Assembly (NCBI GenBank): GCA_009761415.1
Contig: QUOL01000031.1
Coordinates: 52,101 to 116,100, forward strand
Direction: 5' to 3'
Origin: Sarcomyxa edulis
Lineage: Eukaryota; Basidiomycota; Agaricomycetes; Agaricales; Mycenaceae
DNA length: 64,000 bases
Shown: positions 1 to 64,000 of the stretch, one piece after another
Layout: each line of letters opens with the position of its first letter
Numbering within the stretch: the stretch's first letter is position 1
Position numbers and translations under genes: made by a program
The notes under the pieces: generated by a model
What the model was told of the DNA's origin: nothing
The model's input: the letters and a program-made list of their open reading frames with translations, nothing else
Databases searched by the model: none

Positions 1-216
1 TCGTATGGAATGGGGACCAGGCAAGACCATAGTGCGCAAATCCTGGGGTATTTATAACGGCTGGCGATGGGCGAGGTGCGTTCATTTACAGGGTATATAT
101 GTGAAGGTATATCCGGATGTTGTGTGCAGGTTTATAGCAAGAATGTCTGCCAGGAATAGTCGTGAAGTGTTGCGGTAAAAATATTAGTCAAGACCGTGCT
201 GAGAGTCGATGATCGA

Positions 217-1851
217 ATGCCGGGACCGGATTCCTTACTCTGGCACACGATCATGGTGCGAGTTTCTGTCCCTACCATTCCACAACATATACTGTCTGCA
301 GTCTCGAAAACGAAACAAATATCGCCCAAAGATGCTATACAGCGCGTCTCAGAGTTTCTAGCCCCAGGAAATGTCACCGTTTTGACTGGCGCCGGTGTCA
401 GCGTCGATTCCGGTATCAGAGCTTACCGAGGCAAGGATGGGAGGTACATGAATCCTAATTATCAGTGAGCATTGTACAGATACACTCTCTTTCACTGCTG
501 CTCATAGAATTGCGGGTTTATAGACCTATATTCTATCATGAACTCATAGACGATACGCCGAAAGGTCATGCTTTTAGGTGCAGTCCTGAACTGATTTTAG
601 CCATAATCGCGTTCTAATCTGTCCTCGGAAGGTAGACAGCGATATTGGTGAGTATATTCGTCTCTTTGTCTACACTAATTCCTCCAATTCATCATCCTGA
701 GAATAGGCTGCGTTCGTATCTAGGATACCCCCCTGTCCGAGACGCACTACCGAATACTACACATTGTGCCATCGCAGCACTCCAGTACACATCTATCATC
801 CCAAAGCTCATTACCCAAAATGTAGATGGCTTACATCACAAAGCGTTAGCCCACATTTGGGATAAAGACCGTCTGAGAGACAGGATCTTGGAGCTTCACG
901 GAACATTGCACGTATGTCAGAATCGCATTTGGTGTCTTTCCGAAATGACATCCTACGCCGGTCTGCTATCTTTCAGCAAGTGCACTGCAGACATAGTCAC
1001 ATCGTTGATCGAGGCACCTTTCAAGACTGGCTCTCTGCCGCCAACCCAAGGTGGAAAGCTTTCGCAGACTCGTTAGAGGTCTCTGGCTCTCAACCCAGAA
1101 CTAACCCTGACGGTGATGTTTGTATGCTCATGGCTCTGACGTAGTCTAAGTTTGACTGAATACCTATAATTAGGTTGCTTTGGACGGTGTATCTTACGAT
1201 GACTTCGTCGTTCCTGATTGTCCTTCGTGCCTTCTCGAGAACCGGAGAAACTCAATCGTGAGACGAGCTCCCGTCTATCTAACTTCTAAACTTAATTGTC
1301 ACCAAACAAAAGCACAAGCCTGATGTCATATTCTTCGGGGAATCTATACCTAAACCTGTCAAGGAGCGCTCGTCTGTACATTGTCTCTTATACCTGGAAT
1401 TCCCCGCCATCAACTAATGATGCCCTCAGATTTCTGGAAGTAGAAGCAGCCGATAGACTTTTGATAATAGGATCGACTCTCGCAACCTTTTCTGCCTTCA
1501 GGTCTGCATTTCGCACCAAGGTTTTCGTTGCAAGCTCACTAGATATGACCTATAGACTATTGAAACACGCTCTCGAACTACAAAAACCAGTCATGCTACT
1601 GAACGTTGGGCCCTCCCGTGCTGACGGTATCGATGGCGTCGAAAAAATAGACATTGCCACTGGGGCTATCATCAGAGAAGTCGCCAGATCTGTGATGTGC
1701 GTTCTGTAGATCTTCGAAGCAAGTGACAATCTCACCTTTCTTTAGTGGCTTCCGGGCAATCCAGGATCCAGTCGTGGACACGTTATTGCGGACCGGTGTA
1801 TTCCAACCTCCACCACCCGATGACGACCTTATACCGCGAGCAGCTGGCTGA
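217..1851 (+). CDS. SIRT4-like (class II) NAD-dependent sirtuin
   Basis: Sir2-family deacylase, using NAD+ to remove acyl groups from lysine; class II members are usually mitochondrial. The spliced product shows GAGVS (NAD loop), TQNVDGLH, the catalytic His in ELHGTLH, a zinc pair CPSC, then KPDVIFFGES and NVGPSRADG. The first metal pair reads C-R-H-S, not C-x2-C. I place about nine short introns; junctions include CA|A after NPNY, RYW|LRSYLGYP and FR|LLKHALE. The last exon starts at 1746 and gives GFRAIQDPVVDTLLR and PPPPDDD before TGA at 1849-1851. The frame open upstream begins with GTG, so the first ATG (217) is chosen; ATG 253 is an alternative. No clear mitochondrial presequence is obvious by eye. 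Family assignment is secure; exact exon ends are inferred. Confidence 0.88.
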
Positions 1852-2091
1852 GAACGTGTCTTTTATCGTTTCTATAGTAGTTATCTTTGGAAACTGTGAT
1901 ACAATAATGTCGCACTCGATGGTACAAGTATATCATGACGGATGTCGTATGTCTGAGAATATGTGGGTGTAATAGCTAATGAGGATACAGTATTTGAACG
2001 AAGATGAATGGTATTTGAGGAATATGGTGCAGGAAAGGGGGAAAAGACAAATTGGATGGGAACATAATGAGATACAATTACAATGTGGAAA

Positions 2092-3110
2092 TCAATGGGA
2101 TAACGGAAAGAGGACAGGAGTAAGGAACTGAGTTTCGTCGTGACTGTCGTAGTCGGAGTCGTCGTCTCCATCTTCAGAGTCCTCAGCGTCGTCCATCATT
2201 TGAGGTGCATCTCTTGGGAATACCGGTTCCTTGACCTGAGACCATGTCCAATCCCGCCAGTAGCCTATATGGGTAGTGCATTGCCGTTGTGTAATTGTCC
2301 AGTAGTTTCTAGCATCTTCAGGAGTGAACTTCACGACCACAGTGGATCCATCTGCTGAGTCCTCCGCAGTGGCCAACTCACTAGACGCATCTCGGTCCAC
2401 AGTTGAAGTCAAAGAGGATTCGGAGCCTGAAGCACGAGGAGTTCGAGCTATGGAACACTGTTCCGTGCGAGATAACAATGAGCAAGATCAAAGGACCACT
2501 GAAGACGCAACACGCACCAGTTGACTCGGACGACCAATGTCCTTGGGAGAGGACCCGCATGAACCCCGATGGCGTTTCCAGTGAGACGCATCATATTTAC
2601 TTTTCCTAGACAATTGGATGCAATGGCCACAGTTGGAGCACACAAGACTAGAGGCTTGTAGTGATCCATCGAGCACCATATTGTCACCTTCAAGGATAGC
2701 CTTCCTGTTCATCTCAGCAGGAGTCAGAGACTCATCGTCGTCCCTAGGAAGATATGAATATATCAGACATGTATCATCTACGAGACACTGGGAGCTTACT
2801 CTGTGGAGGTGACTGACTTCCTGGATTTCCCGAGGGATCTTCGTTTCGCCACACCCTTTTGAGAAATCGCAACTTCCACAAGTGGTTTGCGCGACGAGCC
2901 GCGAGACACACGCTGATAATGCCCATGAGATGCAGACAAAAAGATTGGACAATAACTCACCCTGGCTGGATTCTTACGGACGGAGCCCTCATCGCGATTT
3001 GCACTAGAGGCGCTACATGCATACGCGTAAGTCGGAATCTGTGGCCATGTGGGGATGGGGGTGCAAGAGTGGCTTGCTTACCTTGAAACACTTCGTGCTC
3101 GAGTCAACAT
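2092..3110 (-). CDS. C2HC-finger protein, single finger
   Basis: Unknown function. Spliced from ATG at 3110 with five exons: a short N-terminal exon (MLTRARSVS), two basic exons rich in Arg, Lys and Ser, an exon with the finger, and an acidic C-terminal exon. The finger reads C-S-N-C, then IQLSRKSKYD, W, H and C, i.e. C-x2-C-x(n)-L-x(n)-Y-x(4)-W-x2-H-x3-C. Just upstream is a helix-like segment LTPAEMNRKAILEGD, the same arrangement as in the neighbouring three-finger gene. An in-frame stop at 2488-2490 falls inside a 60-base intron that starts GTGCGT and ends CAG, so the two flanking open stretches join in phase. The tail is Asp/Glu-rich. A nucleic-acid-binding role is possible but unproven. 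Confidence 0.7.
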
Positions 3111-3669
3111 TCTAACCGTTGGATATTGATTGTAGAGGGATATTTGAGATTTGGGAGAGGCGCTGGTGGTGGCAATGGTGGATGTAGTTAAGAGGGAATG
3201 GCACGCCTCTCTACCCTTTATAGTAAGTCTAATGTGTTTTCGGCAATTCGCGAACTCGCGGGGACGCTTTATTTGAAACTCCGCGGCCCCTGCACAAAAG
3301 GAATGTCAAGCGTTTGTTACCGTTGTTCGGTCAGGCCCCAGCTAACACAGATCTTATTGCAAGGACCTGTCCAGGTATCTGAGACATTTGGGTAGTGGAC
3401 AATGATTGAAAAAAAATCATGGCTGGTCGTCGCGTATAATTGTTTTAAATAAATTTGTAACATGGATGTCAACGAAAGATGGAATAGATGGATGCAAAGG
3501 ACAGATGGAAAGATGAGGAAAGGAAATGATCGTGGGGCGTAAGTTGAAACACTTGGAGGAGATATATATAATTGAAGATAGATATGTACTAGCTCGCGGA
3601 AAACACGATGTGCGTGTATTATATCAAAGAGGACATTTCACCAAAGATAGATAGTACCCACCGCAGTCG
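3111..3669. other. intergenic, 559 bp
   Basis: This lies between two minus-strand genes and should hold the promoter of the single-finger gene and the 3' end of the three-finger gene. It is AT-rich at 3530-3660. I see no coding frame worth supporting and no repeat. Confidence 0.5.
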
Positions 3670-4973
3670 TTAGAAGCGCCAGGTTCCTCCTCGCAAGCCA
3701 GTCGAAAAGGCTTGGAAAGGTAGCATAAACAACCCATAAAGCCCAGGGGGTTCCATGTCAGGAGCTACATATTTCTCATTTCGCGGGCGATTACTGGGTC
3801 GTACGTCAGAGTCGAGAGCGATTGGAGCCGTCTCCTCTTCTGAATCTTCACGTTCCCGTTTCTTTCCTCTGCTAGGAGCTACTGGAGGAGCAGCGACAAG
3901 TGTATTGTCCGTAGATGCGGAGGAAGGGGGTGGATTGGATCCGGATGGAGTGTTAGACTCGACGGACGCCGGAGTTGACAATCGAGACTTCGATGCTCTG
4001 AATGATAGAGGATAAACATGAGCTCGCGAAGGATAATCGACATGCTAAAAAAAACCTTTGAGAACGAGAAGATGGTTTGCTGGATTGACCAGGAGACGGT
4101 CTAGGGAGGAGCAGCGTCAACGAAGATAAGTAATAACACGAGAAGCTGAAAGACCGACTTGGGACATTGAGACTTGTGTTCTTCCCAGCAAGTCAGATCA
4201 TATTCCGTCTCTCCTTTCAATGCGATGTTCTGATCGCATATCGCACACTCTACATGACGCGCATCGAAGGCTTTGGCTTGAGAATCATTGACAATCCGTA
4301 GTTTCCGTTCAGCTGCAGTGACACGACTACTTGGCCTGGATATTCGAGGTCAGAAGCACGCGATAGTCAAATGAGGTTTTGCAACGTACATAGCATCGGA
4401 GCATCGCCGTTGGTGGGCGTTCCAGTTCGAGAGAGAATAGTTTATGGTCTTCGACAGTTTGATCCACTTCTGGCACTTTCTACAAAGCACTTCTTCGGGT
4501 TTGACTGTCTCCGCCCGCGAGTCTTCCAAGAGAAAGGATTTTCTTTCCTCTTCGGTTCTTCGTGTGGACATTTCAGATTGAGTCAGAGAGGGAGCAACGG
4601 TGGAAGCAGCATCGTCCTCCTCCTCTATTTCTTCCTCTTCCTCTTCCTCTTCCTCTCGCATGGAATCTGCCTCACGACTGTAATGCACAACATCGAGACA
4701 TCGGGTTGGTCAGAGGAAGGATCAGGTGAGGTCAGGCTGATGTAACACATACGGTGACTTCTGATCACATCGCATTCGGTGCGTCTCCCAAGGTCGTACA
4801 GTGTATGTTTGTTTGCGCCCTAGATTCACCATCTTGCAGCATCTCTTGCAGAGAACGCGATGTTCTTCAATTGTTCCACAATCAGGTTGATCTTTGAAAT
4901 ACTGCAGTCGTTCTGCTTCGCTTCTTCGGACTTTAGTCGCTGATCCAGTAACGCTATGTTCTGCGTCGGCCAT
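3670..4973 (-). CDS. Three tandem C2HC fingers, nuclear-like basic/acidic tail
   Basis: Function unknown. From ATG 4973 the product carries three copies of one finger, each on its own exon. Finger 1 has CKRC, LGRKQTY, W, H and C. Finger 2 has CRKC, LSKTINY, W, H and C. Finger 3 has CAIC, LKGETEY, W, H and C and lies at about 4180-4300. A run of nine Glu separates fingers 1 and 2. Each finger is preceded by a similar helix (SEAERLQYFKDQ, TEEERKSFLLEDS, TAAERKLRIVND), so the repeat unit is helix plus finger. The C-terminal exon is Ser/Pro-rich with a KKRERE nuclear-localisation-like patch and ends at TAA 3670-3672. The exon between finger 3 and the tail has a weak donor and is the least certain. 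The gene may extend 5' into the exons listed at 5140-5791. Confidence 0.7.
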
Positions 4974-5139
4974 CGTGGAACGTCTGAGGGTGAACAAATT
5001 TGAGCGGAAGACAATGATGCAAAATGGGGATATGGCGAACTTAGATAGAGGTTTTGTGAATGATATTGGTTTCTTGGTAGAGTTGGGAGTGGCATCCTGA
5101 CAAGCAACGCAATTTAATGAACTTATCAGAGAAGCACGA

Positions 5140-5791
5140 TCATACAACGAGTTCTCCACCTTGCCAGGAGCATCTTCTGCCTCGTGTACATCTCCTGATA
5201 TGCTTCCAAAACGTTTGAGGGGAGTTTCTGGTAGGCTGCAACAAGACGTCAGTCACGATAAGAAGCACGTTCATAGCACGAGCATTGCGGAGCATAAACG
5301 GTTTATGAGAGAATATATACATGCAAAAGCTTACCGAAAGTCGAAATCCTTGTTGGGCGGCTACCACGAGGATGCATGAGACTTTAGACACGAGGCCACT
5401 ACCCAGTCGATCATTGTAAATCCAACGCACTTTTACAGATGATTTTGAGTTATTCCCTTTGCTGCCCGAACTCTTTCCAGCATGACTGTCGGGTTTGGCA
5501 TTGTCGGCCTCATTCGAATCCGAATCAGATCCATCCCTGATCAAAGAGATTGAGTCGCAACGTTGGAACATCGTGTAAAGCATCACATACTCGGCATAGT
5601 TGGTTGAAGTGCGGGCCCTCTAAGCACGAGTCAGAGTCATAAGAGGTGTCGGGATAATCTACTACACTTACCTTCACTCTTCCGGCGTAAGTGATAACGG
5701 ACTTTGCACTAGACCGGATTTTCGTGAGATTCCCCGGGTACAGAGATGTAGCTATATCATACCGTTCTGGTGATGAAGGAGGATCCTCCAT
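5140..5791 (-). CDS. Hypothetical protein; probable 5' exons of the three-finger gene
   Basis: ATG at 5791 opens MEDPPSSPERYDIATSLYPG. An intron starting GTAAGT joins AGRVK to RARTSTNYAEYVMLYTMF, followed by a Ser/Asp/Asn-rich stretch. The best continuation skips two further introns and reads PPNKDFDFRLPETP, then SGDVHEAEDAPGKVENS. From there a donor at TC|GTTGTA and an acceptor at CTCAG would join in phase to RSTMADAEHS, the start of the three-finger gene. I therefore think both may be one gene, but the frame also runs open without splicing, so I list them separately. No domain is recognised. Confidence 0.45.
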
Positions 5792-7269
5792 GGTCTTGTA
5801 GATGGGATATATCAGTCGTGACTATCGATGGAGGTAAAGTTCGGGGCTTGAGCCGCTTCGCGTCTAGTAACCGTGACAGCGTGATGTGATTTTGTCTTTG
5901 TACTAGCAGTACCCGTGACTACGTCACGAAGCAGAGCACCGACTGCGTAAGTATTTTAAGTAGAATGTATTGAAGTGAATATTGAGTGAATACAACAATT
6001 GAAACTTTCCTGGAGAGCAGAAGTACCACCAGTTTGACTGACATTGCTTTGATCTCAGATAATACTATAGCGTACATAGAAGACTCAAGAGCCTGTTACT
6101 TTTAGTATCAAGATTAGAGGTTTTCGAAGATTGCCCGTGCCAACCAATGCCGAATTCCCAATGTCTGATGCCTGGTACCCGATGCCCAATGTCCAATGCC
6201 TGAGGTTCGAACATAGATGTGCCCGTGAGATGTGCCCGTGAGATGTGCCCGTGAGATGCGCCTGCGAGTTACGATAAGATTTGGATAAGATTGAATGTGA
6301 TTGTGTATCGAGGAGTATGGTTTTTGGGTCGTGCAGGCAAGTGCATTTATACCCTGAGAGATGGATAGGTCGGAATCCTGTGGAAAATTGTAGAAAGGGA
6401 AGAAAGATCACGAAAGTCATCGAGACTCGGAGTCGAAGACTCGTCGAAGAGACTCGATCGTGCTCGATGATCGAGACACGGCGCGACCCGAAAAAGGAAA
6501 GTCGCGCTCGCATAGCCACCCGCCCGGTCACCACTCACGGAACATATCGAGTTTTACAGTATAATCTATAAGTTTTTTGCTCCCATTGTGGTGAGCCTTA
6601 TTACTGCGCCCTTGCTAGTGCTCACCCTGTCCTCTGGACAAAAATCCATTGATTCCAGTGAGAATCTCGCAAATTGAGATACCCCGGAGAAACAACACCC
6701 CTTCCAGGTTGTCCCGTTCCATCTCGGAAAGCTCCAATGCACGCGTAACTTATATAGCTTATATACCGTGTGCTTGTGTGTCTCCCGGAAGCGCAAAGAG
6801 TGCCAGTGTGCTCGAGCCGATGCACGCTGATTGCTCGCGAGCCAATCAGCTTGCGTGTTTGTCTCAGCGTTTGTCCCCAGCGTTTGTCTCGGGCGTCTCG
6901 GCGATCGCTCGCGTGGGAAAGTTTCTGGCAAAATGTAATATAGATGCGCTTTTTTAGACCCGCATGCTCTATACGCGCAAACAGGCGTCTCCGTTTGGGA
7001 GAGATTCTGCCGAAGTAGTCGAGACTCAAACTCAGGATCAGACAAAAGGCTCGTTATATAGTTGATTACTGAATTAGACATGCAACCAACTGTGATAGAT
7101 CCCGATTTTTTCACGTACGTTACTGATCTCCTCGGTCAGTCAAATGTAGAGACGCGAAACAAGTGAAAGAGACCGACGTGAATGAAGAAAGAAGGAAGAT
7201 CTGCAAAAGTACATGAGTCAAGATTGAGATTCAGACGTGAGACGAGGTAGGCTGACGAACACTATGCAT
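5792..7269. other. gene-poor stretch with a 13-bp minisatellite
   Basis: No convincing gene in about 1.5 kb. A tandem repeat of the 13-mer GATGTGCCCGTGA, just over three copies, lies at 6216-6258. Around 6420-6480 there is a run of GACTCG/GTCGAAG-type words. Open frames at 6566-7114 have atypical composition, no homology that I recognise and no exon pattern. Confidence 0.45.
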
Positions 7270-8824
7270 TTACGCGAAGGTCGACCCGATAGGACCAAAC
7301 TTGATGTTGGAGAAAGTGACAGAAGCTCCAGGGCTCTGTGATTCAACAGTAGCAGGTACACCGGAGGACGTTGCACATGTTCCGCGAGCAACCCCGGGAG
7401 CAGAAGGATTCGCGCCAACGGGGAAGTCACTATCGAGCCACAACATCTCTGCTGCGTGGTCATCCCAGAGCGACATCACGAGTACCATTCCTGCCTCGAA
7501 AGCGTCTCCCATGGCAGAAAGTGCACCACGAGGAGTGAACGAGTCTGTATCTCCTGTGACAGACTTTGCGGCGGTGCAGAAGGAGTCGGTGATGGAGTTG
7601 CCGACGGGAAGACCAGTAACGGCTGTGTTGGAGTTTTGGATGACTTTACCGTTCTGGACATAGACACGACGAATCTCGGTGAGTTCGCCTGTAGTAGTGT
7701 TGTCAGAGGTGAGGAATTGAGTGACTACAGTCATCTTGCTGCTTGTCTGTGATTGTATGTTAGCGAGAACGAACCAGAGAATTTTGGGTTTAAAGAGTGC
7801 GCACATCTACAGTCTTTCCAGGTCCGAAGAATGCCTGGTTTCCAAGACGGAAACTGTTGAAGTCGCAACCATCCTTGTCACAGACGCCATCAGAACGCTC
7901 GTCACCGTCACCACAGGCAGTGCCAGAACATTGCGTTTGGCCATTGACAGTGCATGGGTGTGGAGTGTACGCGGTCGAAATGGCTAGAAAGCACCAAAAG
8001 CTGTGTCAGAAGACTGAGTGACATGAATAGTGATGTCATCAGACTCACAATTGGCTTCCCAGATGTCCATCTCGGTGCAGCAGGTACCGAACATTCCAGT
8101 TCCCGAATTGGGGTCTGTGGCAGAAGGAGTCCAGTCAAGGATGTTAGCCTGTTTACGGACGGAAAGTCAGCATATGTAAAACAAATAAAGGCACAGTTGA
8201 GCACTATACCTGTCCGTTGATGAACTTGATATCATGGGGGCATTGCGAATCGCAATATCCAGTACCATATTTGGCACCAGCCTTGTTGGCCGGGAACCGA
8301 GAGGCACCGCCGTCTGCGTCCATCTGGGTGAAGTAAAGAGCACCGTTAAGGCCGCAAGGAAGGTTAGAGACGTCAACGTCAAAAGTGAATTCCTGGTTCT
8401 TCAAGTTGAAGAGCTGGTACTCGGTTTCGCTAGCCATAAGGTAGACGCGAGAACCGATGTTGGTGGAGAAGGGGCCGTGAGTGACGAACTTGAGAGTGAG
8501 GGCGTTACCGCTAGTCGTGATACCGTACGTGCCAACGTAGTCTGCACCGTCGAGGGCACAGTTAGCAGCGCAAGTGGTGGGGTCTGGGCAGAGACTGGTG
8601 TCCCATTCATTGCCGGTGTAGCAGTTGGTACTGCCGGAAGTGACATGGAGGTATCGCCAGTTAGAGTCGAGCACGACCGAGGCGGAAGTAGTCGTGCATG
8701 AACCTCCCGCAGCGCATTTTGAAACAGTAAGAGCAGGATGAGTTTCTGCTGTGAGCGTGCCTACTTGTTGGCCGCGCGCAACAGCGAAGAGAGCGAAGGA
8801 GAAAAGAGCAGCAGCAGGAAACAT
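7270..8824 (-). CDS. cbhI: Glycoside hydrolase family 7 cellobiohydrolase (CBH I type)
   Basis: Secreted enzyme that releases cellobiose from cellulose chain ends. ATG 8824 opens a signal peptide ([18 protein letters not shown]) and the mature enzyme starts near [12 protein letters not shown]. The GH7 catalytic motif EMDIWEAN (nucleophile Glu, Asp, acid/base Glu) is complete, with the many expected cysteines ([27 protein letters not shown]). Three introns: one after FINGQ, one splitting a codon right after WEAN, and one after GPGKTVD. The protein ends at GPIGST-F-A with no linker and no CBM1, so it is a single-domain enzyme of about 450 residues. Later motifs VTQFLTSD and [11 protein letters not shown] are typical. 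All key residues are present and no breaks are seen. Confidence 0.95.
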
Positions 8825-8900
8825 GACACTAAGTTGTTTGTGTCTCGAAATTGTCGTCTGAACTGTGTTGAGCGGATGAGGACTTGAAGTATCGCAGTTG

Positions 8901-8907
8901 TTTTATA
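8901..8907 (-). promoter_or_regulatory. TATA box of the GH7 gene
   Basis: TATAAAA on the minus strand, about 77-83 bases upstream of the cellobiohydrolase ATG, a usual position for a strongly expressed fungal gene. Confidence 0.5.
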
Positions 8908-9703
8908 TCGATTCTTGTCGGAAAAATCAAGCTGTATCAAGGTCAAGACCCTTACACGAATAATGGGTTTTACCGCGATTTTTGCGGGTGTTGAGAACAT
9001 ATTATCGCAACCGAGTGTCGATATCCCGTCTAGAGTTGAAAATCAGCATCCCTCCTGACCGAGGAGGGCACGCTGCTGGTGCTTTCGGTGATACCGAGGA
9101 GTCGCCGTCGACAGTATGTGTAAATGCAACAGAACTGCAATGTGAAGGGGACCACCCACGTCGGACCGCGCACACTAGAGGCAAAATCAAATTCGTGACC
9201 TAGAAAATCGTCTTGTTAACAACAGTGTCCCTGGAATGTTTTAGCCTCGGACCGCGGGAAGAGTGATCCAAGATGGAATAGAAGACTGATGCACGTCATC
9301 TGGGCATTCTGAAGGAGGAACAAGAACCTCTTCAGGTCAATCTGACGTTTTTGACCAATCGGTAGCTGAAAAGTCTGTGTGCAAAAAAAGCTTGGAATAG
9401 ATTTGACATGATTGTAGAAGGCCAAAGTAAACAAAGCTGTCATCCTGACCAAGTCCTGAGGATCAAATGATGTTCCGAAGTGAGTCCGTTTCATATGATA
9501 GAGTGGTCCGCACCGAGAAGTCTTTCTCCATATGTCCTCAATTTCCCATTAATTATGTGCCTCTTTCCTTTGCGCGGTCTTAAGCGTCCTCGAAACCGAG
9601 CCTCAATTAAGCTTCCTAGAGCCAGGTCATGCCAACAAAAAATGGCGCCGAGATGATGTATGTATTTACAAGAAAAATCGAAGAGGTGGAAAGATTCGGA
9701 ACA
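8908..9703. other. intergenic, no gene supported
   Basis: This is the upstream region of the GH7 gene and the 3' side of the zinc-cluster gene. A minus-strand open frame at 9216-9494 has no recognisable domain or splice partner, so I do not call it. Confidence 0.4.
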
Positions 9704-11313
9704 TCAGGTGTTCGAGCTTGAGTTGGGTTCCTCGTTAGGAGGAGGATTAGGGGGCATGTGATCGTAAGGTCCTTGTGGGCGAGGATTGTCAATATTGGGG
9801 TCGATGACAGGATAGTAAGCTCGAGGATCAAGCATAGGTGGCGGGTACATAGGATGGTGCATCATCCCCATTTGCTGGTGTTCAGAACTATTCGGAGGTG
9901 GCGGCATAGGATAATAAAAATGTTGGATTGGAAGACCTGGCATTCCATACATGTGAGGATGCGGGAGGGGAAGCATATGCTGGCTGGGAGGAGGTGGAAG
10001 AGGCACAGAGTCCGACGAAGAGGCCTGGGCGTTGACTTGCATCGTCGATGTGTATTCATCTAGACACGAAGTAAGAATGACGACCCGGAAATCGGATTGC
10101 TTTGTAGCCTTACTACTTGGATCGGGAGCCCCAGAGTCTCTTATGTTACGATGCATACACTCAGCCTCCTTACCACTTCGTGTACAGGCCCGGCAAGCGC
10201 GATCTACACAATCATAGCTTTTGCGAACACAAGAAGCGCAAGGTCTGGGGAAAGTGGCTTCAGAATAGGCATACAGAACTGGAGCGACGTTGGGTCGTCA
10301 TACCGAATTCCATCACACCGGATTTTATCCCGTCTGTTGGGACACGTGAAGAGTCAGTGAATAAGCCCCCGTACATCGAAGTTCCGAGCCTACCTGCAAT
10401 TCGTACATGCCTGTATGTGATACGGACATTAACATCGTAACTTGTGACCCGATGGAATTGAAGGAACTGACTGCCTTGACCCGTGTTCCATGACCTCTAC
10501 CCTTCCTAGCAAGGTTTACACATTCTCTACCTTGATCGATGCATTGCTGACAAGGTCGCATCTCCTCACAACGTTTGTTATCCACTCTGCACCTATAAGG
10601 CCAATTAGCACCACAACCTCGAGCACCGAAAGAATGCTGAATTTGGACAGACCCTTCGCAGCGTAATTTAACGAGCTTTGGACCACGGCCAATATGTATG
10701 CACTCTTCTGAGCGGGCAACACAACGTGAACACGGCCGTTGATCCTCGCACTAGGCGAACCTCAGTAGAGCGTAACGAGGATCGAAATGCCTAAATCACC
10801 TTCTTGTTATCCCGTCTACAATTCTGACAAGCCAATTTGGCCCGATCATTTGCGCTCGTACGAGCACTTCGAGCGTTTGCGTTTGCAGTAGATTCTTGAC
10901 GCGAAGGGGACACGGAAACCTCATCGATGCATTCGAGTTGCAGATTACAGCAACGTTTGCACGGCTTTCCATCTTCGCATTTGGTTCGAGCACGACGACA
11001 ATTTTCGCAACCAACAACGCATTGCTCTGCAGAATATCCCTTCTTCGCGCAGCCACTGCAAGGACGTGTACCGTCTGCACCATCGCATCGTATCTTATCT
11101 CGTCTATTTGTGCCAATAATCAGTAACGCGCTTTGCAATATCTTAAGCAGCTTAAGTGGTTCACCTGCAGCTCGCGCATGCCTTTTGGGCATCGCTCCTC
11201 TATCAGCTTGAATCCGAAGACAGTTTCGTGAGTATGCACACCTTGGTCGCTCTTCTGGGCCAGATTGACGAACCGATGTCGGATGTCGGATGGGGAGGCG
11301 GCTGAGAATCCAT
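9704..11313 (-). CDS. Protein with five tandem Zn2Cys6-type clusters
   Basis: Starts at ATG 11313 (MDSQPPPHPTSDIGSSIWP). After splicing, five units of the form C-x2-C-x6-C-x(5-8)-C-x2-C-x(6+)-C follow. They are ACASCRRDKIRCDG with RPCSGC; GCENCRRARTKCEDG with KPCKRC; LACQNCRRDNKKCEDQ with RPCSRC; LRCEGCRVDNKRCEE with RPCQQC; and AACTNCRRDKIRCDG with RPCASC, the last followed by CRACTRSGKEAEC. Introns fall at nearly the same place inside several units (for example NC-AG|gt), as expected for exon duplication. The C-terminus is Pro/Met/His-rich low complexity (PPPPSQHMLPLPHPH). Gal4-type clusters normally occur once per protein, as DNA-binding domains of fungal transcription factors; DNA binding here is an inference. 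No fungal-specific transcription factor middle domain is visible. Confidence 0.75.
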
Positions 11314-11330
11314 TTATTTTGACGGAGGAC

Positions 11331-11372
11331 CAAGAGGCGGCGAACACAGAAATTTTCGACTTGGATGCCGCG
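11331..11372 (-). repeat. 42-bp dispersed repeat, copy 1
   Basis: The minus strand carries a 42-base sequence identical to plus-strand 17238-17279 (core AAGTCGAAAATTTCTGTG). It ends 17 bases before the ATG of the zinc-cluster gene, so it lies in that gene's 5' leader or promoter. Confidence 0.85.
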
Positions 11373-11819
11373 GCATATTGGTAAGCTTTTGAGGGGGGGC
11401 CTCAACATACAAACCGGGGTCCCGGTGCCAATCACCACTGATTTATATCGTTCCATCTGCTTGTCTATATACCTAGTGAACTGTACCAAATGATATCAGT
11501 TATGTATGCAAAGACGACCAAAAAAAAATCGAAGTTTTTCCTTCAATTTACGAGCCTCAGTGAATATTTCATGAGTCGCGAAGAATCACGAAAATTTGAA
11601 GTCGCGTCTCGCTTGCGTCTCGCGTTCATGTTTCTCGACTTACTCCCCATGCTCTGACTTTATATGCTCGCGTCGAACATGATTGATACCCTAATTACTG
11701 TCTGAATCCATAGTCCCCTCAATCTCACACCTTTTCACGTCACCTGGTACAACATTTCGCTCATTTTCCAACTTCAACTCGGTTTTCCTGGATGAACATC
11801 GTCACTCTGGCTCGACGCA
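11373..11819. other. divergent intergenic region
   Basis: Shared upstream region of the zinc-cluster gene (-) and the transposase-like gene (+). It has a poly-A tract at 11521-11528 and no coding frame. It contains a CCGGGGTCCCGGTGCC stretch at 11414-11429, similar to one near the second copy of the 42-bp repeat. Confidence 0.4.
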
Positions 11820-14800
11820 ATGGACAATCAACTCTCGAAGAGCCCTGAACCTCAAACATCACGAAAAATCACGAACGAACGCGAAGATTGTCTTGTTTCG
11901 CATCGTTCTTCGCCGATTCTGTCTCCAACTCCAAAATCTTCTTCGAGTCTGTCCGGATCTGCACCCGGACATGTCCAATTTATACAAGCTAATGGCATCC
12001 GAATCTCGGGAGGAAAGAGAGAGAAACAGTGTCTCAGATGTGAGACCTGGATCAATCTCGGACTGTCCGAGAACATGACTCCCTTGGAGAACCACCAGCG
12101 AGGCAAAACCTGCATCAAGAACACTGCAAAGCTTCAAAGACAACGCGAGGAACAGGCAGCCAACGAGGCGCGTATGAGCTGGCAACCGTCAACAACATCT
12201 TTGCCCGTGTCGGTCTTGAACTCGTCGAAGCCACGGGCTCTTTCTCTTCGGTCTCCCTTTCAAATTCGCTCAAAATCCATACCGACTCGGATGCTCGACC
12301 CGATGGATTTCAGACCTAGTTCCGCTTCAGTTTTGTCTCACTCCCGAGTTCCCGATATACCCGTTCGTGACCTACAACATCAGTCTCGGTACGTTTAGAC
12401 GTGCATTTACCTTATATGCAGCATACTGATGGAAACCAACGTAGCCCTTCTTCTCCTTGCCCTGGAATAAAGCTTGTATGGCCGCAAGGCTCCATCTACA
12501 CCACATATCCCTTCCAAATCCACGAGTACACTCCGAAAAGAAACGGTTTTCATTTCTGCTTTGTTTCCGACGATGGCCTCGATTTCTATGTTAAGTCAAC
12601 AATATGTACAGGCTCTACTCCAAGGGCAGATGGTCTCGCATGTGGACCTTGCGGTCGCTTAGTCTCCGTCATTGAAAAACTTCATGAACGCGCTCTTCAC
12701 CCTCCGAAAACGCTCAATTATGCGTATCTAAACCAGGAACAGCTGAAAACGGCATTAGAGAAGAAGGACGCAGTGATTGCGCAGCTTACAGTTCAGGCAT
12801 GTATTTTTTTTTGCTCTCCAGGTCTATCCAATGCGACTACAACTTTTTGTTCAGCGCTTGAATGTAGTACGCGATATGTCTGTTGCTACGCGCCGGCTCG
12901 ATGACAACGACCGTTTTCTTCGCGCAATTGTAGACTGTGACCTACCACGGCTTCAGCAGCTCATCAAAACGGCATGGCTTCACGGAGCAAGCAAGAACGC
13001 CATCATCGAGCGCATCAAACTCACTTTGCAAGGCCTCAAGAATACTCGTGGATATACGTCAAAGGAATTCCAAATTACCACCCTTCTGTATCGCCTTGGC
13101 GGGAGTTCTCTTGTACAGTCTTGCAGTGTGGCCCTCAATTTACCAACCCTCAATACTCTTCGTGTCCGATCGGACATGACTCATCTCAAGCCGACTATTG
13201 GTGAAATACGCTCCGAGGAGATCGAATGGAATATCTCGTCTCTTTTTCAAGATTCAAAAGACTCTACTTCGAAAACATCGATGGCGCCTATTCCTCGCTG
13301 CGGGCATTCAATTCTGATGGACGAGATCTGTCTAGACGAACGCGCTGTCTTCATGAAGGCTGAAAATAGTGTTGGAGGTCTCTGCCGTGAGCATACTACT
13401 CGCAACGGACTTGTCATATCCTCATTTTCCAATCTGGAACACATCGCAAACTCTGTTCATGGACTAGAGCCGACTGCTCACTATGGTAAAGAAGCTACTG
13501 TCGCAGGAATTGCTCCTTTTCGTCTTGAGGACTATGATATTCGACCAGTTCTTGTCTCGGCAACATGCAAATCGGATACAGCTGTGGAATGCATTGCATT
13601 TATCCAGAAGATCATCGATGCTTGGCGCACTACTCCAGAAGGCGAAGCAAAACATGGTCCTATTTGGTCTGTAGCCTCTGACGGTGACGCGACTCGGAGA
13701 AAAGCCTTCTATGATCTCTTTATGAAGATTCCGCTGAGCTCTTCGAATCCGTTATTCAAGATCCTCTCTCCATGCATTGGCCTCAATCTTTCGACTGGCA
13801 AGAACAACGTAACCGCAGACTTTGATCCGAAACATATCGCAAAAAGTATGTTGTACCACATTCAACTCATGTACATTTTCTTACGGGCTTGTAGGAACCT
13901 CGACCTGCCTTCGATCAAATGAGGGCATGTTGGTGTTCGATGTATCCATTAACCGGCTAATTCTGGCGCAATACCTTGTAAAACTCCCAGGTCAAACCTC
14001 CGAAAATGTCTACAAGCTTCTTAATCCAGCGGATCCTCAAGACGTACCTCGAGCCATTGAACTCATTAATGCAGTCGCCGAATTACGCACCCTTGAGACG
14101 ACTGAATTCTCACCCTCCGAAAAAAACACATTCAAAGCACTGTCAACGATTGGTTATCTATTCCACTCACTTATGGCACCGTTCTTGGACCGGGAACTCT
14201 CGTTGACGGAACAAATCACGTCGCTATCACAGTACTCACACCTAGCATTCCTTCTATATCGCCGTCACGTCACTGCGTTCATATCCAATCAGCTGTACGG
14301 TGACAGTCAAACAATGGTCAAAAACGCGTTATTCTATGTGGCAAAACAACAGTCGATGGATCCGACTGCATCCGTCTTCCTCATGCTAACTGGCGACGAC
14401 CGGCTGGAGAATCTCTTTGGCAAAGTTCGTATGCAAGGCGGCCACGATACTAATGTCGATATCAAGTCCCTTACCCATCGACTCTGCGCAGCCATGGATA
14501 TCATCAAAGTCTATCGAGACAACCCATCTTGGGATCCTGGACATCGACGACTTCAGTATACTCGCCTTGAACATCTCGATCATCTCAAACCGGGTGCGTG
14601 GAAAGGTGATCTCGTAGCTGCAAACTGTGATGTCAAATCGGCCTGGGCGGCAGGACGCTTGAACGTGGAACACTTTCTGGACAACTTACACCTTCCCCAT
14701 GACTTCGCATCTGCATTTAGTCAACCTAACGTCGATATATTACGGCCGTTTCCAGATGGAAAATATCCCGGTGTGGCAACTGATAACGATAGGTCACAGA

Positions 14801-16897
14801 TTACCAAGAGCTCAAGTGATGTCGATACGCTTCACGCTGTTGCGACCAAAGACAAGTCATGCTCGTACACTATAGACATCAGTCTCCCTCTCGACTCAAC
14901 TTCTGAGATCATCGATGTCGATGATGACTCCGACCATGATGACAGCGATGAAGACCACAACCTGGAAGCTCACGAATCTTTGTTGCTTCCAGGAGAGTCT
15001 GTTCAAGAGTTCTTCGACACCGGGCCTGGTGACGAAGACGTTGACCGTGAACCAACTTCTGAAGAGCTTGAGGCTTTAGAGCTCGAAGGTCTTGCCAGTC
15101 CATGGCTCGAAGTTGATGGCAAGATGGTGCATATTGCCTCTCTCATGAGGAAGCTCTTCTCTTCAGATCTTTCACAGAAAAGTCACGAACGCCTCGGTCG
15201 CATTCGAGGCTTCACTCGGGATTTCTCAGGACCAGGAAATGATGATCCCAACAATGTCATAGGAGTGTCTCTCTTTGTCTTGGGTGATCTTTTTACAACC
15301 CTGGTATGTATGAATTCTAGAGTTTCTCTCGCTGTTCTTCAGACAAACGCGATCGAGCAGAAAGGGAAGCGAGTTGCTTCGGTCAACGAGGCTGAAATCG
15401 CTTTGGAGAGCGCAGGCATAGTGGTTTTCGGACAGGTACTTCACCTTGTATCTCATGCAACTATGAGAGTCGAAGACTCGGAATCCTCTGTCTCGCCGTC
15501 CAATTTACATCCACATCTTCCTTCGCCTTCTGAGTCCGATAGCAGCACCTCTTTCTCTGGATCGACTCTCTCTACGCATCAATCACAAGTGATCGCCGCT
15601 CTGGATACACCATCTACTGTTGTTGCCTCACCTTCTGATGTGGGATCGACCGAAACCCCTGCTCTTAACATTCCAGCCAATAGACTCCATCCAACTGATT
15701 TCGATGTGGTTGACTATGTATACTGGAGCGGAGATCTAGTGAAGTTCAAACCGCTGAAATCAAAAACGGATGGTCCTCAGGCTTCGCTCAAGAACGAGAA
15801 GATTTCCAGGAACTCTGTCACTATCCGCGTGCCCAGCGATCTTATTCGGCCAGTTAATGGCTGTATGTGTGATCGTCTGGATTTGCTTCCAGTGGAGGCA
15901 GAGCCTCTCGATAGCCACGGAATACAGAATACATGGGTCTTCAACCTCGGCATCCTCGAAGGGATTATGAAATCGTTGTGGGATAAAGCGAAGTCAGAGA
16001 AACTCTTTGCTAAGATTCCAAAAGTCGGCCCGAGTCATGGTTCACAGTTTCCCTACAGTTTGTCTAACTCCTCGTTCGCTTTTTTCTCAGATATTGATAT
16101 TGTTCTAGATGTTTCTAGATTGATAGTCGAAGAGGACTCTACCACCATTGCTAAAGAAACTTCCAAATCACCGTGCTACGTATGCAAGAAACCATTGCCT
16201 CGTGATCCTGGAAAGCGACGCACACATGTAGGCATTCACATTCTGAAATGGATGAGAAATGTTCCCGAGGCGCCGTTGCGAGGCAGTCCACCTTTGACGC
16301 CGGTACGATATTCTCTACTACTGTCCTTCTAGTCCAGAATTTGGTCTGATTTGATCCTCGCAGGTCGGTCGCAACCCTTGTGGATTTTGCGGAAAGACTA
16401 CAGATGAGGGTGGTTGCTCGTCAACAGTCACGGTCAAAGGAAAGACAACATCGGCGTCGTCTACATGTCCAGAATTCTCGCCGTTTGTATACAAGAAAGC
16501 ATTGGTACCTTCGGCATCGACTCCTTCGACAAATGTACCCATTGTCTGTCAACTCTGCCCACACGATCACACGGCTGGCCCCAAACCCGCAATCTGGTCT
16601 TACAACATGCCCGAGCACATCAAAGTCCATCATCCAGGACATTCCTTCCCTTCCCAGGTCTCTCCCGAGTTTCTTAAGCTGTTTGTTCTGTCGTACGAGG
16701 AAGAAATTGCAATGGGCATTCCGAAAGAACAGATCAGTACACTTCCATCCTCTGCACCCATCACTAACACTACCACTCTTCAACGAACATCGTCCAAACG
16801 CAAAGCTACCGATGCACCAGCTCTCTCGATAGCTGAATCCCAGTCAATCTCGGGCCCGGGAACATCGACTTCAAAGCGCCCGCGCGTTGCTCGTTAG
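11820..16897 (+). CDS. RNase H-fold, P-element/THAP9-like transposase-derived protein with C2HC finger
   Basis: Very large protein (about 1,500 residues) from ATG 11820 to TAG 16895-16897. Order: Ser-rich N-terminus; a C2HC finger (CLRCETWINL ... H ... C) of the same type as in the minus-strand genes at 2092-4973; a coiled segment (LNQEQLKTALEKKDAVIAQL); a helical region; then the core. Core motifs are MDEICLDERAVF (first acidic site), CREH, GKEATVAGI, SDGDATRRKAF (second acidic site), DFDPKHIAK, and DDRLENLFGKVRMQGG (third acidic site). This matches the layout of P-element/THAP9 transposases. Then come an acidic Asp/Glu insert (DVDDDSDHDDSDEDHN) and a C-terminal Cys/His region (CYVCKKPLP, CGFCGK, CQLCPHDH, NMPEHIKVHH). 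I see only a few short introns and no disabling break. No terminal inverted repeats were found beside it. Whether it is an active transposase or a domesticated gene cannot be decided here. Confidence 0.65.
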
Positions 16898-17237
16898 TCC
16901 TGCTTGAGGTATGTGCCTTTGAGACCTTTTCACTGCTTGCATACTGATGTCTAGTATCTGTCCACTCAATCATCGCGTTGATTTTACTTCCAGTGTTTCG
17001 AGACGAAGTATCGAAGGTTACTGTTTGACTAATGGGTTGGCCTAACCCGGGTTGATTTTGATCGTTATTTCTGATTTTTTCGCTCAAATGCATACATTAT
17101 CATGTCCTACATATTCCAATAGTATACGTAGCTCAGTTGAGGGCTCATTAGCCACCCATCGTCCTCCGAGATGTTGCGGTGAAGAGAAAAATGCTTCGGG
17201 GTCCCGATGCCAAATAACTGCAACACTGATGTCATGT

Positions 17238-17279
17238 CGCGGCATCCAAGTCGAAAATTTCTGTGTTCGCCGCCTCTTG
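17238..17279 (+). repeat. 42-bp dispersed repeat, copy 2
   Basis: Identical over 42 bases to the copy at 11331-11372 but on the other strand. It is followed after about 27 bases by ATGGATTTGAGACTCC, echoing the ATGGATT start that follows copy 1. The rest of 16898-17582 is non-coding: the 3' region of the transposase-like gene and of the Vps9 gene. Confidence 0.85.
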
Positions 17280-17582
17280 CGGAGGACGGTGGGGAAAGGA
17301 GAAATGGATTTGAGACTCCGCGGCCAACCTCCAACTGGTTCAAGGTAGCTTCGCAGAGTAGATATCCTGTATTTGTCTATTCTGCAGAGAACGATAAATG
17401 TAAACTGATCTAAAGATCCACTCTGACGGACCAAAAAGGGAAAAACACGAGAGAAAAAGATAACAATCCAGTCACTCTCAAAAATGAATGCGACTATTGC
17501 ATGTACCCATTAATATTATATCGCCCATTACGATGATGTATAGTCCATCAATGCCGCCACCAACGTCGCCGTATTACCATAT

Positions 17583-20356
17583 CTATGACCCACTACTCAT
17601 CTCCAAGAGGCCCTCAATACTCTTCCCTAGATCTCCTTGATTCGCCTCCAAAACCCATTGCACAACCTCTACATCCACAGTCGGGAATATCTGCATCAAC
17701 GTCTCCTTCGCCGCCGTCGCCGCTTGTTCGTGCGCCGTATCGATCTCCGCCTGTATGCCCGCGAAATCCAAATTTGGCGTGGGCGTCCGCGACACATGCG
17801 CTGAATGACTCTCTAGATCATTATTGCCTAGAGACTGTACACGAGATGGCGCTGCTTGGAACCCCAGACGTGGAAGAGGCTGAGAGGCTCCCATAGCTAG
17901 TGGCTGATGAGTATAAGGGCCACGTGAAGGCGTATCGTCCGGATTGAAACCAGGAGATACAGGAGATTGGCCGGGGAAATACGATGGCGAAGGTATTCTT
18001 CGTACTCGTGGTTTATAGGGTGTCTGAATCAGAGGGTTGTATGTTCCGTCTCCTACAGGTGTCTGTGGGATTCCTCCAGGTGACGAAGATCCAGGTCCTC
18101 CTTGATAATGTCTAGCCTGATCAGGATGTGACCAATTGGGTACGGCTGGAGGCTGTCCCTCGGTGGCATTGCTTTCTCGTCCGAGCTCGAAAGGTGTGAA
18201 AGGACCATCGAGGGCCTCACTAAATATTCGACCTATAGCGTTGAGTGGCTTGGATATGGTGTCTCCTGTTTTCTGGAGAAGCCGACGGGCGTCGTCTGAG
18301 AGTGTCTGTCCTGGAGTTGAGAGTGAGAGTGGCTCGGCTGATTCCTCTCCGACGTGAGAGGATGAGTTGTTACGAGGAGGAGGAGTCCGACGTGGTGTCG
18401 ATGGTTGTGCGGATGATATGTGAGGTGAGTCGGGTTCGGAATGTGGCAGTGATTGGATGGCTTCTTCGACATTGCTGTGGAAAAGCTAAGTGGAAGTGTT
18501 TATGATATTGTATGTCAGGCTCACGATTCAAATTCTTCTTGCGTGATATTGGACAGTGAAGTATGATCCATAGTTTCTATGAAAGAAACTGCGCCCATCT
18601 GAGTGGCGTAAGTTATCAATCAAAGTAGGTCAGGCCAACTGATTAGCTTACAAGACTGGATAGATAATACCCGGCCTCACTCTGAAGCTTCGCCGGATTT
18701 CGAAATCTGTTAATAAACCTATATATCTCTCAAAAACATGATCGATCAAGGATTTTCAAGGAAGTGAACGCACTCGACATTCGATAATAGATGTTCCGGA
18801 TTCGCTTTGAGGACTACAAATATGAGTATCGGAACGAACGCATCAGCCCCTTCTTCTTTTCGCAGATGTCGAATGAGGCCTGAACGGGTCGCACGCGAGG
18901 TTAGGTCAAAACAGACAATGAGAAGGATATGGCGGACAGCAGACCAAATATGACCTTGCAGCAATTTAGAATACATATTAGTTTGTCTCGAGGAGCTTTA
19001 TAGTGATTGATCTTCAGTAGCTCTACATGCTCAGATCAGCACTCTTGTTATGTTGATGTCCGGATATGATCTACGAACCTTGTTGAGCGAACATCAGGAA
19101 ACCCTTACTACCCTCTCCTTCTGGAATATCGAGATGTCTCTCTTCGACCCATCCGAAGAGCGCAATTCGTTGTGAAAGTACACGATCCCGTTCGAGATCA
19201 TCTGCCGTTATTGGTCGTGGGGGTATGGCACGGATGACTTGTGGAGTGAACGTGCTGAACACAGTACATCAATATTTCAATACAAATCGAGAGATAACAC
19301 CACTCGTACAATTCGTACAACCGATTCATGACGAGTTTCTCCATTCCTTCCATCGCATTATCGAATTCAGCCTCAGATGCGTTCTTCCATATATCTACAT
19401 CACGCATTCGCGTTGAGATAAACTAGAAAGGCGTTATGATCTGACAGGGACTTCGAAAGGAAACACTCACGTTCAGGAAATCATTGATGATCTTTACTTG
19501 ATCATTGACAGTGAACGTCCGTTTAGCGAAGTTGCTCAAGAAACTTGAAATTTGTCATCAAAGAGACCGGTGGGGATGAAAGGAGGGGGAAAACATACGA
19601 TCGAAGATACTTTGCGACCGGTTCAGCACTCTTCGTCTTCATCTGGTCGAGAAACTTTTGGAAATCAAAAGCTGGCTCCGCCTTGTCTCGAGTTCCTCCA
19701 GGTACAGGAGACGCAGTCCCGCTGCCACTGGTATTTGCTCTGGTGGTATTCTCTTCACTTCGTGTGGTGTCTTGCTGAGATGCGAAAGCAGATAATGTTG
19801 CCGGTGACGGTACTGGTTTGGCGCTATCCAGAGACAAAGGACGGGGCCTAGCTAGTGTGGGGATAGAGAAAGTACGCGCTAGTGTTGCGAGAGATGGAAA
19901 GGATGATGGTGATGTGGGCACAGATGGTTCTGGGGGCGGCCGTGGAGCATCTTTCAGTGGAGGGATAGGTGCGGCAATTGGAGGGGAGGGTGTTCGTGGT
20001 GGTGGTGGGTGGGCCTCTGAGCTCTCCCATGCGTCTCGAGCTTCTTTCTCTTCCTGGTGGGCAAGTGGATCGAATTCGCTGAGCACCTCTTCATGCGAGA
20101 TCTCTGGTACGATTTTTGCTGTATGTGAGTCCGGTTCGGCTTCCAGTCCTGCGGCAATTGAGACGTCCAAGATTGAGGGATCTGGTGTAAGTAGCTGGTG
20201 TTCCTCTTCCTCTGTGGCTTCTGCCTTCTTGGGGATACCCTCTGACCAGGGATTGGGACTCGGTGTAAGATCAAGGATTGGTTCTGGAGATGATACCTCT
20301 AGGACTGGGATATTGTCGATAGTATGAGAAGGTCCTGAGGGTTCTGATTGATCCAT
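17583..20356 (-). CDS. vps9: Vps9-domain Rab5 guanine-nucleotide exchange factor with C-terminal CUE domain
   Basis: Activates Rab5/Vps21-type GTPases on endosomes; the CUE domain binds ubiquitin. ATG 20356 ([11 protein letters not shown]) is preferred because the frame further upstream begins with TTG. A Pro/Ser/Glu-rich N-terminus is followed by [20 protein letters not shown] and a helical bundle, then the catalytic core. The core has [20 protein letters not shown] (the conserved Asp), [12 protein letters not shown], and [15 protein letters not shown] (the conserved Tyr). A long Pro/Ser-rich linker follows. The last about 45 residues form a CUE domain ([20 protein letters not shown], then [13 protein letters not shown]). 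At least seven short introns; for example one starts GTGCGT within SNVE|FINRF. Domain order matches yeast Vps9 and Rabex-5-like proteins. Product is complete. Confidence 0.9.
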
Positions 20357-22109
20357 GATGAAGGGGAGACCCAAGAGAAGTTGGAGCTCGAGGAAGCAAA
20401 ATTATGGTGTCACGCAAAGTTTACACGCGTCGAGTCGCCGGCCTCGCGTCTGTAATTTCAAGTCGACATCCTGCTTTCGACCAATTCTTCTGCTCTGTTC
20501 TCAATTACATTTCCAGGACGTCTGGTTCTGCTTGCCAGAATCGTTGAATGGTACTAGCGGACAACCAAGCTACAGCATTGAATCTATCACGTACAACGGT
20601 TTTCGGAGCTCGATTCAAAATCTGTACACTTTCTTCAATAGTAAATAATCTCAAGCGAACATTAGAACCGCCTAATTCATATACCGAACAGCTGCAATGT
20701 TCATCAAGAACGGCTCGACGCCATCGGTGGTGACTGTCGGCACGACGGCACCGCCACAATTTGGGCAGCAAGGTCCTTATTTGGATCTGAGGGTGTGGCC
20801 AATTCAATCCCACAAAGGTGCGTTATTTTTGCTGTCCACTGCAGCCTCAATTTATCGCGAACGAGGAATCTTCTTGTTTCCACTCATTTATATCAGAGAA
20901 ATGAACCCGCATGGGCGCCAGTGCTAACAACTGCGGCCGCAAAGCAGAAGTCGTCGGAACTACCTGGGCGCTAGAGGGCGCTCCAGCTTCTCGGAGGCTC
21001 ATCAGTATCCGATCGTGATATCCAGTTGTGATGCCAGATTATCGGAAGATGATACCATACCGCTTTCCTGACATTGTCTGCGTCTCAACGTACAATATCT
21101 GGAATATGCTTGAGATGAGGCAGAATAATATTGATCATGATACGATCATGATACTTGACGCTTCGTACAAATTGTTTGTGGGAGTCAGGATTCTCCGAAT
21201 GGACGTCTAGCGCTAACAAGACCGTCTTCGCACGGCCGGGTACCAGACTAATGAGAGGATCAAACAACCGGTCGACCCAAGGTAGGCGTACGCTGGTCCT
21301 TTCACTGGCTCCGATGATTGCAGTATTACGCAAAAGACGTTCAAGACGTGTATCAGCATGCCAGAAAGAAGAATCCTAGCGAAATGGCAAGCATAACCTG
21401 TTCAGCGAGGCCAATTACGCGCTATCGCATGCAACCTCTGCCTTGTCGTTCATCATTGGGCCTCGAACCCTGGCCTCGTGTGATGCTAGGTAAGTCGGTG
21501 ATAGACCGATCTTCGATAGCCTGATTCGCCAATAGCTTTAACGGGTTAAGAGGTTTGACGCATAGTAGCGAACAAGCAAGAGAACATCTTAGCCGATAAC
21601 GCTTGCAGATCTGTGGCGAAAGGAGGCGCGAAACAAGACACGAGCCCCCGAGTTACACGCAAGCTAAGTAAAACCCGGGTTCCTGGGCCCAACGCAAAGA
21701 GAGAGACCATCATGATAATGATGATTATCCATGAATACCAAGCACGTAGATGTCTTGATTCGCATAGTAAACGCAGCGAAAAACTTGGAAGAGCAGCGAG
21801 TACGAGTCTTGCTCCACGATTGAAGTGGTTCTAGCGCTCTATTTCGGTATGCAAGACTGTCGTCGGTGTGTTGATGACGGGCCTGGTACGTCGGAGGAAT
21901 TGATGGAAGATTGAGAGGAGGAGATATACCAAAAAGGGTCCGACAGTAAACAGCCGGGGTCCAAAAATTTCAAAATCGTACCACCACAAAATTTACCTCA
22001 CTTATCGTTATTTATTTTCCTGGGCTCATCCTATTTCCTATATAACAATCTAGACATCCTCTATTCGCTCCCCCCAACTCACCATCTCCCCCCACTCATC
22101 CCATTCATC
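20357..22109. other. 1.75-kb gene-free stretch, HMG-CoA synthase promoter at its right end
   Basis: No open frame here shows a domain or consistent splicing. A minus-strand word resembling a tRNA B box (GGGTTCGAGGCC, about 21460-21472) has no matching acceptor stem. A TATATAA box at 22039-22045, about 65 bases before the ATG, with a C-rich tract (CCCCCC) after it, looks like the promoter of the next gene. Confidence 0.45.
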
Positions 22110-23834
22110 ATGACCATCCCAATCACCGCCGTACAAGATACCCCCCGCCCAAAAGATGTCGGCGTTCTCGCAATGGAGACTTACTTTCCTCGTAGAGTAT
22201 GTACAACGAGATATCTATCTGATGGCGCCATTTTTGACTTTTCATGATAGTGCATCTCAGAGGCTGAGCTCGAGGAATTCGATGGTGTCTCCAAGGGTAA
22301 ATACACTATTGGTCTTGGCCAGGAGTACATGGCCTGCACGGATGACCGCGAGGACATCAACTCCTTTGCCTTGAATGGTCAGTTCTTCGTCACCGACACC
22401 TCTTGTCACCATGCTAACGCGTATATACCTCATTTCACAGCCGTCGCCGGTCTGCTCGAAAAATTCAACATCGACCCCAAATCCATTGGCCGCATCGATG
22501 TTGGAACCGAGACCATCATCGACAAGTCCAAATCAGTCAAGACCACGCTCATGGACCTCTTCGCAGAATCTGGAAACTTCGACATCGAGGGTATCGACTC
22601 GAAGAATGCTTGCTACGGATCGACGGCAGCCCTGTTCAACGCCATCAACTGGGTCGAGTCGAGTTCGTGGGATGGTCGCAATGCCATCGTCGTAGCTGGT
22701 GACATCGCTATTTACGCCGAAGGCGCTGCACGTCCCGCTGGTGGTGCTGGAGCCTGTGCTATATTGATTGGACCCAACGCGCCAATCGTATTTGACCGTG
22801 AGTAGTCTGATCGTTTAATTTCTGACCTATTCTTAGCATTGCGCTATTTTACCCGTGTCCTTCTTTTTTGCTGACGCTATCCTTTTCATATAGCCATCCA
22901 TGGGAATTACATGACAAACTCGTACGATTTCTATAAACCCAAGCTGTCCTCTGAATACCCCGAGGTTGATGGTCCTCTTTCCGTCGTGACCTACATCGCC
23001 GCTCTCGACGAGGCCTATTCCCGTTTCAGGGAAAAGACCGTCAAAGCCGCCAAGAAATCTCAAGTCAACGGAGTCAACGGCGCTAACGGACACGCTAACG
23101 GCGAGACCAAAGTCGCACCATTTTCATTAGAAGACGTCGACTACGCCATCTTCCACAGTCCCTACGGCAAACAAGCCGTGAAGGGTCACGCTCGCATTTA
23201 CTACAACGATTTCATCTCCAACCCCACAGCACCCCGTTTCGCTAATGTCCCAGAGGCTGAAAAGTTCCTCGCCGCCACACATGCATCCTCATTGACAGAC
23301 AAGAATGTTGAGAAGACTTTCATCGCTGCCGGAAAGGCTTCCTTCGCCAAGCGAGTTGACCCTGGTATGGCTTGCTCCCGTCGTCTCGGAAACATGTACA
23401 CCGCGTCATTGTATGGATGCCTGGCATCCCTCCTCTCCACCGTTGAGCCTGCAGATCTCAAAGGCAAACGAGTCAGTTTGTTCGCCTTTGGTAGTGGTTG
23501 TGCCGCGAGTTTCTTCACTCTCCGTGTTAAGGGTGATACCACGGAGATCAAGGAGAAGATGGACCTCCTGAACCGGTTGGCTAGCATGAAAGTCGTGCCT
23601 TGCCAGGAGTTTGTTGATGCCCTTGCTGTACGTTATTCTCCACTCCCATATGCACAGTGATTGACATTGACATTGACGATCCTTCTTCACTACTTATAGC
23701 TTCGAGAGAAGAACCACAACGCAGTATCGTATACCCCAGCAGGATCCATCGACAACATCTGGCCAGGTGCTTACTATCTCGAGAGCATCGATGCCAAGTA
23801 CAGACGGAAATACGTCAAGGCACCTGCGGCGTAA
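22110..23834 (+). CDS. HMGS: Hydroxymethylglutaryl-CoA synthase
   Basis: Condenses acetyl-CoA with acetoacetyl-CoA to HMG-CoA, the second step of the mevalonate/ergosterol pathway, in the cytosol. ATG 22110 opens [20 protein letters not shown]. Catalytic residues are visible: Glu in [14 protein letters not shown], Cys in [12 protein letters not shown], His in [13 protein letters not shown]; also [19 protein letters not shown] and [10 protein letters not shown]. Four introns are placed: after FPRR, within [11 protein letters not shown], within FD|PIHGNYM, and after FVDALA. The gene ends [11 protein letters not shown] at 23832-23834. A short Asn-Gly-rich insertion ([14 protein letters not shown]) sits between the KAAKKSQ helix and [11 protein letters not shown], a surface position. 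Complete and presumably functional. Confidence 0.96.
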
Positions 23835-24431
23835 ATAACCAAATACCCTACTTGTCCCTTTTAGTCTTACTAGTTCGCCTGCCCTACTGCTAACACATAC
23901 TTACCTGGGGTTTCGTACTTACCTCCTCCCTTCCGCATCATCATCATCTTGGATACTTGCAATAGGGGGGCCATATTTTTTGGTTGGCGTGGCCGTGGAT
24001 GCAATAGAATAAACAAATAATCGCAGTTGTCAGCTATAGAGTTCGCCATGATATAATTATACCATCTTGGTTCCGCATCAAAGCTTGGAGTGGTCTTGAG
24101 ATCAGCGATATCGGCGGTGTTGTGCATACGTGGCCTGGTGTCATGCATGTCGTAGACGAATTTTTCCTTCAGGCGAGGAGCATTCTGAGAGCTTGTAAGA
24201 ATGCCAATACATTACTACATGGTCATACTGCAGAGAAGTATACGATCAGTTAGGAAGTCCGTCGATGGAGGAATGTTTTGCGAAAACTCGGTTGGGGATA
24301 GGGATAGGTGGAAGTCCATGAAGCCTTGGATGGTTTCGAGAAGCACGCGTGATATGGACGGTAGCGCCATTCCAGATTTGCATGCAGGAGGACAGACGAT
24401 GAGGGAATATCTTGGCAAGAACGAGGACGAT
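23835..24431. other. HMG-CoA synthase 3' region and RT-like remnant
   Basis: The first part is the 3' flank of HMG-CoA synthase. The minus strand of about 24215-24430 can be read as the decayed start of a DIRS-type reverse transcriptase region continuing from the gag-like remnant (a Met-Gln-Ile-Trp-Asn-type word and a Pro-rich stretch). It is too degraded to model. Confidence 0.3.
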
Positions 24432-25811
24432 CTACAACAGGCGTTCCAATGCATCGCATTCGCGCAAAGGAGGTCTTTGAGCCCTTTGCGCCCGGGAGCA
24501 CGCATGAGCACCATGCGAATTCCGACCGCACCCAGAGCAAAGGTGTTGGTCATGATGTCTAGTGCTCGAACATCCTCGAGGGAGTTGCCACTCCGCGCAG
24601 AGAAGACTGTCGTCTCTGCAGAGAACAAGATCCCTTCCGTCTCGCATGGCTAAAGTGGGATATTGACCATCCCAAGTCTGCGAGGCGTTGCAGGTGCGAA
24701 AGTTATGTGAGTGGCGCCCTAAGCAGACAGCACAAGGGGAATGGATGTTTCTACTTCCACTGTCGAAATCACGACGGTCGCGCCTTCGGTCTGTGTATCC
24801 GGAGTCTCTGGTTTCGTCGTATGGACTGTAGTTGTGGTCATTACGAGGTAATCGAGGAGAGGAAGGAGAGCGACTGTGTCGAGGTGAACCAGACCGTCGG
24901 CGAGACGCGTCGCTACCACTGAACGTACGGACCAAACGCGTCTATTGCTAGCCAGAAACAAACGTATCGTATTCCGTAGACTGGCAATGGCAAACGAATT
25001 TCCGTTATATCATCATTACTACCTCAAGAATAGAAGGGGAAAGAAGAAAGACGAACCCAACGGTCGCCTTCTTCTTGCCAGTATAGACGTTCCCTGATCT
25101 CGGAGAGGGCTTGCTCATCGATTTCAGACAAGTCATGCACATCTTCTGGCGTCTTCTTTATAGCAGAGTGCCAGGACCAACGCTTCTCCTCTTGATAGAG
25201 GAGTATTGTTTTCTTTCCTAAAGGATGCCTTGAGAGACGCAGGGGATGGTTCTGGAGGGCCCTCCAGAATTGCTCCATCATTTTAACACGTTCTTCAGGC
25301 CACCCCACTTCGCGCATGGCATTCACCAAGCGAAGGCAAGCTATTGAGAATTCTTCAAAATCAGGGTCTCGATCTTTGAGAACAGATCTGTATTCTTTGA
25401 GGAGTCTAGTGGGTACAGGGAATATAGATTCGTTGGAACATCGTATGGGAGAAATCATTTTGTCGTTCATTAGGCGGAAACAATTCCTCGCATCGTCTAG
25501 GCCCTTGTTGGTCCAATAATACAGGGGGACCCAGTTGCCCTCCTTAGTTGACGCGACGCGAGAGGAAAGTTGATGATTGGAGGGTGGTAAGGCATTGGCC
25601 GGTCAGGTTTTGGGAGAGATTTGCGTTTATCTGCCTCCTCTTGTAGCTTTCGCCATTCTGGTAAGTCGTTTATGATATTCCTGGCTTTGAATGGGTACTC
25701 TGGGCATTGTAGTTGAGGTGAGTCAACTCGTGATCCTAGAGTTTGCATCCCGGTCCTTATATCTTCGAAATCCATGAATGAGGGCGATGCCGTGGGTATA
25801 GTCCAAAGCAA
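24432..25811 (-). pseudogene. Decayed gag-like CCHC gene of a DIRS-type retroelement
   Basis: The minus strand holds pieces of one protein in different frames. There is a Pro-rich start (ASPSFMDFEDIRTGM) and a helical domain (WTNKGLDDARNCFRLM, DFEEFSIACLRLVNAMREVG, LLYQEEKRWSWHSAI, SEIRERLYWQEE). Then comes a Ser/Arg-rich link and zinc knuckles (CAVCLGRHSHNFRTC; CSGCGRNSHGAHAC). I know this layout as the gag-like product of Agaricomycete DIRS/tyrosine-recombinase retroelements. At least one frame break lies near 25560 and another around 24940-25030, and the reverse transcriptase that should follow is missing or shredded. No tyrosine recombinase or terminal repeats are seen. Family assignment rests on memory of similar proteins and is moderate. 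Confidence 0.45.
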
Positions 25812-25970
25812 CTTGAAGCTTAAACAACTAAAAGAGGGAGAAGCTCGAGGAATGGAGTTGTCGCCGTACCAGTGGGTCTTTTGGTGACAGTCGATGCGGA
25901 GGCTCGAGGTATGAGTCGGAGTCCGATTGAGTCAGAAATTGCGTGACTCCGAGCCAGTGAAATTTCTCAC

Positions 25971-25986
25971 TTAGGCCCCGTTCGGC
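25971..25986 (+). repeat. Harbinger-type TIR relic (TTAGGCCCCGTTCGGC)
   Basis: These sixteen bases equal the TTA target site plus the first 13 bases of the terminal repeat of the MITE at 41051-41522. No partner end is found nearby, so this is a solo or broken end. The rest of 25812-26593 has no supported gene. Confidence 0.5.
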
Positions 25987-26593
25987 TAGTCTCTTATAAA
26001 CAGACAATGCCAATCGTACCTCATTCTAAAAGGGTTAATTGTACTTGTGAAGATAATCTTTTCTTTTTGTATAGTGAAGAGTCAAGACGACATAAGTCGT
26101 TGGTAAACGACGAGAGACCTGGGGAAGAAATTTGACAGGATCTTAGGCAACCCCTGTCTCTAGATGCAAACTAAAAATAGAGCCGTCGCTCAGATAGTTT
26201 GTATACTTTTCCAGCGGGTAGGAGGAAGTCTATTATACTGCAGATGCATGTGGTGACCTCTTCCTCGGTATCATAAAGACTAGACCCTGATTCAGACACA
26301 CCCATATCCCTCTGAGTTAGCTATGCTTGACGTTGGCTTGACGCGTCCATTGGACCATACAGTCTGTGCGCTACAACAAAGCACATCAATTAGTACTCGA
26401 AGGAGAGCGCACATGAATTCCTTTTGGTAAGTAACGATGATACGTCGTACAATAGCTAAGTACGACTGTCCGTACATCCATATATTAGTTCATATTGAGT
26501 CCAATTCCTCGTATCAACTAAAGTCTATCCGAAGATCGTCCTGAACGTTTTTTGTCTTTGTCCACGAGGAGGGTACTCACGGCCTGATGTCCT

Positions 26594-26982
26594 TTAGGCG
26601 GTGGTGGTGGCAGCGGCATCGACGGTGGTAGTGACCGCATCGGTGGTGGTTGCTGCAGCATCAAGAGTGGTAGAAGCTGCGTCGGTGGTGGTTGCGGCAG
26701 CATCGAGAGTGGTAGTAACTGCAGTGGTGACGGGTGTTTGTCCGGTGAGTTGTTCCAGGACCTTCGAGGCTCGGGTCAAACGATCACCGGATTCACGAAC
26801 GGAGATGTCTTGAACGGTTGACGTTAGGATATGCGTTCGGATGAGATTCAAGAGGTGAACTTACTGATGACGAGTTTCTCGATGCGAGGCTCCTTCATGT
26901 GGTTGGTGGGGGCGGTTTTTTGGTCGGCCTACATCCATAGGTCAGCATTTCGGTATAGATTGCCAGTAAATCAACATACCAT
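26594..26982 (-). CDS. Truncated ribosomal protein L11 (uL5) fused to Thr/Ala repeats
   Basis: Exon 1 is the ATG alone (26980-26982), followed by GTATGT. Exon 2 reads [20 protein letters not shown]; a second intron splits the codon before [20 protein letters not shown], then LTGQTPV. This is the N-terminus of eukaryotic 60S protein L11 with its introns. Instead of the expected basic RNA-binding continuation (SKARYTVR-type), the frame runs into a Thr/Ala/Asp repeat ([13 protein letters not shown], about three copies) and stops at TAA 26594-26596. The product would be about 100 residues and could not form uL5. Because introns are retained it is a DNA-level duplicate or capture, not a retrocopy. 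Likely a pseudogene or chimera, although the frame is open. Confidence 0.6.
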
Positions 26983-29318
26983 TTCGCCGAGGGGCGTTTC
27001 TGTCGGTTGTCGCGAACGGCGGCAAGGGCTTGAAGAATTGGCTGATTTACGGAAGATGCCGAAGTGCAACTATACAGGTCTGGAAACTGCGTTTGGAAAT
27101 GCCATTCCCACGCCAGACTTAGACTAGCCTTTGTCGATTCTCCTCTTCACTTCTATCGTTTACTCCCAGTGAAAAGACCAGGGGTTCTCATATGTTTAGA
27201 TCGAAAGGGAATGGATTGAACCGATTCCATCGGTTCAAACTGGTTCATAGAGTAGAATTTGATTTACATTTGCAAAGTCCGATCGAAGCCAGACCTCGAT
27301 CGCTACCACATCCACCTCCGCAACCCCTCCTCTCATCGTCGATCTCATCCGCCATATTCAGCCCGACCGTGGGACTTTCTTCGTGGAGATCCAGTAAGTC
27401 GTCGACCCCTGTCAAACATCTCTTCAGCAACAAGTGAGTCAACGCCGTCTATCCTCACCATCATTATCTCGTACATTCGCACTGCTACTGTTCCACATGG
27501 CTGAATCTATCCAATTTCGATGCAACTGCACTCGCTTCTGTGGCGGCACTCTGCAATCTGTCAGCCGGTCGACCTTTTACAGCCATAAATCTCATCGAAA
27601 TCAACTAGCCGCTATATCTCCAGCTTTTCTGGCTGCTCATGCAGCGTCTACCGTTCCTAGTGATATTCTTTCATGTCACGCCAATCGCGAGCATACTACT
27701 GGAGACGAAGTGAGTCTCGCAATTTACTTTTCACCCACATGCCGTTCTAACTGGCACTCAGGAAGCATATTTCGCCAATCCAGGAGCACCGCAGCATTCT
27801 GACGACAGCGAAACTCAAGAGAATAATGCACCCCAGCTTGAAAATGGACCAGGAGGTATGACATCATTATGTTCAGTATCTCCCTCGCTCGTTAATCAAC
27901 TCCTCGAAGCAGAATCTGACCGCGGACCATTGCGAGGAACACAGAGGGCAGGAAATACTCACGAAGACGAAAATTCATCTGGTGAGTTTGGAATTCCTTC
28001 CATTCAAGAACACATACTGATCTCCACCTCCCTTCAGCACCCCGAGCTCCAGATCCCGGTAGTATTTCCGATGAACACCAGAGGGAGGCAGCAGCAGCAG
28101 CAGCCCGAGACCTTCTCAACAACGAGAATAACAGATCCGAGGGAGAGGAAGACGACGAAGTGGAGGAGGTTGTTGCTGCTCAGCATGGTCCTGCTGAGAG
28201 AGAGCCTGATGAGCCCCTCTCTGACGATTTTGTTCCTCGCGTAGAAGAACTGAGAATTGCTCGTGAATTCCGCTTGGCTTTAGAAAAGGCTACCCTCGAT
28301 AATGGTGATCTTGATGTCGAAACACTCACTCGAATACGCAATCCACCTCAAACCATCTTCGAACAACCAGACAACGACATCCTCCTATCATTAAAGCTAT
28401 TTATTTCTACCACCAATGCTTCACAGCAGGCTTATACAGATATATGCTCTGATATCTCCGAAGTCCATCCAGACATCGCCCTCCTCTCCCATGCAGCAAT
28501 CAAGAAGGAGATCGCTGCTATGACTGGTGTCGTACCAATTGTTCATGATATGTGCCCTAACTCTTGCATAGCATACACCGGGCCATACGCAGCATGTACA
28601 GTCTGTCCAATGTGCAACGAAGCTCGTTACGACCAATTAGCTGAGGCCACAACACCAGGGAAGCAGAAGTCTCGCCAACATTTCTATACTATCCCTCTTG
28701 GCCCCCAGCTCCAGGCCCTGTGGCGAACACCCGAAGGTGCTTACAATATGCATCACCGTCAACGCTGCACGGCTCATATCACCGAGGAACTCAAGAATCC
28801 CGCAAACGGTGGATATATTCAAGAGTATAGTGATATTTATCATGGTCAGGAATACCTCGAAGCTGTCGCTCGTGGCGACATCAGCACCGATGATATGGTA
28901 CTCATGTATTCCATGGACGGAGCCCAGTTATATCAAGACAAGACCTCAGACTGCTGGATCTACATCTGGGTCATCTTCGACCTTCCACCCGAATTACGCT
29001 ACAAGAAGAAACACGTCCTTCCGGGGGGGTTCATTCCAGGTCCGAACAACCCAAAGAACACCGACTCATTCTTTTTTCCCGGGTTCTATCATCTTGCGGC
29101 ACTTCAGAAAGAAGGCCTTCGTGTATGGGATTCATCAGAAGACCGTGTTTTCACTTCGCATCCCTTTCTTTACCTGGGAGGCGCAGACGGGCCGGGAAGT
29201 GTGCATTTCACAGGGTTGGTGGGCCATCATGGAGCTTATCCTTGCCGTTTATACTGTGATCTCAAGGGACGTCACAAACCAGGAGTTCCTCACTACTATC
29301 CCGCTCTACTTAAGCCAG

Positions 29319-29323
29319 ACAAT
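29319..29323 (+). repeat. Target-site duplication ACAAT (left)
   Basis: ACAAT directly precedes the 5' LTR of the copia element and is repeated at 34622-34626 after the 3' LTR. Removing the element plus one copy restores the transposase reading frame. Confidence 0.9.
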
Positions 29324-29584
29324 TGTTGAACGATCACCTCGAGACTAGGTGACTACGTCACCGAGCGGACTTCCGCGGACCTCGAACATTCATACTTACA
29401 ATTTTCATCGCGCCTTCGACATACCTCAGTTGTTCTCTCCAGACACTGAGGTATGTCTCATAGCTATTACTTATTATATCTTCACTCATCCTACCTATCT
29501 AGGTATCTCTCGTATCTAGGTATTATCAATATATTTAGTTGTTCTCTCCAGACACTGAGGTATCTCTCGTATCTAGGTTCTATA
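29324..29584 (+). repeat. copia 5' LTR
   Basis: 261 bp, beginning TGTTGAACGATC and ending GGTTCTATA. Internally it holds two copies of TTGTTCTCTCCAGACACTGAGGT-type sequence and two of TATCTCTCGTATCTAGGT, so the LTR itself has short internal duplications. Confidence 0.92.
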
Positions 29585-29745
29585 GGTTATGGGCCAGTCT
29601 TCTTAGACGAAGAACCAACGAAAATTAATTTTCCCTCGCTCGCTATTCGCTCGCGGTCTCAATCCACCCATTCGGTGTCTTCCTTACCCCACTCGGTATC
29701 CATCAGCCCCCCTCGGCCTGTTTTTCGGACCTTTCTCGTCCCGAT

Positions 29746-32700
29746 ATGTCGTCCGACCCTGATCCTCGTCAGGTATCGGTGTCCCACATCCCCATTCTCC
29801 TAGGCGCTAGTAACTATTTCGAATGGCGCCGCGCTATTGTCAACACTTTGATGACCAACGCGCTCTGGAAGCATGTCTGCGCAGCATCCAAGGCTACGGA
29901 ACCCGACTTTGTACCACTCTTTCCGCCTACTCCCCTTACCTCGTCTCAACTTTTAGACTCGGCCGAAACACTAAAATACAACACCGCATACGCATCCTTC
30001 GTTCGTCGAGACGGGATTGCCCGCTTTATCATCGAGGCTCGCCTAGCACCTAACATCGCTCTCCTCCTTCCGGATCCTTATACGGAGGATGGCCGAACAT
30101 GCGCACGGGATTCGTGGGTTGTTATCGAGGGCCTCCATGAGCGTCAGGATGCGGGACAGCAGTATTTGTTGAGGGAGAAACTAAGCCGCCTCCGCATGAC
30201 CGATACGTGCGCCACTTTCTTGACTGAGTTGGCGCGACTCCACCAGCAGTTGGCAAAGATGGGGGTGGCTGTCTCCGACGCTGATGGGATCTTTACCATT
30301 CTCAGAGGACTTCCAGCTTCATGGGCTAACTGGATTGAGTTTCGTCGAAACTGGGTCTCTGTTGCTCCTTGTTCCACTCCTATCACCTTGACGGAAGTTC
30401 TCGTCGCTACCCAAGCTGAATCAGATCGTCTCGATGACGTCGCAGCCCTCGCCGCCCTTCAGGCATCCGAGTATGCCAACTCCGCTCTTGCTCAGACTTC
30501 ATCCACTACCAACAAATCTCGTCGCTTCTGTTCTAATTGCAAGAAACCCAACCACGATATTTCGGCTTGCTGGGAGCCTGGAGGAGGAGATGAAGGTGGT
30601 AAAGAGGCTTATCAGTTGAAGAGATTTGGGAAGGTTTTCACGGACAAGGGGAAGGGGAAGGATGTGAAGGATGCAGCCAATCTAGCTCATGTATCCGATA
30701 TCCTCAATGATAATCGTGATTATTCTGACTGCTATTCAAGCGAGACTGCATTAGCTTCCATCTCTGAGCTGGATGATGTTGGTTTTGAGGATTTTGCTCT
30801 CGCAGCAACGGGAGGAATAAGGACTATCGCAGACTCTGGATGCACCTCTCACTGCATATCTGATCGTTCCCTCTTTCGCACCTACGACTCATCCCAAGGA
30901 CGTAGCATCAAAACTGCAAACTGTGGTATTCTCCCTGCAGTTGCACGGGGTGAGTGCATGGCTATTCTCCAATATCAGGGACGAACTACTCGACTTCACT
31001 TATCCAACTGTCTCCATACTCCATCTGTACCCATCAATCTCTTCGCCGTTGGCCGACTTGATGATCGTGGATTCGGCATTCACCTCAAAGATCAGCACTG
31101 TACCATCAGAACCCCCGATATCGATGGTGGCAATATTATATTGCGTTCACCCCGGACGGGGAAACTATACTGGCTTGATATCAAGTTCGAACCTCCTCCA
31201 TTTCCCGTACCCGATTCCGCTGTTGCGACTAGCATACCAATAGGCCACGACACTCCATCAGAGATGGCAAACTACATTGCCCCACCCCTCGACGCTCATC
31301 TATGGCATCGCCGATGTGGTCACATCAGTGCTGAGTCCGTTACCAAACTCATTACTGGCAAATATGCAACTGGGATAAAATCAACTACCACACATTACCC
31401 AGATAAATGCGAAGCCTGTATTTTAGGTCGTCATCCCCGCCGCCCTCATCCGTCTACAGGAAACCGCGCTGCTCGTCCCCTAGAACTTATCCATTCCGAC
31501 ACTTGCGGACCATTTCCAGTCCAGACTCCCCATGCAAAGAACTATTTCATTGTCTTTCTCGACGACTTCACAAATTTTCTCGCACTTGTCTTACTTCGAA
31601 CGAAAGACGAAGCTTTAGATGCCTGGACGACGGTCAAAGCCCGGTGGGAGAATCGATTGAGAGTGAAAGTCCTTATATTTCGCACCGATAATGCTGGCGA
31701 GTTCCTCTCCGCTGCCTTTCAAGCTATGCTGAAAGAGGCTGGAATTGAGCAACAGCTGTCTGCCCCCTACTCTCACCAACAGAACGGAAAGGCTGAACGT
31801 ATCATTCGAACAATCGAAGGTCATGCCATGTCGATGTTAGCCGAGGCCAATCTCCCTCTCACATTCTGGGGCGAAGCTGTGGAAACCGAAGGGTACCTAC
31901 ACAATCTCACCCCAACATCTACACTCCCCGACGATATAACTCCATTCGAAGCATTCAACAAGAAGAAACCTGATCTTTCGCACTTACGTGTTTGGGGTTC
32001 ACGATGTTTTGTTCGTGTTCCGAAGGAGCTGCAGCTCAAGGGAGGACCACGTTCAACAGAGTGTCTCTTCATGGGATATCCTGGAGGGGTACTCGGGTAT
32101 CGTGTTCGTAATGCAGCAGGACGTTTCTTCAACTCACGTGATGTATTTTTTGATGAAGGGCTCCATACCTTGACTCCGCCTGATCCTACGCCAGCCCTAG
32201 CCCCACCGGATTTTGATGCTCTTGACGCTGAGACGGATGAGGCTCCTCCCCCACCAGATGATCCTATACTTCCCCATCTTCCACGACTTTCTGATGGTAA
32301 TGTGCGTCGGTCAAGGGATGTCCCTATCCCCTTTGCTCAGCCATTACACCCAAAGCGAATATCGGTACGTACCAACAAGGGACAAGAGTGGGACGATGGT
32401 GTAGTTGCTGCAAAGGAACATTTGGCACGGTTACGGGTCAGAGCAGCGGAACGAGCAGCGGAACGGGACGTAGGTGATACTGGTCCAAACACCATCAATG
32501 GCATCGACGACAATCCGCAGGTAGAAAAGGACGCACCTGTTATCATTACTCCCACCGTCGATTCAGCGGCTGCTGCCTTTTCCCGCGAGTTCGCATTATT
32601 CTTCGGCGAGGAGGGACATATACCTGGCGCCGAGGTCTTGGATGAAATCGACGAGACTTTCTGCATCCTCGAAGAACTTGCCTATATGGCACACAAATCA

Positions 32701-34353
32701 TCAGCCCGTCCTTTCTCGAGGGAGTACGATCTGAATATCCCACCGAAGAATTTTGCTGAAGCGACTTCCCGGCCTGATGCAGACAGATGGCGAGATGCAA
32801 TGAAGGAAGAAATGGATGGTTTTGAAGAGATGGGGGTGTACGAAGTGGTAGACTTGCCACAAGGAAGGCGTGCTGTTGGGTGCCGTTGGGTTTATTCCTT
32901 CAAACGAGATATCCAGGGGAATATCACGATGTACAAGGCTCGTCTCGTGGCCCAAGGTTTTTCTCAAATCCCAGGCCTCGACTTCGACAAAACTTTTGCT
33001 CCAGTGTGTCGACTATCCACCGTTCGTACAGTTATCGCGTTTGCTACACAGAAAAACTATCATATCCACCTCTGGGACGCTATCAAGGCTTTTCTCAACG
33101 GTAAAATCGATGCAGAGATCTATATGAAACTCGCACCGGGCTTTTTTGCTGGTCTCGCCATCAACAAAGTACTCCGTCTTCTGCGTTCGGTTTATGGCCT
33201 CCGTCAGTCGTCTCGGGTTTGGTATTGCAAGCTGCGAACGATCCTAGAAGCCCTAGGGTTCAGACGGTCAGATCTGGATCATTGTCTTTTCGTGTTGGTG
33301 CTCACATCGCATCCCGATCCTGCCATTCATTGCACGCCGTCGGATCCCATCCATTGCCTGATCACCGTCCATGTCGATGATGGTCTCACCGCGTGTAATT
33401 CCTTGCCATATCTCGAGTGGTTGAAGAAGGACTTGGCTTCGAAGGTCGGTTTAAAGGATCTAGGACCTGTAGAGAAGTTTTTGGGAATGGAGATTTGTCG
33501 TGACATGGAAACGCGCGAGACGTGGGTCTCACAGTATGGTTACATCGATTCCCTCCTTCAGGAACACGGCCTTCTCAATGCCAAGTCAACTGCAGTCCCT
33601 CTCGAAGGTCCCCTACTATCTACTCCATCTCCAATACCCCCGGGGTCGTTGCCAGGTGTCACGTCAACAACGGACATCAAGCCGGCTTTTCAGCATCTTG
33701 TAGGATCCCTTCTTTACCTCTCCCTCTGTACGAGACCCGACATCACGTTCGCAGTCCAAACCCTCTCGCAATTCAATTCGAATCCACTTCCTCACCATCT
33801 CCTTGCTGCAAAACACGTCCTACGTTATCTCAAGGGCACACGCGATCTCTGCCTCCATTATGGGGGTGCAAGAGCCGACGAGGGACTGTACGCTTTCACG
33901 GATGCAAATTGGGCGACATGCCCTGAAGACCGAATCTCGATCTCTGGTTTTGTCTGGTTTTTCGCCGGCGGACCAATTATTTGGGTATCGCGCAAGCAGA
34001 AAACAGTCGCGTTATCATCCACCGAGTCCGAATATATGGCATTAGCTCTCACCATTCAGGAGGGTTTATGGCTTCGTATGATTTTTCGTGACATCGATAT
34101 CCCTCTCCACCTTCCCTTATCAGTTCGCTGCGACAACCAAGGTGCCATATTTCTCTCCTCCGAGTCGTCGAATCACTCTCGCGCCAAACACATCGACATC
34201 AAATATCATTTCATTCGCGAATACGTCGATAAAGGAATCTTCGAGGCAGTGTTCATCCCCACGGCCAAACAGACCGCCGATATTTTCACTAAGCCATTGG
34301 CTCGCATTCTACATACACGGCATGCCATCGGCCTCTCCCTAGTCTCTCATTGA
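29746..34353 (+). CDS. copia Gag-Pol polyprotein
   Basis: Single frame of 1,535 codons from ATG 29746. Gag opens with HIPILLGASNYFEWRRAIVN. There is a CCHC knuckle CSNCKKPNHDISAC near residue 264. The aspartic protease site is IADSGCTSHCIS. Integrase has an HHCC finger (HLWHRRCGH ... CEACILG) and catalytic Asp, Asp and Glu in HSDTCGPF, FRTDNAGEF and NGKAERIIRT. Reverse transcriptase has CRWVYSFKRD, KARLVAQGFSQIPGLDFDKT, IKAFLNG and VHVDDGL (YVDD box). RNase H has FTDANWATCPEDR and SSTESEYMAL. Stop TGA at 34351-34353 lies in the polypurine region. All catalytic residues are present and no frameshift is seen. Transcribed in the same direction as the transposase it disrupts. Confidence 0.96.
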   Translation: MSSDPDPRQVSVSHIPILLGASNYFEWRRAIVNTLMTNALWKHVCAASKATEPDFVPLFPPTPLTSSQLLDSAETLKYNTAYASFVRRDGIARFIIEARLAPNIALLLPDPYTEDGRTCARDSWVVIEGLHERQDAGQQYLLREKLSRLRMTDTCATFLTELARLHQQLAKMGVAVSDADGIFTILRGLPASWANWIEFRRNWVSVAPCSTPITLTEVLVATQAESDRLDDVAALAALQASEYANSALAQTSSTTNKSRRFCSNCKKPNHDISACWEPGGGDEGGKEAYQLKRFGKVFTDKGKGKDVKDAANLAHVSDILNDNRDYSDCYSSETALASISELDDVGFEDFALAATGGIRTIADSGCTSHCISDRSLFRTYDSSQGRSIKTANCGILPAVARGECMAILQYQGRTTRLHLSNCLHTPSVPINLFAVGRLDDRGFGIHLKDQHCTIRTPDIDGGNIILRSPRTGKLYWLDIKFEPPPFPVPDSAVATSIPIGHDTPSEMANYIAPPLDAHLWHRRCGHISAESVTKLITGKYATGIKSTTTHYPDKCEACILGRHPRRPHPSTGNRAARPLELIHSDTCGPFPVQTPHAKNYFIVFLDDFTNFLALVLLRTKDEALDAWTTVKARWENRLRVKVLIFRTDNAGEFLSAAFQAMLKEAGIEQQLSAPYSHQQNGKAERIIRTIEGHAMSMLAEANLPLTFWGEAVETEGYLHNLTPTSTLPDDITPFEAFNKKKPDLSHLRVWGSRCFVRVPKELQLKGGPRSTECLFMGYPGGVLGYRVRNAAGRFFNSRDVFFDEGLHTLTPPDPTPALAPPDFDALDAETDEAPPPPDDPILPHLPRLSDGNVRRSRDVPIPFAQPLHPKRISVRTNKGQEWDDGVVAAKEHLARLRVRAAERAAERDVGDTGPNTINGIDDNPQVEKDAPVIITPTVDSAAAAFSREFALFFGEEGHIPGAEVLDEIDETFCILEELAYMAHKSSARPFSREYDLNIPPKNFAEATSRPDADRWRDAMKEEMDGFEEMGVYEVVDLPQGRRAVGCRWVYSFKRDIQGNITMYKARLVAQGFSQIPGLDFDKTFAPVCRLSTVRTVIAFATQKNYHIHLWDAIKAFLNGKIDAEIYMKLAPGFFAGLAINKVLRLLRSVYGLRQSSRVWYCKLRTILEALGFRRSDLDHCLFVLVLTSHPDPAIHCTPSDPIHCLITVHVDDGLTACNSLPYLEWLKKDLASKVGLKDLGPVEKFLGMEICRDMETRETWVSQYGYIDSLLQEHGLLNAKSTAVPLEGPLLSTPSPIPPGSLPGVTSTTDIKPAFQHLVGSLLYLSLCTRPDITFAVQTLSQFNSNPLPHHLLAAKHVLRYLKGTRDLCLHYGGARADEGLYAFTDANWATCPEDRISISGFVWFFAGGPIIWVSRKQKTVALSSTESEYMALALTIQEGLWLRMIFRDIDIPLHLPLSVRCDNQGAIFLSSESSNHSRAKHIDIKYHFIREYVDKGIFEAVFIPTAKQTADIFTKPLARILHTRHAIGLSLVSH

Positions 34354-34360
34354 GGGGGTG

Positions 34361-34621
34361 TGTTGAACGATCACCTCGAGACTAGGTGACTACGTCACCG
34401 AGCGGACTTCCGCGGACCTCGAACATTCATACTTACAATTTTCATCGCGCCTTCGACATACCTCAGTTGTTCTCTCCAGACACTGAGGTATGTCTCATAG
34501 CTATTACTTATTATATCTTCACTCATCCTACCTATCTAGGTATCTCTCGTATCTAGGTATTATCAATATATTTAGTTGTTCTCTCCAGACACTGAGGTAT
34601 CTCTCGTATCTAGGTTCTATA
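34361..34621 (+). repeat. copia 3' LTR
   Basis: 261 bp, no difference from the 5' LTR that I can find by eye. It is followed directly by the ACAAT duplication at 34622-34626. Confidence 0.92.
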
Positions 34622-35254
34622 ACAATTACGACGTTCCCGGCTGCAATCATCCAGACGTAGATCCCGACGAAATCCACGGAGGATCTCCAGCAGAATACAA
34701 TAAGAATCTCCTTCACCTTCTCAATTCACGTCATCCCACAGACTACAAAGAACGCCGCAAAAACACGGGCATCTCTAACTCCAGTATATTCAGTGGACTT
34801 TCGCCACACCATAGACTGCCAATTCCAGCGGGCTTCCCAGGCGATGCAATGCATGCAACTACACTTAACATTGGTGAACTTCTCCTCCCTCTCTGGCGAG
34901 GAACATTTCAGTGTGCGCCTACGGATAGTGTGGCTGATTGGGACTGGGCTGTTCTGACGGGTGATGTGTGGAAAAAACACGGTGACCAGGTTGGTACATC
35001 ACGGCAATACATGCCGGGTTCTTTTGATCGTCCTCCCCGAAACATTGCTGAAAAGATATCTAGTCGCTATAAAGCCAAAGAATGGCAAAGCTACCTCTAC
35101 GGACTAGCCCCTGCACTTCTTCATAATATTCTGCCCAACCCGTACTGGCGGAATTTTTGTAAGCTCGTATATGGGGTACGCCGTCTCCATCAACGAAAAA
35201 TTCCTTTACTTCTGATCCAACATCAGCAAACTGGACTCCTACTACGGAGTTCTA

Positions 35255-36215
35255 GATAGAAATGCATAGAGAGCTATAGATCCGAAGACCTCATAGAAAG
35301 GGTCCTTGGATCTGAAGTCCTACATAGAAGTCGATTTACTATGTCTTTTCTATCTTCTCTATGGCCAATCTATGGCTGCTCTACAGCTGTTCTATGGAGC
35401 ACTCCGCAGCTTCACGTAGAATGGGCCGTATCACTGAATATTATAATAATGATATTATAATTCATTCTTACACGAGTCGTCGAGTACTCAAAGACTAGAG
35501 GCAAACGAAATATATAGAGCACTCAAACTCAAGTTACTTATACTATATATGAAGAACTGAGACCCCCCAACTTGTCTCGTCGACGTTTCCCGTCATTGCG
35601 TCTCGTTCTCTGAGATGCAAAGCCCCCCACCGCCGTACCGCCGTGTCTTGTTCCCGCCGTTGTGTATTCCTCTCGTGTTCTGTTCCTTACCGCCGTAAGA
35701 AACTCACTGGAGACTCGGAGAACCTCAGGCCATGGTACCAACATGTCACGTCACCGGCTTCAATATCACCATTGAAGGGGCCTGGGGGAGGGGACTGGCA
35801 TGTGGCCATCTTCGAGTGTGGAGGTAGTACAAAAAATAAGACATATTCAGAGATATTCAAGAGATCCAGCGACGAAAAACATACCTCTTCAGATTTTTAA
35901 CAATTCTTGGCCCATTTATAGCTGCTGAAGTTTTCTCGGTCCTGGTGGCTTGAGTAACGGAGTGAGATGTTGTTATCGTTCGATGTCCGAGCCGTTGTTG
36001 ATGGAAGAGGAGAAGGAGGAACCAGATACAGTCGCACTCACCGCAATGTGCTGGCAGATTAGGGCAGGCTGAATTGACTTGAGAGAAATAGTTGCGCTGA
36101 TACCGTGACATCCTGTAGACCAGCATAGAAAACTCAGAATTGGATAGAGCTATGTAGAACTATGTAGACTGAGGGGGTAACTATGGTGTCTATGCCATCT
36201 ATGCAATTTCTATGC
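35255..36215. mobile_element. ~1-kb insertion with imperfect inverted ends inside the transposase
   Basis: The transposase frame is lost at about 35250 and resumes near 36245. The left edge reads GATAGAAATGCATAGAGAG and the right edge, on the minus strand, GCATAGAAATTGCATAGATG, an imperfect inverted repeat of about 25 bases. Both flanks are rich in TCTATG/CATAGA words. Inside, the minus strand has possible exons: ATG near 36109 with MSRYQRNYFSQVNSACPNLP and a GTGAGT donor, then segments near 35900-35990 and 35538-35760 ending GRSSSYIV-like. I recognise no transposase, so it is probably a non-autonomous DNA element. Target duplication not resolved; ends may be off by 10-20 bases. Confidence 0.4.
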
Positions 36216-37332
36216 TCACTATGTTTTTAGTTGTTTGCTATAGGCCTCTACGAGAGAAATGCCAGTTTGCTGATGAACATGGGCACCGAGCACTCCAAAA
36301 CTTTTTCACCGAATTCGAGAAGATATACGTCAGAAGACGCACAGATCGCATCCATTTCATCCGCCCTTGTCTTCACGCGTTATTGCACACTGCACCCGAA
36401 ACGGTCCGCCTAGGACCTGTTGTTCTATATTCAGCTTGGACAATGGAGCGTGTTGTTGGAGATCTCGGAGGCGAGATTGGACAACCATCAAACCCATACC
36501 ATAATCTTTCCGAGCGTGGCCTTCGACGTTGTCAGACAAATGCAATGAAAGCCATTTTTCCGCAACTTGATCGTACGAAAACTTCCCTTCCTCGTGGTGC
36601 TCTCGATCTTGGTGATGGATATGTGTTACTTCGCGCAAAAGAGGAGTATGCCCATGTCATTGAAGGAGATGAAGGTAGAGTTATCAAATCATATATCATC
36701 GAAGAAGAGAGTCTTCTGGGTAACGAGGTTCCGGTGAACTGGAGTGGGCCGCGGATAGCCAAGTGGGCACGGTTGTTGCTTCCCACAGGTCAGATAGCCC
36801 GCTCGGCATGGAAGGAGACCTTGAAGGCACCCGAAGACCTTCGTAGATCCCGCTGTGTTAAAGTAAGTTGTAGTTTCACTCCGAATACTGTAAATTCCAA
36901 CTGATGTGGTCATATTCAGCTCAATCTAGACGGGCAGATTGAGTTTGCACAAGTGCAATTTTACTTGAATGCCTCGATTGGAGGGATTCGACGAACTCTT
37001 GCATTAGTATCTCTATATTCTAGGCCTGACGAAACCCTTTTCACGGAATCTTACTTTACAGTGTGGTCGATGACTGAACTTGGAGCAGATGGGCTTAGGG
37101 TTGTCGAAGCCAAGTCTATCCTGTCAACATTTTCAGCCCAGCCACACGACCACCATGTCAATGAAGGGGATGAGCGATATTTTGTATGGGAGGATATGGG
37201 TCTTCCTATGGCCCTATTGGCTGGTGTGATACAGGATTTGGATGGGGAATAGGACACGTACATGTACATGTACTACTAATATACTATTCCGATCGAAATA
37301 TCTGTGTTATATCGACACCTAGCCTTGTTGAC

Positions 37333-38078
37333 CTATCCTCGCTGACGGGGACCTTCTTGAGCAATACTGGCTGATACTAAGAATCCCATCAACTCATTTT
37401 GTGATCGACTTCGAAACGACGAAAGGTTGGCTGCCAACTCGCCGAGTGCATGCTCAAAAAAATCGGCACGCTGGAGAGATTCCTGGACCTGCAGCTCGAG
37501 CGATCCAATTCGATAACGTGCAGCACGAAGTTCAGCATCAAGAACAGCATTCTGAACTTGAAGAAGGTCCAAATCGGCCTCAACGTGGACTTGCGGCGGC
37601 TCGAAAGAAGATGGGGATGGTGTATTGCCGTGGTCGACACCGTGTATTGCACCTGAGTAGGCAAAAGTAAGCAGAGTAAGATAGAAATAACTAGAGTGAA
37701 CAGACATACTAGCACGAGGAGAAAGAATGGTAGGATCAAAAAGAGCATCTACAAAGTCCTGTGACGACGTTTGTGAATCGAGACAACCACCTGGTGCGTA
37801 GACACTGAAAACCCACCAAAATAGCTTAGTCTCTCGTGTTTCAATGTATCGATTTCATGGACTTACTCGTGGGTCATATTTTCAGACTGAACGGCACTGA
37901 CCCTGCGATGCTTCGGTGGAGTAGGAGCAAGGGAATCACGAAGCTTGACTTGAGGCCATGTATCGAGGTAGTAAGATTTATTGTCTTGCTGGGTAGGCTG
38001 TTCATCAGAGCCAGGCTCTGAAGGAGGATCGTCGTATTCATATGGATCAAAAGACTGAGAGCCATTGGAGAAAGACAT
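37333..38078 (-). CDS. Coiled-coil accessory protein of the CACTA-type element
   Basis: ATG 38078 (MSFSNGSQSFDPYEYDDPPS). Three exons: an acidic, Gln/Pro-rich N-terminus to SENMTH; a middle exon (VYAPGGCLDSQTSSQDFVDA, LFDPTILSPRA); and a C-terminal exon predicted to be one long helix (EADLDLLQVQNAVLDAELRA, then RYRIGSLELQVQESLQRADF), stop TAG at 37333-37335. Introns start GTAAGTCC and GTATGT. No enzyme motif. It lies inside the element's inverted repeats and is head-to-head with the next gene (159 bp apart), so a role in transposition or in regulating it is an inference from position only. Confidence 0.6.
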
Positions 38079-38237
38079 AGTGGTGTGTCTGCCTGGTGTC
38101 TGCAAGTGTGTGAAGGGCGGTCGCCGAACCACGTTCAAATGTCACGGTGACATGTCACGATTGGTGTGATTTTTTCTTTTTATTTTCCTGACTTCCTACC
38201 GTTGTCGTTTTTGCTTCAGCTGGCGCTCACAGACACC

Positions 38238-40368
38238 ATGAGTGCCAGCAGTTTTCCTTGTACAATTCCCCAGTCTACTAGTTCTCCTGAACCGTCCACT
38301 CCAATGTCCGGCTATCGCTTGCCTCCTCTCGAGATGAATTTTGTAAACCGCCGACTCCGAGATTCCTCTACACTTTTTTCGACACCAGGCAGTGACATGT
38401 TCCAATACAGCTCTGACCAGTCTCCACCACTTTTTGTGAGTCCCCAATGCCATTCACCATTCTGATGGTTAATCATCTTTTCGACAGCCTACAATGCGCG
38501 AACAGCTGCCAACACTTACCCACGTGACTGGGGATATGTTGTTACAATATAATAACCAAGCATACATGGAACTCCTCAGGAAAAACATCTCGCTCGAGGC
38601 GGAGCTCAGTGGTGTAAGGTAAACGAGTGTTCGAAATTCATAATATTTCAGTCTTATAATCAATTCTTTTGTGTCAGGTCGTCATTCAATCTATTGGTGC
38701 GACAGATTGGCTCTGCAGGTGACTCGCCATCTTCAACACTTTCTGGGTCTATACTCCCAGCCCTGGTTCCGTATTCTCCGGACGATTACCCACTTGTTAC
38801 TATCTGGACCTCGGATTCTTGGACGAAACATCCGAAGAACAAAAAACCCGACGACGCCGGTTTTCAACAATCAGTTCCACACAGAGGGATGAATAAATGT
38901 GTGTCTGATGTACGCGACAGCATGTTCTATGTCCAGGATCGTGCCGGTGCTTCGGTGAAGGAAGGCAGGGCGCGTGAAATTTGTACGCACGCTCGTTCCA
39001 TCTGGGAGCACCTCGCCTCCAAGAACATGGCTCCAAGAACATGGCTGAAGCGCAGTGCTCCTGCCGCAGCATATTACTACCAGGAGATGTACAAGTTTTG
39101 CGATGAGCTGCGATTGTGCGAAGGTGACTGGAAAGCCGAAAGACTCGCAAGGGACACATATTCAGGATGGACACGTGGGAAAAGTGATAGTATACGTGTA
39201 CCCAAGCTGGAAGACCATGTCGATTCACTCAGTTCAACTAACAAGCGTAAAATTGGCAGGGCATCCGGATCCTCCGACGGCGCTGGAACACAGCTCAGTC
39301 CGAACATCAAAAAGACAAAGCTGAGTAGTCCATCGTCTCCAGCACAAGATCCCAAGCTCGAAAATCCCTCTTCCGAGAAAACTAGCGGTACGTGTACCCC
39401 TCTTGATAGTTTATCAGAATTTGTCGAGAGTTGACGGCGGTGACTTCTCTCACACCAGATCCGAGTCTGTCGTCATTGTCAATCCCGATTCCAGTCTCAG
39501 TCCTGGTCGAAGACTCGACTCGCGGCTCTCAAGTTGCCGTTGCCGTCGAAGTTACTGATGCACCATCTGCCAGCCATGTTCCCGAGCTGCTCCAGCCAAC
39601 CACTCTCACCCTGAGTCCTGCCACTATCTCAACTCCAGCAATTGCAGACCGTGACAACAACGAGAATATCCGACTAGAATCTGTACTTCCTACTAGTAGT
39701 CCTTCCGAATCAAGTTTCATTGTGAGTACTTCCAGTTCGAGTTAGCATTGCATTGGGTAATAAGACCTTCGTTGTTCTGTTGTGTAGCTTCACTTGAAAA
39801 ATCCATTGTAAGTGCATTTACGCATCATTATTGCTGATGTTATTGCTGATGTTGACTCCATTTGACAGTCCCAGTTCGATCAGACCCATTGCGAGCTTGT
39901 CGCGAGTAAAATTACTCCGTAAGTAATATCTTTTCGATTCGTCACATCTATTTACTCTTACTGCAGCTCCAGCAATTGGTTCCACGCCGTCGTTGCCATC
40001 CACAACCCTGGAACCTGCCGTCGGAAGCTCAAAGAAGGCCAAAGTGACTGGGGCCAAAGCACCGTTCAAGTGGGATCCCAAAAGTTCCTCAGAATTGTAA
40101 GCTATTGTCTTTTCGCGAGATACCGTGACTCAGATACTCTTTTACAGGAATCTCTTTGGTCAACACTATTGCAGTAACTACTCCCCGGGCCATCCAACAA
40201 AAGCCGAGGTTAAAGCCGCTTATGATCTGCTAGACGGGGCAGCGAAACAAGTATGTCTCGTGTTGGATGTTCTCTCATTGTTACTAATGTCCACATTGTG
40301 TCTGATCTCAGGTCTGGACAACGATGCGATCCGAAAAACTTGCCGAACGAAAGAAAACCCGCGCATGA
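38238..40368 (+). CDS. Transposon-associated protein of Agaricomycete type, multi-exon
   Basis: ATG 38238 (MSASSFPCTIPQS). About nine exons. A Ser/Pro-rich start leads to a helix (YNNQAYMELLRKNISLEAEL), then a globular part: DYPLVTIWTSDSW, KHPKNKKPDD, MNKCVSDVRDSMFYVQD, REICTHARSIWEHLASK, PRTWLKR, YYYQEMYKFCDELRLCEGDW and KAERLARDTYSGW. I know this as a family that recurs beside transposons in mushroom genomes, without assigned function. A Ser/Thr-rich low-complexity part follows, then a short basic C-terminus (DLLDGAAKQVWTTMRSEKLA) ending TGA 40366-40368. An intron at about 39790-39880 holds a doubled 13-mer (TTATTGCTGATGT). It lies inside the CACTA-type inverted repeats and may correspond to the second, DNA-binding factor of CACTA elements; this is an inference. 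Confidence 0.62.
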
Positions 40369-41050
40369 ATCGAGGTACGTTGACTACTATTCCCTCGACG
40401 TCGTCTGGCCTCTATATCTGACGCCTTATTATGGTACTCACAGCCTTGCATCTCGATGTTACAAAGAATGGCCGGGCTGCCTGGGGCCCCTCGATTTGTA
40501 GGTAGAATGCGAGGTAAGGTGGTTTGTGTCCTCCAAGCTAGTATAGTCATAATACTAGTAGCTACTAAAAAGAACAAGTTGTATTGTCGATTCGAAAACG
40601 AATGACAGCGGTTGAAGCTACTCTTAACGGAACCCAACCGATGTGAACCAATCCCTCATCTGCTCCAGTCCAGATAGTCGAATGAAATCGGTTGGAATCG
40701 GACTTGACGATCTGAACCGATGTGAACGTAGCTAAACCCCTGGTATTCTCACTGGGGTTTACTTCCGGCCCTCCGCCTCGAAAATACGCTGGTTTTTTTG
40801 GATACTTGGAAACTATGGGGATTTTTTGCCAGCGAGGAGTCTTTTGCCGCTGGGTAGTCGGCTGACATTGAGCACGCAAGCTACCCAATGATCGGTTAGG
40901 TTACTTAGTGTGGACGGGGTAGTTTGAGGTCTCTGACAACGTTCCAATTCCATTCAATATACCCTGCTGCCTTCTCATTCAATCCCTTCCACTCACCGCG
41001 TCGTGCCGTATTCTTTGCCAAGTTCCTCAAGTCCTTCGTTTTCGTTCTTA

Positions 41051-41522
41051 GGCCCCGTTCGGCGCCTCAGCTAAGCTCAGCTGAGTTTGCGATTTCCCCG
41101 CCAAATTGCAACTCGCGACTTTTGCTCAGCTTGATCTCAGCTTCGACTCAGCTAGAGTCCATTTTAGGTAGCTTATTCACAGAAAAACCAAGCTGACGCC
41201 CGTACGGCGCCAAAGTTTGCTTCAGCTAGCCTTCGTCGTTTGTCACACTGTGTTCAGGCCTCTCGAACTTTCCTACATCTTGCTTCAGAATCAGAAAAAT
41301 ACTTCCTTGCTGCATAGTATGCTTCTAATTAGTGTTATTGCCAGCTTCTGGATAGACAATTATGTTGTATTGATGTCGTAGTAGCGTACACCAAAGCTGA
41401 GTTGCTCTCGTGGCTTGTGACATCTTTGTGACCACAACTGAGACTGAGTTCCCACGGTTAAAGTCAGCTCGCGGCAAACTCAGCTGAGTGAGTTTGAGAT
41501 AGCTGAGGCGCCGAACGGGGCC
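41051..41522. mobile_element. Harbinger/Tourist-type MITE, 472 bp
   Basis: The element starts GGCCCCGTTCGGCGCCTCAG at 41051 and ends with the exact reverse complement at 41522; the terminal repeats are perfect for 23 bases. TTA lies on both sides (41048-41050 and 41523-41525), the 3-bp duplication typical of PIF/Harbinger elements. A second inverted word, CTCAGCTGAGTTTGC, lies just inside each end. No coding capacity, so non-autonomous. Confidence 0.9.
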
Positions 41523-41525
41523 TTA

Positions 41526-42672
41526 GTATAACCGCGACTAACTCTCAAGCGTCTCCCACTAGCATGCATATGCAGACCGTGCATTTTCCGAAATCTCGTT
41601 ATACTTTGGGGATGCTATTGCTCTTGTGACTTCTAGACGGACCACAAGCGGGAACGATTCCTGGACTTCGACTTCCCGAGAGTCGTCCGGAATTGACAAG
41701 GACAACCCCACAAGCGTTTCATCTGCTCAATGCCTGTGGTGTCTCTCTGTCTACGAGGTCTACATTGGCAACTTGGAATAATTTGACGCGTTCGACACGC
41801 TATCGGCGCAACCCAGTGCAAACTCGTACTTGATCCCCTGATCCCTCAATGTAGATGCTGAGATGTTCTGGATGTGATCACTGTCAACTCTTACACCAGA
41901 CTAGCTCAGACTGAATTCTACAAACCACCGGCCTCCAAAGGAGCGAAGATAGGACACTCTCACTTTGGAATCTCACTTTGGAATTGGTTACGTTGGTTGA
42001 TTTATCCGCCCAACTTACTTCGCCACTAAATCTTCCCGTGTAGCTGATGCTACAACACCAATGCCTCACAGAATAATGCAGAGCTTCCGACTCGTCCTCC
42101 AGATTTATCTGCCGATCTTGTCCCAATCGTCAAACTGCTCCACATATTGTTATCAGTCTTCTTGATAATCACTGGCAGTGTACTCGTACGCTGTGTTGAT
42201 CTCAAAATACTTCTCCTCGGACTTGACTATACAAGGCTACGTATAAACTTAAAAGCATTGGTCTGGGACTCAACAGTCCTTGAGTCCAATGGATGAACTT
42301 GACATTCATTTTGTCGGACAAGGTCAGTGACAGACCGCAATGCGGTGCATCTTACTTCTACTTTTGCTGCCGGCCCAAGCTTCGCAGGGCTGGCGAAGCT
42401 CTGGTGAGTCTGGTCAAATGGGCATCTCCGAAGTACTGCTTCTGGTACATCTGCTTCCTTTGATGAGGGTCAGCATCATATTCAGATCTATTCTCCTTGA
42501 TATGATTTTCGAATCAAAGATAGCATCCGCTATATTTGTGATCTCATCTTCTCACCAAGGTCTTTCGATGATCTTCCACCTGTGCTACTGGTATCTCTGG
42601 ACAATATTAGCTGATAGCTTTATCCTATTTAACAAAGCGTTGAGCTTGCTACTCCTCGCATTCTGTACAACC
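41526..42672. other. intergenic, no gene supported
   Basis: Lies between the MITE and the membrane-protein fragment. I see only short, unrelated open frames. The part before the MITE (40757-41047) is also non-coding. Confidence 0.35.
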
Positions 42673-43345
42673 ATGACTACCCCGGCGATTCCTGCTTTCG
42701 GTAAGATGTACCTGATTGACATCCTCCTGGAGTCTATCCTATACGGTTGGCAGTATTTCTCCTCGTCGATCTACAATCAAACTGATTGAAACCCCAGGTC
42801 TCAAGTGCGTCCAGAGATGTATTGGTTGAAGCAAGATTCATGATTATTGACAGCTGCGTCATATTCGGGAGTTGCGTTTATATATTGACTGTGCGTAAGA
42901 AGGGCACGTCTAAGTCAGTCGTCCTCAACCTGATGTCCCACAATCTACTCAATTCTTATCCTTTCGATTAGAATTCTTCTTGGCTTCTCCATTTTTCTCT
43001 TCTCCCTTTCCACGGCCCATCTTGTTATCGCTCATATCATGCTCCTGCATGCATTCACGGATGAGGATGTTATGCGTGTCCCTAGGGGAGCCGATATCTA
43101 TTTTTCCAAGCTTAATTCTCCTCTCTCAATGGCAGATTCTCTGATATTTGTAGTAAACGTAAGGTTTTTACTGCATAGATTGGGCTGCCGCATACTGATA
43201 CCTGATATCTAGGTTCTTGGTCAAGACTTGCTATTGGTACGGATAATAATGCATACGTCGAATCCAGTTCTGACTAACCAATCCCTCCTAGATTTGGAGG
43301 TTATACATAGTGTACAATCGCAACTGGAAGATCTGTATCATCCCC
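42673..43345 (+). pseudogene. 5' part of a multi-spanning (7TM-like) membrane protein gene, 3' end missing
   Basis: ATG 42673 (MTTPAIPAFG). Reconstructed exons give a first helix with LIDILLESILYG, then VIFGSCVYILTVRKKG, a third segment (LLGFSIFLFSLSTAHLVIAH, IMLLHAF), SPLSMADSLIFVVN, and, after an intron, VLGQDLLL|IWRLYIVYNRNWKICIIP before a GTGAGC donor at 43346. The YGV...R-K...TAHL...DLLLIWRLYIVYNRNWK order is what I recall from a large family of Agaricomycete integral membrane proteins. The remaining helices are not found between 43346 and the retroelement at 43684, so the gene is cut. Internal donors and acceptors are partly inferred. Confidence 0.45.
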
Positions 43346-44673
43346 GTGAGCACCCTTCAAAGTCCCATGCAGGAATCACGCTGACTCGGACCACATCTCC
43401 AGCTCTTGGTTGAAACAGTCCACATCGGTCCGTATTCTTCCCGTCTTGGTGATCGTTTTCTTCCTAAGCTGACTGAACCTGTGAAAAGTCTGCGCATTCG
43501 TATCGGTTTGGTACATCAGCTCTTTGACAGACTTGTTTGAGGACAGAAGTCGATCCTGGGGAACAGCTTCGTTGGCATTGATGCTCGCCGCGAACATGGG
43601 CATCACCTGTGCCATCGCCTTCTCGTTGTGGCGCGCTGGGAGGCAGATCTCGACAATTTCTGTCCGCGGAGACAATTACACGGTGTGAGGATGCCAGCAT
43701 CCCCAGCCAAGGAATCGACAACTATACAACAACCTACTCTTATGCGACTCCCCAGACATAGCTAACTACAGAGACACTGGTGGTATTACCACAAACGACT
43801 TACTTTTCGAATGACCGGACACTGAAAGACACCAAGTACCCGCTACTTGACGGTTCCTCCCCGAAAGCGGCCTCTTCATCCACTCACGAAACGCTAACCC
43901 GCCTTCGGTCACGTCTCAGAACGTTTTGGAATACCTGAAATCACACACGAACAACTTCTCCGAAGGAAATCTACCGCCAGAACCCAATTCCCTATCGTCG
44001 TTTCACCTGACCGAAGGCCCAATGTACTCGATCACCTCTCCGCAGCCCCCTAGATCCTTCGGACAGATCCCAAATCGTTTCAGCAGGCTCCCTTTCACCT
44101 CTAGAAGACCTCATCGAGAGATACTTCACCGATAAAACATTGCCACCAGTCGACATACCGCCAACGTGATGCTTACTGCCCTGAGCTGTTCTTCCTATCA
44201 AATCGGACATATTCCCTTTACATTGTGATCTCAATTCACACCTTTCCATGCATCTGGACGCCTCGTTAAGACCTCCGTCCACCCTGACCAAGTGGTGCTA
44301 CGGAATATTCTTCCCTCTGTGTTTATCACATGACACAGCACTTGTAAGCGAGGTATCGCCCGCTAACAAAGACACTACAGGTCTCCGCCTAGCAACCCAC
44401 ATCAAATTCACTCTTCTCGGACAACTTTGGCCGTCGCATCTTGGAAAAATCTATCGGAAGCTCCCCATCATCCTGCTCACTCGGACATGTTTCATCCCTT
44501 CACAAATTCACCTTGCAACGCTTTCAGAAAACACCTCAGGCCCTAACCTTTCACACTGAGCGAGGTTCGGACACATCAAAACCAATACCGGATCTGTTTC
44601 ATCATTGGAGATCTCGGGGACCTTGGGATGGCACTCGGGGTGAAGAATTAGGCAAGGACAGGGAAGGAATTCA

Positions 44674-44681
44674 TATATAAA
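44674..44681 (+). promoter_or_regulatory. TATA box in the Ty3 5' LTR
   Basis: TATATAAA, the strongest core promoter word in the LTR; same position in the 3' LTR (60431-60438). Confidence 0.5.
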
Positions 44682-44892
44682 GTAGGATAGGACATGGAGA
44701 ACGGTAGATAGAACCAGTGTGGACGAGAACCAGAGGAACATACCCGAATCGACCAACTACCCAGTCACTCTCTATAGGAATTCTATCTCTTTCTCATACT
44801 TCTGAAACCGAGACAAGGAACGATTACAGGAGTCGGTCAAAACAAGAGAAAAAGGACTTGATTCAGTCGGCAGTACCACTCCCGGAACAAAG

Positions 44893-45208
44893 GAAGCTCT
44901 CCGAAATCAGTCCAGAGCTGTCCGAAACCCTCGAAGCTCTCCGAAATCAGTTCAGAGCTGTCCGAAACCTTCGATAGCTCTCCGAAGACGTTTTATAACT
45001 ATACAAAGCATCGGTCAGCTCACCAAAAGCTGTCCGAGGCCCTCGTAGGTTCTCCAAGATCGAACTTATAGCTGTCCGAAGCCCCCGATAGCTCTCCGAA
45101 GACGTATTATAAGCCGTCCGAAGCATCGATCAGCTCTCCGAAAGCTGTCCGAGGCCTTCGTAGGTTTTCCAAGATCGAACCTATAGCTGTCCGAAGCCTC
45201 TAAACGGC
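44893..45208 (+). repeat. AGCTSTCCGAA tandem array in the LTR
   Basis: About a dozen copies of AGCTCTCCGAA or AGCTGTCCGAA, organised at the right in two higher-order units of roughly 115 bases. Each of those units also contains ACGTNTTATAA and a TAGGTT(C/T)TCCAAGATCGAAC word. The same array is at 60650-60965. Confidence 0.85.
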
Positions 45209-45458
45209 CTACCGAGAACGATCCTACAAGTCCGAAGCTTACCTTACACCTCATCATCTCATACCCACCTCACCACCATACGAACACATTATCCAAACAC
45301 AAGTCACTGGGCATTAGGATTTCTCGCTACGTAAAATCCCCTCCGAGAAAACGTCACCTTACCCCCTAGAGGCGAACTATAGTTAGGAGTCTAGCCCATC
45401 TACTCCTAGCGCCGCAGTCCTCATCACAACTGGAGCCCACCGCGAGGGGATTTAAAAG

Positions 45459-48092
45459 GTGTCTACTAGACGAGTTACCCGAGCCCAAACTCGTTTAGCT
45501 GAAGCAGAGCTTCAAGCCTTCTCTCAAACTTCCCGTATACCACATTTATCCGTCGAATATCCACAAAGCGACCTTTCCGAAGAAACGACTCCGCCCGAAT
45601 CGTCACCGCTATCGGACGTACCATCAATAAATCTTGATTGGTTGCCATCCCAAACACCTCCTTCCAACATAGATACCTCAGACGAAGAATTGCTCCCACG
45701 TTCCGTTGAATCGGACACTATTTCAACAGAAGCCTCCCTTACGCCCTCGGAAGACTCGGTTAGCCTAGCCCAGGGAAACGAACCGTCGAACAGTTTACCA
45801 GCCGAACCCTTATCTCACCTCCAATTGGAGTCTCGAATCCTATCCATCCCTTCCCGCCAAACTTCAACACAAGACCAAACACAGACTCAGCCACCTCCTC
45901 CGTCTCAGATACCGTTACCATCGAATCGCATAAACCCTCGAATATCCCAACCCCGAATACAGAAAAACCTTCCGACAATGACGTCAAGACCGCCGCCCAC
46001 CCGGACCAGCAGGGATGCTCCAAAATTTGATGGTCTCGACGAATCTGTTACAAGGTATTTCGAAGACATAGACCAAGTATGCACGGCGGCTGGGAAAGCG
46101 TCGGATAAAGAGAAAATCGACATGGCTAGGTACTACCTTGGGGCGGAAGACGAATCGCTTTGGAAGGTGGTTACCGCAAAAGACTGGGACGCCTTCAAAT
46201 CCGAAGTCCGGAAGCTTTATCCCGGATCAGACGAGAAAAAGAAATATACGCTCAATGATCTAGAGGTCTTGCTTGCAAAAGAAGCAGCAATACCGATTAA
46301 CACCAAATCGGACTTTGGAAAATACCATCGTTCTTTCACCAGGATATCGCATCATCTCAAAGACCAAAACAAGATCTCTGCTAAAGAAGAGAATCGCCTC
46401 TACGTAAAAGGACTCCACCCGCAGTTTCTGGTCCAGCTAATGGCCCGACTAAAAATCAAGAAGCCCGACCAGGAACTCGACGAACCATATATGATCGATG
46501 ACCTCTACAAGGAAGGCCAACATATCCTAGGAGGACAGGTTCTTTACAGCGGAACACAGACGACTGGAATGGATCCGGTAGTTAAACAAGAAATAGACGA
46601 AATGTCGAGGGAAATAAAGGCGCTTAATAGGGAGTTGGCAGCAAGCATGAGTACGTTGGCAGCCACGTTATCAAACATGGGGGCAAACCAGGCCATGTCA
46701 TACAATAACCGTTACCAAGGCTATGTCCCGGCGCAGGGAAGGGCACCTAACCCATTCCTCGATCGATCCCCTGTCCGAAGAACTCAAAACGGTCCAGGAA
46801 ACGGCTCGGTTTGTGCGTTCTGTTCGGACACGTCTCACTTCATTCGAGATTGTCCGAAGGTCGCCGAATTTATCAGAGACGGGAAATGCATGCGAAACAT
46901 GAACGGAAAAGTCGTACTTCCGAACGGAGCATGGGTTCCTTCAAATATAGAAGGAATCAACTTGGCTGCCAGAATCAACAGGTACCATGAAATGTATCCG
47001 GGGTCGATTATAAATGGCGTCAACTTTGTACGCGATGCACCTCCCCATGCCTCTACCATGTGGTTCGCATCGTCCGGAGAAACTTCTAGTTCGTACTACA
47101 AAGAGTCAAGGATCGAGGAGATCGAGGAAGAAGAAGAAGATATCGGAGAAGTCCTAGCAAACGAACAAGCAAGAAAAACCCGTAATGGCAAACCGCTGGA
47201 ACCTACGGAGAAACCTGTACCTGCTATGCGAAGGAAAGGACCCCCCGGACGACCTCAGCCGCTCCCTGACGATCCGGTCAGCCAAGTTCCTCCCAAAAGG
47301 AAAACGGTAGAATTCGAAAAGGATGCGACCGAAGGAAGGAAGCAGGTACAAACTGGTCCGCAGTATAAATTCTCAACGCCGATAGAAGATCCGGAGTTGG
47401 CAAAAAGGGTCTTGAACCGATCACTTGATACTCAGATATCCATCTCACAAAGAGAATTACTTTCGCTTAGCCTAGACGTCAGAAAACAGTACAAGGAACT
47501 GGTGTCTACTAAAAGGATTCCGACGGTTGGACGACTCGAGTCGATTAATCCGGACAACATCGACGAACCGGACTCCAGTTATATCCTTCGGTACGAAAAT
47601 CCGAACGGACCGGACGAAGAAATTCTCCTCACGGGCTCATCCATTGAAAAACTCAGAGTAATCTACCCGACTATCGAGGATGAAAAGGTCGAATGTGTGT
47701 TGGACGGAGGGTCGGAAATAATTGCCATGAACAAGGGACTTTGGCAGAAACTCGGAATACACTTGAGACCGGACCATAAAATCACTATGGAATCGGCCAA
47801 TAGCCAGCATGACACGACTACGGGGCTTATCGAGGACCTTAAATTTAATATCGGAGGACTCGAAATCTATCTGAAGGTCCATGTGGTGGAAAACGCTCCG
47901 TTCGAAATACTAATGGGACGACCATTCTTTAAACTAACGGGATGCGTTACCAAGGACTATACGACCGGAAACCAGGACTTGACCTTGACCTGCCCTAATA
48001 CAGGAAAGGTTGTCACAGTTCCAACGTTCGTCAAACCAAAACGATCTTCACCGACATCGGTGGGTTTTCGCCCGGTCGGAGGCCGTCAGTAG
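45459..48092 (+). CDS. Ty3 Gag with aspartic protease
   Basis: Open frame of 877 codons whose natural-looking start (STRRVTRAQTRLAEAEL) lies behind a GTG, with an in-frame stop just upstream at 45453-45455; the first ATG is 45979 (MTSRPPPTRTSRDAPKF). Gag core: FDGLDESVTRYFEDIDQVC, ARYYLGAEDESLWKVV, LHPQFLVQLMARLKIK. Zinc knuckle CAFCSDTSHFIRDC. The C-terminal part is the protease: VECVLDGGSEIIAMN (active-site Asp in DGG rather than DSG/DTG) and the flap-side ILMGRPFF. Stop TAG 48090-48092; pol follows in the -1 frame. Loss of the start codon may have silenced Gag, unless initiation is non-AUG. Confidence 0.85.
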   Translation: MSTRRVTRAQTRLAEAELQAFSQTSRIPHLSVEYPQSDLSEETTPPESSPLSDVPSINLDWLPSQTPPSNIDTSDEELLPRSVESDTISTEASLTPSEDSVSLAQGNEPSNSLPAEPLSHLQLESRILSIPSRQTSTQDQTQTQPPPPSQIPLPSNRINPRISQPRIQKNLPTMTSRPPPTRTSRDAPKFDGLDESVTRYFEDIDQVCTAAGKASDKEKIDMARYYLGAEDESLWKVVTAKDWDAFKSEVRKLYPGSDEKKKYTLNDLEVLLAKEAAIPINTKSDFGKYHRSFTRISHHLKDQNKISAKEENRLYVKGLHPQFLVQLMARLKIKKPDQELDEPYMIDDLYKEGQHILGGQVLYSGTQTTGMDPVVKQEIDEMSREIKALNRELAASMSTLAATLSNMGANQAMSYNNRYQGYVPAQGRAPNPFLDRSPVRRTQNGPGNGSVCAFCSDTSHFIRDCPKVAEFIRDGKCMRNMNGKVVLPNGAWVPSNIEGINLAARINRYHEMYPGSIINGVNFVRDAPPHASTMWFASSGETSSSYYKESRIEEIEEEEEDIGEVLANEQARKTRNGKPLEPTEKPVPAMRRKGPPGRPQPLPDDPVSQVPPKRKTVEFEKDATEGRKQVQTGPQYKFSTPIEDPELAKRVLNRSLDTQISISQRELLSLSLDVRKQYKELVSTKRIPTVGRLESINPDNIDEPDSSYILRYENPNGPDEEILLTGSSIEKLRVIYPTIEDEKVECVLDGGSEIIAMNKGLWQKLGIHLRPDHKITMESANSQHDTTTGLIEDLKFNIGGLEIYLKVHVVENAPFEILMGRPFFKLTGCVTKDYTTGNQDLTLTCPNTGKVVTVPTFVKPKRSSPTSVGFRPVGGRQ

Positions 48093-48136
48093 TCGAGACG
48101 AACCTTCGAAAAAGCATATCGGTCAAGTATTTTACG

Positions 48137-51100
48137 GTGACCGACGATACCCAGACTGCTGAAATTAACGATCATAATGTAACAACGAACTCGACGACAC
48201 GATTTTCCCCTTCCAGACTGGGCCACCCAGCAAGTAACATATTTACCGGAACACGCTACGAAAACATGGAAACGGAGGGAGCGGAGCAAACCCTCAACCA
48301 GCCCTCATGTGAAAATTGTATACTAAATGAAAATACGCAATGCCTGACGCTTTCGGACAACAAAATACCGCAGAAGAGAAAGAAGGGGAAGAAGTACAAA
48401 CCGGTAGATAAAAGGACCCAACCGGTCGCTGCTACGCTACCAGAGGAATACAGGATAGTACGAAAGTTCCCGTCGGACCCGCTGGAAACGCTGCCTGAGC
48501 TACCAACGCATCCACCGCGATTCGAACCAGGCACGAGATATACGATGGAAAGGATGATGGAACAGAATATCAACCCGGACGGCTTTTTATGGCCTGAGGA
48601 AGAAAAACTAGTCCATCATATAATCAAAACGCACGAAATGGCGTTCGCCTGGAACGAGATGGAAAAGGGCCACTTCAGATCGGACTACTTCGAACCGATT
48701 AAGCTCCCAGTTCTTGAACACACCCCTTGGAGCTATAAAAACATTCCGATACCACCGGGAATACGAGATAAGGTGGTACAGGCAGTCAAAGACAAGATAG
48801 CGGCAGGAGTATATGAACCATCGAATTCATCGTACAGGTCGAGGTGGTTCTGCGTGCCAAAGAAGGATGGGGTATCGTTAAGGATTGTGCATGATTTACA
48901 GCCTCTTAATGCTGTAACGATAAAGGACGCGGGCTGCCCGCCAATCGTCGAAGTCTATGCGGAGTCCTTCGGTGGGGCCACAATATATGGAATGTTCGAT
49001 CTGTTTGTGGGATTCGACCACAGAATCCTCGCTATACCCTCAAGGGATCTTACGACGTTCCAAACGCCGATGGGCACTTTCAGGTTAACAAGGCTTCCAC
49101 AAGGATACACTAATTCGGTCCAGATACAACAGGGAGATGTTTCGTTCATCCTGCAAGACGAGATTCCGAGCATCACACAACCGTTCGTGGACGATTGTCC
49201 GGTGAAGGGACCAGCAACGTACTACCAATCGGAAACTGGGGAATACGAAACAATACCGGGCAACCCAGGGATAAGGAGATTCGTGTGGGAACACCTGGTG
49301 AACGTCAATCGAATCGTTCACCGAATAAGGCATGCAGGAGGAACGTTCAATGCCAAGAAATCATTTCTGGCAGTACCATCGGTCGTCATTGTTGGCCACC
49401 GCTGTAACGTGCATGGCAGGATCCCGGATGAAACAAAGGTCCAGAAAATCAAAGATTGGCCGCCCTGTGAAGATTTAACAGATGTCCGAGCCTTCCTAGG
49501 AACGCTCGGACTAATGAGAATCTTCATAAAGAACTTTTCGCTACATGCGCGGCCGCTGGTCATGCTTACACGAAAGGATGTCGATTTCGTCTTCGGATTG
49601 CCACAGATAAAAGCCATGGAAACGCTCAAACATCTCTTAATAACCTCTCCGGCACTCCGAGCAATAGACTACCACTCGGAAAGGATGGTCTATCTAGTTG
49701 TCGATTCGTCTTGGAGGGCGATGGGCTGTGTCCTGCTGCAACTCGGACAAGACGGGATCGAATATCCATCCAGATTTGGCTCTATTACATGGAATGAACG
49801 CGAGCAAGGATACTCCCAGGCAAAAATCGAACTCTATGGCTTATTCAGGGCCCTCAGGGCTTATAGGTTATACATAGTCGGGGTTAAAAACTTGACGGTC
49901 CGAACAGATGCGAAATATATCAAAGGGATGCTAAATAATCCGGATATACAACCTAATGCGGCTATCAATAGATGGATAGCAGCTATCCAGCTGTTCACGT
50001 TCAAACTAGAGCACATTCCAGGAACGGCGATGGGGCCGGCGGACGGTCTATCTAGACGACGAAAGGCCCCGGAAGACTCGGAAGAAGAAGACGACGTCGA
50101 AGAATGGATCGATAGGGCATGCGGATTTTCGGTCGAAATGCTAAACTGGAACGAAAACAGAGCTCGGTCAATATTGGATACGGTGCCGCCTCATCGATTA
50201 ATGATAAATGACCGCGATTTTCCCGAAGCCATAGCAAAGGCATATTTCGCCTCGTTACCTGGCCGAAGAAGAGAAGTATCGGCAGTCCTTATTGGCGAAG
50301 TTGTCCCGAACGTGGTTATTCCTCAGTCGACTCTCGCCATCAAACAAGACGAAGAACTCGTACGAATAACGGAGTACCTTGAAACGGCGAACAGGCCCGA
50401 AGGATTGTCCGATAAACAATTCAAAGCGTTTATGAAGAAAGCAGCTCACTTCTTTGTCCTAAATGGGCAATTATGGAGAAAGGACAGGCAGCTGAAACAC
50501 AAAGTCGTACTCCCACCGGAAAAGAGGATTCAAATAATGGCCGAACTTCATGATAAATTCGGGCATAAAGCAACGTGGACAACGAAGGTCAGGCTGATGG
50601 ATAGGTTTTGGTGGCCAAGCATGAGCAGAGATGTGTCCTGGTTCGTCAGGACGTGTCACCAATGTCAACTCAGAAACAGTTCGAAGATCCACATTCCTCC
50701 GACTGTGGCGGTTCCGTTTCCGCTATTTGGGAAAATCTACATGGACACAATGCACCTTCCTACAGTCGATGGCTTTCATGTGATTGCTCATGGACGATGT
50801 TCGCTCAGCTCATATCCGGAGTGGAGAATGCTGAAAAATGAAAGCGCTGTTAATCTGGCCAGTTTCATCTTCGAAGATGTCCTATGCAGATGGGGAAGTA
50901 TAATGGAAATCGTCACGGATAATGGGAAACCTTGGGTCAAAGCGGTCGATCACCTCAAAAAGCAATATGGAATCAATCATATACGAATTTCGGGTTATAA
51001 TTCGCAAGCGCAGGGGGTCATCGAGCGAAAGCACTACGATGTCCGAGAATCGCTCATTAAGTCGTGCGATGGGAATCAATCAATTTGGCCGAAAGCAGCG

Positions 51101-51811
51101 CATGCCATATTTTGGGCCGAGCGGATTACAATTCAGAAATCCACGGGGTATTCGCCATATTACATAGCGCACGGTGTCCAGGCGATACATCCGTTTGATT
51201 TGGAACAGTCAACATACATGCACCCGTTTATCGACGAAGAAATGGACTTCGGAGAACTCATAACGCGAAGAGCGATGAAGCTTCAAAGACGGGAAAAGGA
51301 GCTATCGAAAATACAGAGAGACAAGTACAAGGCTAGGCTCGAGTCGGCAGAGCAATTCCTGAAGAAGTATGAAGGACAGATTTACGATTTCAAGTTCGCC
51401 CCGGGGAGGCTCGTACTCATCAGAAACACAAGGATCGAGAAGGAACTGAATAACAAGATGAAGCCCCGATATATAGGTCCGATGGTTGTTGTCCGGCAAA
51501 CGAAATCGGGAAGTTATATACTCTCCGAAGTCAATGGTGCGATCGCGGAACATCGATTTGCGGCGCACCGACTGGTACCATACTTCAGGAGGAACGAAAT
51601 CACTATCCAAGTCACAACTTTAGTAGGTAAAACTACGAAACAGCTGAACGAGATGGCGGACGACGATACACCAGACGAATACAGCTTGGTGGAGCCAGGG
51701 GACGACTCGCTACCAGGAACATACAGGACGAGACTTTGGCAGTTCCCCAGGAAACCGGAACACGAAGGGACGACGTTAACGCCAGAACAAACGGGGCAAA
51801 AGAGGACGTAG
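48137..51811 (+). CDS. Ty3 Pol: reverse transcriptase, RNase H, integrase
   Basis: Frame -1 relative to gag and open well upstream of 48137, overlapping the end of gag, so expression by -1 ribosomal frameshift is likely (the start given is only the first GTG). Reverse transcriptase: RWFCVPKKDGVSLRIVHDLQ, MFDLFVGFDHR, LPQGYTNSVQ, FVDDCPVKGP. RNase H: VVDSSWRAMGCVL, SQAKIELYGLFRALR, RTDAKYIKGML, GPADGLSRRR. Integrase: an HHCC finger (ELHDKFGH ... CHQCQLR), Asp in YMDTMHLP, Asp in EIVTDNGKPW, Glu in GVIERKHYDVRES. C-terminal LVLIRNTRIEKELNNKMKPR is a GPY/F-like module without a chromodomain. Uninterrupted, all catalytic residues present. This is a clade common in mushroom genomes (NPGIRRFVWEHL motif). 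Confidence 0.93.
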   Translation: MTDDTQTAEINDHNVTTNSTTRFSPSRLGHPASNIFTGTRYENMETEGAEQTLNQPSCENCILNENTQCLTLSDNKIPQKRKKGKKYKPVDKRTQPVAATLPEEYRIVRKFPSDPLETLPELPTHPPRFEPGTRYTMERMMEQNINPDGFLWPEEEKLVHHIIKTHEMAFAWNEMEKGHFRSDYFEPIKLPVLEHTPWSYKNIPIPPGIRDKVVQAVKDKIAAGVYEPSNSSYRSRWFCVPKKDGVSLRIVHDLQPLNAVTIKDAGCPPIVEVYAESFGGATIYGMFDLFVGFDHRILAIPSRDLTTFQTPMGTFRLTRLPQGYTNSVQIQQGDVSFILQDEIPSITQPFVDDCPVKGPATYYQSETGEYETIPGNPGIRRFVWEHLVNVNRIVHRIRHAGGTFNAKKSFLAVPSVVIVGHRCNVHGRIPDETKVQKIKDWPPCEDLTDVRAFLGTLGLMRIFIKNFSLHARPLVMLTRKDVDFVFGLPQIKAMETLKHLLITSPALRAIDYHSERMVYLVVDSSWRAMGCVLLQLGQDGIEYPSRFGSITWNEREQGYSQAKIELYGLFRALRAYRLYIVGVKNLTVRTDAKYIKGMLNNPDIQPNAAINRWIAAIQLFTFKLEHIPGTAMGPADGLSRRRKAPEDSEEEDDVEEWIDRACGFSVEMLNWNENRARSILDTVPPHRLMINDRDFPEAIAKAYFASLPGRRREVSAVLIGEVVPNVVIPQSTLAIKQDEELVRITEYLETANRPEGLSDKQFKAFMKKAAHFFVLNGQLWRKDRQLKHKVVLPPEKRIQIMAELHDKFGHKATWTTKVRLMDRFWWPSMSRDVSWFVRTCHQCQLRNSSKIHIPPTVAVPFPLFGKIYMDTMHLPTVDGFHVIAHGRCSLSSYPEWRMLKNESAVNLASFIFEDVLCRWGSIMEIVTDNGKPWVKAVDHLKKQYGINHIRISGYNSQAQGVIERKHYDVRESLIKSCDGNQSIWPKAAHAIFWAERITIQKSTGYSPYYIAHGVQAIHPFDLEQSTYMHPFIDEEMDFGELITRRAMKLQRREKELSKIQRDKYKARLESAEQFLKKYEGQIYDFKFAPGRLVLIRNTRIEKELNNKMKPRYIGPMVVVRQTKSGSYILSEVNGAIAEHRFAAHRLVPYFRRNEITIQVTTLVGKTTKQLNEMADDDTPDEYSLVEPGDDSLPGTYRTRLWQFPRKPEHEGTTLTPEQTGQKRT

Positions 51812-52002
51812 GGCCGGCGAGGCAACGATAAAGACTTCTTAAAATTTCACCTTATATTCATCTGGCTTATTTAACAAGAAATCGATTCATATTTCTACAT
51901 TAAAGGTGGTGTCCACCGAGAAAAGGGGGGGGAGCGTACAAAGTCGGAAATCTGCGACGGGTTATCAAAACAAACAAGAAAATACGAGAAGGTGGACTTG
52001 TG

Positions 52003-53489
52003 CTACAAGAACGCCATAGCAATCTCCTCCTCGTCCGCCTCATCGATAGCATCCTCGATCAAGACGCGATACGCCAAACCAATTTCCTTCATTACTTGAT
52101 CAATAATCGGGGTCATATGATCAACGACAACGGGGCTTAGCACGCCAAAAGCGGACGAATCACTGGCACCGTCGAGAAGACGGGACCTAGAATTGCGAAC
52201 GATGGCATCCATTTTCTCGCTGCGTGCGATACTGGAATCAGATCGTGGCCGAGGATGGTGCTCCGGAGACAGGCGAATGACTGGACGTCTGGGGTCGATA
52301 CGCGAAAGGGAGCCAGAAGCCACGTTACGAAGGAGGGGAAGGGCTGACGAACTAGCAGTCGGGTTCGCCGATGTCTTAATCTCACCGGACGCCTCGCTGG
52401 AAACGACTTCGGGCCTTTTTAGGACCTTGATGCAGCCGGTAGCGCGAGCCATTAATTCGCCTACAAAGGGGAAAGAATTTCTATGGTTGCAGTTGTGTCC
52501 GTCACTACAGGGAGAAGGCTCACTGAGGTTATCCTCTCCACCTACGAGATTGCATGCGGACTGCTTCCCTTCACAGAAGTCGCATGCTTGAGACCTGAAA
52601 CCGGGGCAAGAAACGTCATTGCGAATACATTCGGAACATCGGTAGTCCTTGAAGAGGGTAAAAGATGGGGTCAATGACTTGAAAAACATAGGATGAGATA
52701 CGGGGAAAGACTGACTCTGGCTCGGATAAAAAAGAGGCGGTTCTTTCTGGATGCTCTATCCTGTTTCGCTGAAGAAAGTGTTCGATAGGCTTCAACTGCT
52801 GGGAGGACGGTGATTTTGGGTACGGGGAAGCCGGTAACTTTTCTCGACCGACGGGTAGGTTGGCTGGTCCGTTCCCTCCCCGGAGAGTCACTTTGGGGCT
52901 CGACATCGCTAGCAGCTACGACCATTCGGACGCGGGCAACTTTAAATGACCGGCTTACGGGCGCGAGAAGAGTACTTACAAGAATCGGCCAACTCGTCGC
53001 TCGAAAACTCAGGATCGAAATTAGCAACGGCCACGGTGCGCGGAAGATTATACGAAATGGCCTCGAGAAGAAAGTCGGGAACGTAGGGAAAGTTATTAAT
53101 GAACTTTATAACGGACGAATTCAATTCCGGAAAATTGTGGAAATAGGCTGGCGGAGCCCTAGGATAACCGATCGATAAAAGGGTGAACATCATGGACCTC
53201 AATTCTTTCGACGACTTCGTGATACGATCAGGCATTAATTGCCTGTAAACACCGAAAAGCGAACCGGGAATTCGTCTAGTCGATATAAGGGCGCTTCGCT
53301 GAGCAGCGGAGAGGGTTCGCAAATCAGTATCACCAGAAAGGGCGGACAAGAGAGGCTGTGCGACGGTGCCATCCAGAATATCTGAACAAAAAACTTGTTA
53401 TCAAACCAACTATGGACGATGAAGGAATATCGCGAACCCGTGATCGACCTATTAAACTTTCCTGAAAAAGCACCAGTGGTGGACGACAT
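52003..53489 (-). CDS. Antisense accessory gene 1 (Cys-rich protein) in the Ty3 element
   Basis: ATG 53489 (MSSTT), a donor GTGCTT, then DILDGTVAQPLLSALSGDTD, RRIPGSLFGVYRQLMPDRIT, SKELRSMMFTLLSIG, FINNFPYVPDFLLEAISYN. A GTAAGT intron joins DELADS to FARVRMVVAASDVEP in phase; a third intron joins FFIRAR to SLTPSFTLFKDYRCSECIRN. A Cys-rich patch follows (CSECIRNDVSC, CDFCEGKQSAC), a possible zinc-binding site of C-x2-C-x6-C-x(n)-C-x2-C-x6-C form. The tail is acidic (DAIDEADEEEIAMAF). Four exons, about 420 residues. It converges with pol, 191 bp apart. Function not recognised. Confidence 0.55.
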
Positions 53490-54174
53490 ATCTAAGAACC
53501 CTGATGGACGAAGAAGATACCGTCAATAAAAGAGGTTTCGAGAATAAAAGACCTCTCCTAAAAAGAATCTCAGCCCGGGTATCTCCAGCCACGTGGAAAA
53601 GAAGCCGAATCGATTGCCGAAACGATAAGGTCTTTGGTAAACAACCGCTCACAAAAAGAAGGATGGCGATCTATGAGGAGAAGAGGAAAAGGATGCTGCT
53701 ACGCACTAATAGCAATAAGAACCTGGAAGTCAAAATACGAACGTTAAATTGGAAGAACACGAAAGGAAGAAATACGAAGAACCGAAATACGAGACAAGCA
53801 AGAAAGAATAGTATGGTTGGCGCATGGGGCTTATAACCTCGTAACGGAACGGATAGAGAGCGACGGCTCTCCTGTACACAGTGACGAAATACTGCGAAAA
53901 AGACCACGGACGACAAACGATCGAAAGAAATTGGAAGAAAACGACTATGCGGGGTTCGGAGACGGTAGATCTGGCTGGCCAGCGGATCTACTGACGCAGA
54001 CCGAACCCAATTATGCGCTGATATGATAAAAGTATGCAACTCACGACGTTTTACAGATTTACGAGGAGACCGAGACGCTGGGTCTCACACTATGCAAAAT
54101 TATGAACGAATTATGCGCCTGTTATCAGGCATTTATTTTACAAGAGACAAGGAATCGGAAACTCATCGGACGGT
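53490..54174. other. spacer between antisense genes
   Basis: About 0.7 kb. A plus-strand frame at 53504-53836 is very Lys/Arg-rich and lacks any domain; it is probably incidental because A-rich composition is general on this strand of the element. Confidence 0.35.
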
Positions 54175-55109
54175 CTACAGAATGGTAGTATCAGGTACCG
54201 CTCCAGCTCCTCGACGATTAGCCCTTGCCCCTCCGCGACCTCTCACACGCGTCGCACCGTTCCGAGGATCTACCTGTCCGAAAGCTCCAGGGCCGAAATG
54301 AACTTGGTGGAGGCCTCCGAGACGAGGATCGGGAACGTCTCCATGAAGACGGACCTCTTCAAAGCCCTCTTTTACGGGAAACCTCGCGACGAAGGGGACA
54401 AGAGGATATTGAGGAGCAGGAAGAACAGGATTGGGAACGAAAGCCGCCCGCAATTTGAGCAGGTCGTTAACTTGCTGCTGCTTCATTTCGGGGAGCACGC
54501 CGTACACGTTGTACGCATCGGACGACTCAAATCCATCGAAATCCAGGGCAGTTCCGACGTATCCGACCTAGAAAAAGACGAAAAGAAATAAATCAACGAA
54601 GAATGAGAACCAAGAAATATGTAAAACGTGCCTGGGCAACCATCTCGCTCTTCACCGACGACAAAAGATACCCAACGTTCCTAACGTTGACCGCAACGTA
54701 GTCCCCTCGAAACCAAAGTTCTTCAGAAAGAACTCGAGCATGGCGACGGTAGTGGTGGCTTGAGCGGGAATTGGAATGGTATCCCAAGAGCCTGATTTAA
54801 TGGCCTCGGAGGCTCGGAGTTTCATAGCTTGATGCTGGACGGACGATGTTGAAAGAGGAACGATGAAGGAAAAACAAGCGAGCCGCTTACTACGTAATTG
54901 ACGATCCGGGTGAGGAGGGTCCTGACCCAGAGCCTTTCCTCGAGAGGAACGTCCGTCGGACACCTCCCATTAACGGAGAGATGAACGATGCCTAGGAGGC
55001 TACGAATTGACCGAGACCAGATGGTGGTCGGAGACCTCTCATTCTCGAGGTCGGGATCCTGGGGATTTTCGGGAAAGCGATTTGCAGACAAACGGAGAAT
55101 AAAGGACAT
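54175..55109 (-). pseudogene. Antisense accessory gene 2, one-base frameshift
   Basis: ATG 55109 (MSFILRLSANRFPENPQDPD), with WSRSIRSLLGIVHLSV, the place of the LRPMM motif of its neighbours. A GTAAGC intron joins RIVNYV to HQAMKLRASEAIKSGSWDTI, then PIPAQATTTVAMLEFFLKNF. At a run of four G (complement of 54703-54706) the frame changes; one more G would restore DYVAVNVRNVGYLLSSVKSE. A GC...AG-type intron then leads to VGYVGTALDFDGFESSDAYN, VYGVLPEMKQQQVNDLLKL and an Arg-Gly-rich tail. Probably inactivated by this single indel, unless there is a sequencing error. Likely a diverged member of the paralogous set. Confidence 0.45.
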
Positions 55110-55210
55110 CGTTGATGGAACTTTACTGACTTAAGGATCAGAGCAAACGATTCGGGGAGGTTTATATATGCAGACTACAATAAGTGGCATATGATTCTGG
55201 GAGCGTTACT

Positions 55211-55929
55211 TTACTCCGTCGTTTCCTCCTCCGACCCTGGCCAGTCCTCCGCGTCGCTATATCCTGCACCTTCGGACTCCCCCTCGACTACGACAACGCG
55301 CTTAGGTACGACCCTTTCGAGGAGATCGAGACGGATCGATCTGGTCATCGCGCTTTCCAACGCGGCATCCCCGGGCTTCTCGTACTCCGGCCAATCGAAG
55401 GCATCTTCAGCCGACGCGTAAGCCGCCAGGGCGCGTATGCTAAGCTCGGTAAGAGCTCGGACGGCTTCGACCTCCCAATGAATGGGGCTTGCTGGCTGAA
55501 TTCGGACAGCCCGACAAATCAAGCGCAAATGGCTAATCGTTCTATTCATCTCGGACGGAATCATGTATAAACGCCTGTCCTGCTTGTTCAGCTCCTGCCA
55601 CTGGCTGTGGAAATGGACCTGTTACCGATCAAGTGAAAACCCGTTAAACAATGAGATCGCTAAGGGTCGAGCTTAGACCAACGTACCGCGAGGAGCAACA
55701 CGATTTGCGCATTGCAGTAGTAGGGAACCCTCTCGCGACCAGTTAAAGCTACGAAGTAGCCATCGGGCCCGAGTTCACGGAATATAAAATCGGCAACGAG
55801 GCCGACAGCGGGGCGCAGGAGGCACCTGAGATAGTGAATCATTCCGTCACGATCAAGGATATCGAACGTTGCTGCCTCTTGGGCAAGAGTGTTCAAAAGG
55901 ACTTGGTGTAGGGGTTCCATAATTTTCAT
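55211..55929 (-). CDS. Antisense accessory gene 3 (LRP/IPSE/WPEY paralogue)
   Basis: ATG 55929 (MKIMEPLHQVLLNTLAQEAA). Exon 1 contains MIHYLRCLLRPAVGLVADF; a GTACGT...CAG intron after IVLLLA joins VHFHSQWQELNKQDRRL. Then MIPSEMNRTISHLRLICR, AFDWPEYEKPGDA and an acidic tail (EGESEGAGYSDAEDWPGSEE) to a stop at 55211-55213. About 205 residues, complete. It shares three motifs in the same order with the two next genes (LRP near residue 35, IPSE after the intron, aromatic-PE-aromatic before the tail). No known domain. Shares the minus-strand orientation of the whole array. Confidence 0.55.
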
Positions 55930-56014
55930 GGGCTCTGCGGTGACCTGTACGGAGGAATTGATTCACCCTTTTTTATACTAAAATATCGCGCTATTCAGCT
56001 ATCGGACACCCCTT

Positions 56015-56609
56015 CTACTTGCCCGTACCCTCCCCTGCCAACCGTATCACGAACTCCGGAAATTCCACGGCAGCTGCCTCTCGGTGCATTACAGGGACGA
56101 TAGACCAAAGGAACTCCTTCGTTAAATCCTTCCTCTTCACAAGTACATCCTCATCGTACCCGAGCTCAACTCCGTGATGGATAAGGAATAGCTGCACCAT
56201 GCTTGCGAGGCGCAACGCTTCTGACGGAACCACGGCCTCGTCTCCTCGGCCAATTGCCGTCACCCTATCCCTAAACCGTAGAATGGCATCCTAGAAGACG
56301 TAAGGTTAACACTCCGAAGCTCACCGAGTGAACACGGACGCCTACCAAATGATCCAACACGATGCGGAACCAGCCTTTCGTCTCGCTCCATATGATTGGT
56401 TCAACGGTGTCTCTCGGGGAACTCGTTATAAGATAAGCCGCGTACCCCCGCTCGACGATCTCCATCATAGGGCGGAGGCGGAACCGAAGGAAATTTGTAA
56501 AGCCCTCGGTAGGAGCGAAATCCCCGGCAAGAACTTCAGGAGGATGAGCGTACGACAAAAACTCGTCTCGGAGAGCTTGAGTAAACGATGAACTAACGAC
56601 ATGCGACAT
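56015..56609 (-). CDS. Antisense accessory gene 4 (LRPMM/VPSE/FPEF paralogue)
   Basis: ATG 56609 (MSHVVSSSFTQALRDEFLSY). Exon 1 has EGFTNFLRFRLRPMMEIVER; a GTAGGC...TAG intron after VLDHL joins DAILRFRDRVTAIGRGDE. Exon 2 has AVVPSEALRLASMVQLFLIH, LVKRKDLTKEFLWSIVPVM and AAAVEFPEFVIRLAGEG, stop at 56015-56017. About 180 residues, complete, mostly helical by eye. It is the clearest paralogue of genes 3 and 5; the intron sits at the same place as in gene 3. Unknown function. Confidence 0.55.
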
Positions 56610-57667
56610 TTTGGCTGGAATAACGATGGCTATCCTGCGCCAGCTGGCGTTCTTTATACCTCATCGGACTTAGGACTGACGTCTCGGACCGATAAGAGGT
56701 GTCCGAACGGACTCCGTGCAGCCACTGTTAACCGTTGGATTTTCCGGACCGTGCCTTATCAGAAGCAGTAAGACGCATGTTCTTCGGTATAGATGCTCAC
56801 GGAACGATTGCGAATGCCACATGCAAAAGACACGAGCTGGCCGCCACGTCGCGCCGCTACCTGGGACCATCTTTTCGACTATTGTCGCAGGTCCTTGCCT
56901 CACCTGATACACTTCGCCGTGTCTCGTTCCTTCGCAAAGATTTCGCAAGATCGCGGTCACATCACCCGCACACGTATTAACCCGCACAGTCTCAACTGCG
57001 CCGTAAGAACAACGACGATCAGGACGCAAGCCACCTCGATCTAAACGGCCATGACTTCATGAAGCCACTGGCGCTTGACGGCTGTCGGCTTTGAGCGCTG
57101 TAGAAATGCAACTGCATCATCTTGAAGAGAGAACAGCATCTTGCGCCGGCCGAGTTATTGAACGGGACGAGAAGATCATCCTGACATCGCATATCGGCGA
57201 GGCTACGGAAGAACGAAATGATGACCAGGCCACTGAGCGATATAGCGAAATTGTAAAGGAGAAAAGCTCTGAAAGCATTAATAACCTCTCTCCGTTCTCA
57301 TCTCACTCGCCTCCCCTCTGAACTTTCCTCTCATCAAGAGCCGCTGACGGAGTTACGAACTGTCCGCGATTCAAATGTCTGCGCACAGCGGGTGGAATCA
57401 TCGGACATCGGTACCCTTTATAAAGGAGGTTGGGAGGCTGCCCGAAATCGTTGTTGCCCTCCGGACTGACAGTGCATTCCATAAACTACAAGATCTCTGA
57501 ACACGGCACGCGAAAGGAGTGTTTACCCATTAAAGTACCAACGACGACAAAAACCCCCTCGGTCACATCCAGGAAAGCTTCCCCGCTACGCGTGCGTTCT
57601 GAAATGCGAATTTCCGACTATTAGTATCCCTCTGAGGGGCCCAAAGAACGAGACCGACGGCGCCTGC
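56610..57667. other. spacer of 1.06 kb in the accessory array
   Basis: No frame carries the shared LRP or IPSE motifs. It may hold the promoter of gene 4 and the remains of a lost member of the array, but I cannot support a gene. Confidence 0.3.
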
Positions 57668-58236
57668 TTACCAGAACACCAGGTCCTCAAATTCGGGATA
57701 CTCCTTTGCCCCGCCAGTCAATGAAGCGTTAACGTCGGCCTCATCTTTTAGTGACTGAAGCATTTCCCTCCTCTGACCGACGCTGCTGAGGGCCCAGTCC
57801 CCGTGAAATCCGACCTTGTCATAAACGATAAGACTGAACTCCATCATACGGGATACCTCTGAAGGAATTTTAAATTCGGCGGCGTTGGCATCGGTCCTGG
57901 CCCGCTGACGGTATGCAACGATGAGTTCCTGCGCAGAAGGATTTTTTAGTATCTCTGCGTTGCCCCGCTGAAAAACGGTGGAAGCCCGTACAACGTTCTC
58001 GACGAAAAACCGCATAAGCCGCCTCGACAGCGTATACTGCCCGATAACGCTATCGGTGTCATCGGGAAATGCTGTCACCCTATGGGGAAGCGTCGCCTGG
58101 ATGACACCGAACATCATACGAAGGCGTTTGCGGAAGAATCCATCGAAGCCCTCGTGCGATAGAAGACGGGTCGAATGAAGGACGGGACGTTCAGCGTCAT
58201 GAAGTAGTCGCAGAGTCTCTCGCGAGCCATTTGCAT
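57668..58236 (-). pseudogene. Antisense accessory gene 5, frame break near its start
   Basis: Main frame: HEGFDGFFRKRLRMMFGVIQ (the LRPMM site), SVIGQYTLSRRLMRFFVENV, AAEFKIPSEVSRMMEFSLIV, SSVGQRREMLQSLKDEAD and AKEYPEFEDLVFW, stop at 57668-57670. This frame has no ATG before the LRMM motif; a stop lies a little upstream. The plausible start MQMARERLCDYFMTLNVP (ATG 58236) is in another frame, so a frameshift near 58150-58175, or an unrecognised intron, separates the two. Shares all three motifs with genes 3 and 4. Confidence 0.45.
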
Positions 58237-58345
58237 ACTGCGGCAGGCATTTCGATTTTCAACACGAAAAGACTCGTCGTTTATATGTACATGATGACTG
58301 CATGCCCTCGATCACCTCTCCGAACCCTTCCCTCTTCTTGCCGCC

Positions 58346-59281
58346 TCATGCCCCCGACAAATTGTTTAGTCCCTGTTCGATAATCGCCGCCCCGCCAATC
58401 AAACCGTTCCTCTCCTCTTCGGATAACGTCTCCAAAAGCAGGCGAAATGCCCGTGTGTTGCCAAGCTTGCGAGTGGCTGGACTGTACCTCTCCGATCAGC
58501 TCGTTGCCGCACCGCTAAAGTGTCAGAATTCTTACCGGACAAGCCCTTTCTACCTCGGCCACCTCCATTTCTTCGTCCCCGTCGTCCGTTGCAATACTTA
58601 TGACGGATATGCCTTCGTCTTCGTTGTTAGCCGGATTTTCTTCCCCCTCGAGGCTGTTGCCCCTGTCCGTACTAATCGTACCATCTCGATGTACCTGGGA
58701 CCGCTGTATGGATGCTTCTTCAACACGGCATGCGCATGGAACCGACCACGCGGGTCCGCCTCGATGTAATCGAAAGCGACGCCGAATGTCGATCGGCGGG
58801 CGTATTCTTCTATGAAGTACAAGATAACGTCGATCTTATGTGCCTCGTCCTCGTCCTGATTCCCGGAAAACCCTACGACGTGGACGCACCGCTGCACCTG
58901 GTAAACGGCGGTCACTGCTTCCTTGGGAAACGGCTCCGTGGTATCGTCCATGCACCTCCCCTTCAGTACCCATCTAAGTCTGAGCATGAATACCTTGACC
59001 TTCGCAATTAGCACGGACCCCCTGAAAGACGCACACGCACTCACCATGTGCTGGCACAAGATTTTAACGTGCTTTCTCAACGTGTATACACCGTGACTCG
59101 AGAACTCCGGAAGGAGAACGTCCGCCACTGCATCCTGAAAAATGCAGCTAACAACTAGGTGAACCATGGGACGGATATTGTTACGCAGGTATCCGAGGAA
59201 AGTTGCCATCGTAATATCGCCATCTATCCCGTCTAGATCGAGGCAGCGCGTAAAGAAGAGTTCTTTTGCTATGGGATCCAT
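58346..59281 (-). CDS. Antisense accessory gene 6 (LRNNIRPM paralogue), three or more exons
   Basis: ATG 59281 (MDPIAKELFFTRCLDLDGID), then TMATFLGYLRNNIRPMVHLV at the position of the shared LRPMM motif. A GTGAGT intron after ILCQHM leads to an exon with LRWVLKGRCMDDTTEPFPKE, AVTAVYQVQRCVHVVGFS and IDVILYFIEEYARRSTFGVA. Further on the coding frame changes to EEASIQRSQVHRDGTI, NSLEGEENPANNEDEGISVI and an acidic stretch, by either a small intron or a frameshift near 58700-58760. A 70-base intron then gives LGNTRAFRLLLETLSEEERN, GLIGGAAIIEQGLNNLSGA and TGA (complement of 58346-58348). Nearest gene to the 3' LTR; its promoter would lie in or beside it. Confidence 0.5.
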
Positions 59282-59400
59282 TTGGCTTGTTGCTTTCAGG
59301 AAAGCTCTGGCTGTCTTAACCTTGGAATTTATAGGTCCTTGGCCGGTCGTCCTTGCCCTGTTTTGGTCACGGGCACGTTGTTGTGTTTGCCCTCCGGATG

Positions 59401-59420
59401 ATCGACCGGGGACGGTCGAT
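59401..59420. other. 7-bp stem inverted repeat before the 3' LTR
   Basis: ATCGACC and GGTCGAT separated by GGGGAC, 20 bases before the 3' LTR and just upstream of the polypurine tract (AGGAGGAAG, 59432-59440). Could be a hairpin in either transcript. Confidence 0.3.
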
Positions 59421-59440
59421 ATTTAAAAGTTAGGAGGAAG

Positions 59441-61185
59441 TGTGAGGATGCCAGCATCCCCAGCCAAGGAATCGACAACTATACAACAACCTACTCTTAT
59501 GCGACTCCCCAGACATAGCTAACTACAGAGACACTGGTGGTATTACCACAAACGACTTACTTTTCGAATGACCGGACACTGAAAGACACCAAGTACCCGC
59601 TACTTGACGGTTCCTCCCCGAAAGCGGCCTCTTCATCCACTCACGAAACGCTAACCCGCCTTCGGTCACGTCTCAGAACGTTTTGGAATACCTGAAATCA
59701 CACACGAACAACTTCTCCGAAGGAAATCTACCGCCAGAACCCAATTCCCTATCGTCGTTTCACCTGACCGAAGGCCCAATGTACTCGATCACCTCTCCGC
59801 AGCCCCCTAGATCCTTCGGACAGATCCCAAATCGTTTCAGCAGGCTCCCTTTCACCTCTAGAAGACCTCATCGAGAGATACTTCACCGATAAAACATTGC
59901 CACCAGTCGACATACCGCCAACGTGATGCTTACTGCCCTGAGCTGTTCTTCCTATCAAATCGGACATATTCCCTTTACATTGTGATCTCAATTCACACCT
60001 TTCCATGCATCTGGACGCCTCGTTAAGACCTCCGTCCACCCTGACCAAGTGGTGCTACGGAATATTCTTCCCTCTGTGTTTATCACATGACACAGCACTT
60101 GTAAGCGAGGTATCGCCCGCTAACAAAGACACTACAGGTCTCCGCCTAGCAACCCACATCAAATTCACTTTCTCGGACAACTTTGGCCGTCGCATCTTGG
60201 AAAAAATCTATCGGAAGCTCCCCATCATCCTGCTCACTCGGACATGTTTCATCCCTTCACAAATTCACCTTGCAACGCTTTCAGAAAACACCTCAGGCCC
60301 TAACCTTTCACACTGAGCGAGGTTCGGACACATCAAAACCAATACCGGATCTGTTTCATCATTGGAGATCTCGGGGACCTTGGGATGGCACTCGGGGTGA
60401 AGAATTAGGCAAGGACAGGGAAGGAATTCATATATAAAGTAGGATAGGACATGGAGAACGGTAGATAGAACCAGTGTGGACGAGAACCAGAGGAACATAC
60501 CCGAATCGACCAACTACCCAGTCACTCTCTATAGGAATTCTATCTCTTTCTCATACTTCTGAAACCGAGACAAGGAACGATTACAGGAGTCGGTCAAAAC
60601 AAGAGAAAAAGGACTTGATTCAGTCGGCAGTACCACTCCCGGAACAAAGGAAGCTCTCCGAAATCAGTCCAGAGCTGTCCGAAACCCTCGAAGCTCTCCG
60701 AAATCAGTTCAGAGCTGTCCGAAACCTTCGATAGCTCTCCGAAGACGTTTTATAACTATACAAAGCATCGGTCAGCTCACCAAAAGCTGTCCGAGGCCCT
60801 CGTAGGTTCTCCAAGATCGAACTTATAGCTGTCCGAAGCCCCCGATAGCTCTCCGAAGACGTATTATAAGCCGTCCGAAGCATCGATCAGCTCTCCGAAA
60901 GCTGTCCGAGGCCTTCGTAGGTTTTCCAAGATCGAACCTATAGCTGTCCGAAGCCTCTAAACGGCCTACCGAGAACGATCCTACAAGTCCGAAGCTTACC
61001 TTACACCTCATCATCTCATACCCACCTCACCACCATACGAACACATTATCCAAACACAAGTCACTGGGCATTAGGATTTCTCGCTACGTAAAATCCCCTC
61101 CGAGAAAACGTCACCTTACCCCCTAGAGGCGAACTATAGTTAGGAGTCTAGCCCATCTACTCCTAGCGCCGCAGTCCTCATCACA
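59441..61185 (+). repeat. Ty3 3' LTR, 1,745 bp
   Basis: Offset exactly 15,757 bases from the 5' LTR; two single-base indels distinguish the pair. It ends CATCACA and is followed at once by GCGTACGATG of the second Ty3 element. On the minus strand it is the upstream sequence for the antisense gene array. Confidence 0.93.
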
Positions 61186-64000
61186 GCGTACGATGATCGG
61201 TTATGATAGTGATGTGTGAGCCGAGGAGATCCACCCGCCATTTCTTCAATGCTCGAATAATGGCGAGCATTTCCTGCTCGTGAACCGGGTAGTTGAGTTG
61301 TGCGCCCGTGAACTGCATTGAATCGTAAGCCACAGGACGGGCGGTCTCCCAAGTCAAACCAAAACTGAGAACGGCGCCTGTTCGACGTTTACTGGCGTCG
61401 CACGTCACGAAGATCTTGTTGTCCCCTGGGTTGTCATGTTCGATACGCGTGAGACATTCACGACTGAGGACGAGATCTTTAATCGCCTGAAAGGAGGCCT
61501 GGTGTTCGGCGGTCCAAGGCGGGAAATACGTGTTGCACTCTTTTGTTGTCAGAGGCGTCAGGACGGAAGTGTGTTCAGCAAGGGCGGGCAAAAACGACGC
61601 AATGTAGCGTACAAGGCCGAGAAACATTCGAACGTCTTTGGCTCGCTTTGGTACGGGCCAATTTACAATGCGCTCGACTTTGGCTGAGTCGGCTTCAATT
61701 CCCCTGGCAGATATGTGATGCCCAAGAAAGTCGATTTCGGTACAAAACAAGTTCGTCTTTTTCATCGAACAGTACAGGTGAGCGTCGGCGAGTGCGGACA
61801 AGATCAGGGAGCAATTGACTTCGTGTTCGGCGACCGAATTGGACCAGATGATGATGTCGTCTAGATACACGGCATATCTTTCCAATATATTTCTTTAGTG
61901 CTAGCATGACACGTCGCTGATGAGTGGCGGAGCGTTCCGGAGCCCCATGGGCATAACGACCCATTCCCACAGACCAAAGGGAGTCAACGTGGCTGTATAC
62001 TTAATATCGTCGGGATGCATGCGAGTTTGAAAGAAGGAGTTGGTCATATCAATCTTTCCCCATATTTTTCCTTTCGCACAGTCGGCGAGGATGTCGTCGA
62101 TTCGTGGCAACGGATAACTATCGGGCACCGTTACAGCGTTGAGCAAGCGGTAATCATTTACCCATCGAGGTAAGGCGGCCTTGTCGGCCTTGGGAATGAT
62201 GAAGGAAGGGGAGGCGTATTCTGAAGATGACGGGCGTATACGACCCGCTTTAGCGTGTTGCTCGATTAATATTCGCCAGGATTCACGGAATTTCCTGGGG
62301 CATGTGTACGCGCGTGATACTCGAATCTTTTTGTCGTCCTTTACGACAATGCGATGAAAAACATCTGTCGGTAGCTCTTTGGTGTGTGGAATATCGGTGG
62401 GGAAACGATCGGCATGTTTCTTCTTAAGTTTGGCGTCGAGTTTATCGAGACGTTCCCGCTCTGCCAGTTGTTGTATCCTGGTGCGAACGTAAGCTATGAC
62501 CGGTACCCCCGATGCTGGTTCGCAGGACGCGTCAACCCGTTCTTTAATGTCGTCCCGTAAGAAGCGTTGCTGGAGAGCAAGACGTGTTTGATCCTTCAAG
62601 ATCTTCCCCGCGGCAACCCATTCCTTCCGCAAGGCACGAGGAGATTTGACGCCGCCGGCCTTCTTACGCGCGAGCTTAGGATCAGGTGGATGAAGTAGGT
62701 CATGAGAGGTCCCCCGGATAATAGCCGAACGTCGACCGACGTCGATTACAATGTCGTTATGTCCAATGAAGGACGTCCCCAAAATCAGATCTGCGTGGAG
62801 GCCGGGGCATAATACGGCGTAAAGTGATTTCGATTGAAAAGCGTAATCTTCGGAACATACAGACAATTTAACAAAACGATCAAGAGCAATGCGGGAACCA
62901 TTCTTTCCACCAGTCGAATATGCGGCGTTTACTGTGAGAGGCTTGTGTAGGGGTTTCACTTGGAGGTGGAGGACTTCGGCGAGTTCAGGAGAAATCAGCA
63001 CTGTAGGACATCCAGTGTCAATAAGGGCTTTAATAACGGGAGGCACATCTGTGATGGGACCGTCGACTCGACAGTCCCACCACAGCGGGGGAAGGAGATT
63101 GGTGGGATTTGGTTCTAGAACGTACGCGTCAAGAGATTCCGAATCACCCGAGTCCTCGTCAAAAACGGAGGAAGACTGAGCAGATCCGTCGTCCATATCT
63201 TCGTCGTCGTCGGTGTCGTTTCCAAAGACGGCGTTCACGGTGACACCGTTGGCTTTGGCCTGGAGGGCGTTGTACGCAGCTTTGGCCGCTTTCGCAATGG
63301 CGGCGGTGATTGGAACGTAACCGTCGCCGGAAGGAGCTTCGTTGGGACATTTCTTTGCCCAGTGATCGGTGTATAACTGGCGACACTTTAGACAGCCGTT
63401 GTTTTCGTTAATGAGACGGCGTTCCTCCTCTGTGATTTTAGGAGGACGAGTAACAGGAGGGGAGGTGTTGGAAGTAGAAGCGGGCGTGTTCGAGGACGAG
63501 GAAGCGGCCCGAGGCCCGTTTCCCGGTTTTGGCAGGTTTAGGGGGTCGTCTTTCATGTGAGAGAGCCAAAGGGTGTTTACGCGCTTTTTCTCCATGTCGA
63601 GCTCGTCGTCAAGTACGCGCACCTCATCCACCCAGCGATTAAGATCGGTGATATCCGAGATTTCATCTTTCTTATCGTTTTTCTTGTAGGCGGCGCGCAA
63701 CTCGGCATTGAGACGATCAAACAAAAATTTACGCAAGTCGGCGTCGGCAACGTGGTCTTCGTACCAATGAGCAGGATGTTGTCGGCACGAACGGCGTACT
63801 GCCAGTCGAAAAAGGAGCGACGTCCCTGCATGCTGATCATTCTGGAACGGATTGAGTCTTCCCAGCTCTTGGGGAACCACTTAGCTTTGAACGCTGTGCA
63901 AAAATTGGCGAACGTCATTTTGAGGAGCGCGTTTTCTTCGACATTTATCCATTCAATCATTGCAGGGTTTTCGAGGTTGTAAATCACGCGTCCGACCTTT
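61186..64000 (-). pseudogene. Second Ty3/gypsy element: frameshifted gag-pol, truncated
   Basis: Minus strand, entering from the right edge. Gag: NLENPAMIEWINVEENALLK, FCTAFKAKWFPKSWED; a frame break near 63780; ADADLRKFLFDRLNAELRAA; zinc knuckle CLKCRQLYTDHWAKKC. Protease: ALIDTGCPTVLIS and ADLILGTSFIGHND. Reverse transcriptase: WVNDYRLLNAVTVPDSYPLP, KIDMTNSFFQTRMHPDD, GLWEWVVMPMGLRNAPP. Two further frame breaks follow within 61870-61950, just before VYLDDIIIWSNS. RNase H: FVTCDASKRRTGAVL, YPVHEQEMLAIIRALKKW, then HITIITDHRT, where the 3' LTR of the giant element cuts it. At least three frameshifts plus truncation make it dead. It belongs to a different lineage from the giant element (YLDD versus FVDD box, DTG versus DGG protease). 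Confidence 0.85.

Follow-up and report, generated by a model that had tools for sequence, protein, structure and literature searches.

A predicted antisense gene battery and a family-specific DNA motif in a Ty3-type retrotransposon lineage of Sarcomyxa edulis

Why should a retrotransposon carry a whole set of gene models on its antisense strand, and what might they do for it? This question was raised by a locus of the fungus Sarcomyxa edulis, which we analysed within a window of 64,000 nt (assembly GCA_009761415.1, contig QUOL01000031.1, positions 52,101-116,100 of the forward strand); coordinates below are window positions. The element is bounded by two plus-oriented direct repeats of 1745 bp, the 5' LTR (43684-45428) and the 3' LTR (59441-61185), which are identical except for two compensating 1-nt indels. 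On the plus strand lie gag with an aspartic protease (ORF 45459-48092; Pfam gag-asp_proteas and Asp_protease_2) and pol (ORF 48137-51811; Pfam RT_RNaseH and Integrase_H2C2, i.e. RNase H and integrase domains). Two LTRs, a PBS-like stretch judged by eye and the order gag-protease-RNase H-integrase place the element in the Ty3/gypsy type. As judged from sequence, it belongs to a lineage whose antisense battery comprises a single Zn2Cys6-like gene (G1) together with five or six small-protein genes that are paralogues of each other.

The antisense gene array

The initial annotation had proposed a minus-strand gene array between pol and the 3' LTR, and six models in 52003-59281 bear this out. G1 (52003-53489; exons 53489-53474, which is uncertain, 53381-52980, 52915-52716 and 52647-52003) encodes a Zn2Cys6-like protein with an acidic C-terminus. 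It is followed by G2 (54175-55109; exons 55109-54891, 54834-54632 and 54567-54175), with an RG-rich C-terminus, and by G3 (55211-55929; exons 55929-55687 and 55618-55211), with an acidic tail. G4 (56015-56609) was modelled from exons 56609-56346 and 56290-56015, G5 (57668-58250) from 58250-57992 and 57928-57668, and G6 (58346-59281) from 59281-59045 and 58999-58346. A TATAAA box stands at -48, -49, -35 and -52 of G3, G4, G5 and G6, respectively. Most genes of the G2-G6 type have their own TATA box, including those of a related family B, in which a TATA-like box is absent at G2 and at a sixth member, Gx.

In the window copy, frame-shifting indels break the G2, G5 and G6 frames, so other copies are better witnesses. 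The family A models of G2-G6 were made by hand on copy L009, and those of family B on L025 alone. The modelled introns are GT-AG and join the frames, as had been claimed for most of the models, and G5 is modelled as spliced too; the exception is G2 intron 2, which is GC-AG in A and GT-AG in B. For G5 and G6 together, seven gene-copies have a broken unspliced frame and an open spliced frame. The earlier proposal that the introns survive because the genomic RNA is the opposite strand fits the data.

The six-cysteine binuclear cluster of fungal Zn2Cys6 proteins follows a spacing rule, with which both G1 spacings agree (CX2CX6CX7CX2CX6C in A and CX2CX8CX7CX2CX6C in B). A matching G1 gene is present in family B, and diverged G1 homologues occur in copies that lack gag-pol. 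Among the three G1 proteins scanned, a non-autonomous A homologue scored 13.2 bits for Pfam Zn_clus against a cut-off of 21, and Zn_clus was unlisted for the other two, including G1 of the window.

Paralogy, copies and selection

By sequence comparison, the five A genes G2-G6 and the six B members form one paralogous family, firmly for G2, G4, G5 and G6 and more weakly for G3 and Gx. The initial annotation had proposed at least three and probably five paralogues; five indeed stood, G2 among them, while the gene at 52003-53489 is the different, Zn2Cys6-like G1. Within a tiny set of only 11 sequences, blastp gave E-values of 2.9e-9 for A G4 and A G5, 1.4e-10 for A G5 and B G4, 1.9e-6 for A G4 and B G6, and 8e-4 for A G2 and A G5, and the best values for G3 and Gx were 0.007 and 0.031. 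G2 of family B is 48-53% identical to its A counterpart, with both introns at matching places, and the accessory gene order is common to the two families. Intron 1 lies in phase 0 at alignment columns 95-99 in 11/11 hand-made models (five of A, six of B), a match that is not blind, as introns were chosen to join frames and partly by comparing A with B. The A stretch between G5 and G4 was considered as a relic of Gx, and this found no support.

By means of G6, 29 family-A and 8 family-B loci were found in the one genome. The initial annotation had held that copies lacking the region would count against the array, and these loci answer that point. Of the 29 in family A, pol is present in 12, and another 12 are without gag-pol and yet carry the battery. 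In the G2-G6 block, non-autonomous copies share 97-99% identity with the window copy, and in the block tree autonomous and non-autonomous copies are interleaved. Their G1 genes, in contrast, are deeply diverged, with dS of 0.60-0.76 and dN/dS of 0.10-0.17 (computed for 4 of the 10 pairs, each of which includes L013), a difference for which an observed recombination break was invoked. Elements with the battery and no gag-pol, diverged G1 lineages, TATA boxes and the motif described below all go beyond the initial annotation.

The accessory genes are under selection at the protein level, as judged from codon variation in A, and in B taken together. Read in the predicted frame, 13 A copies (L010, with an interrupted block, was left out of the alignment and the truncated L017 out of the counts) had 119 synonymous and 46 non-synonymous variants, which gives a pN/pS of 0.15 (p 2.6e-31). 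The five other readings gave 2.3-3.9 in four cases and 0.21 in one opposite-strand frame. Gene by gene, pN/pS ranged over 0.03-0.24 for the five A genes, G5 having 0.03, and the 8 gag-pol-less copies among the 13 gave 0.13 (101/33 variants). The six B copies showed 39 synonymous and 28 non-synonymous variants (pN/pS 0.28, p 3e-7); by gene, the signal was clear only in G2 (9/2), G3 (5/2) and Gx (12/7), and unclear for G6 (7/8), G5 (3/5) and G4 (3/4).

Frame-shifting indels in A amounted to 3.2 per kb in exons, 28.4 in introns (7/10 of the intron indels sit in the G5 intron) and 14.2 in intergenic DNA. Homopolymer assembly errors could inflate indel counts. For B, all indels per kb were 0.26, 5.2 and 13.1; the G2 end extends past the L024 match, and the sole exon indel may be that end.

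The initial annotation further supposed that a gene family had been captured and amplified. Amplification inside a Ty3-type element is supported; for capture, no cellular source was found in three protein searches. With about 8000 best candidates scored in each search, a profile of 9/11 spliced models (A1, the two G2 left out) gave 0 matches at E 0.001, one of the two G2 (A2) gave a single metagenome fragment (P0001) at E 0.01, and the non-autonomous G1 gave 0 at E 0.01. No Pfam family scored above its cut-off for the antisense ORFs of the window, the same nine spliced models or the three G1 proteins. A2 had no match in viral contigs; against PDB sequences A1 gave four weak matches (E 0.42-0.7, Rho GEF) and A2 none. 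A RavJ peptidase match of G5 (17.7 vs 26 bits) was rejected as it spans intron sequence. Single-sequence structure models of G6 and G5, built on window frames with introns included, had mean pLDDT of 39 and 40 and no usable fold.

A motif that differs between the two families

Each family is rich in its own short word, coding DNA included, and outside that family, in the other one as well as in the rest of the DNA, the word falls close to the background level. TGTCCGA occurs at 1.8-2.1 per kb in four A sequences and at 0-0.22 in three B sequences, and other DNA, of which 47 kb were counted, has 0.13 per kb, whereas CCGATC reaches 5.6-6.8 per kb in B against 0.34 in other DNA and 0.4-0.8 in A. 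In the A 5' LTR, 11 TGTCCGA were seen and 0.2 expected. The words were picked from the data, and B gag-pol is a segment fetched later as a test. In codon-preserving shuffles (two B ORFs were taken from stop to stop, and a 118-base overlap was counted twice), CCGATC ranked 1 of 2080 hexamers in B gag+pol (23 seen, 5.5 expected) and 1 in B G2-6 plus Gx (22 and 5.7). The A word was weaker, with GTCCGA ranking 3 in gag+pol (16 and 6.7) and 13 in the accessory coding sequences. TGTCCGA was unenriched in the autonomous A G1 region (0 seen, 0.3 expected), and beside B G1 CCGATC showed no clear enrichment (6/3.3 and 2/0.9).

Copies of the A motif are divided between the two strands, 6/5 in the LTR, 5/4 in gag-pol and 2/4 in the antisense region, which is more in keeping with a signal in DNA than with one in RNA; an RNA packaging signal is disfavoured on this ground. 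The split in B is uneven (gag-pol 15/8, LTR 17/8). As two families of one host use different words, in coding DNA too, a family-specific reader of DNA is suggested. Both motifs contain a CGG/CCG triplet, a kind of triplet that Zn2Cys6 proteins read.

Possible roles and comparison with known systems

We propose that the battery is an element-encoded nuclear system which recognises the DNA of its own family, a partly inferred reading to which we give a probability of about 0.5. Its transcripts would be spliced and its proteins would act in the nucleus, where one or more of them would bind the motif and thereby coat, activate or un-silence copies of the family. Autonomous copies would supply gag-pol to the gag-pol-less ones, which would be satellites that keep the battery. 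The overall action would be like that of VANC/VANDAL anti-silencing or of a retroviral transactivator, on a retrotransposon. In a fuller and less probable version, a VANC-like means of self-recognition would have arisen in this lineage: paralogous nuclear proteins and a Zn-cluster protein encoded on the antisense strand would read a word written all through the element, even into gag and pol codon choice, the satellites would persist as bearers of private G1 lineages, and the family as a whole would amount to a regulatory system that helper copies move about.

The battery might instead have a different part in the replication cycle, be it in the particle, in nuclear import, in the handling of RNA or as an env-like function, the motif being a separate feature. 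The RG-rich tail of G2 would suit this, and retroviral accessory proteins do such jobs according to the available part of a review (PMC7264820); we nevertheless regard it as unlikely, since the differing words point to a DNA reader. That gag-pol-less elements keep the battery under selection also speaks against it, although this alone is insufficient to exclude it. Less likely still is control of copy number or superinfection, with each G1 lineage repressing or excluding the others. The deep divergence of non-autonomous G1 beside nearly identical G2-G6 blocks and the interleaved tree would agree with it, but old lineages and recombination explain the pattern without immunity, and the dN/dS of G1 shows no rise but is low.

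It seems improbable that the battery is cargo of host origin, useful to the fungus and spread by retrotransposition. The modelled splicing does resemble that of host genes, and selection acts on the battery, but genome matches comprised A and B family loci (LTRs checked at part of them) and two weak places (E 0.1), the protein searches gave no cellular homologue, and 6-7 kb stretches beside three pol relatives (~51-53% identity) showed no homologues of G2-G6. Very improbable are chance ORFs, or an antisense RNA regulator whose proteins have no function. Non-coding antisense RNAs are known in other retroelements, as the same review states (PMC7264820), but the low pN/pS of each of the five A genes, the low dN/dS of non-autonomous G1 and the identical gene order of family B refute the absence of protein coding; antisense RNA may have an additional role.

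Our self-recognition proposal can be set beside several known elements. In plants, Retand, Grande and RIRE2 have additional antisense ORFs between pol and the 3' LTR (aORF-3R) and non-autonomous versions, and in Grande the antisense ORF has a promoter of its own and its protein is nuclear, as described in the parts available of PMC11963269 and PMC7264820. The available Retand text, which describes Retand from flowering plants only, counts 104 long antisense ORFs over 122 clusters with a TRP28 domain in nearly all clusters, and contains 'intron' 0 times and 'spliced' 2 times (PMC11963269). The present case differs in being fungal and in having six genes in a single element, five of them paralogous and modelled as spliced, and a family-specific motif; TRP28 (PF04195) was not found in Pfam scans of the window ORFs, 9/11 spliced models and three G1. 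In the fungus Botrytis, the LTR retrotransposon Boty/BcGypsy1 has an antisense extra gene, brtn (Zhao et al. 2011, cited in PMC8365987 and PMC7264820), a single gene in the accounts available, and its likeness to the battery is by description only. The bdelloid rotifer TelKA2n has one env-like ORF, and the available description mentions no antisense battery. The cysteine spacing of A and B G1 is like that of fungal Zn2Cys6 transcription factors, with Zn_clus scores below cut-off or unlisted. The function of antisense LTR-element genes is not known, according to the consulted part of the plant review (PMC7264820). With measurable selection, gag-pol-less carriers and a candidate target word per family, the function of this battery is directly testable.

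VANDAL elements are DNA transposons. In Arabidopsis, VANC is associated with a short family-specific motif that lies in repeats, is concentrated in the element and scarce outside it, and differs between related families; the motifs of VANC21 fall chiefly in non-coding DNA and are arrayed in one orientation, as far as the source was available (PMC5735166). The present motif is likewise dense in its own family, rare elsewhere, different in the related family and carried by the LTR repeats. Unlike VANC21 motifs, it extends into the coding DNA of gag, pol and the accessory genes, and in A it occupies both strands. The likeness is one of motif distribution; a motif reader and anti-silencing are proposed. 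If the proposal is true, retrotransposons too can evolve the sequence-specific counter-silencing that is known from VANDAL elements.

Copies of the element and its gag-pol-less form

The window element (43684-61185) is bounded by two LTRs of 1745 bp each, whose sole differences are two compensating 1-nt indels. Gag-protease and pol lie on the + strand, and the six antisense accessory genes G1-G6 lie between pol and the 3' LTR. Because the search of G000, the assembly containing the window (35.6 Mb, 40 contigs), was run exon by exon, the copy counts are lower bounds: at least 67 matches with G5 and at least 68 with G6, the latter defining at least 29 loci of the window element's family (family A) and at least 8 of a related family B. 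The 29 A loci were paired by distance and strand with non-autonomous G1 and with 16 family-A-like pol rows, picked from 44 pol matches. Pol was present at 12 loci, at a distance of 6.8-7.5 kb in ten and of about 14 kb in two, and a diverged G1 replaced gag-pol at another 12, one of which also had pol 16 kb off that was scored as foreign. The other five had neither inside the distance limits; at least one of them (C8:23342) looks like an autonomous copy split by a nested element.

The gag-pol-less copies follow the layout of locus L013: 5' LTR, PBS, about 2.55 kb with the diverged G1, a block equivalent to window 53848-59440 that carries G2-G6, and 3' LTR. In eight of them the block was 97.4-98.9% identical to that of the window. 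A central CG was found in all 20 flanking tetramers of ten A elements (window flanks at 43684/61185, L018, L031-L047), and family A insertion thus shows a CpG-centred preference. The flanking duplications are of 4 bp, and the two sides agreed in six of the ten elements (four of seven non-autonomous and two of three autonomous); the window element's own tetramers differ, giving no matching 4-bp duplication. Given this layout, the near-identical blocks and the duplications, the gag-pol-less copies look as if they were transposed in trans by autonomous ones.

Several nested or adjoining elements were also observed. At C8:10690-22649 (L042-L043) a gag-pol-less A element apparently lies inside the G5 of another A element, the flank resembling G5 by eye; hence family A appears to nest in itself. 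An element whose two 261-nt terminal repeats are identical occupies window 29324-34621; its 1535-aa ORF is copia-like by eye. On the strand opposite to the 3' LTR, and adjoining it, ORFs at 61181-63880 (-) resemble another Ty3-type gag-pol by eye. At L029 1570-6452, a family B element is apparently interrupted, in the interval separating pol from the accessory genes, by a further Ty3-type element that is chromodomain-like by eye.

Predicted splicing and selection of the accessory genes

Introns were hand-chosen as frame-joining pairs. On locus L009 the spliced G2, G3, G4, G5 and G6 were all open (271, 216, 179, 173 and 297 aa); their introns measure 45-68 nt. All five genes were open in 9 of 13 copies, as were 58 of 65 gene-copies; the frames of G2, G5 and G6 are broken in the window copy. 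Seven gene-copies (G5 of L016, L019, L020, L021 and L022; G6 of L013 and L020) were cut short in the unspliced frame yet open after removal of the predicted intron, and the predicted splicing is therefore supported by comparison. In these hand-made models, intron 1 was in phase 0 within alignment columns 95-99 in 11 of 11 family genes. The metagenome protein P0001 is 63% identical to G2 over 48% of G2, and the similarity begins at the predicted intron 2 acceptor (junction read by eye).

Among the 13 A copies, variable sites made up 4.8% of exons, 7.7% of introns and 8.2% of intergenic DNA, and frame-shifting indels numbered 3.2, 28.4 and 14.2 per kb, respectively, with 7 of the 10 intron indels in the G5 intron. 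In the predicted frame, 119 synonymous and 46 non-synonymous variants were counted against an expected non-synonymous share of 0.717 (pN/pS 0.15, p 2.6e-31). The counts were 76/27 in autonomous copies alone and 101/33 in gag-pol-less copies alone (pN/pS 0.13, p 1.9e-29). For comparison, pN/pS lay at 2.3-3.9 in two shifted frames and in all but one of the three opposite-strand frames; the remaining opposite-strand frame gave 0.21, a value to be expected where its third positions coincide. Six B copies gave 39/28 (pN/pS 0.28, p 3e-7), with no more than one indel over 3888 exon bases, compared with 16 over 1225 intergenic bases. As the counts per gene were 9/2 for G2, 5/2 for G3, 12/7 for Gx (an extra paralogue in B, between G4 and G5), 3/4 for G4, 3/5 for G5 and 7/8 for G6, the signal in B stems from G2, G3 and Gx. 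All these p-values are guides, because the copies are related and recombine.

Family B, promoters and G1

In family B (L023-L028) gene order and strand are identical to those of A. Between the fetched B stretches and the A element, blastn at E 1e-10 gave no match exceeding 100 nt; gag-pol DNA of the two families aligns at 72-73%. Five pol copies of near-full length share 84% identity with A pol, and the copy at C12 is contiguous with a B block. Identity between A and B is 30-53% for the accessory proteins, so these genes either have evolved more rapidly than pol or are of greater age. Three pol relatives at about 51-53% identity (L030, L049, L050) showed no antisense homologues in the adjoining 6-7 kb.

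The promoter scan covered G2-G6 and Gx. TATAAA was found upstream of all five A genes, 35-59 nt before the ATG, against a background of about 11% of 100-nt windows of the A block that contain TATAWA. In B (background 4%) two of six genes had a strict box and two more TATAAG or CATAAAA; G2 and Gx had no TATA-like box.

The G1 protein has a domain at its N-terminus, a basic linker, a set of six cysteines (CX2CX6CX7CX2CX6C) and an acidic C-terminus, and B has CX2CX8CX7CX2CX6C at the corresponding place. Of three G1 sequences scanned, one scored under the Pfam Zn_clus cut-off, and for the other two Zn_clus was not listed. Two further Zn2Cys6-like cysteine patterns occur outside the element at window 10200-11050 (-). 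Along some 100 residues of the N-terminal exon, autonomous G1 shares 38-42% identity with the non-autonomous form. The latter includes several lineages: L013 G1 vs L022, L020, L015 (517-520 codons) and L012 (342 codons) gave dS of 0.60, 0.69, 0.76 and 0.65 with dN/dS of 0.17, 0.12, 0.13 and 0.10. A recombination break is seen within the G1 region, where L013-L022 identity shifts from about 98% to about 75%. Autonomous and non-autonomous copies are interleaved in the G2-G6 tree.

Family-specific words and their putative reader

Two words, both containing CCG/CGG, came up in an unplanned inspection of k-mers: TGTCCGA for the LTR of A, and CCGATC for B. Against 300 dinucleotide shuffles, TGTCCGA (seen/expected) exceeded expectation in the A LTR (11/0.2), gag (4/0.5), pol (5/0.8), the non-coding parts (3/0.3) and exons (3/0.6) of the block, and three non-autonomous G1 regions (3/0.5, 2/0.4 and 3/0.5); no enrichment was seen in the autonomous G1 region (0/0.3) or in 28 kb of window sequence beyond the element (5/4.8). 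By the same measure, the ratios for CCGATC in B were 24/2.0 (LTR side), 22/4.7 (exons), 11/1.2 (non-coding parts), and 6/3.3 and 2/0.9 (beside G1), with 7/18.9 in the 28 kb outside the element.

B gag and pol were retrieved after the motif choice as a test, with codon-preserving shuffles. The two ORFs gave 11/2.7 and 12/2.5 for CCGATC; taken together (23/5.5) they placed it first of 2080 hexamers, and it also ranked first in the B accessory CDS (22/5.7). In A gag and pol, GTCCGA gave 16/6.7 (rank 3) and TGTCCG ranked 4; in the A accessory CDS, GTCCGA gave 7/2.5 (rank 13). Each family's word was near or under expectation in the other's coding DNA.

Since two related families in one host carry different words over one gene set, the putative reader of the word is most simply encoded by the element. 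Outside gag-pol, the candidate source of such a reader is the antisense battery, which is kept in elements without gag-pol. One or more of G1-G6 would bind the word, with activation, anti-silencing or exclusion as possible outcomes.

Our literature search covered few subscription papers and drew on reports on Retand (PMC11963269), rotifer ORF3s (PMC5408684), fungal LTR elements (PMC3248453, a survey), VANC (PMC5735166), Botrytis (PMC8365987) and plant aORFs (PMC7264820). Among its top-ranked papers we found no antisense spliced gene array this large for fungal LTR elements, no gag-pol-less elements retaining such a battery and no VANC-like motif in any retrotransposon. The VANC anti-silencing proteins of VANDAL transposons, described in PMC5735166 and PMC10398659, are the precedent for an element protein that reads a family-specific DNA word.
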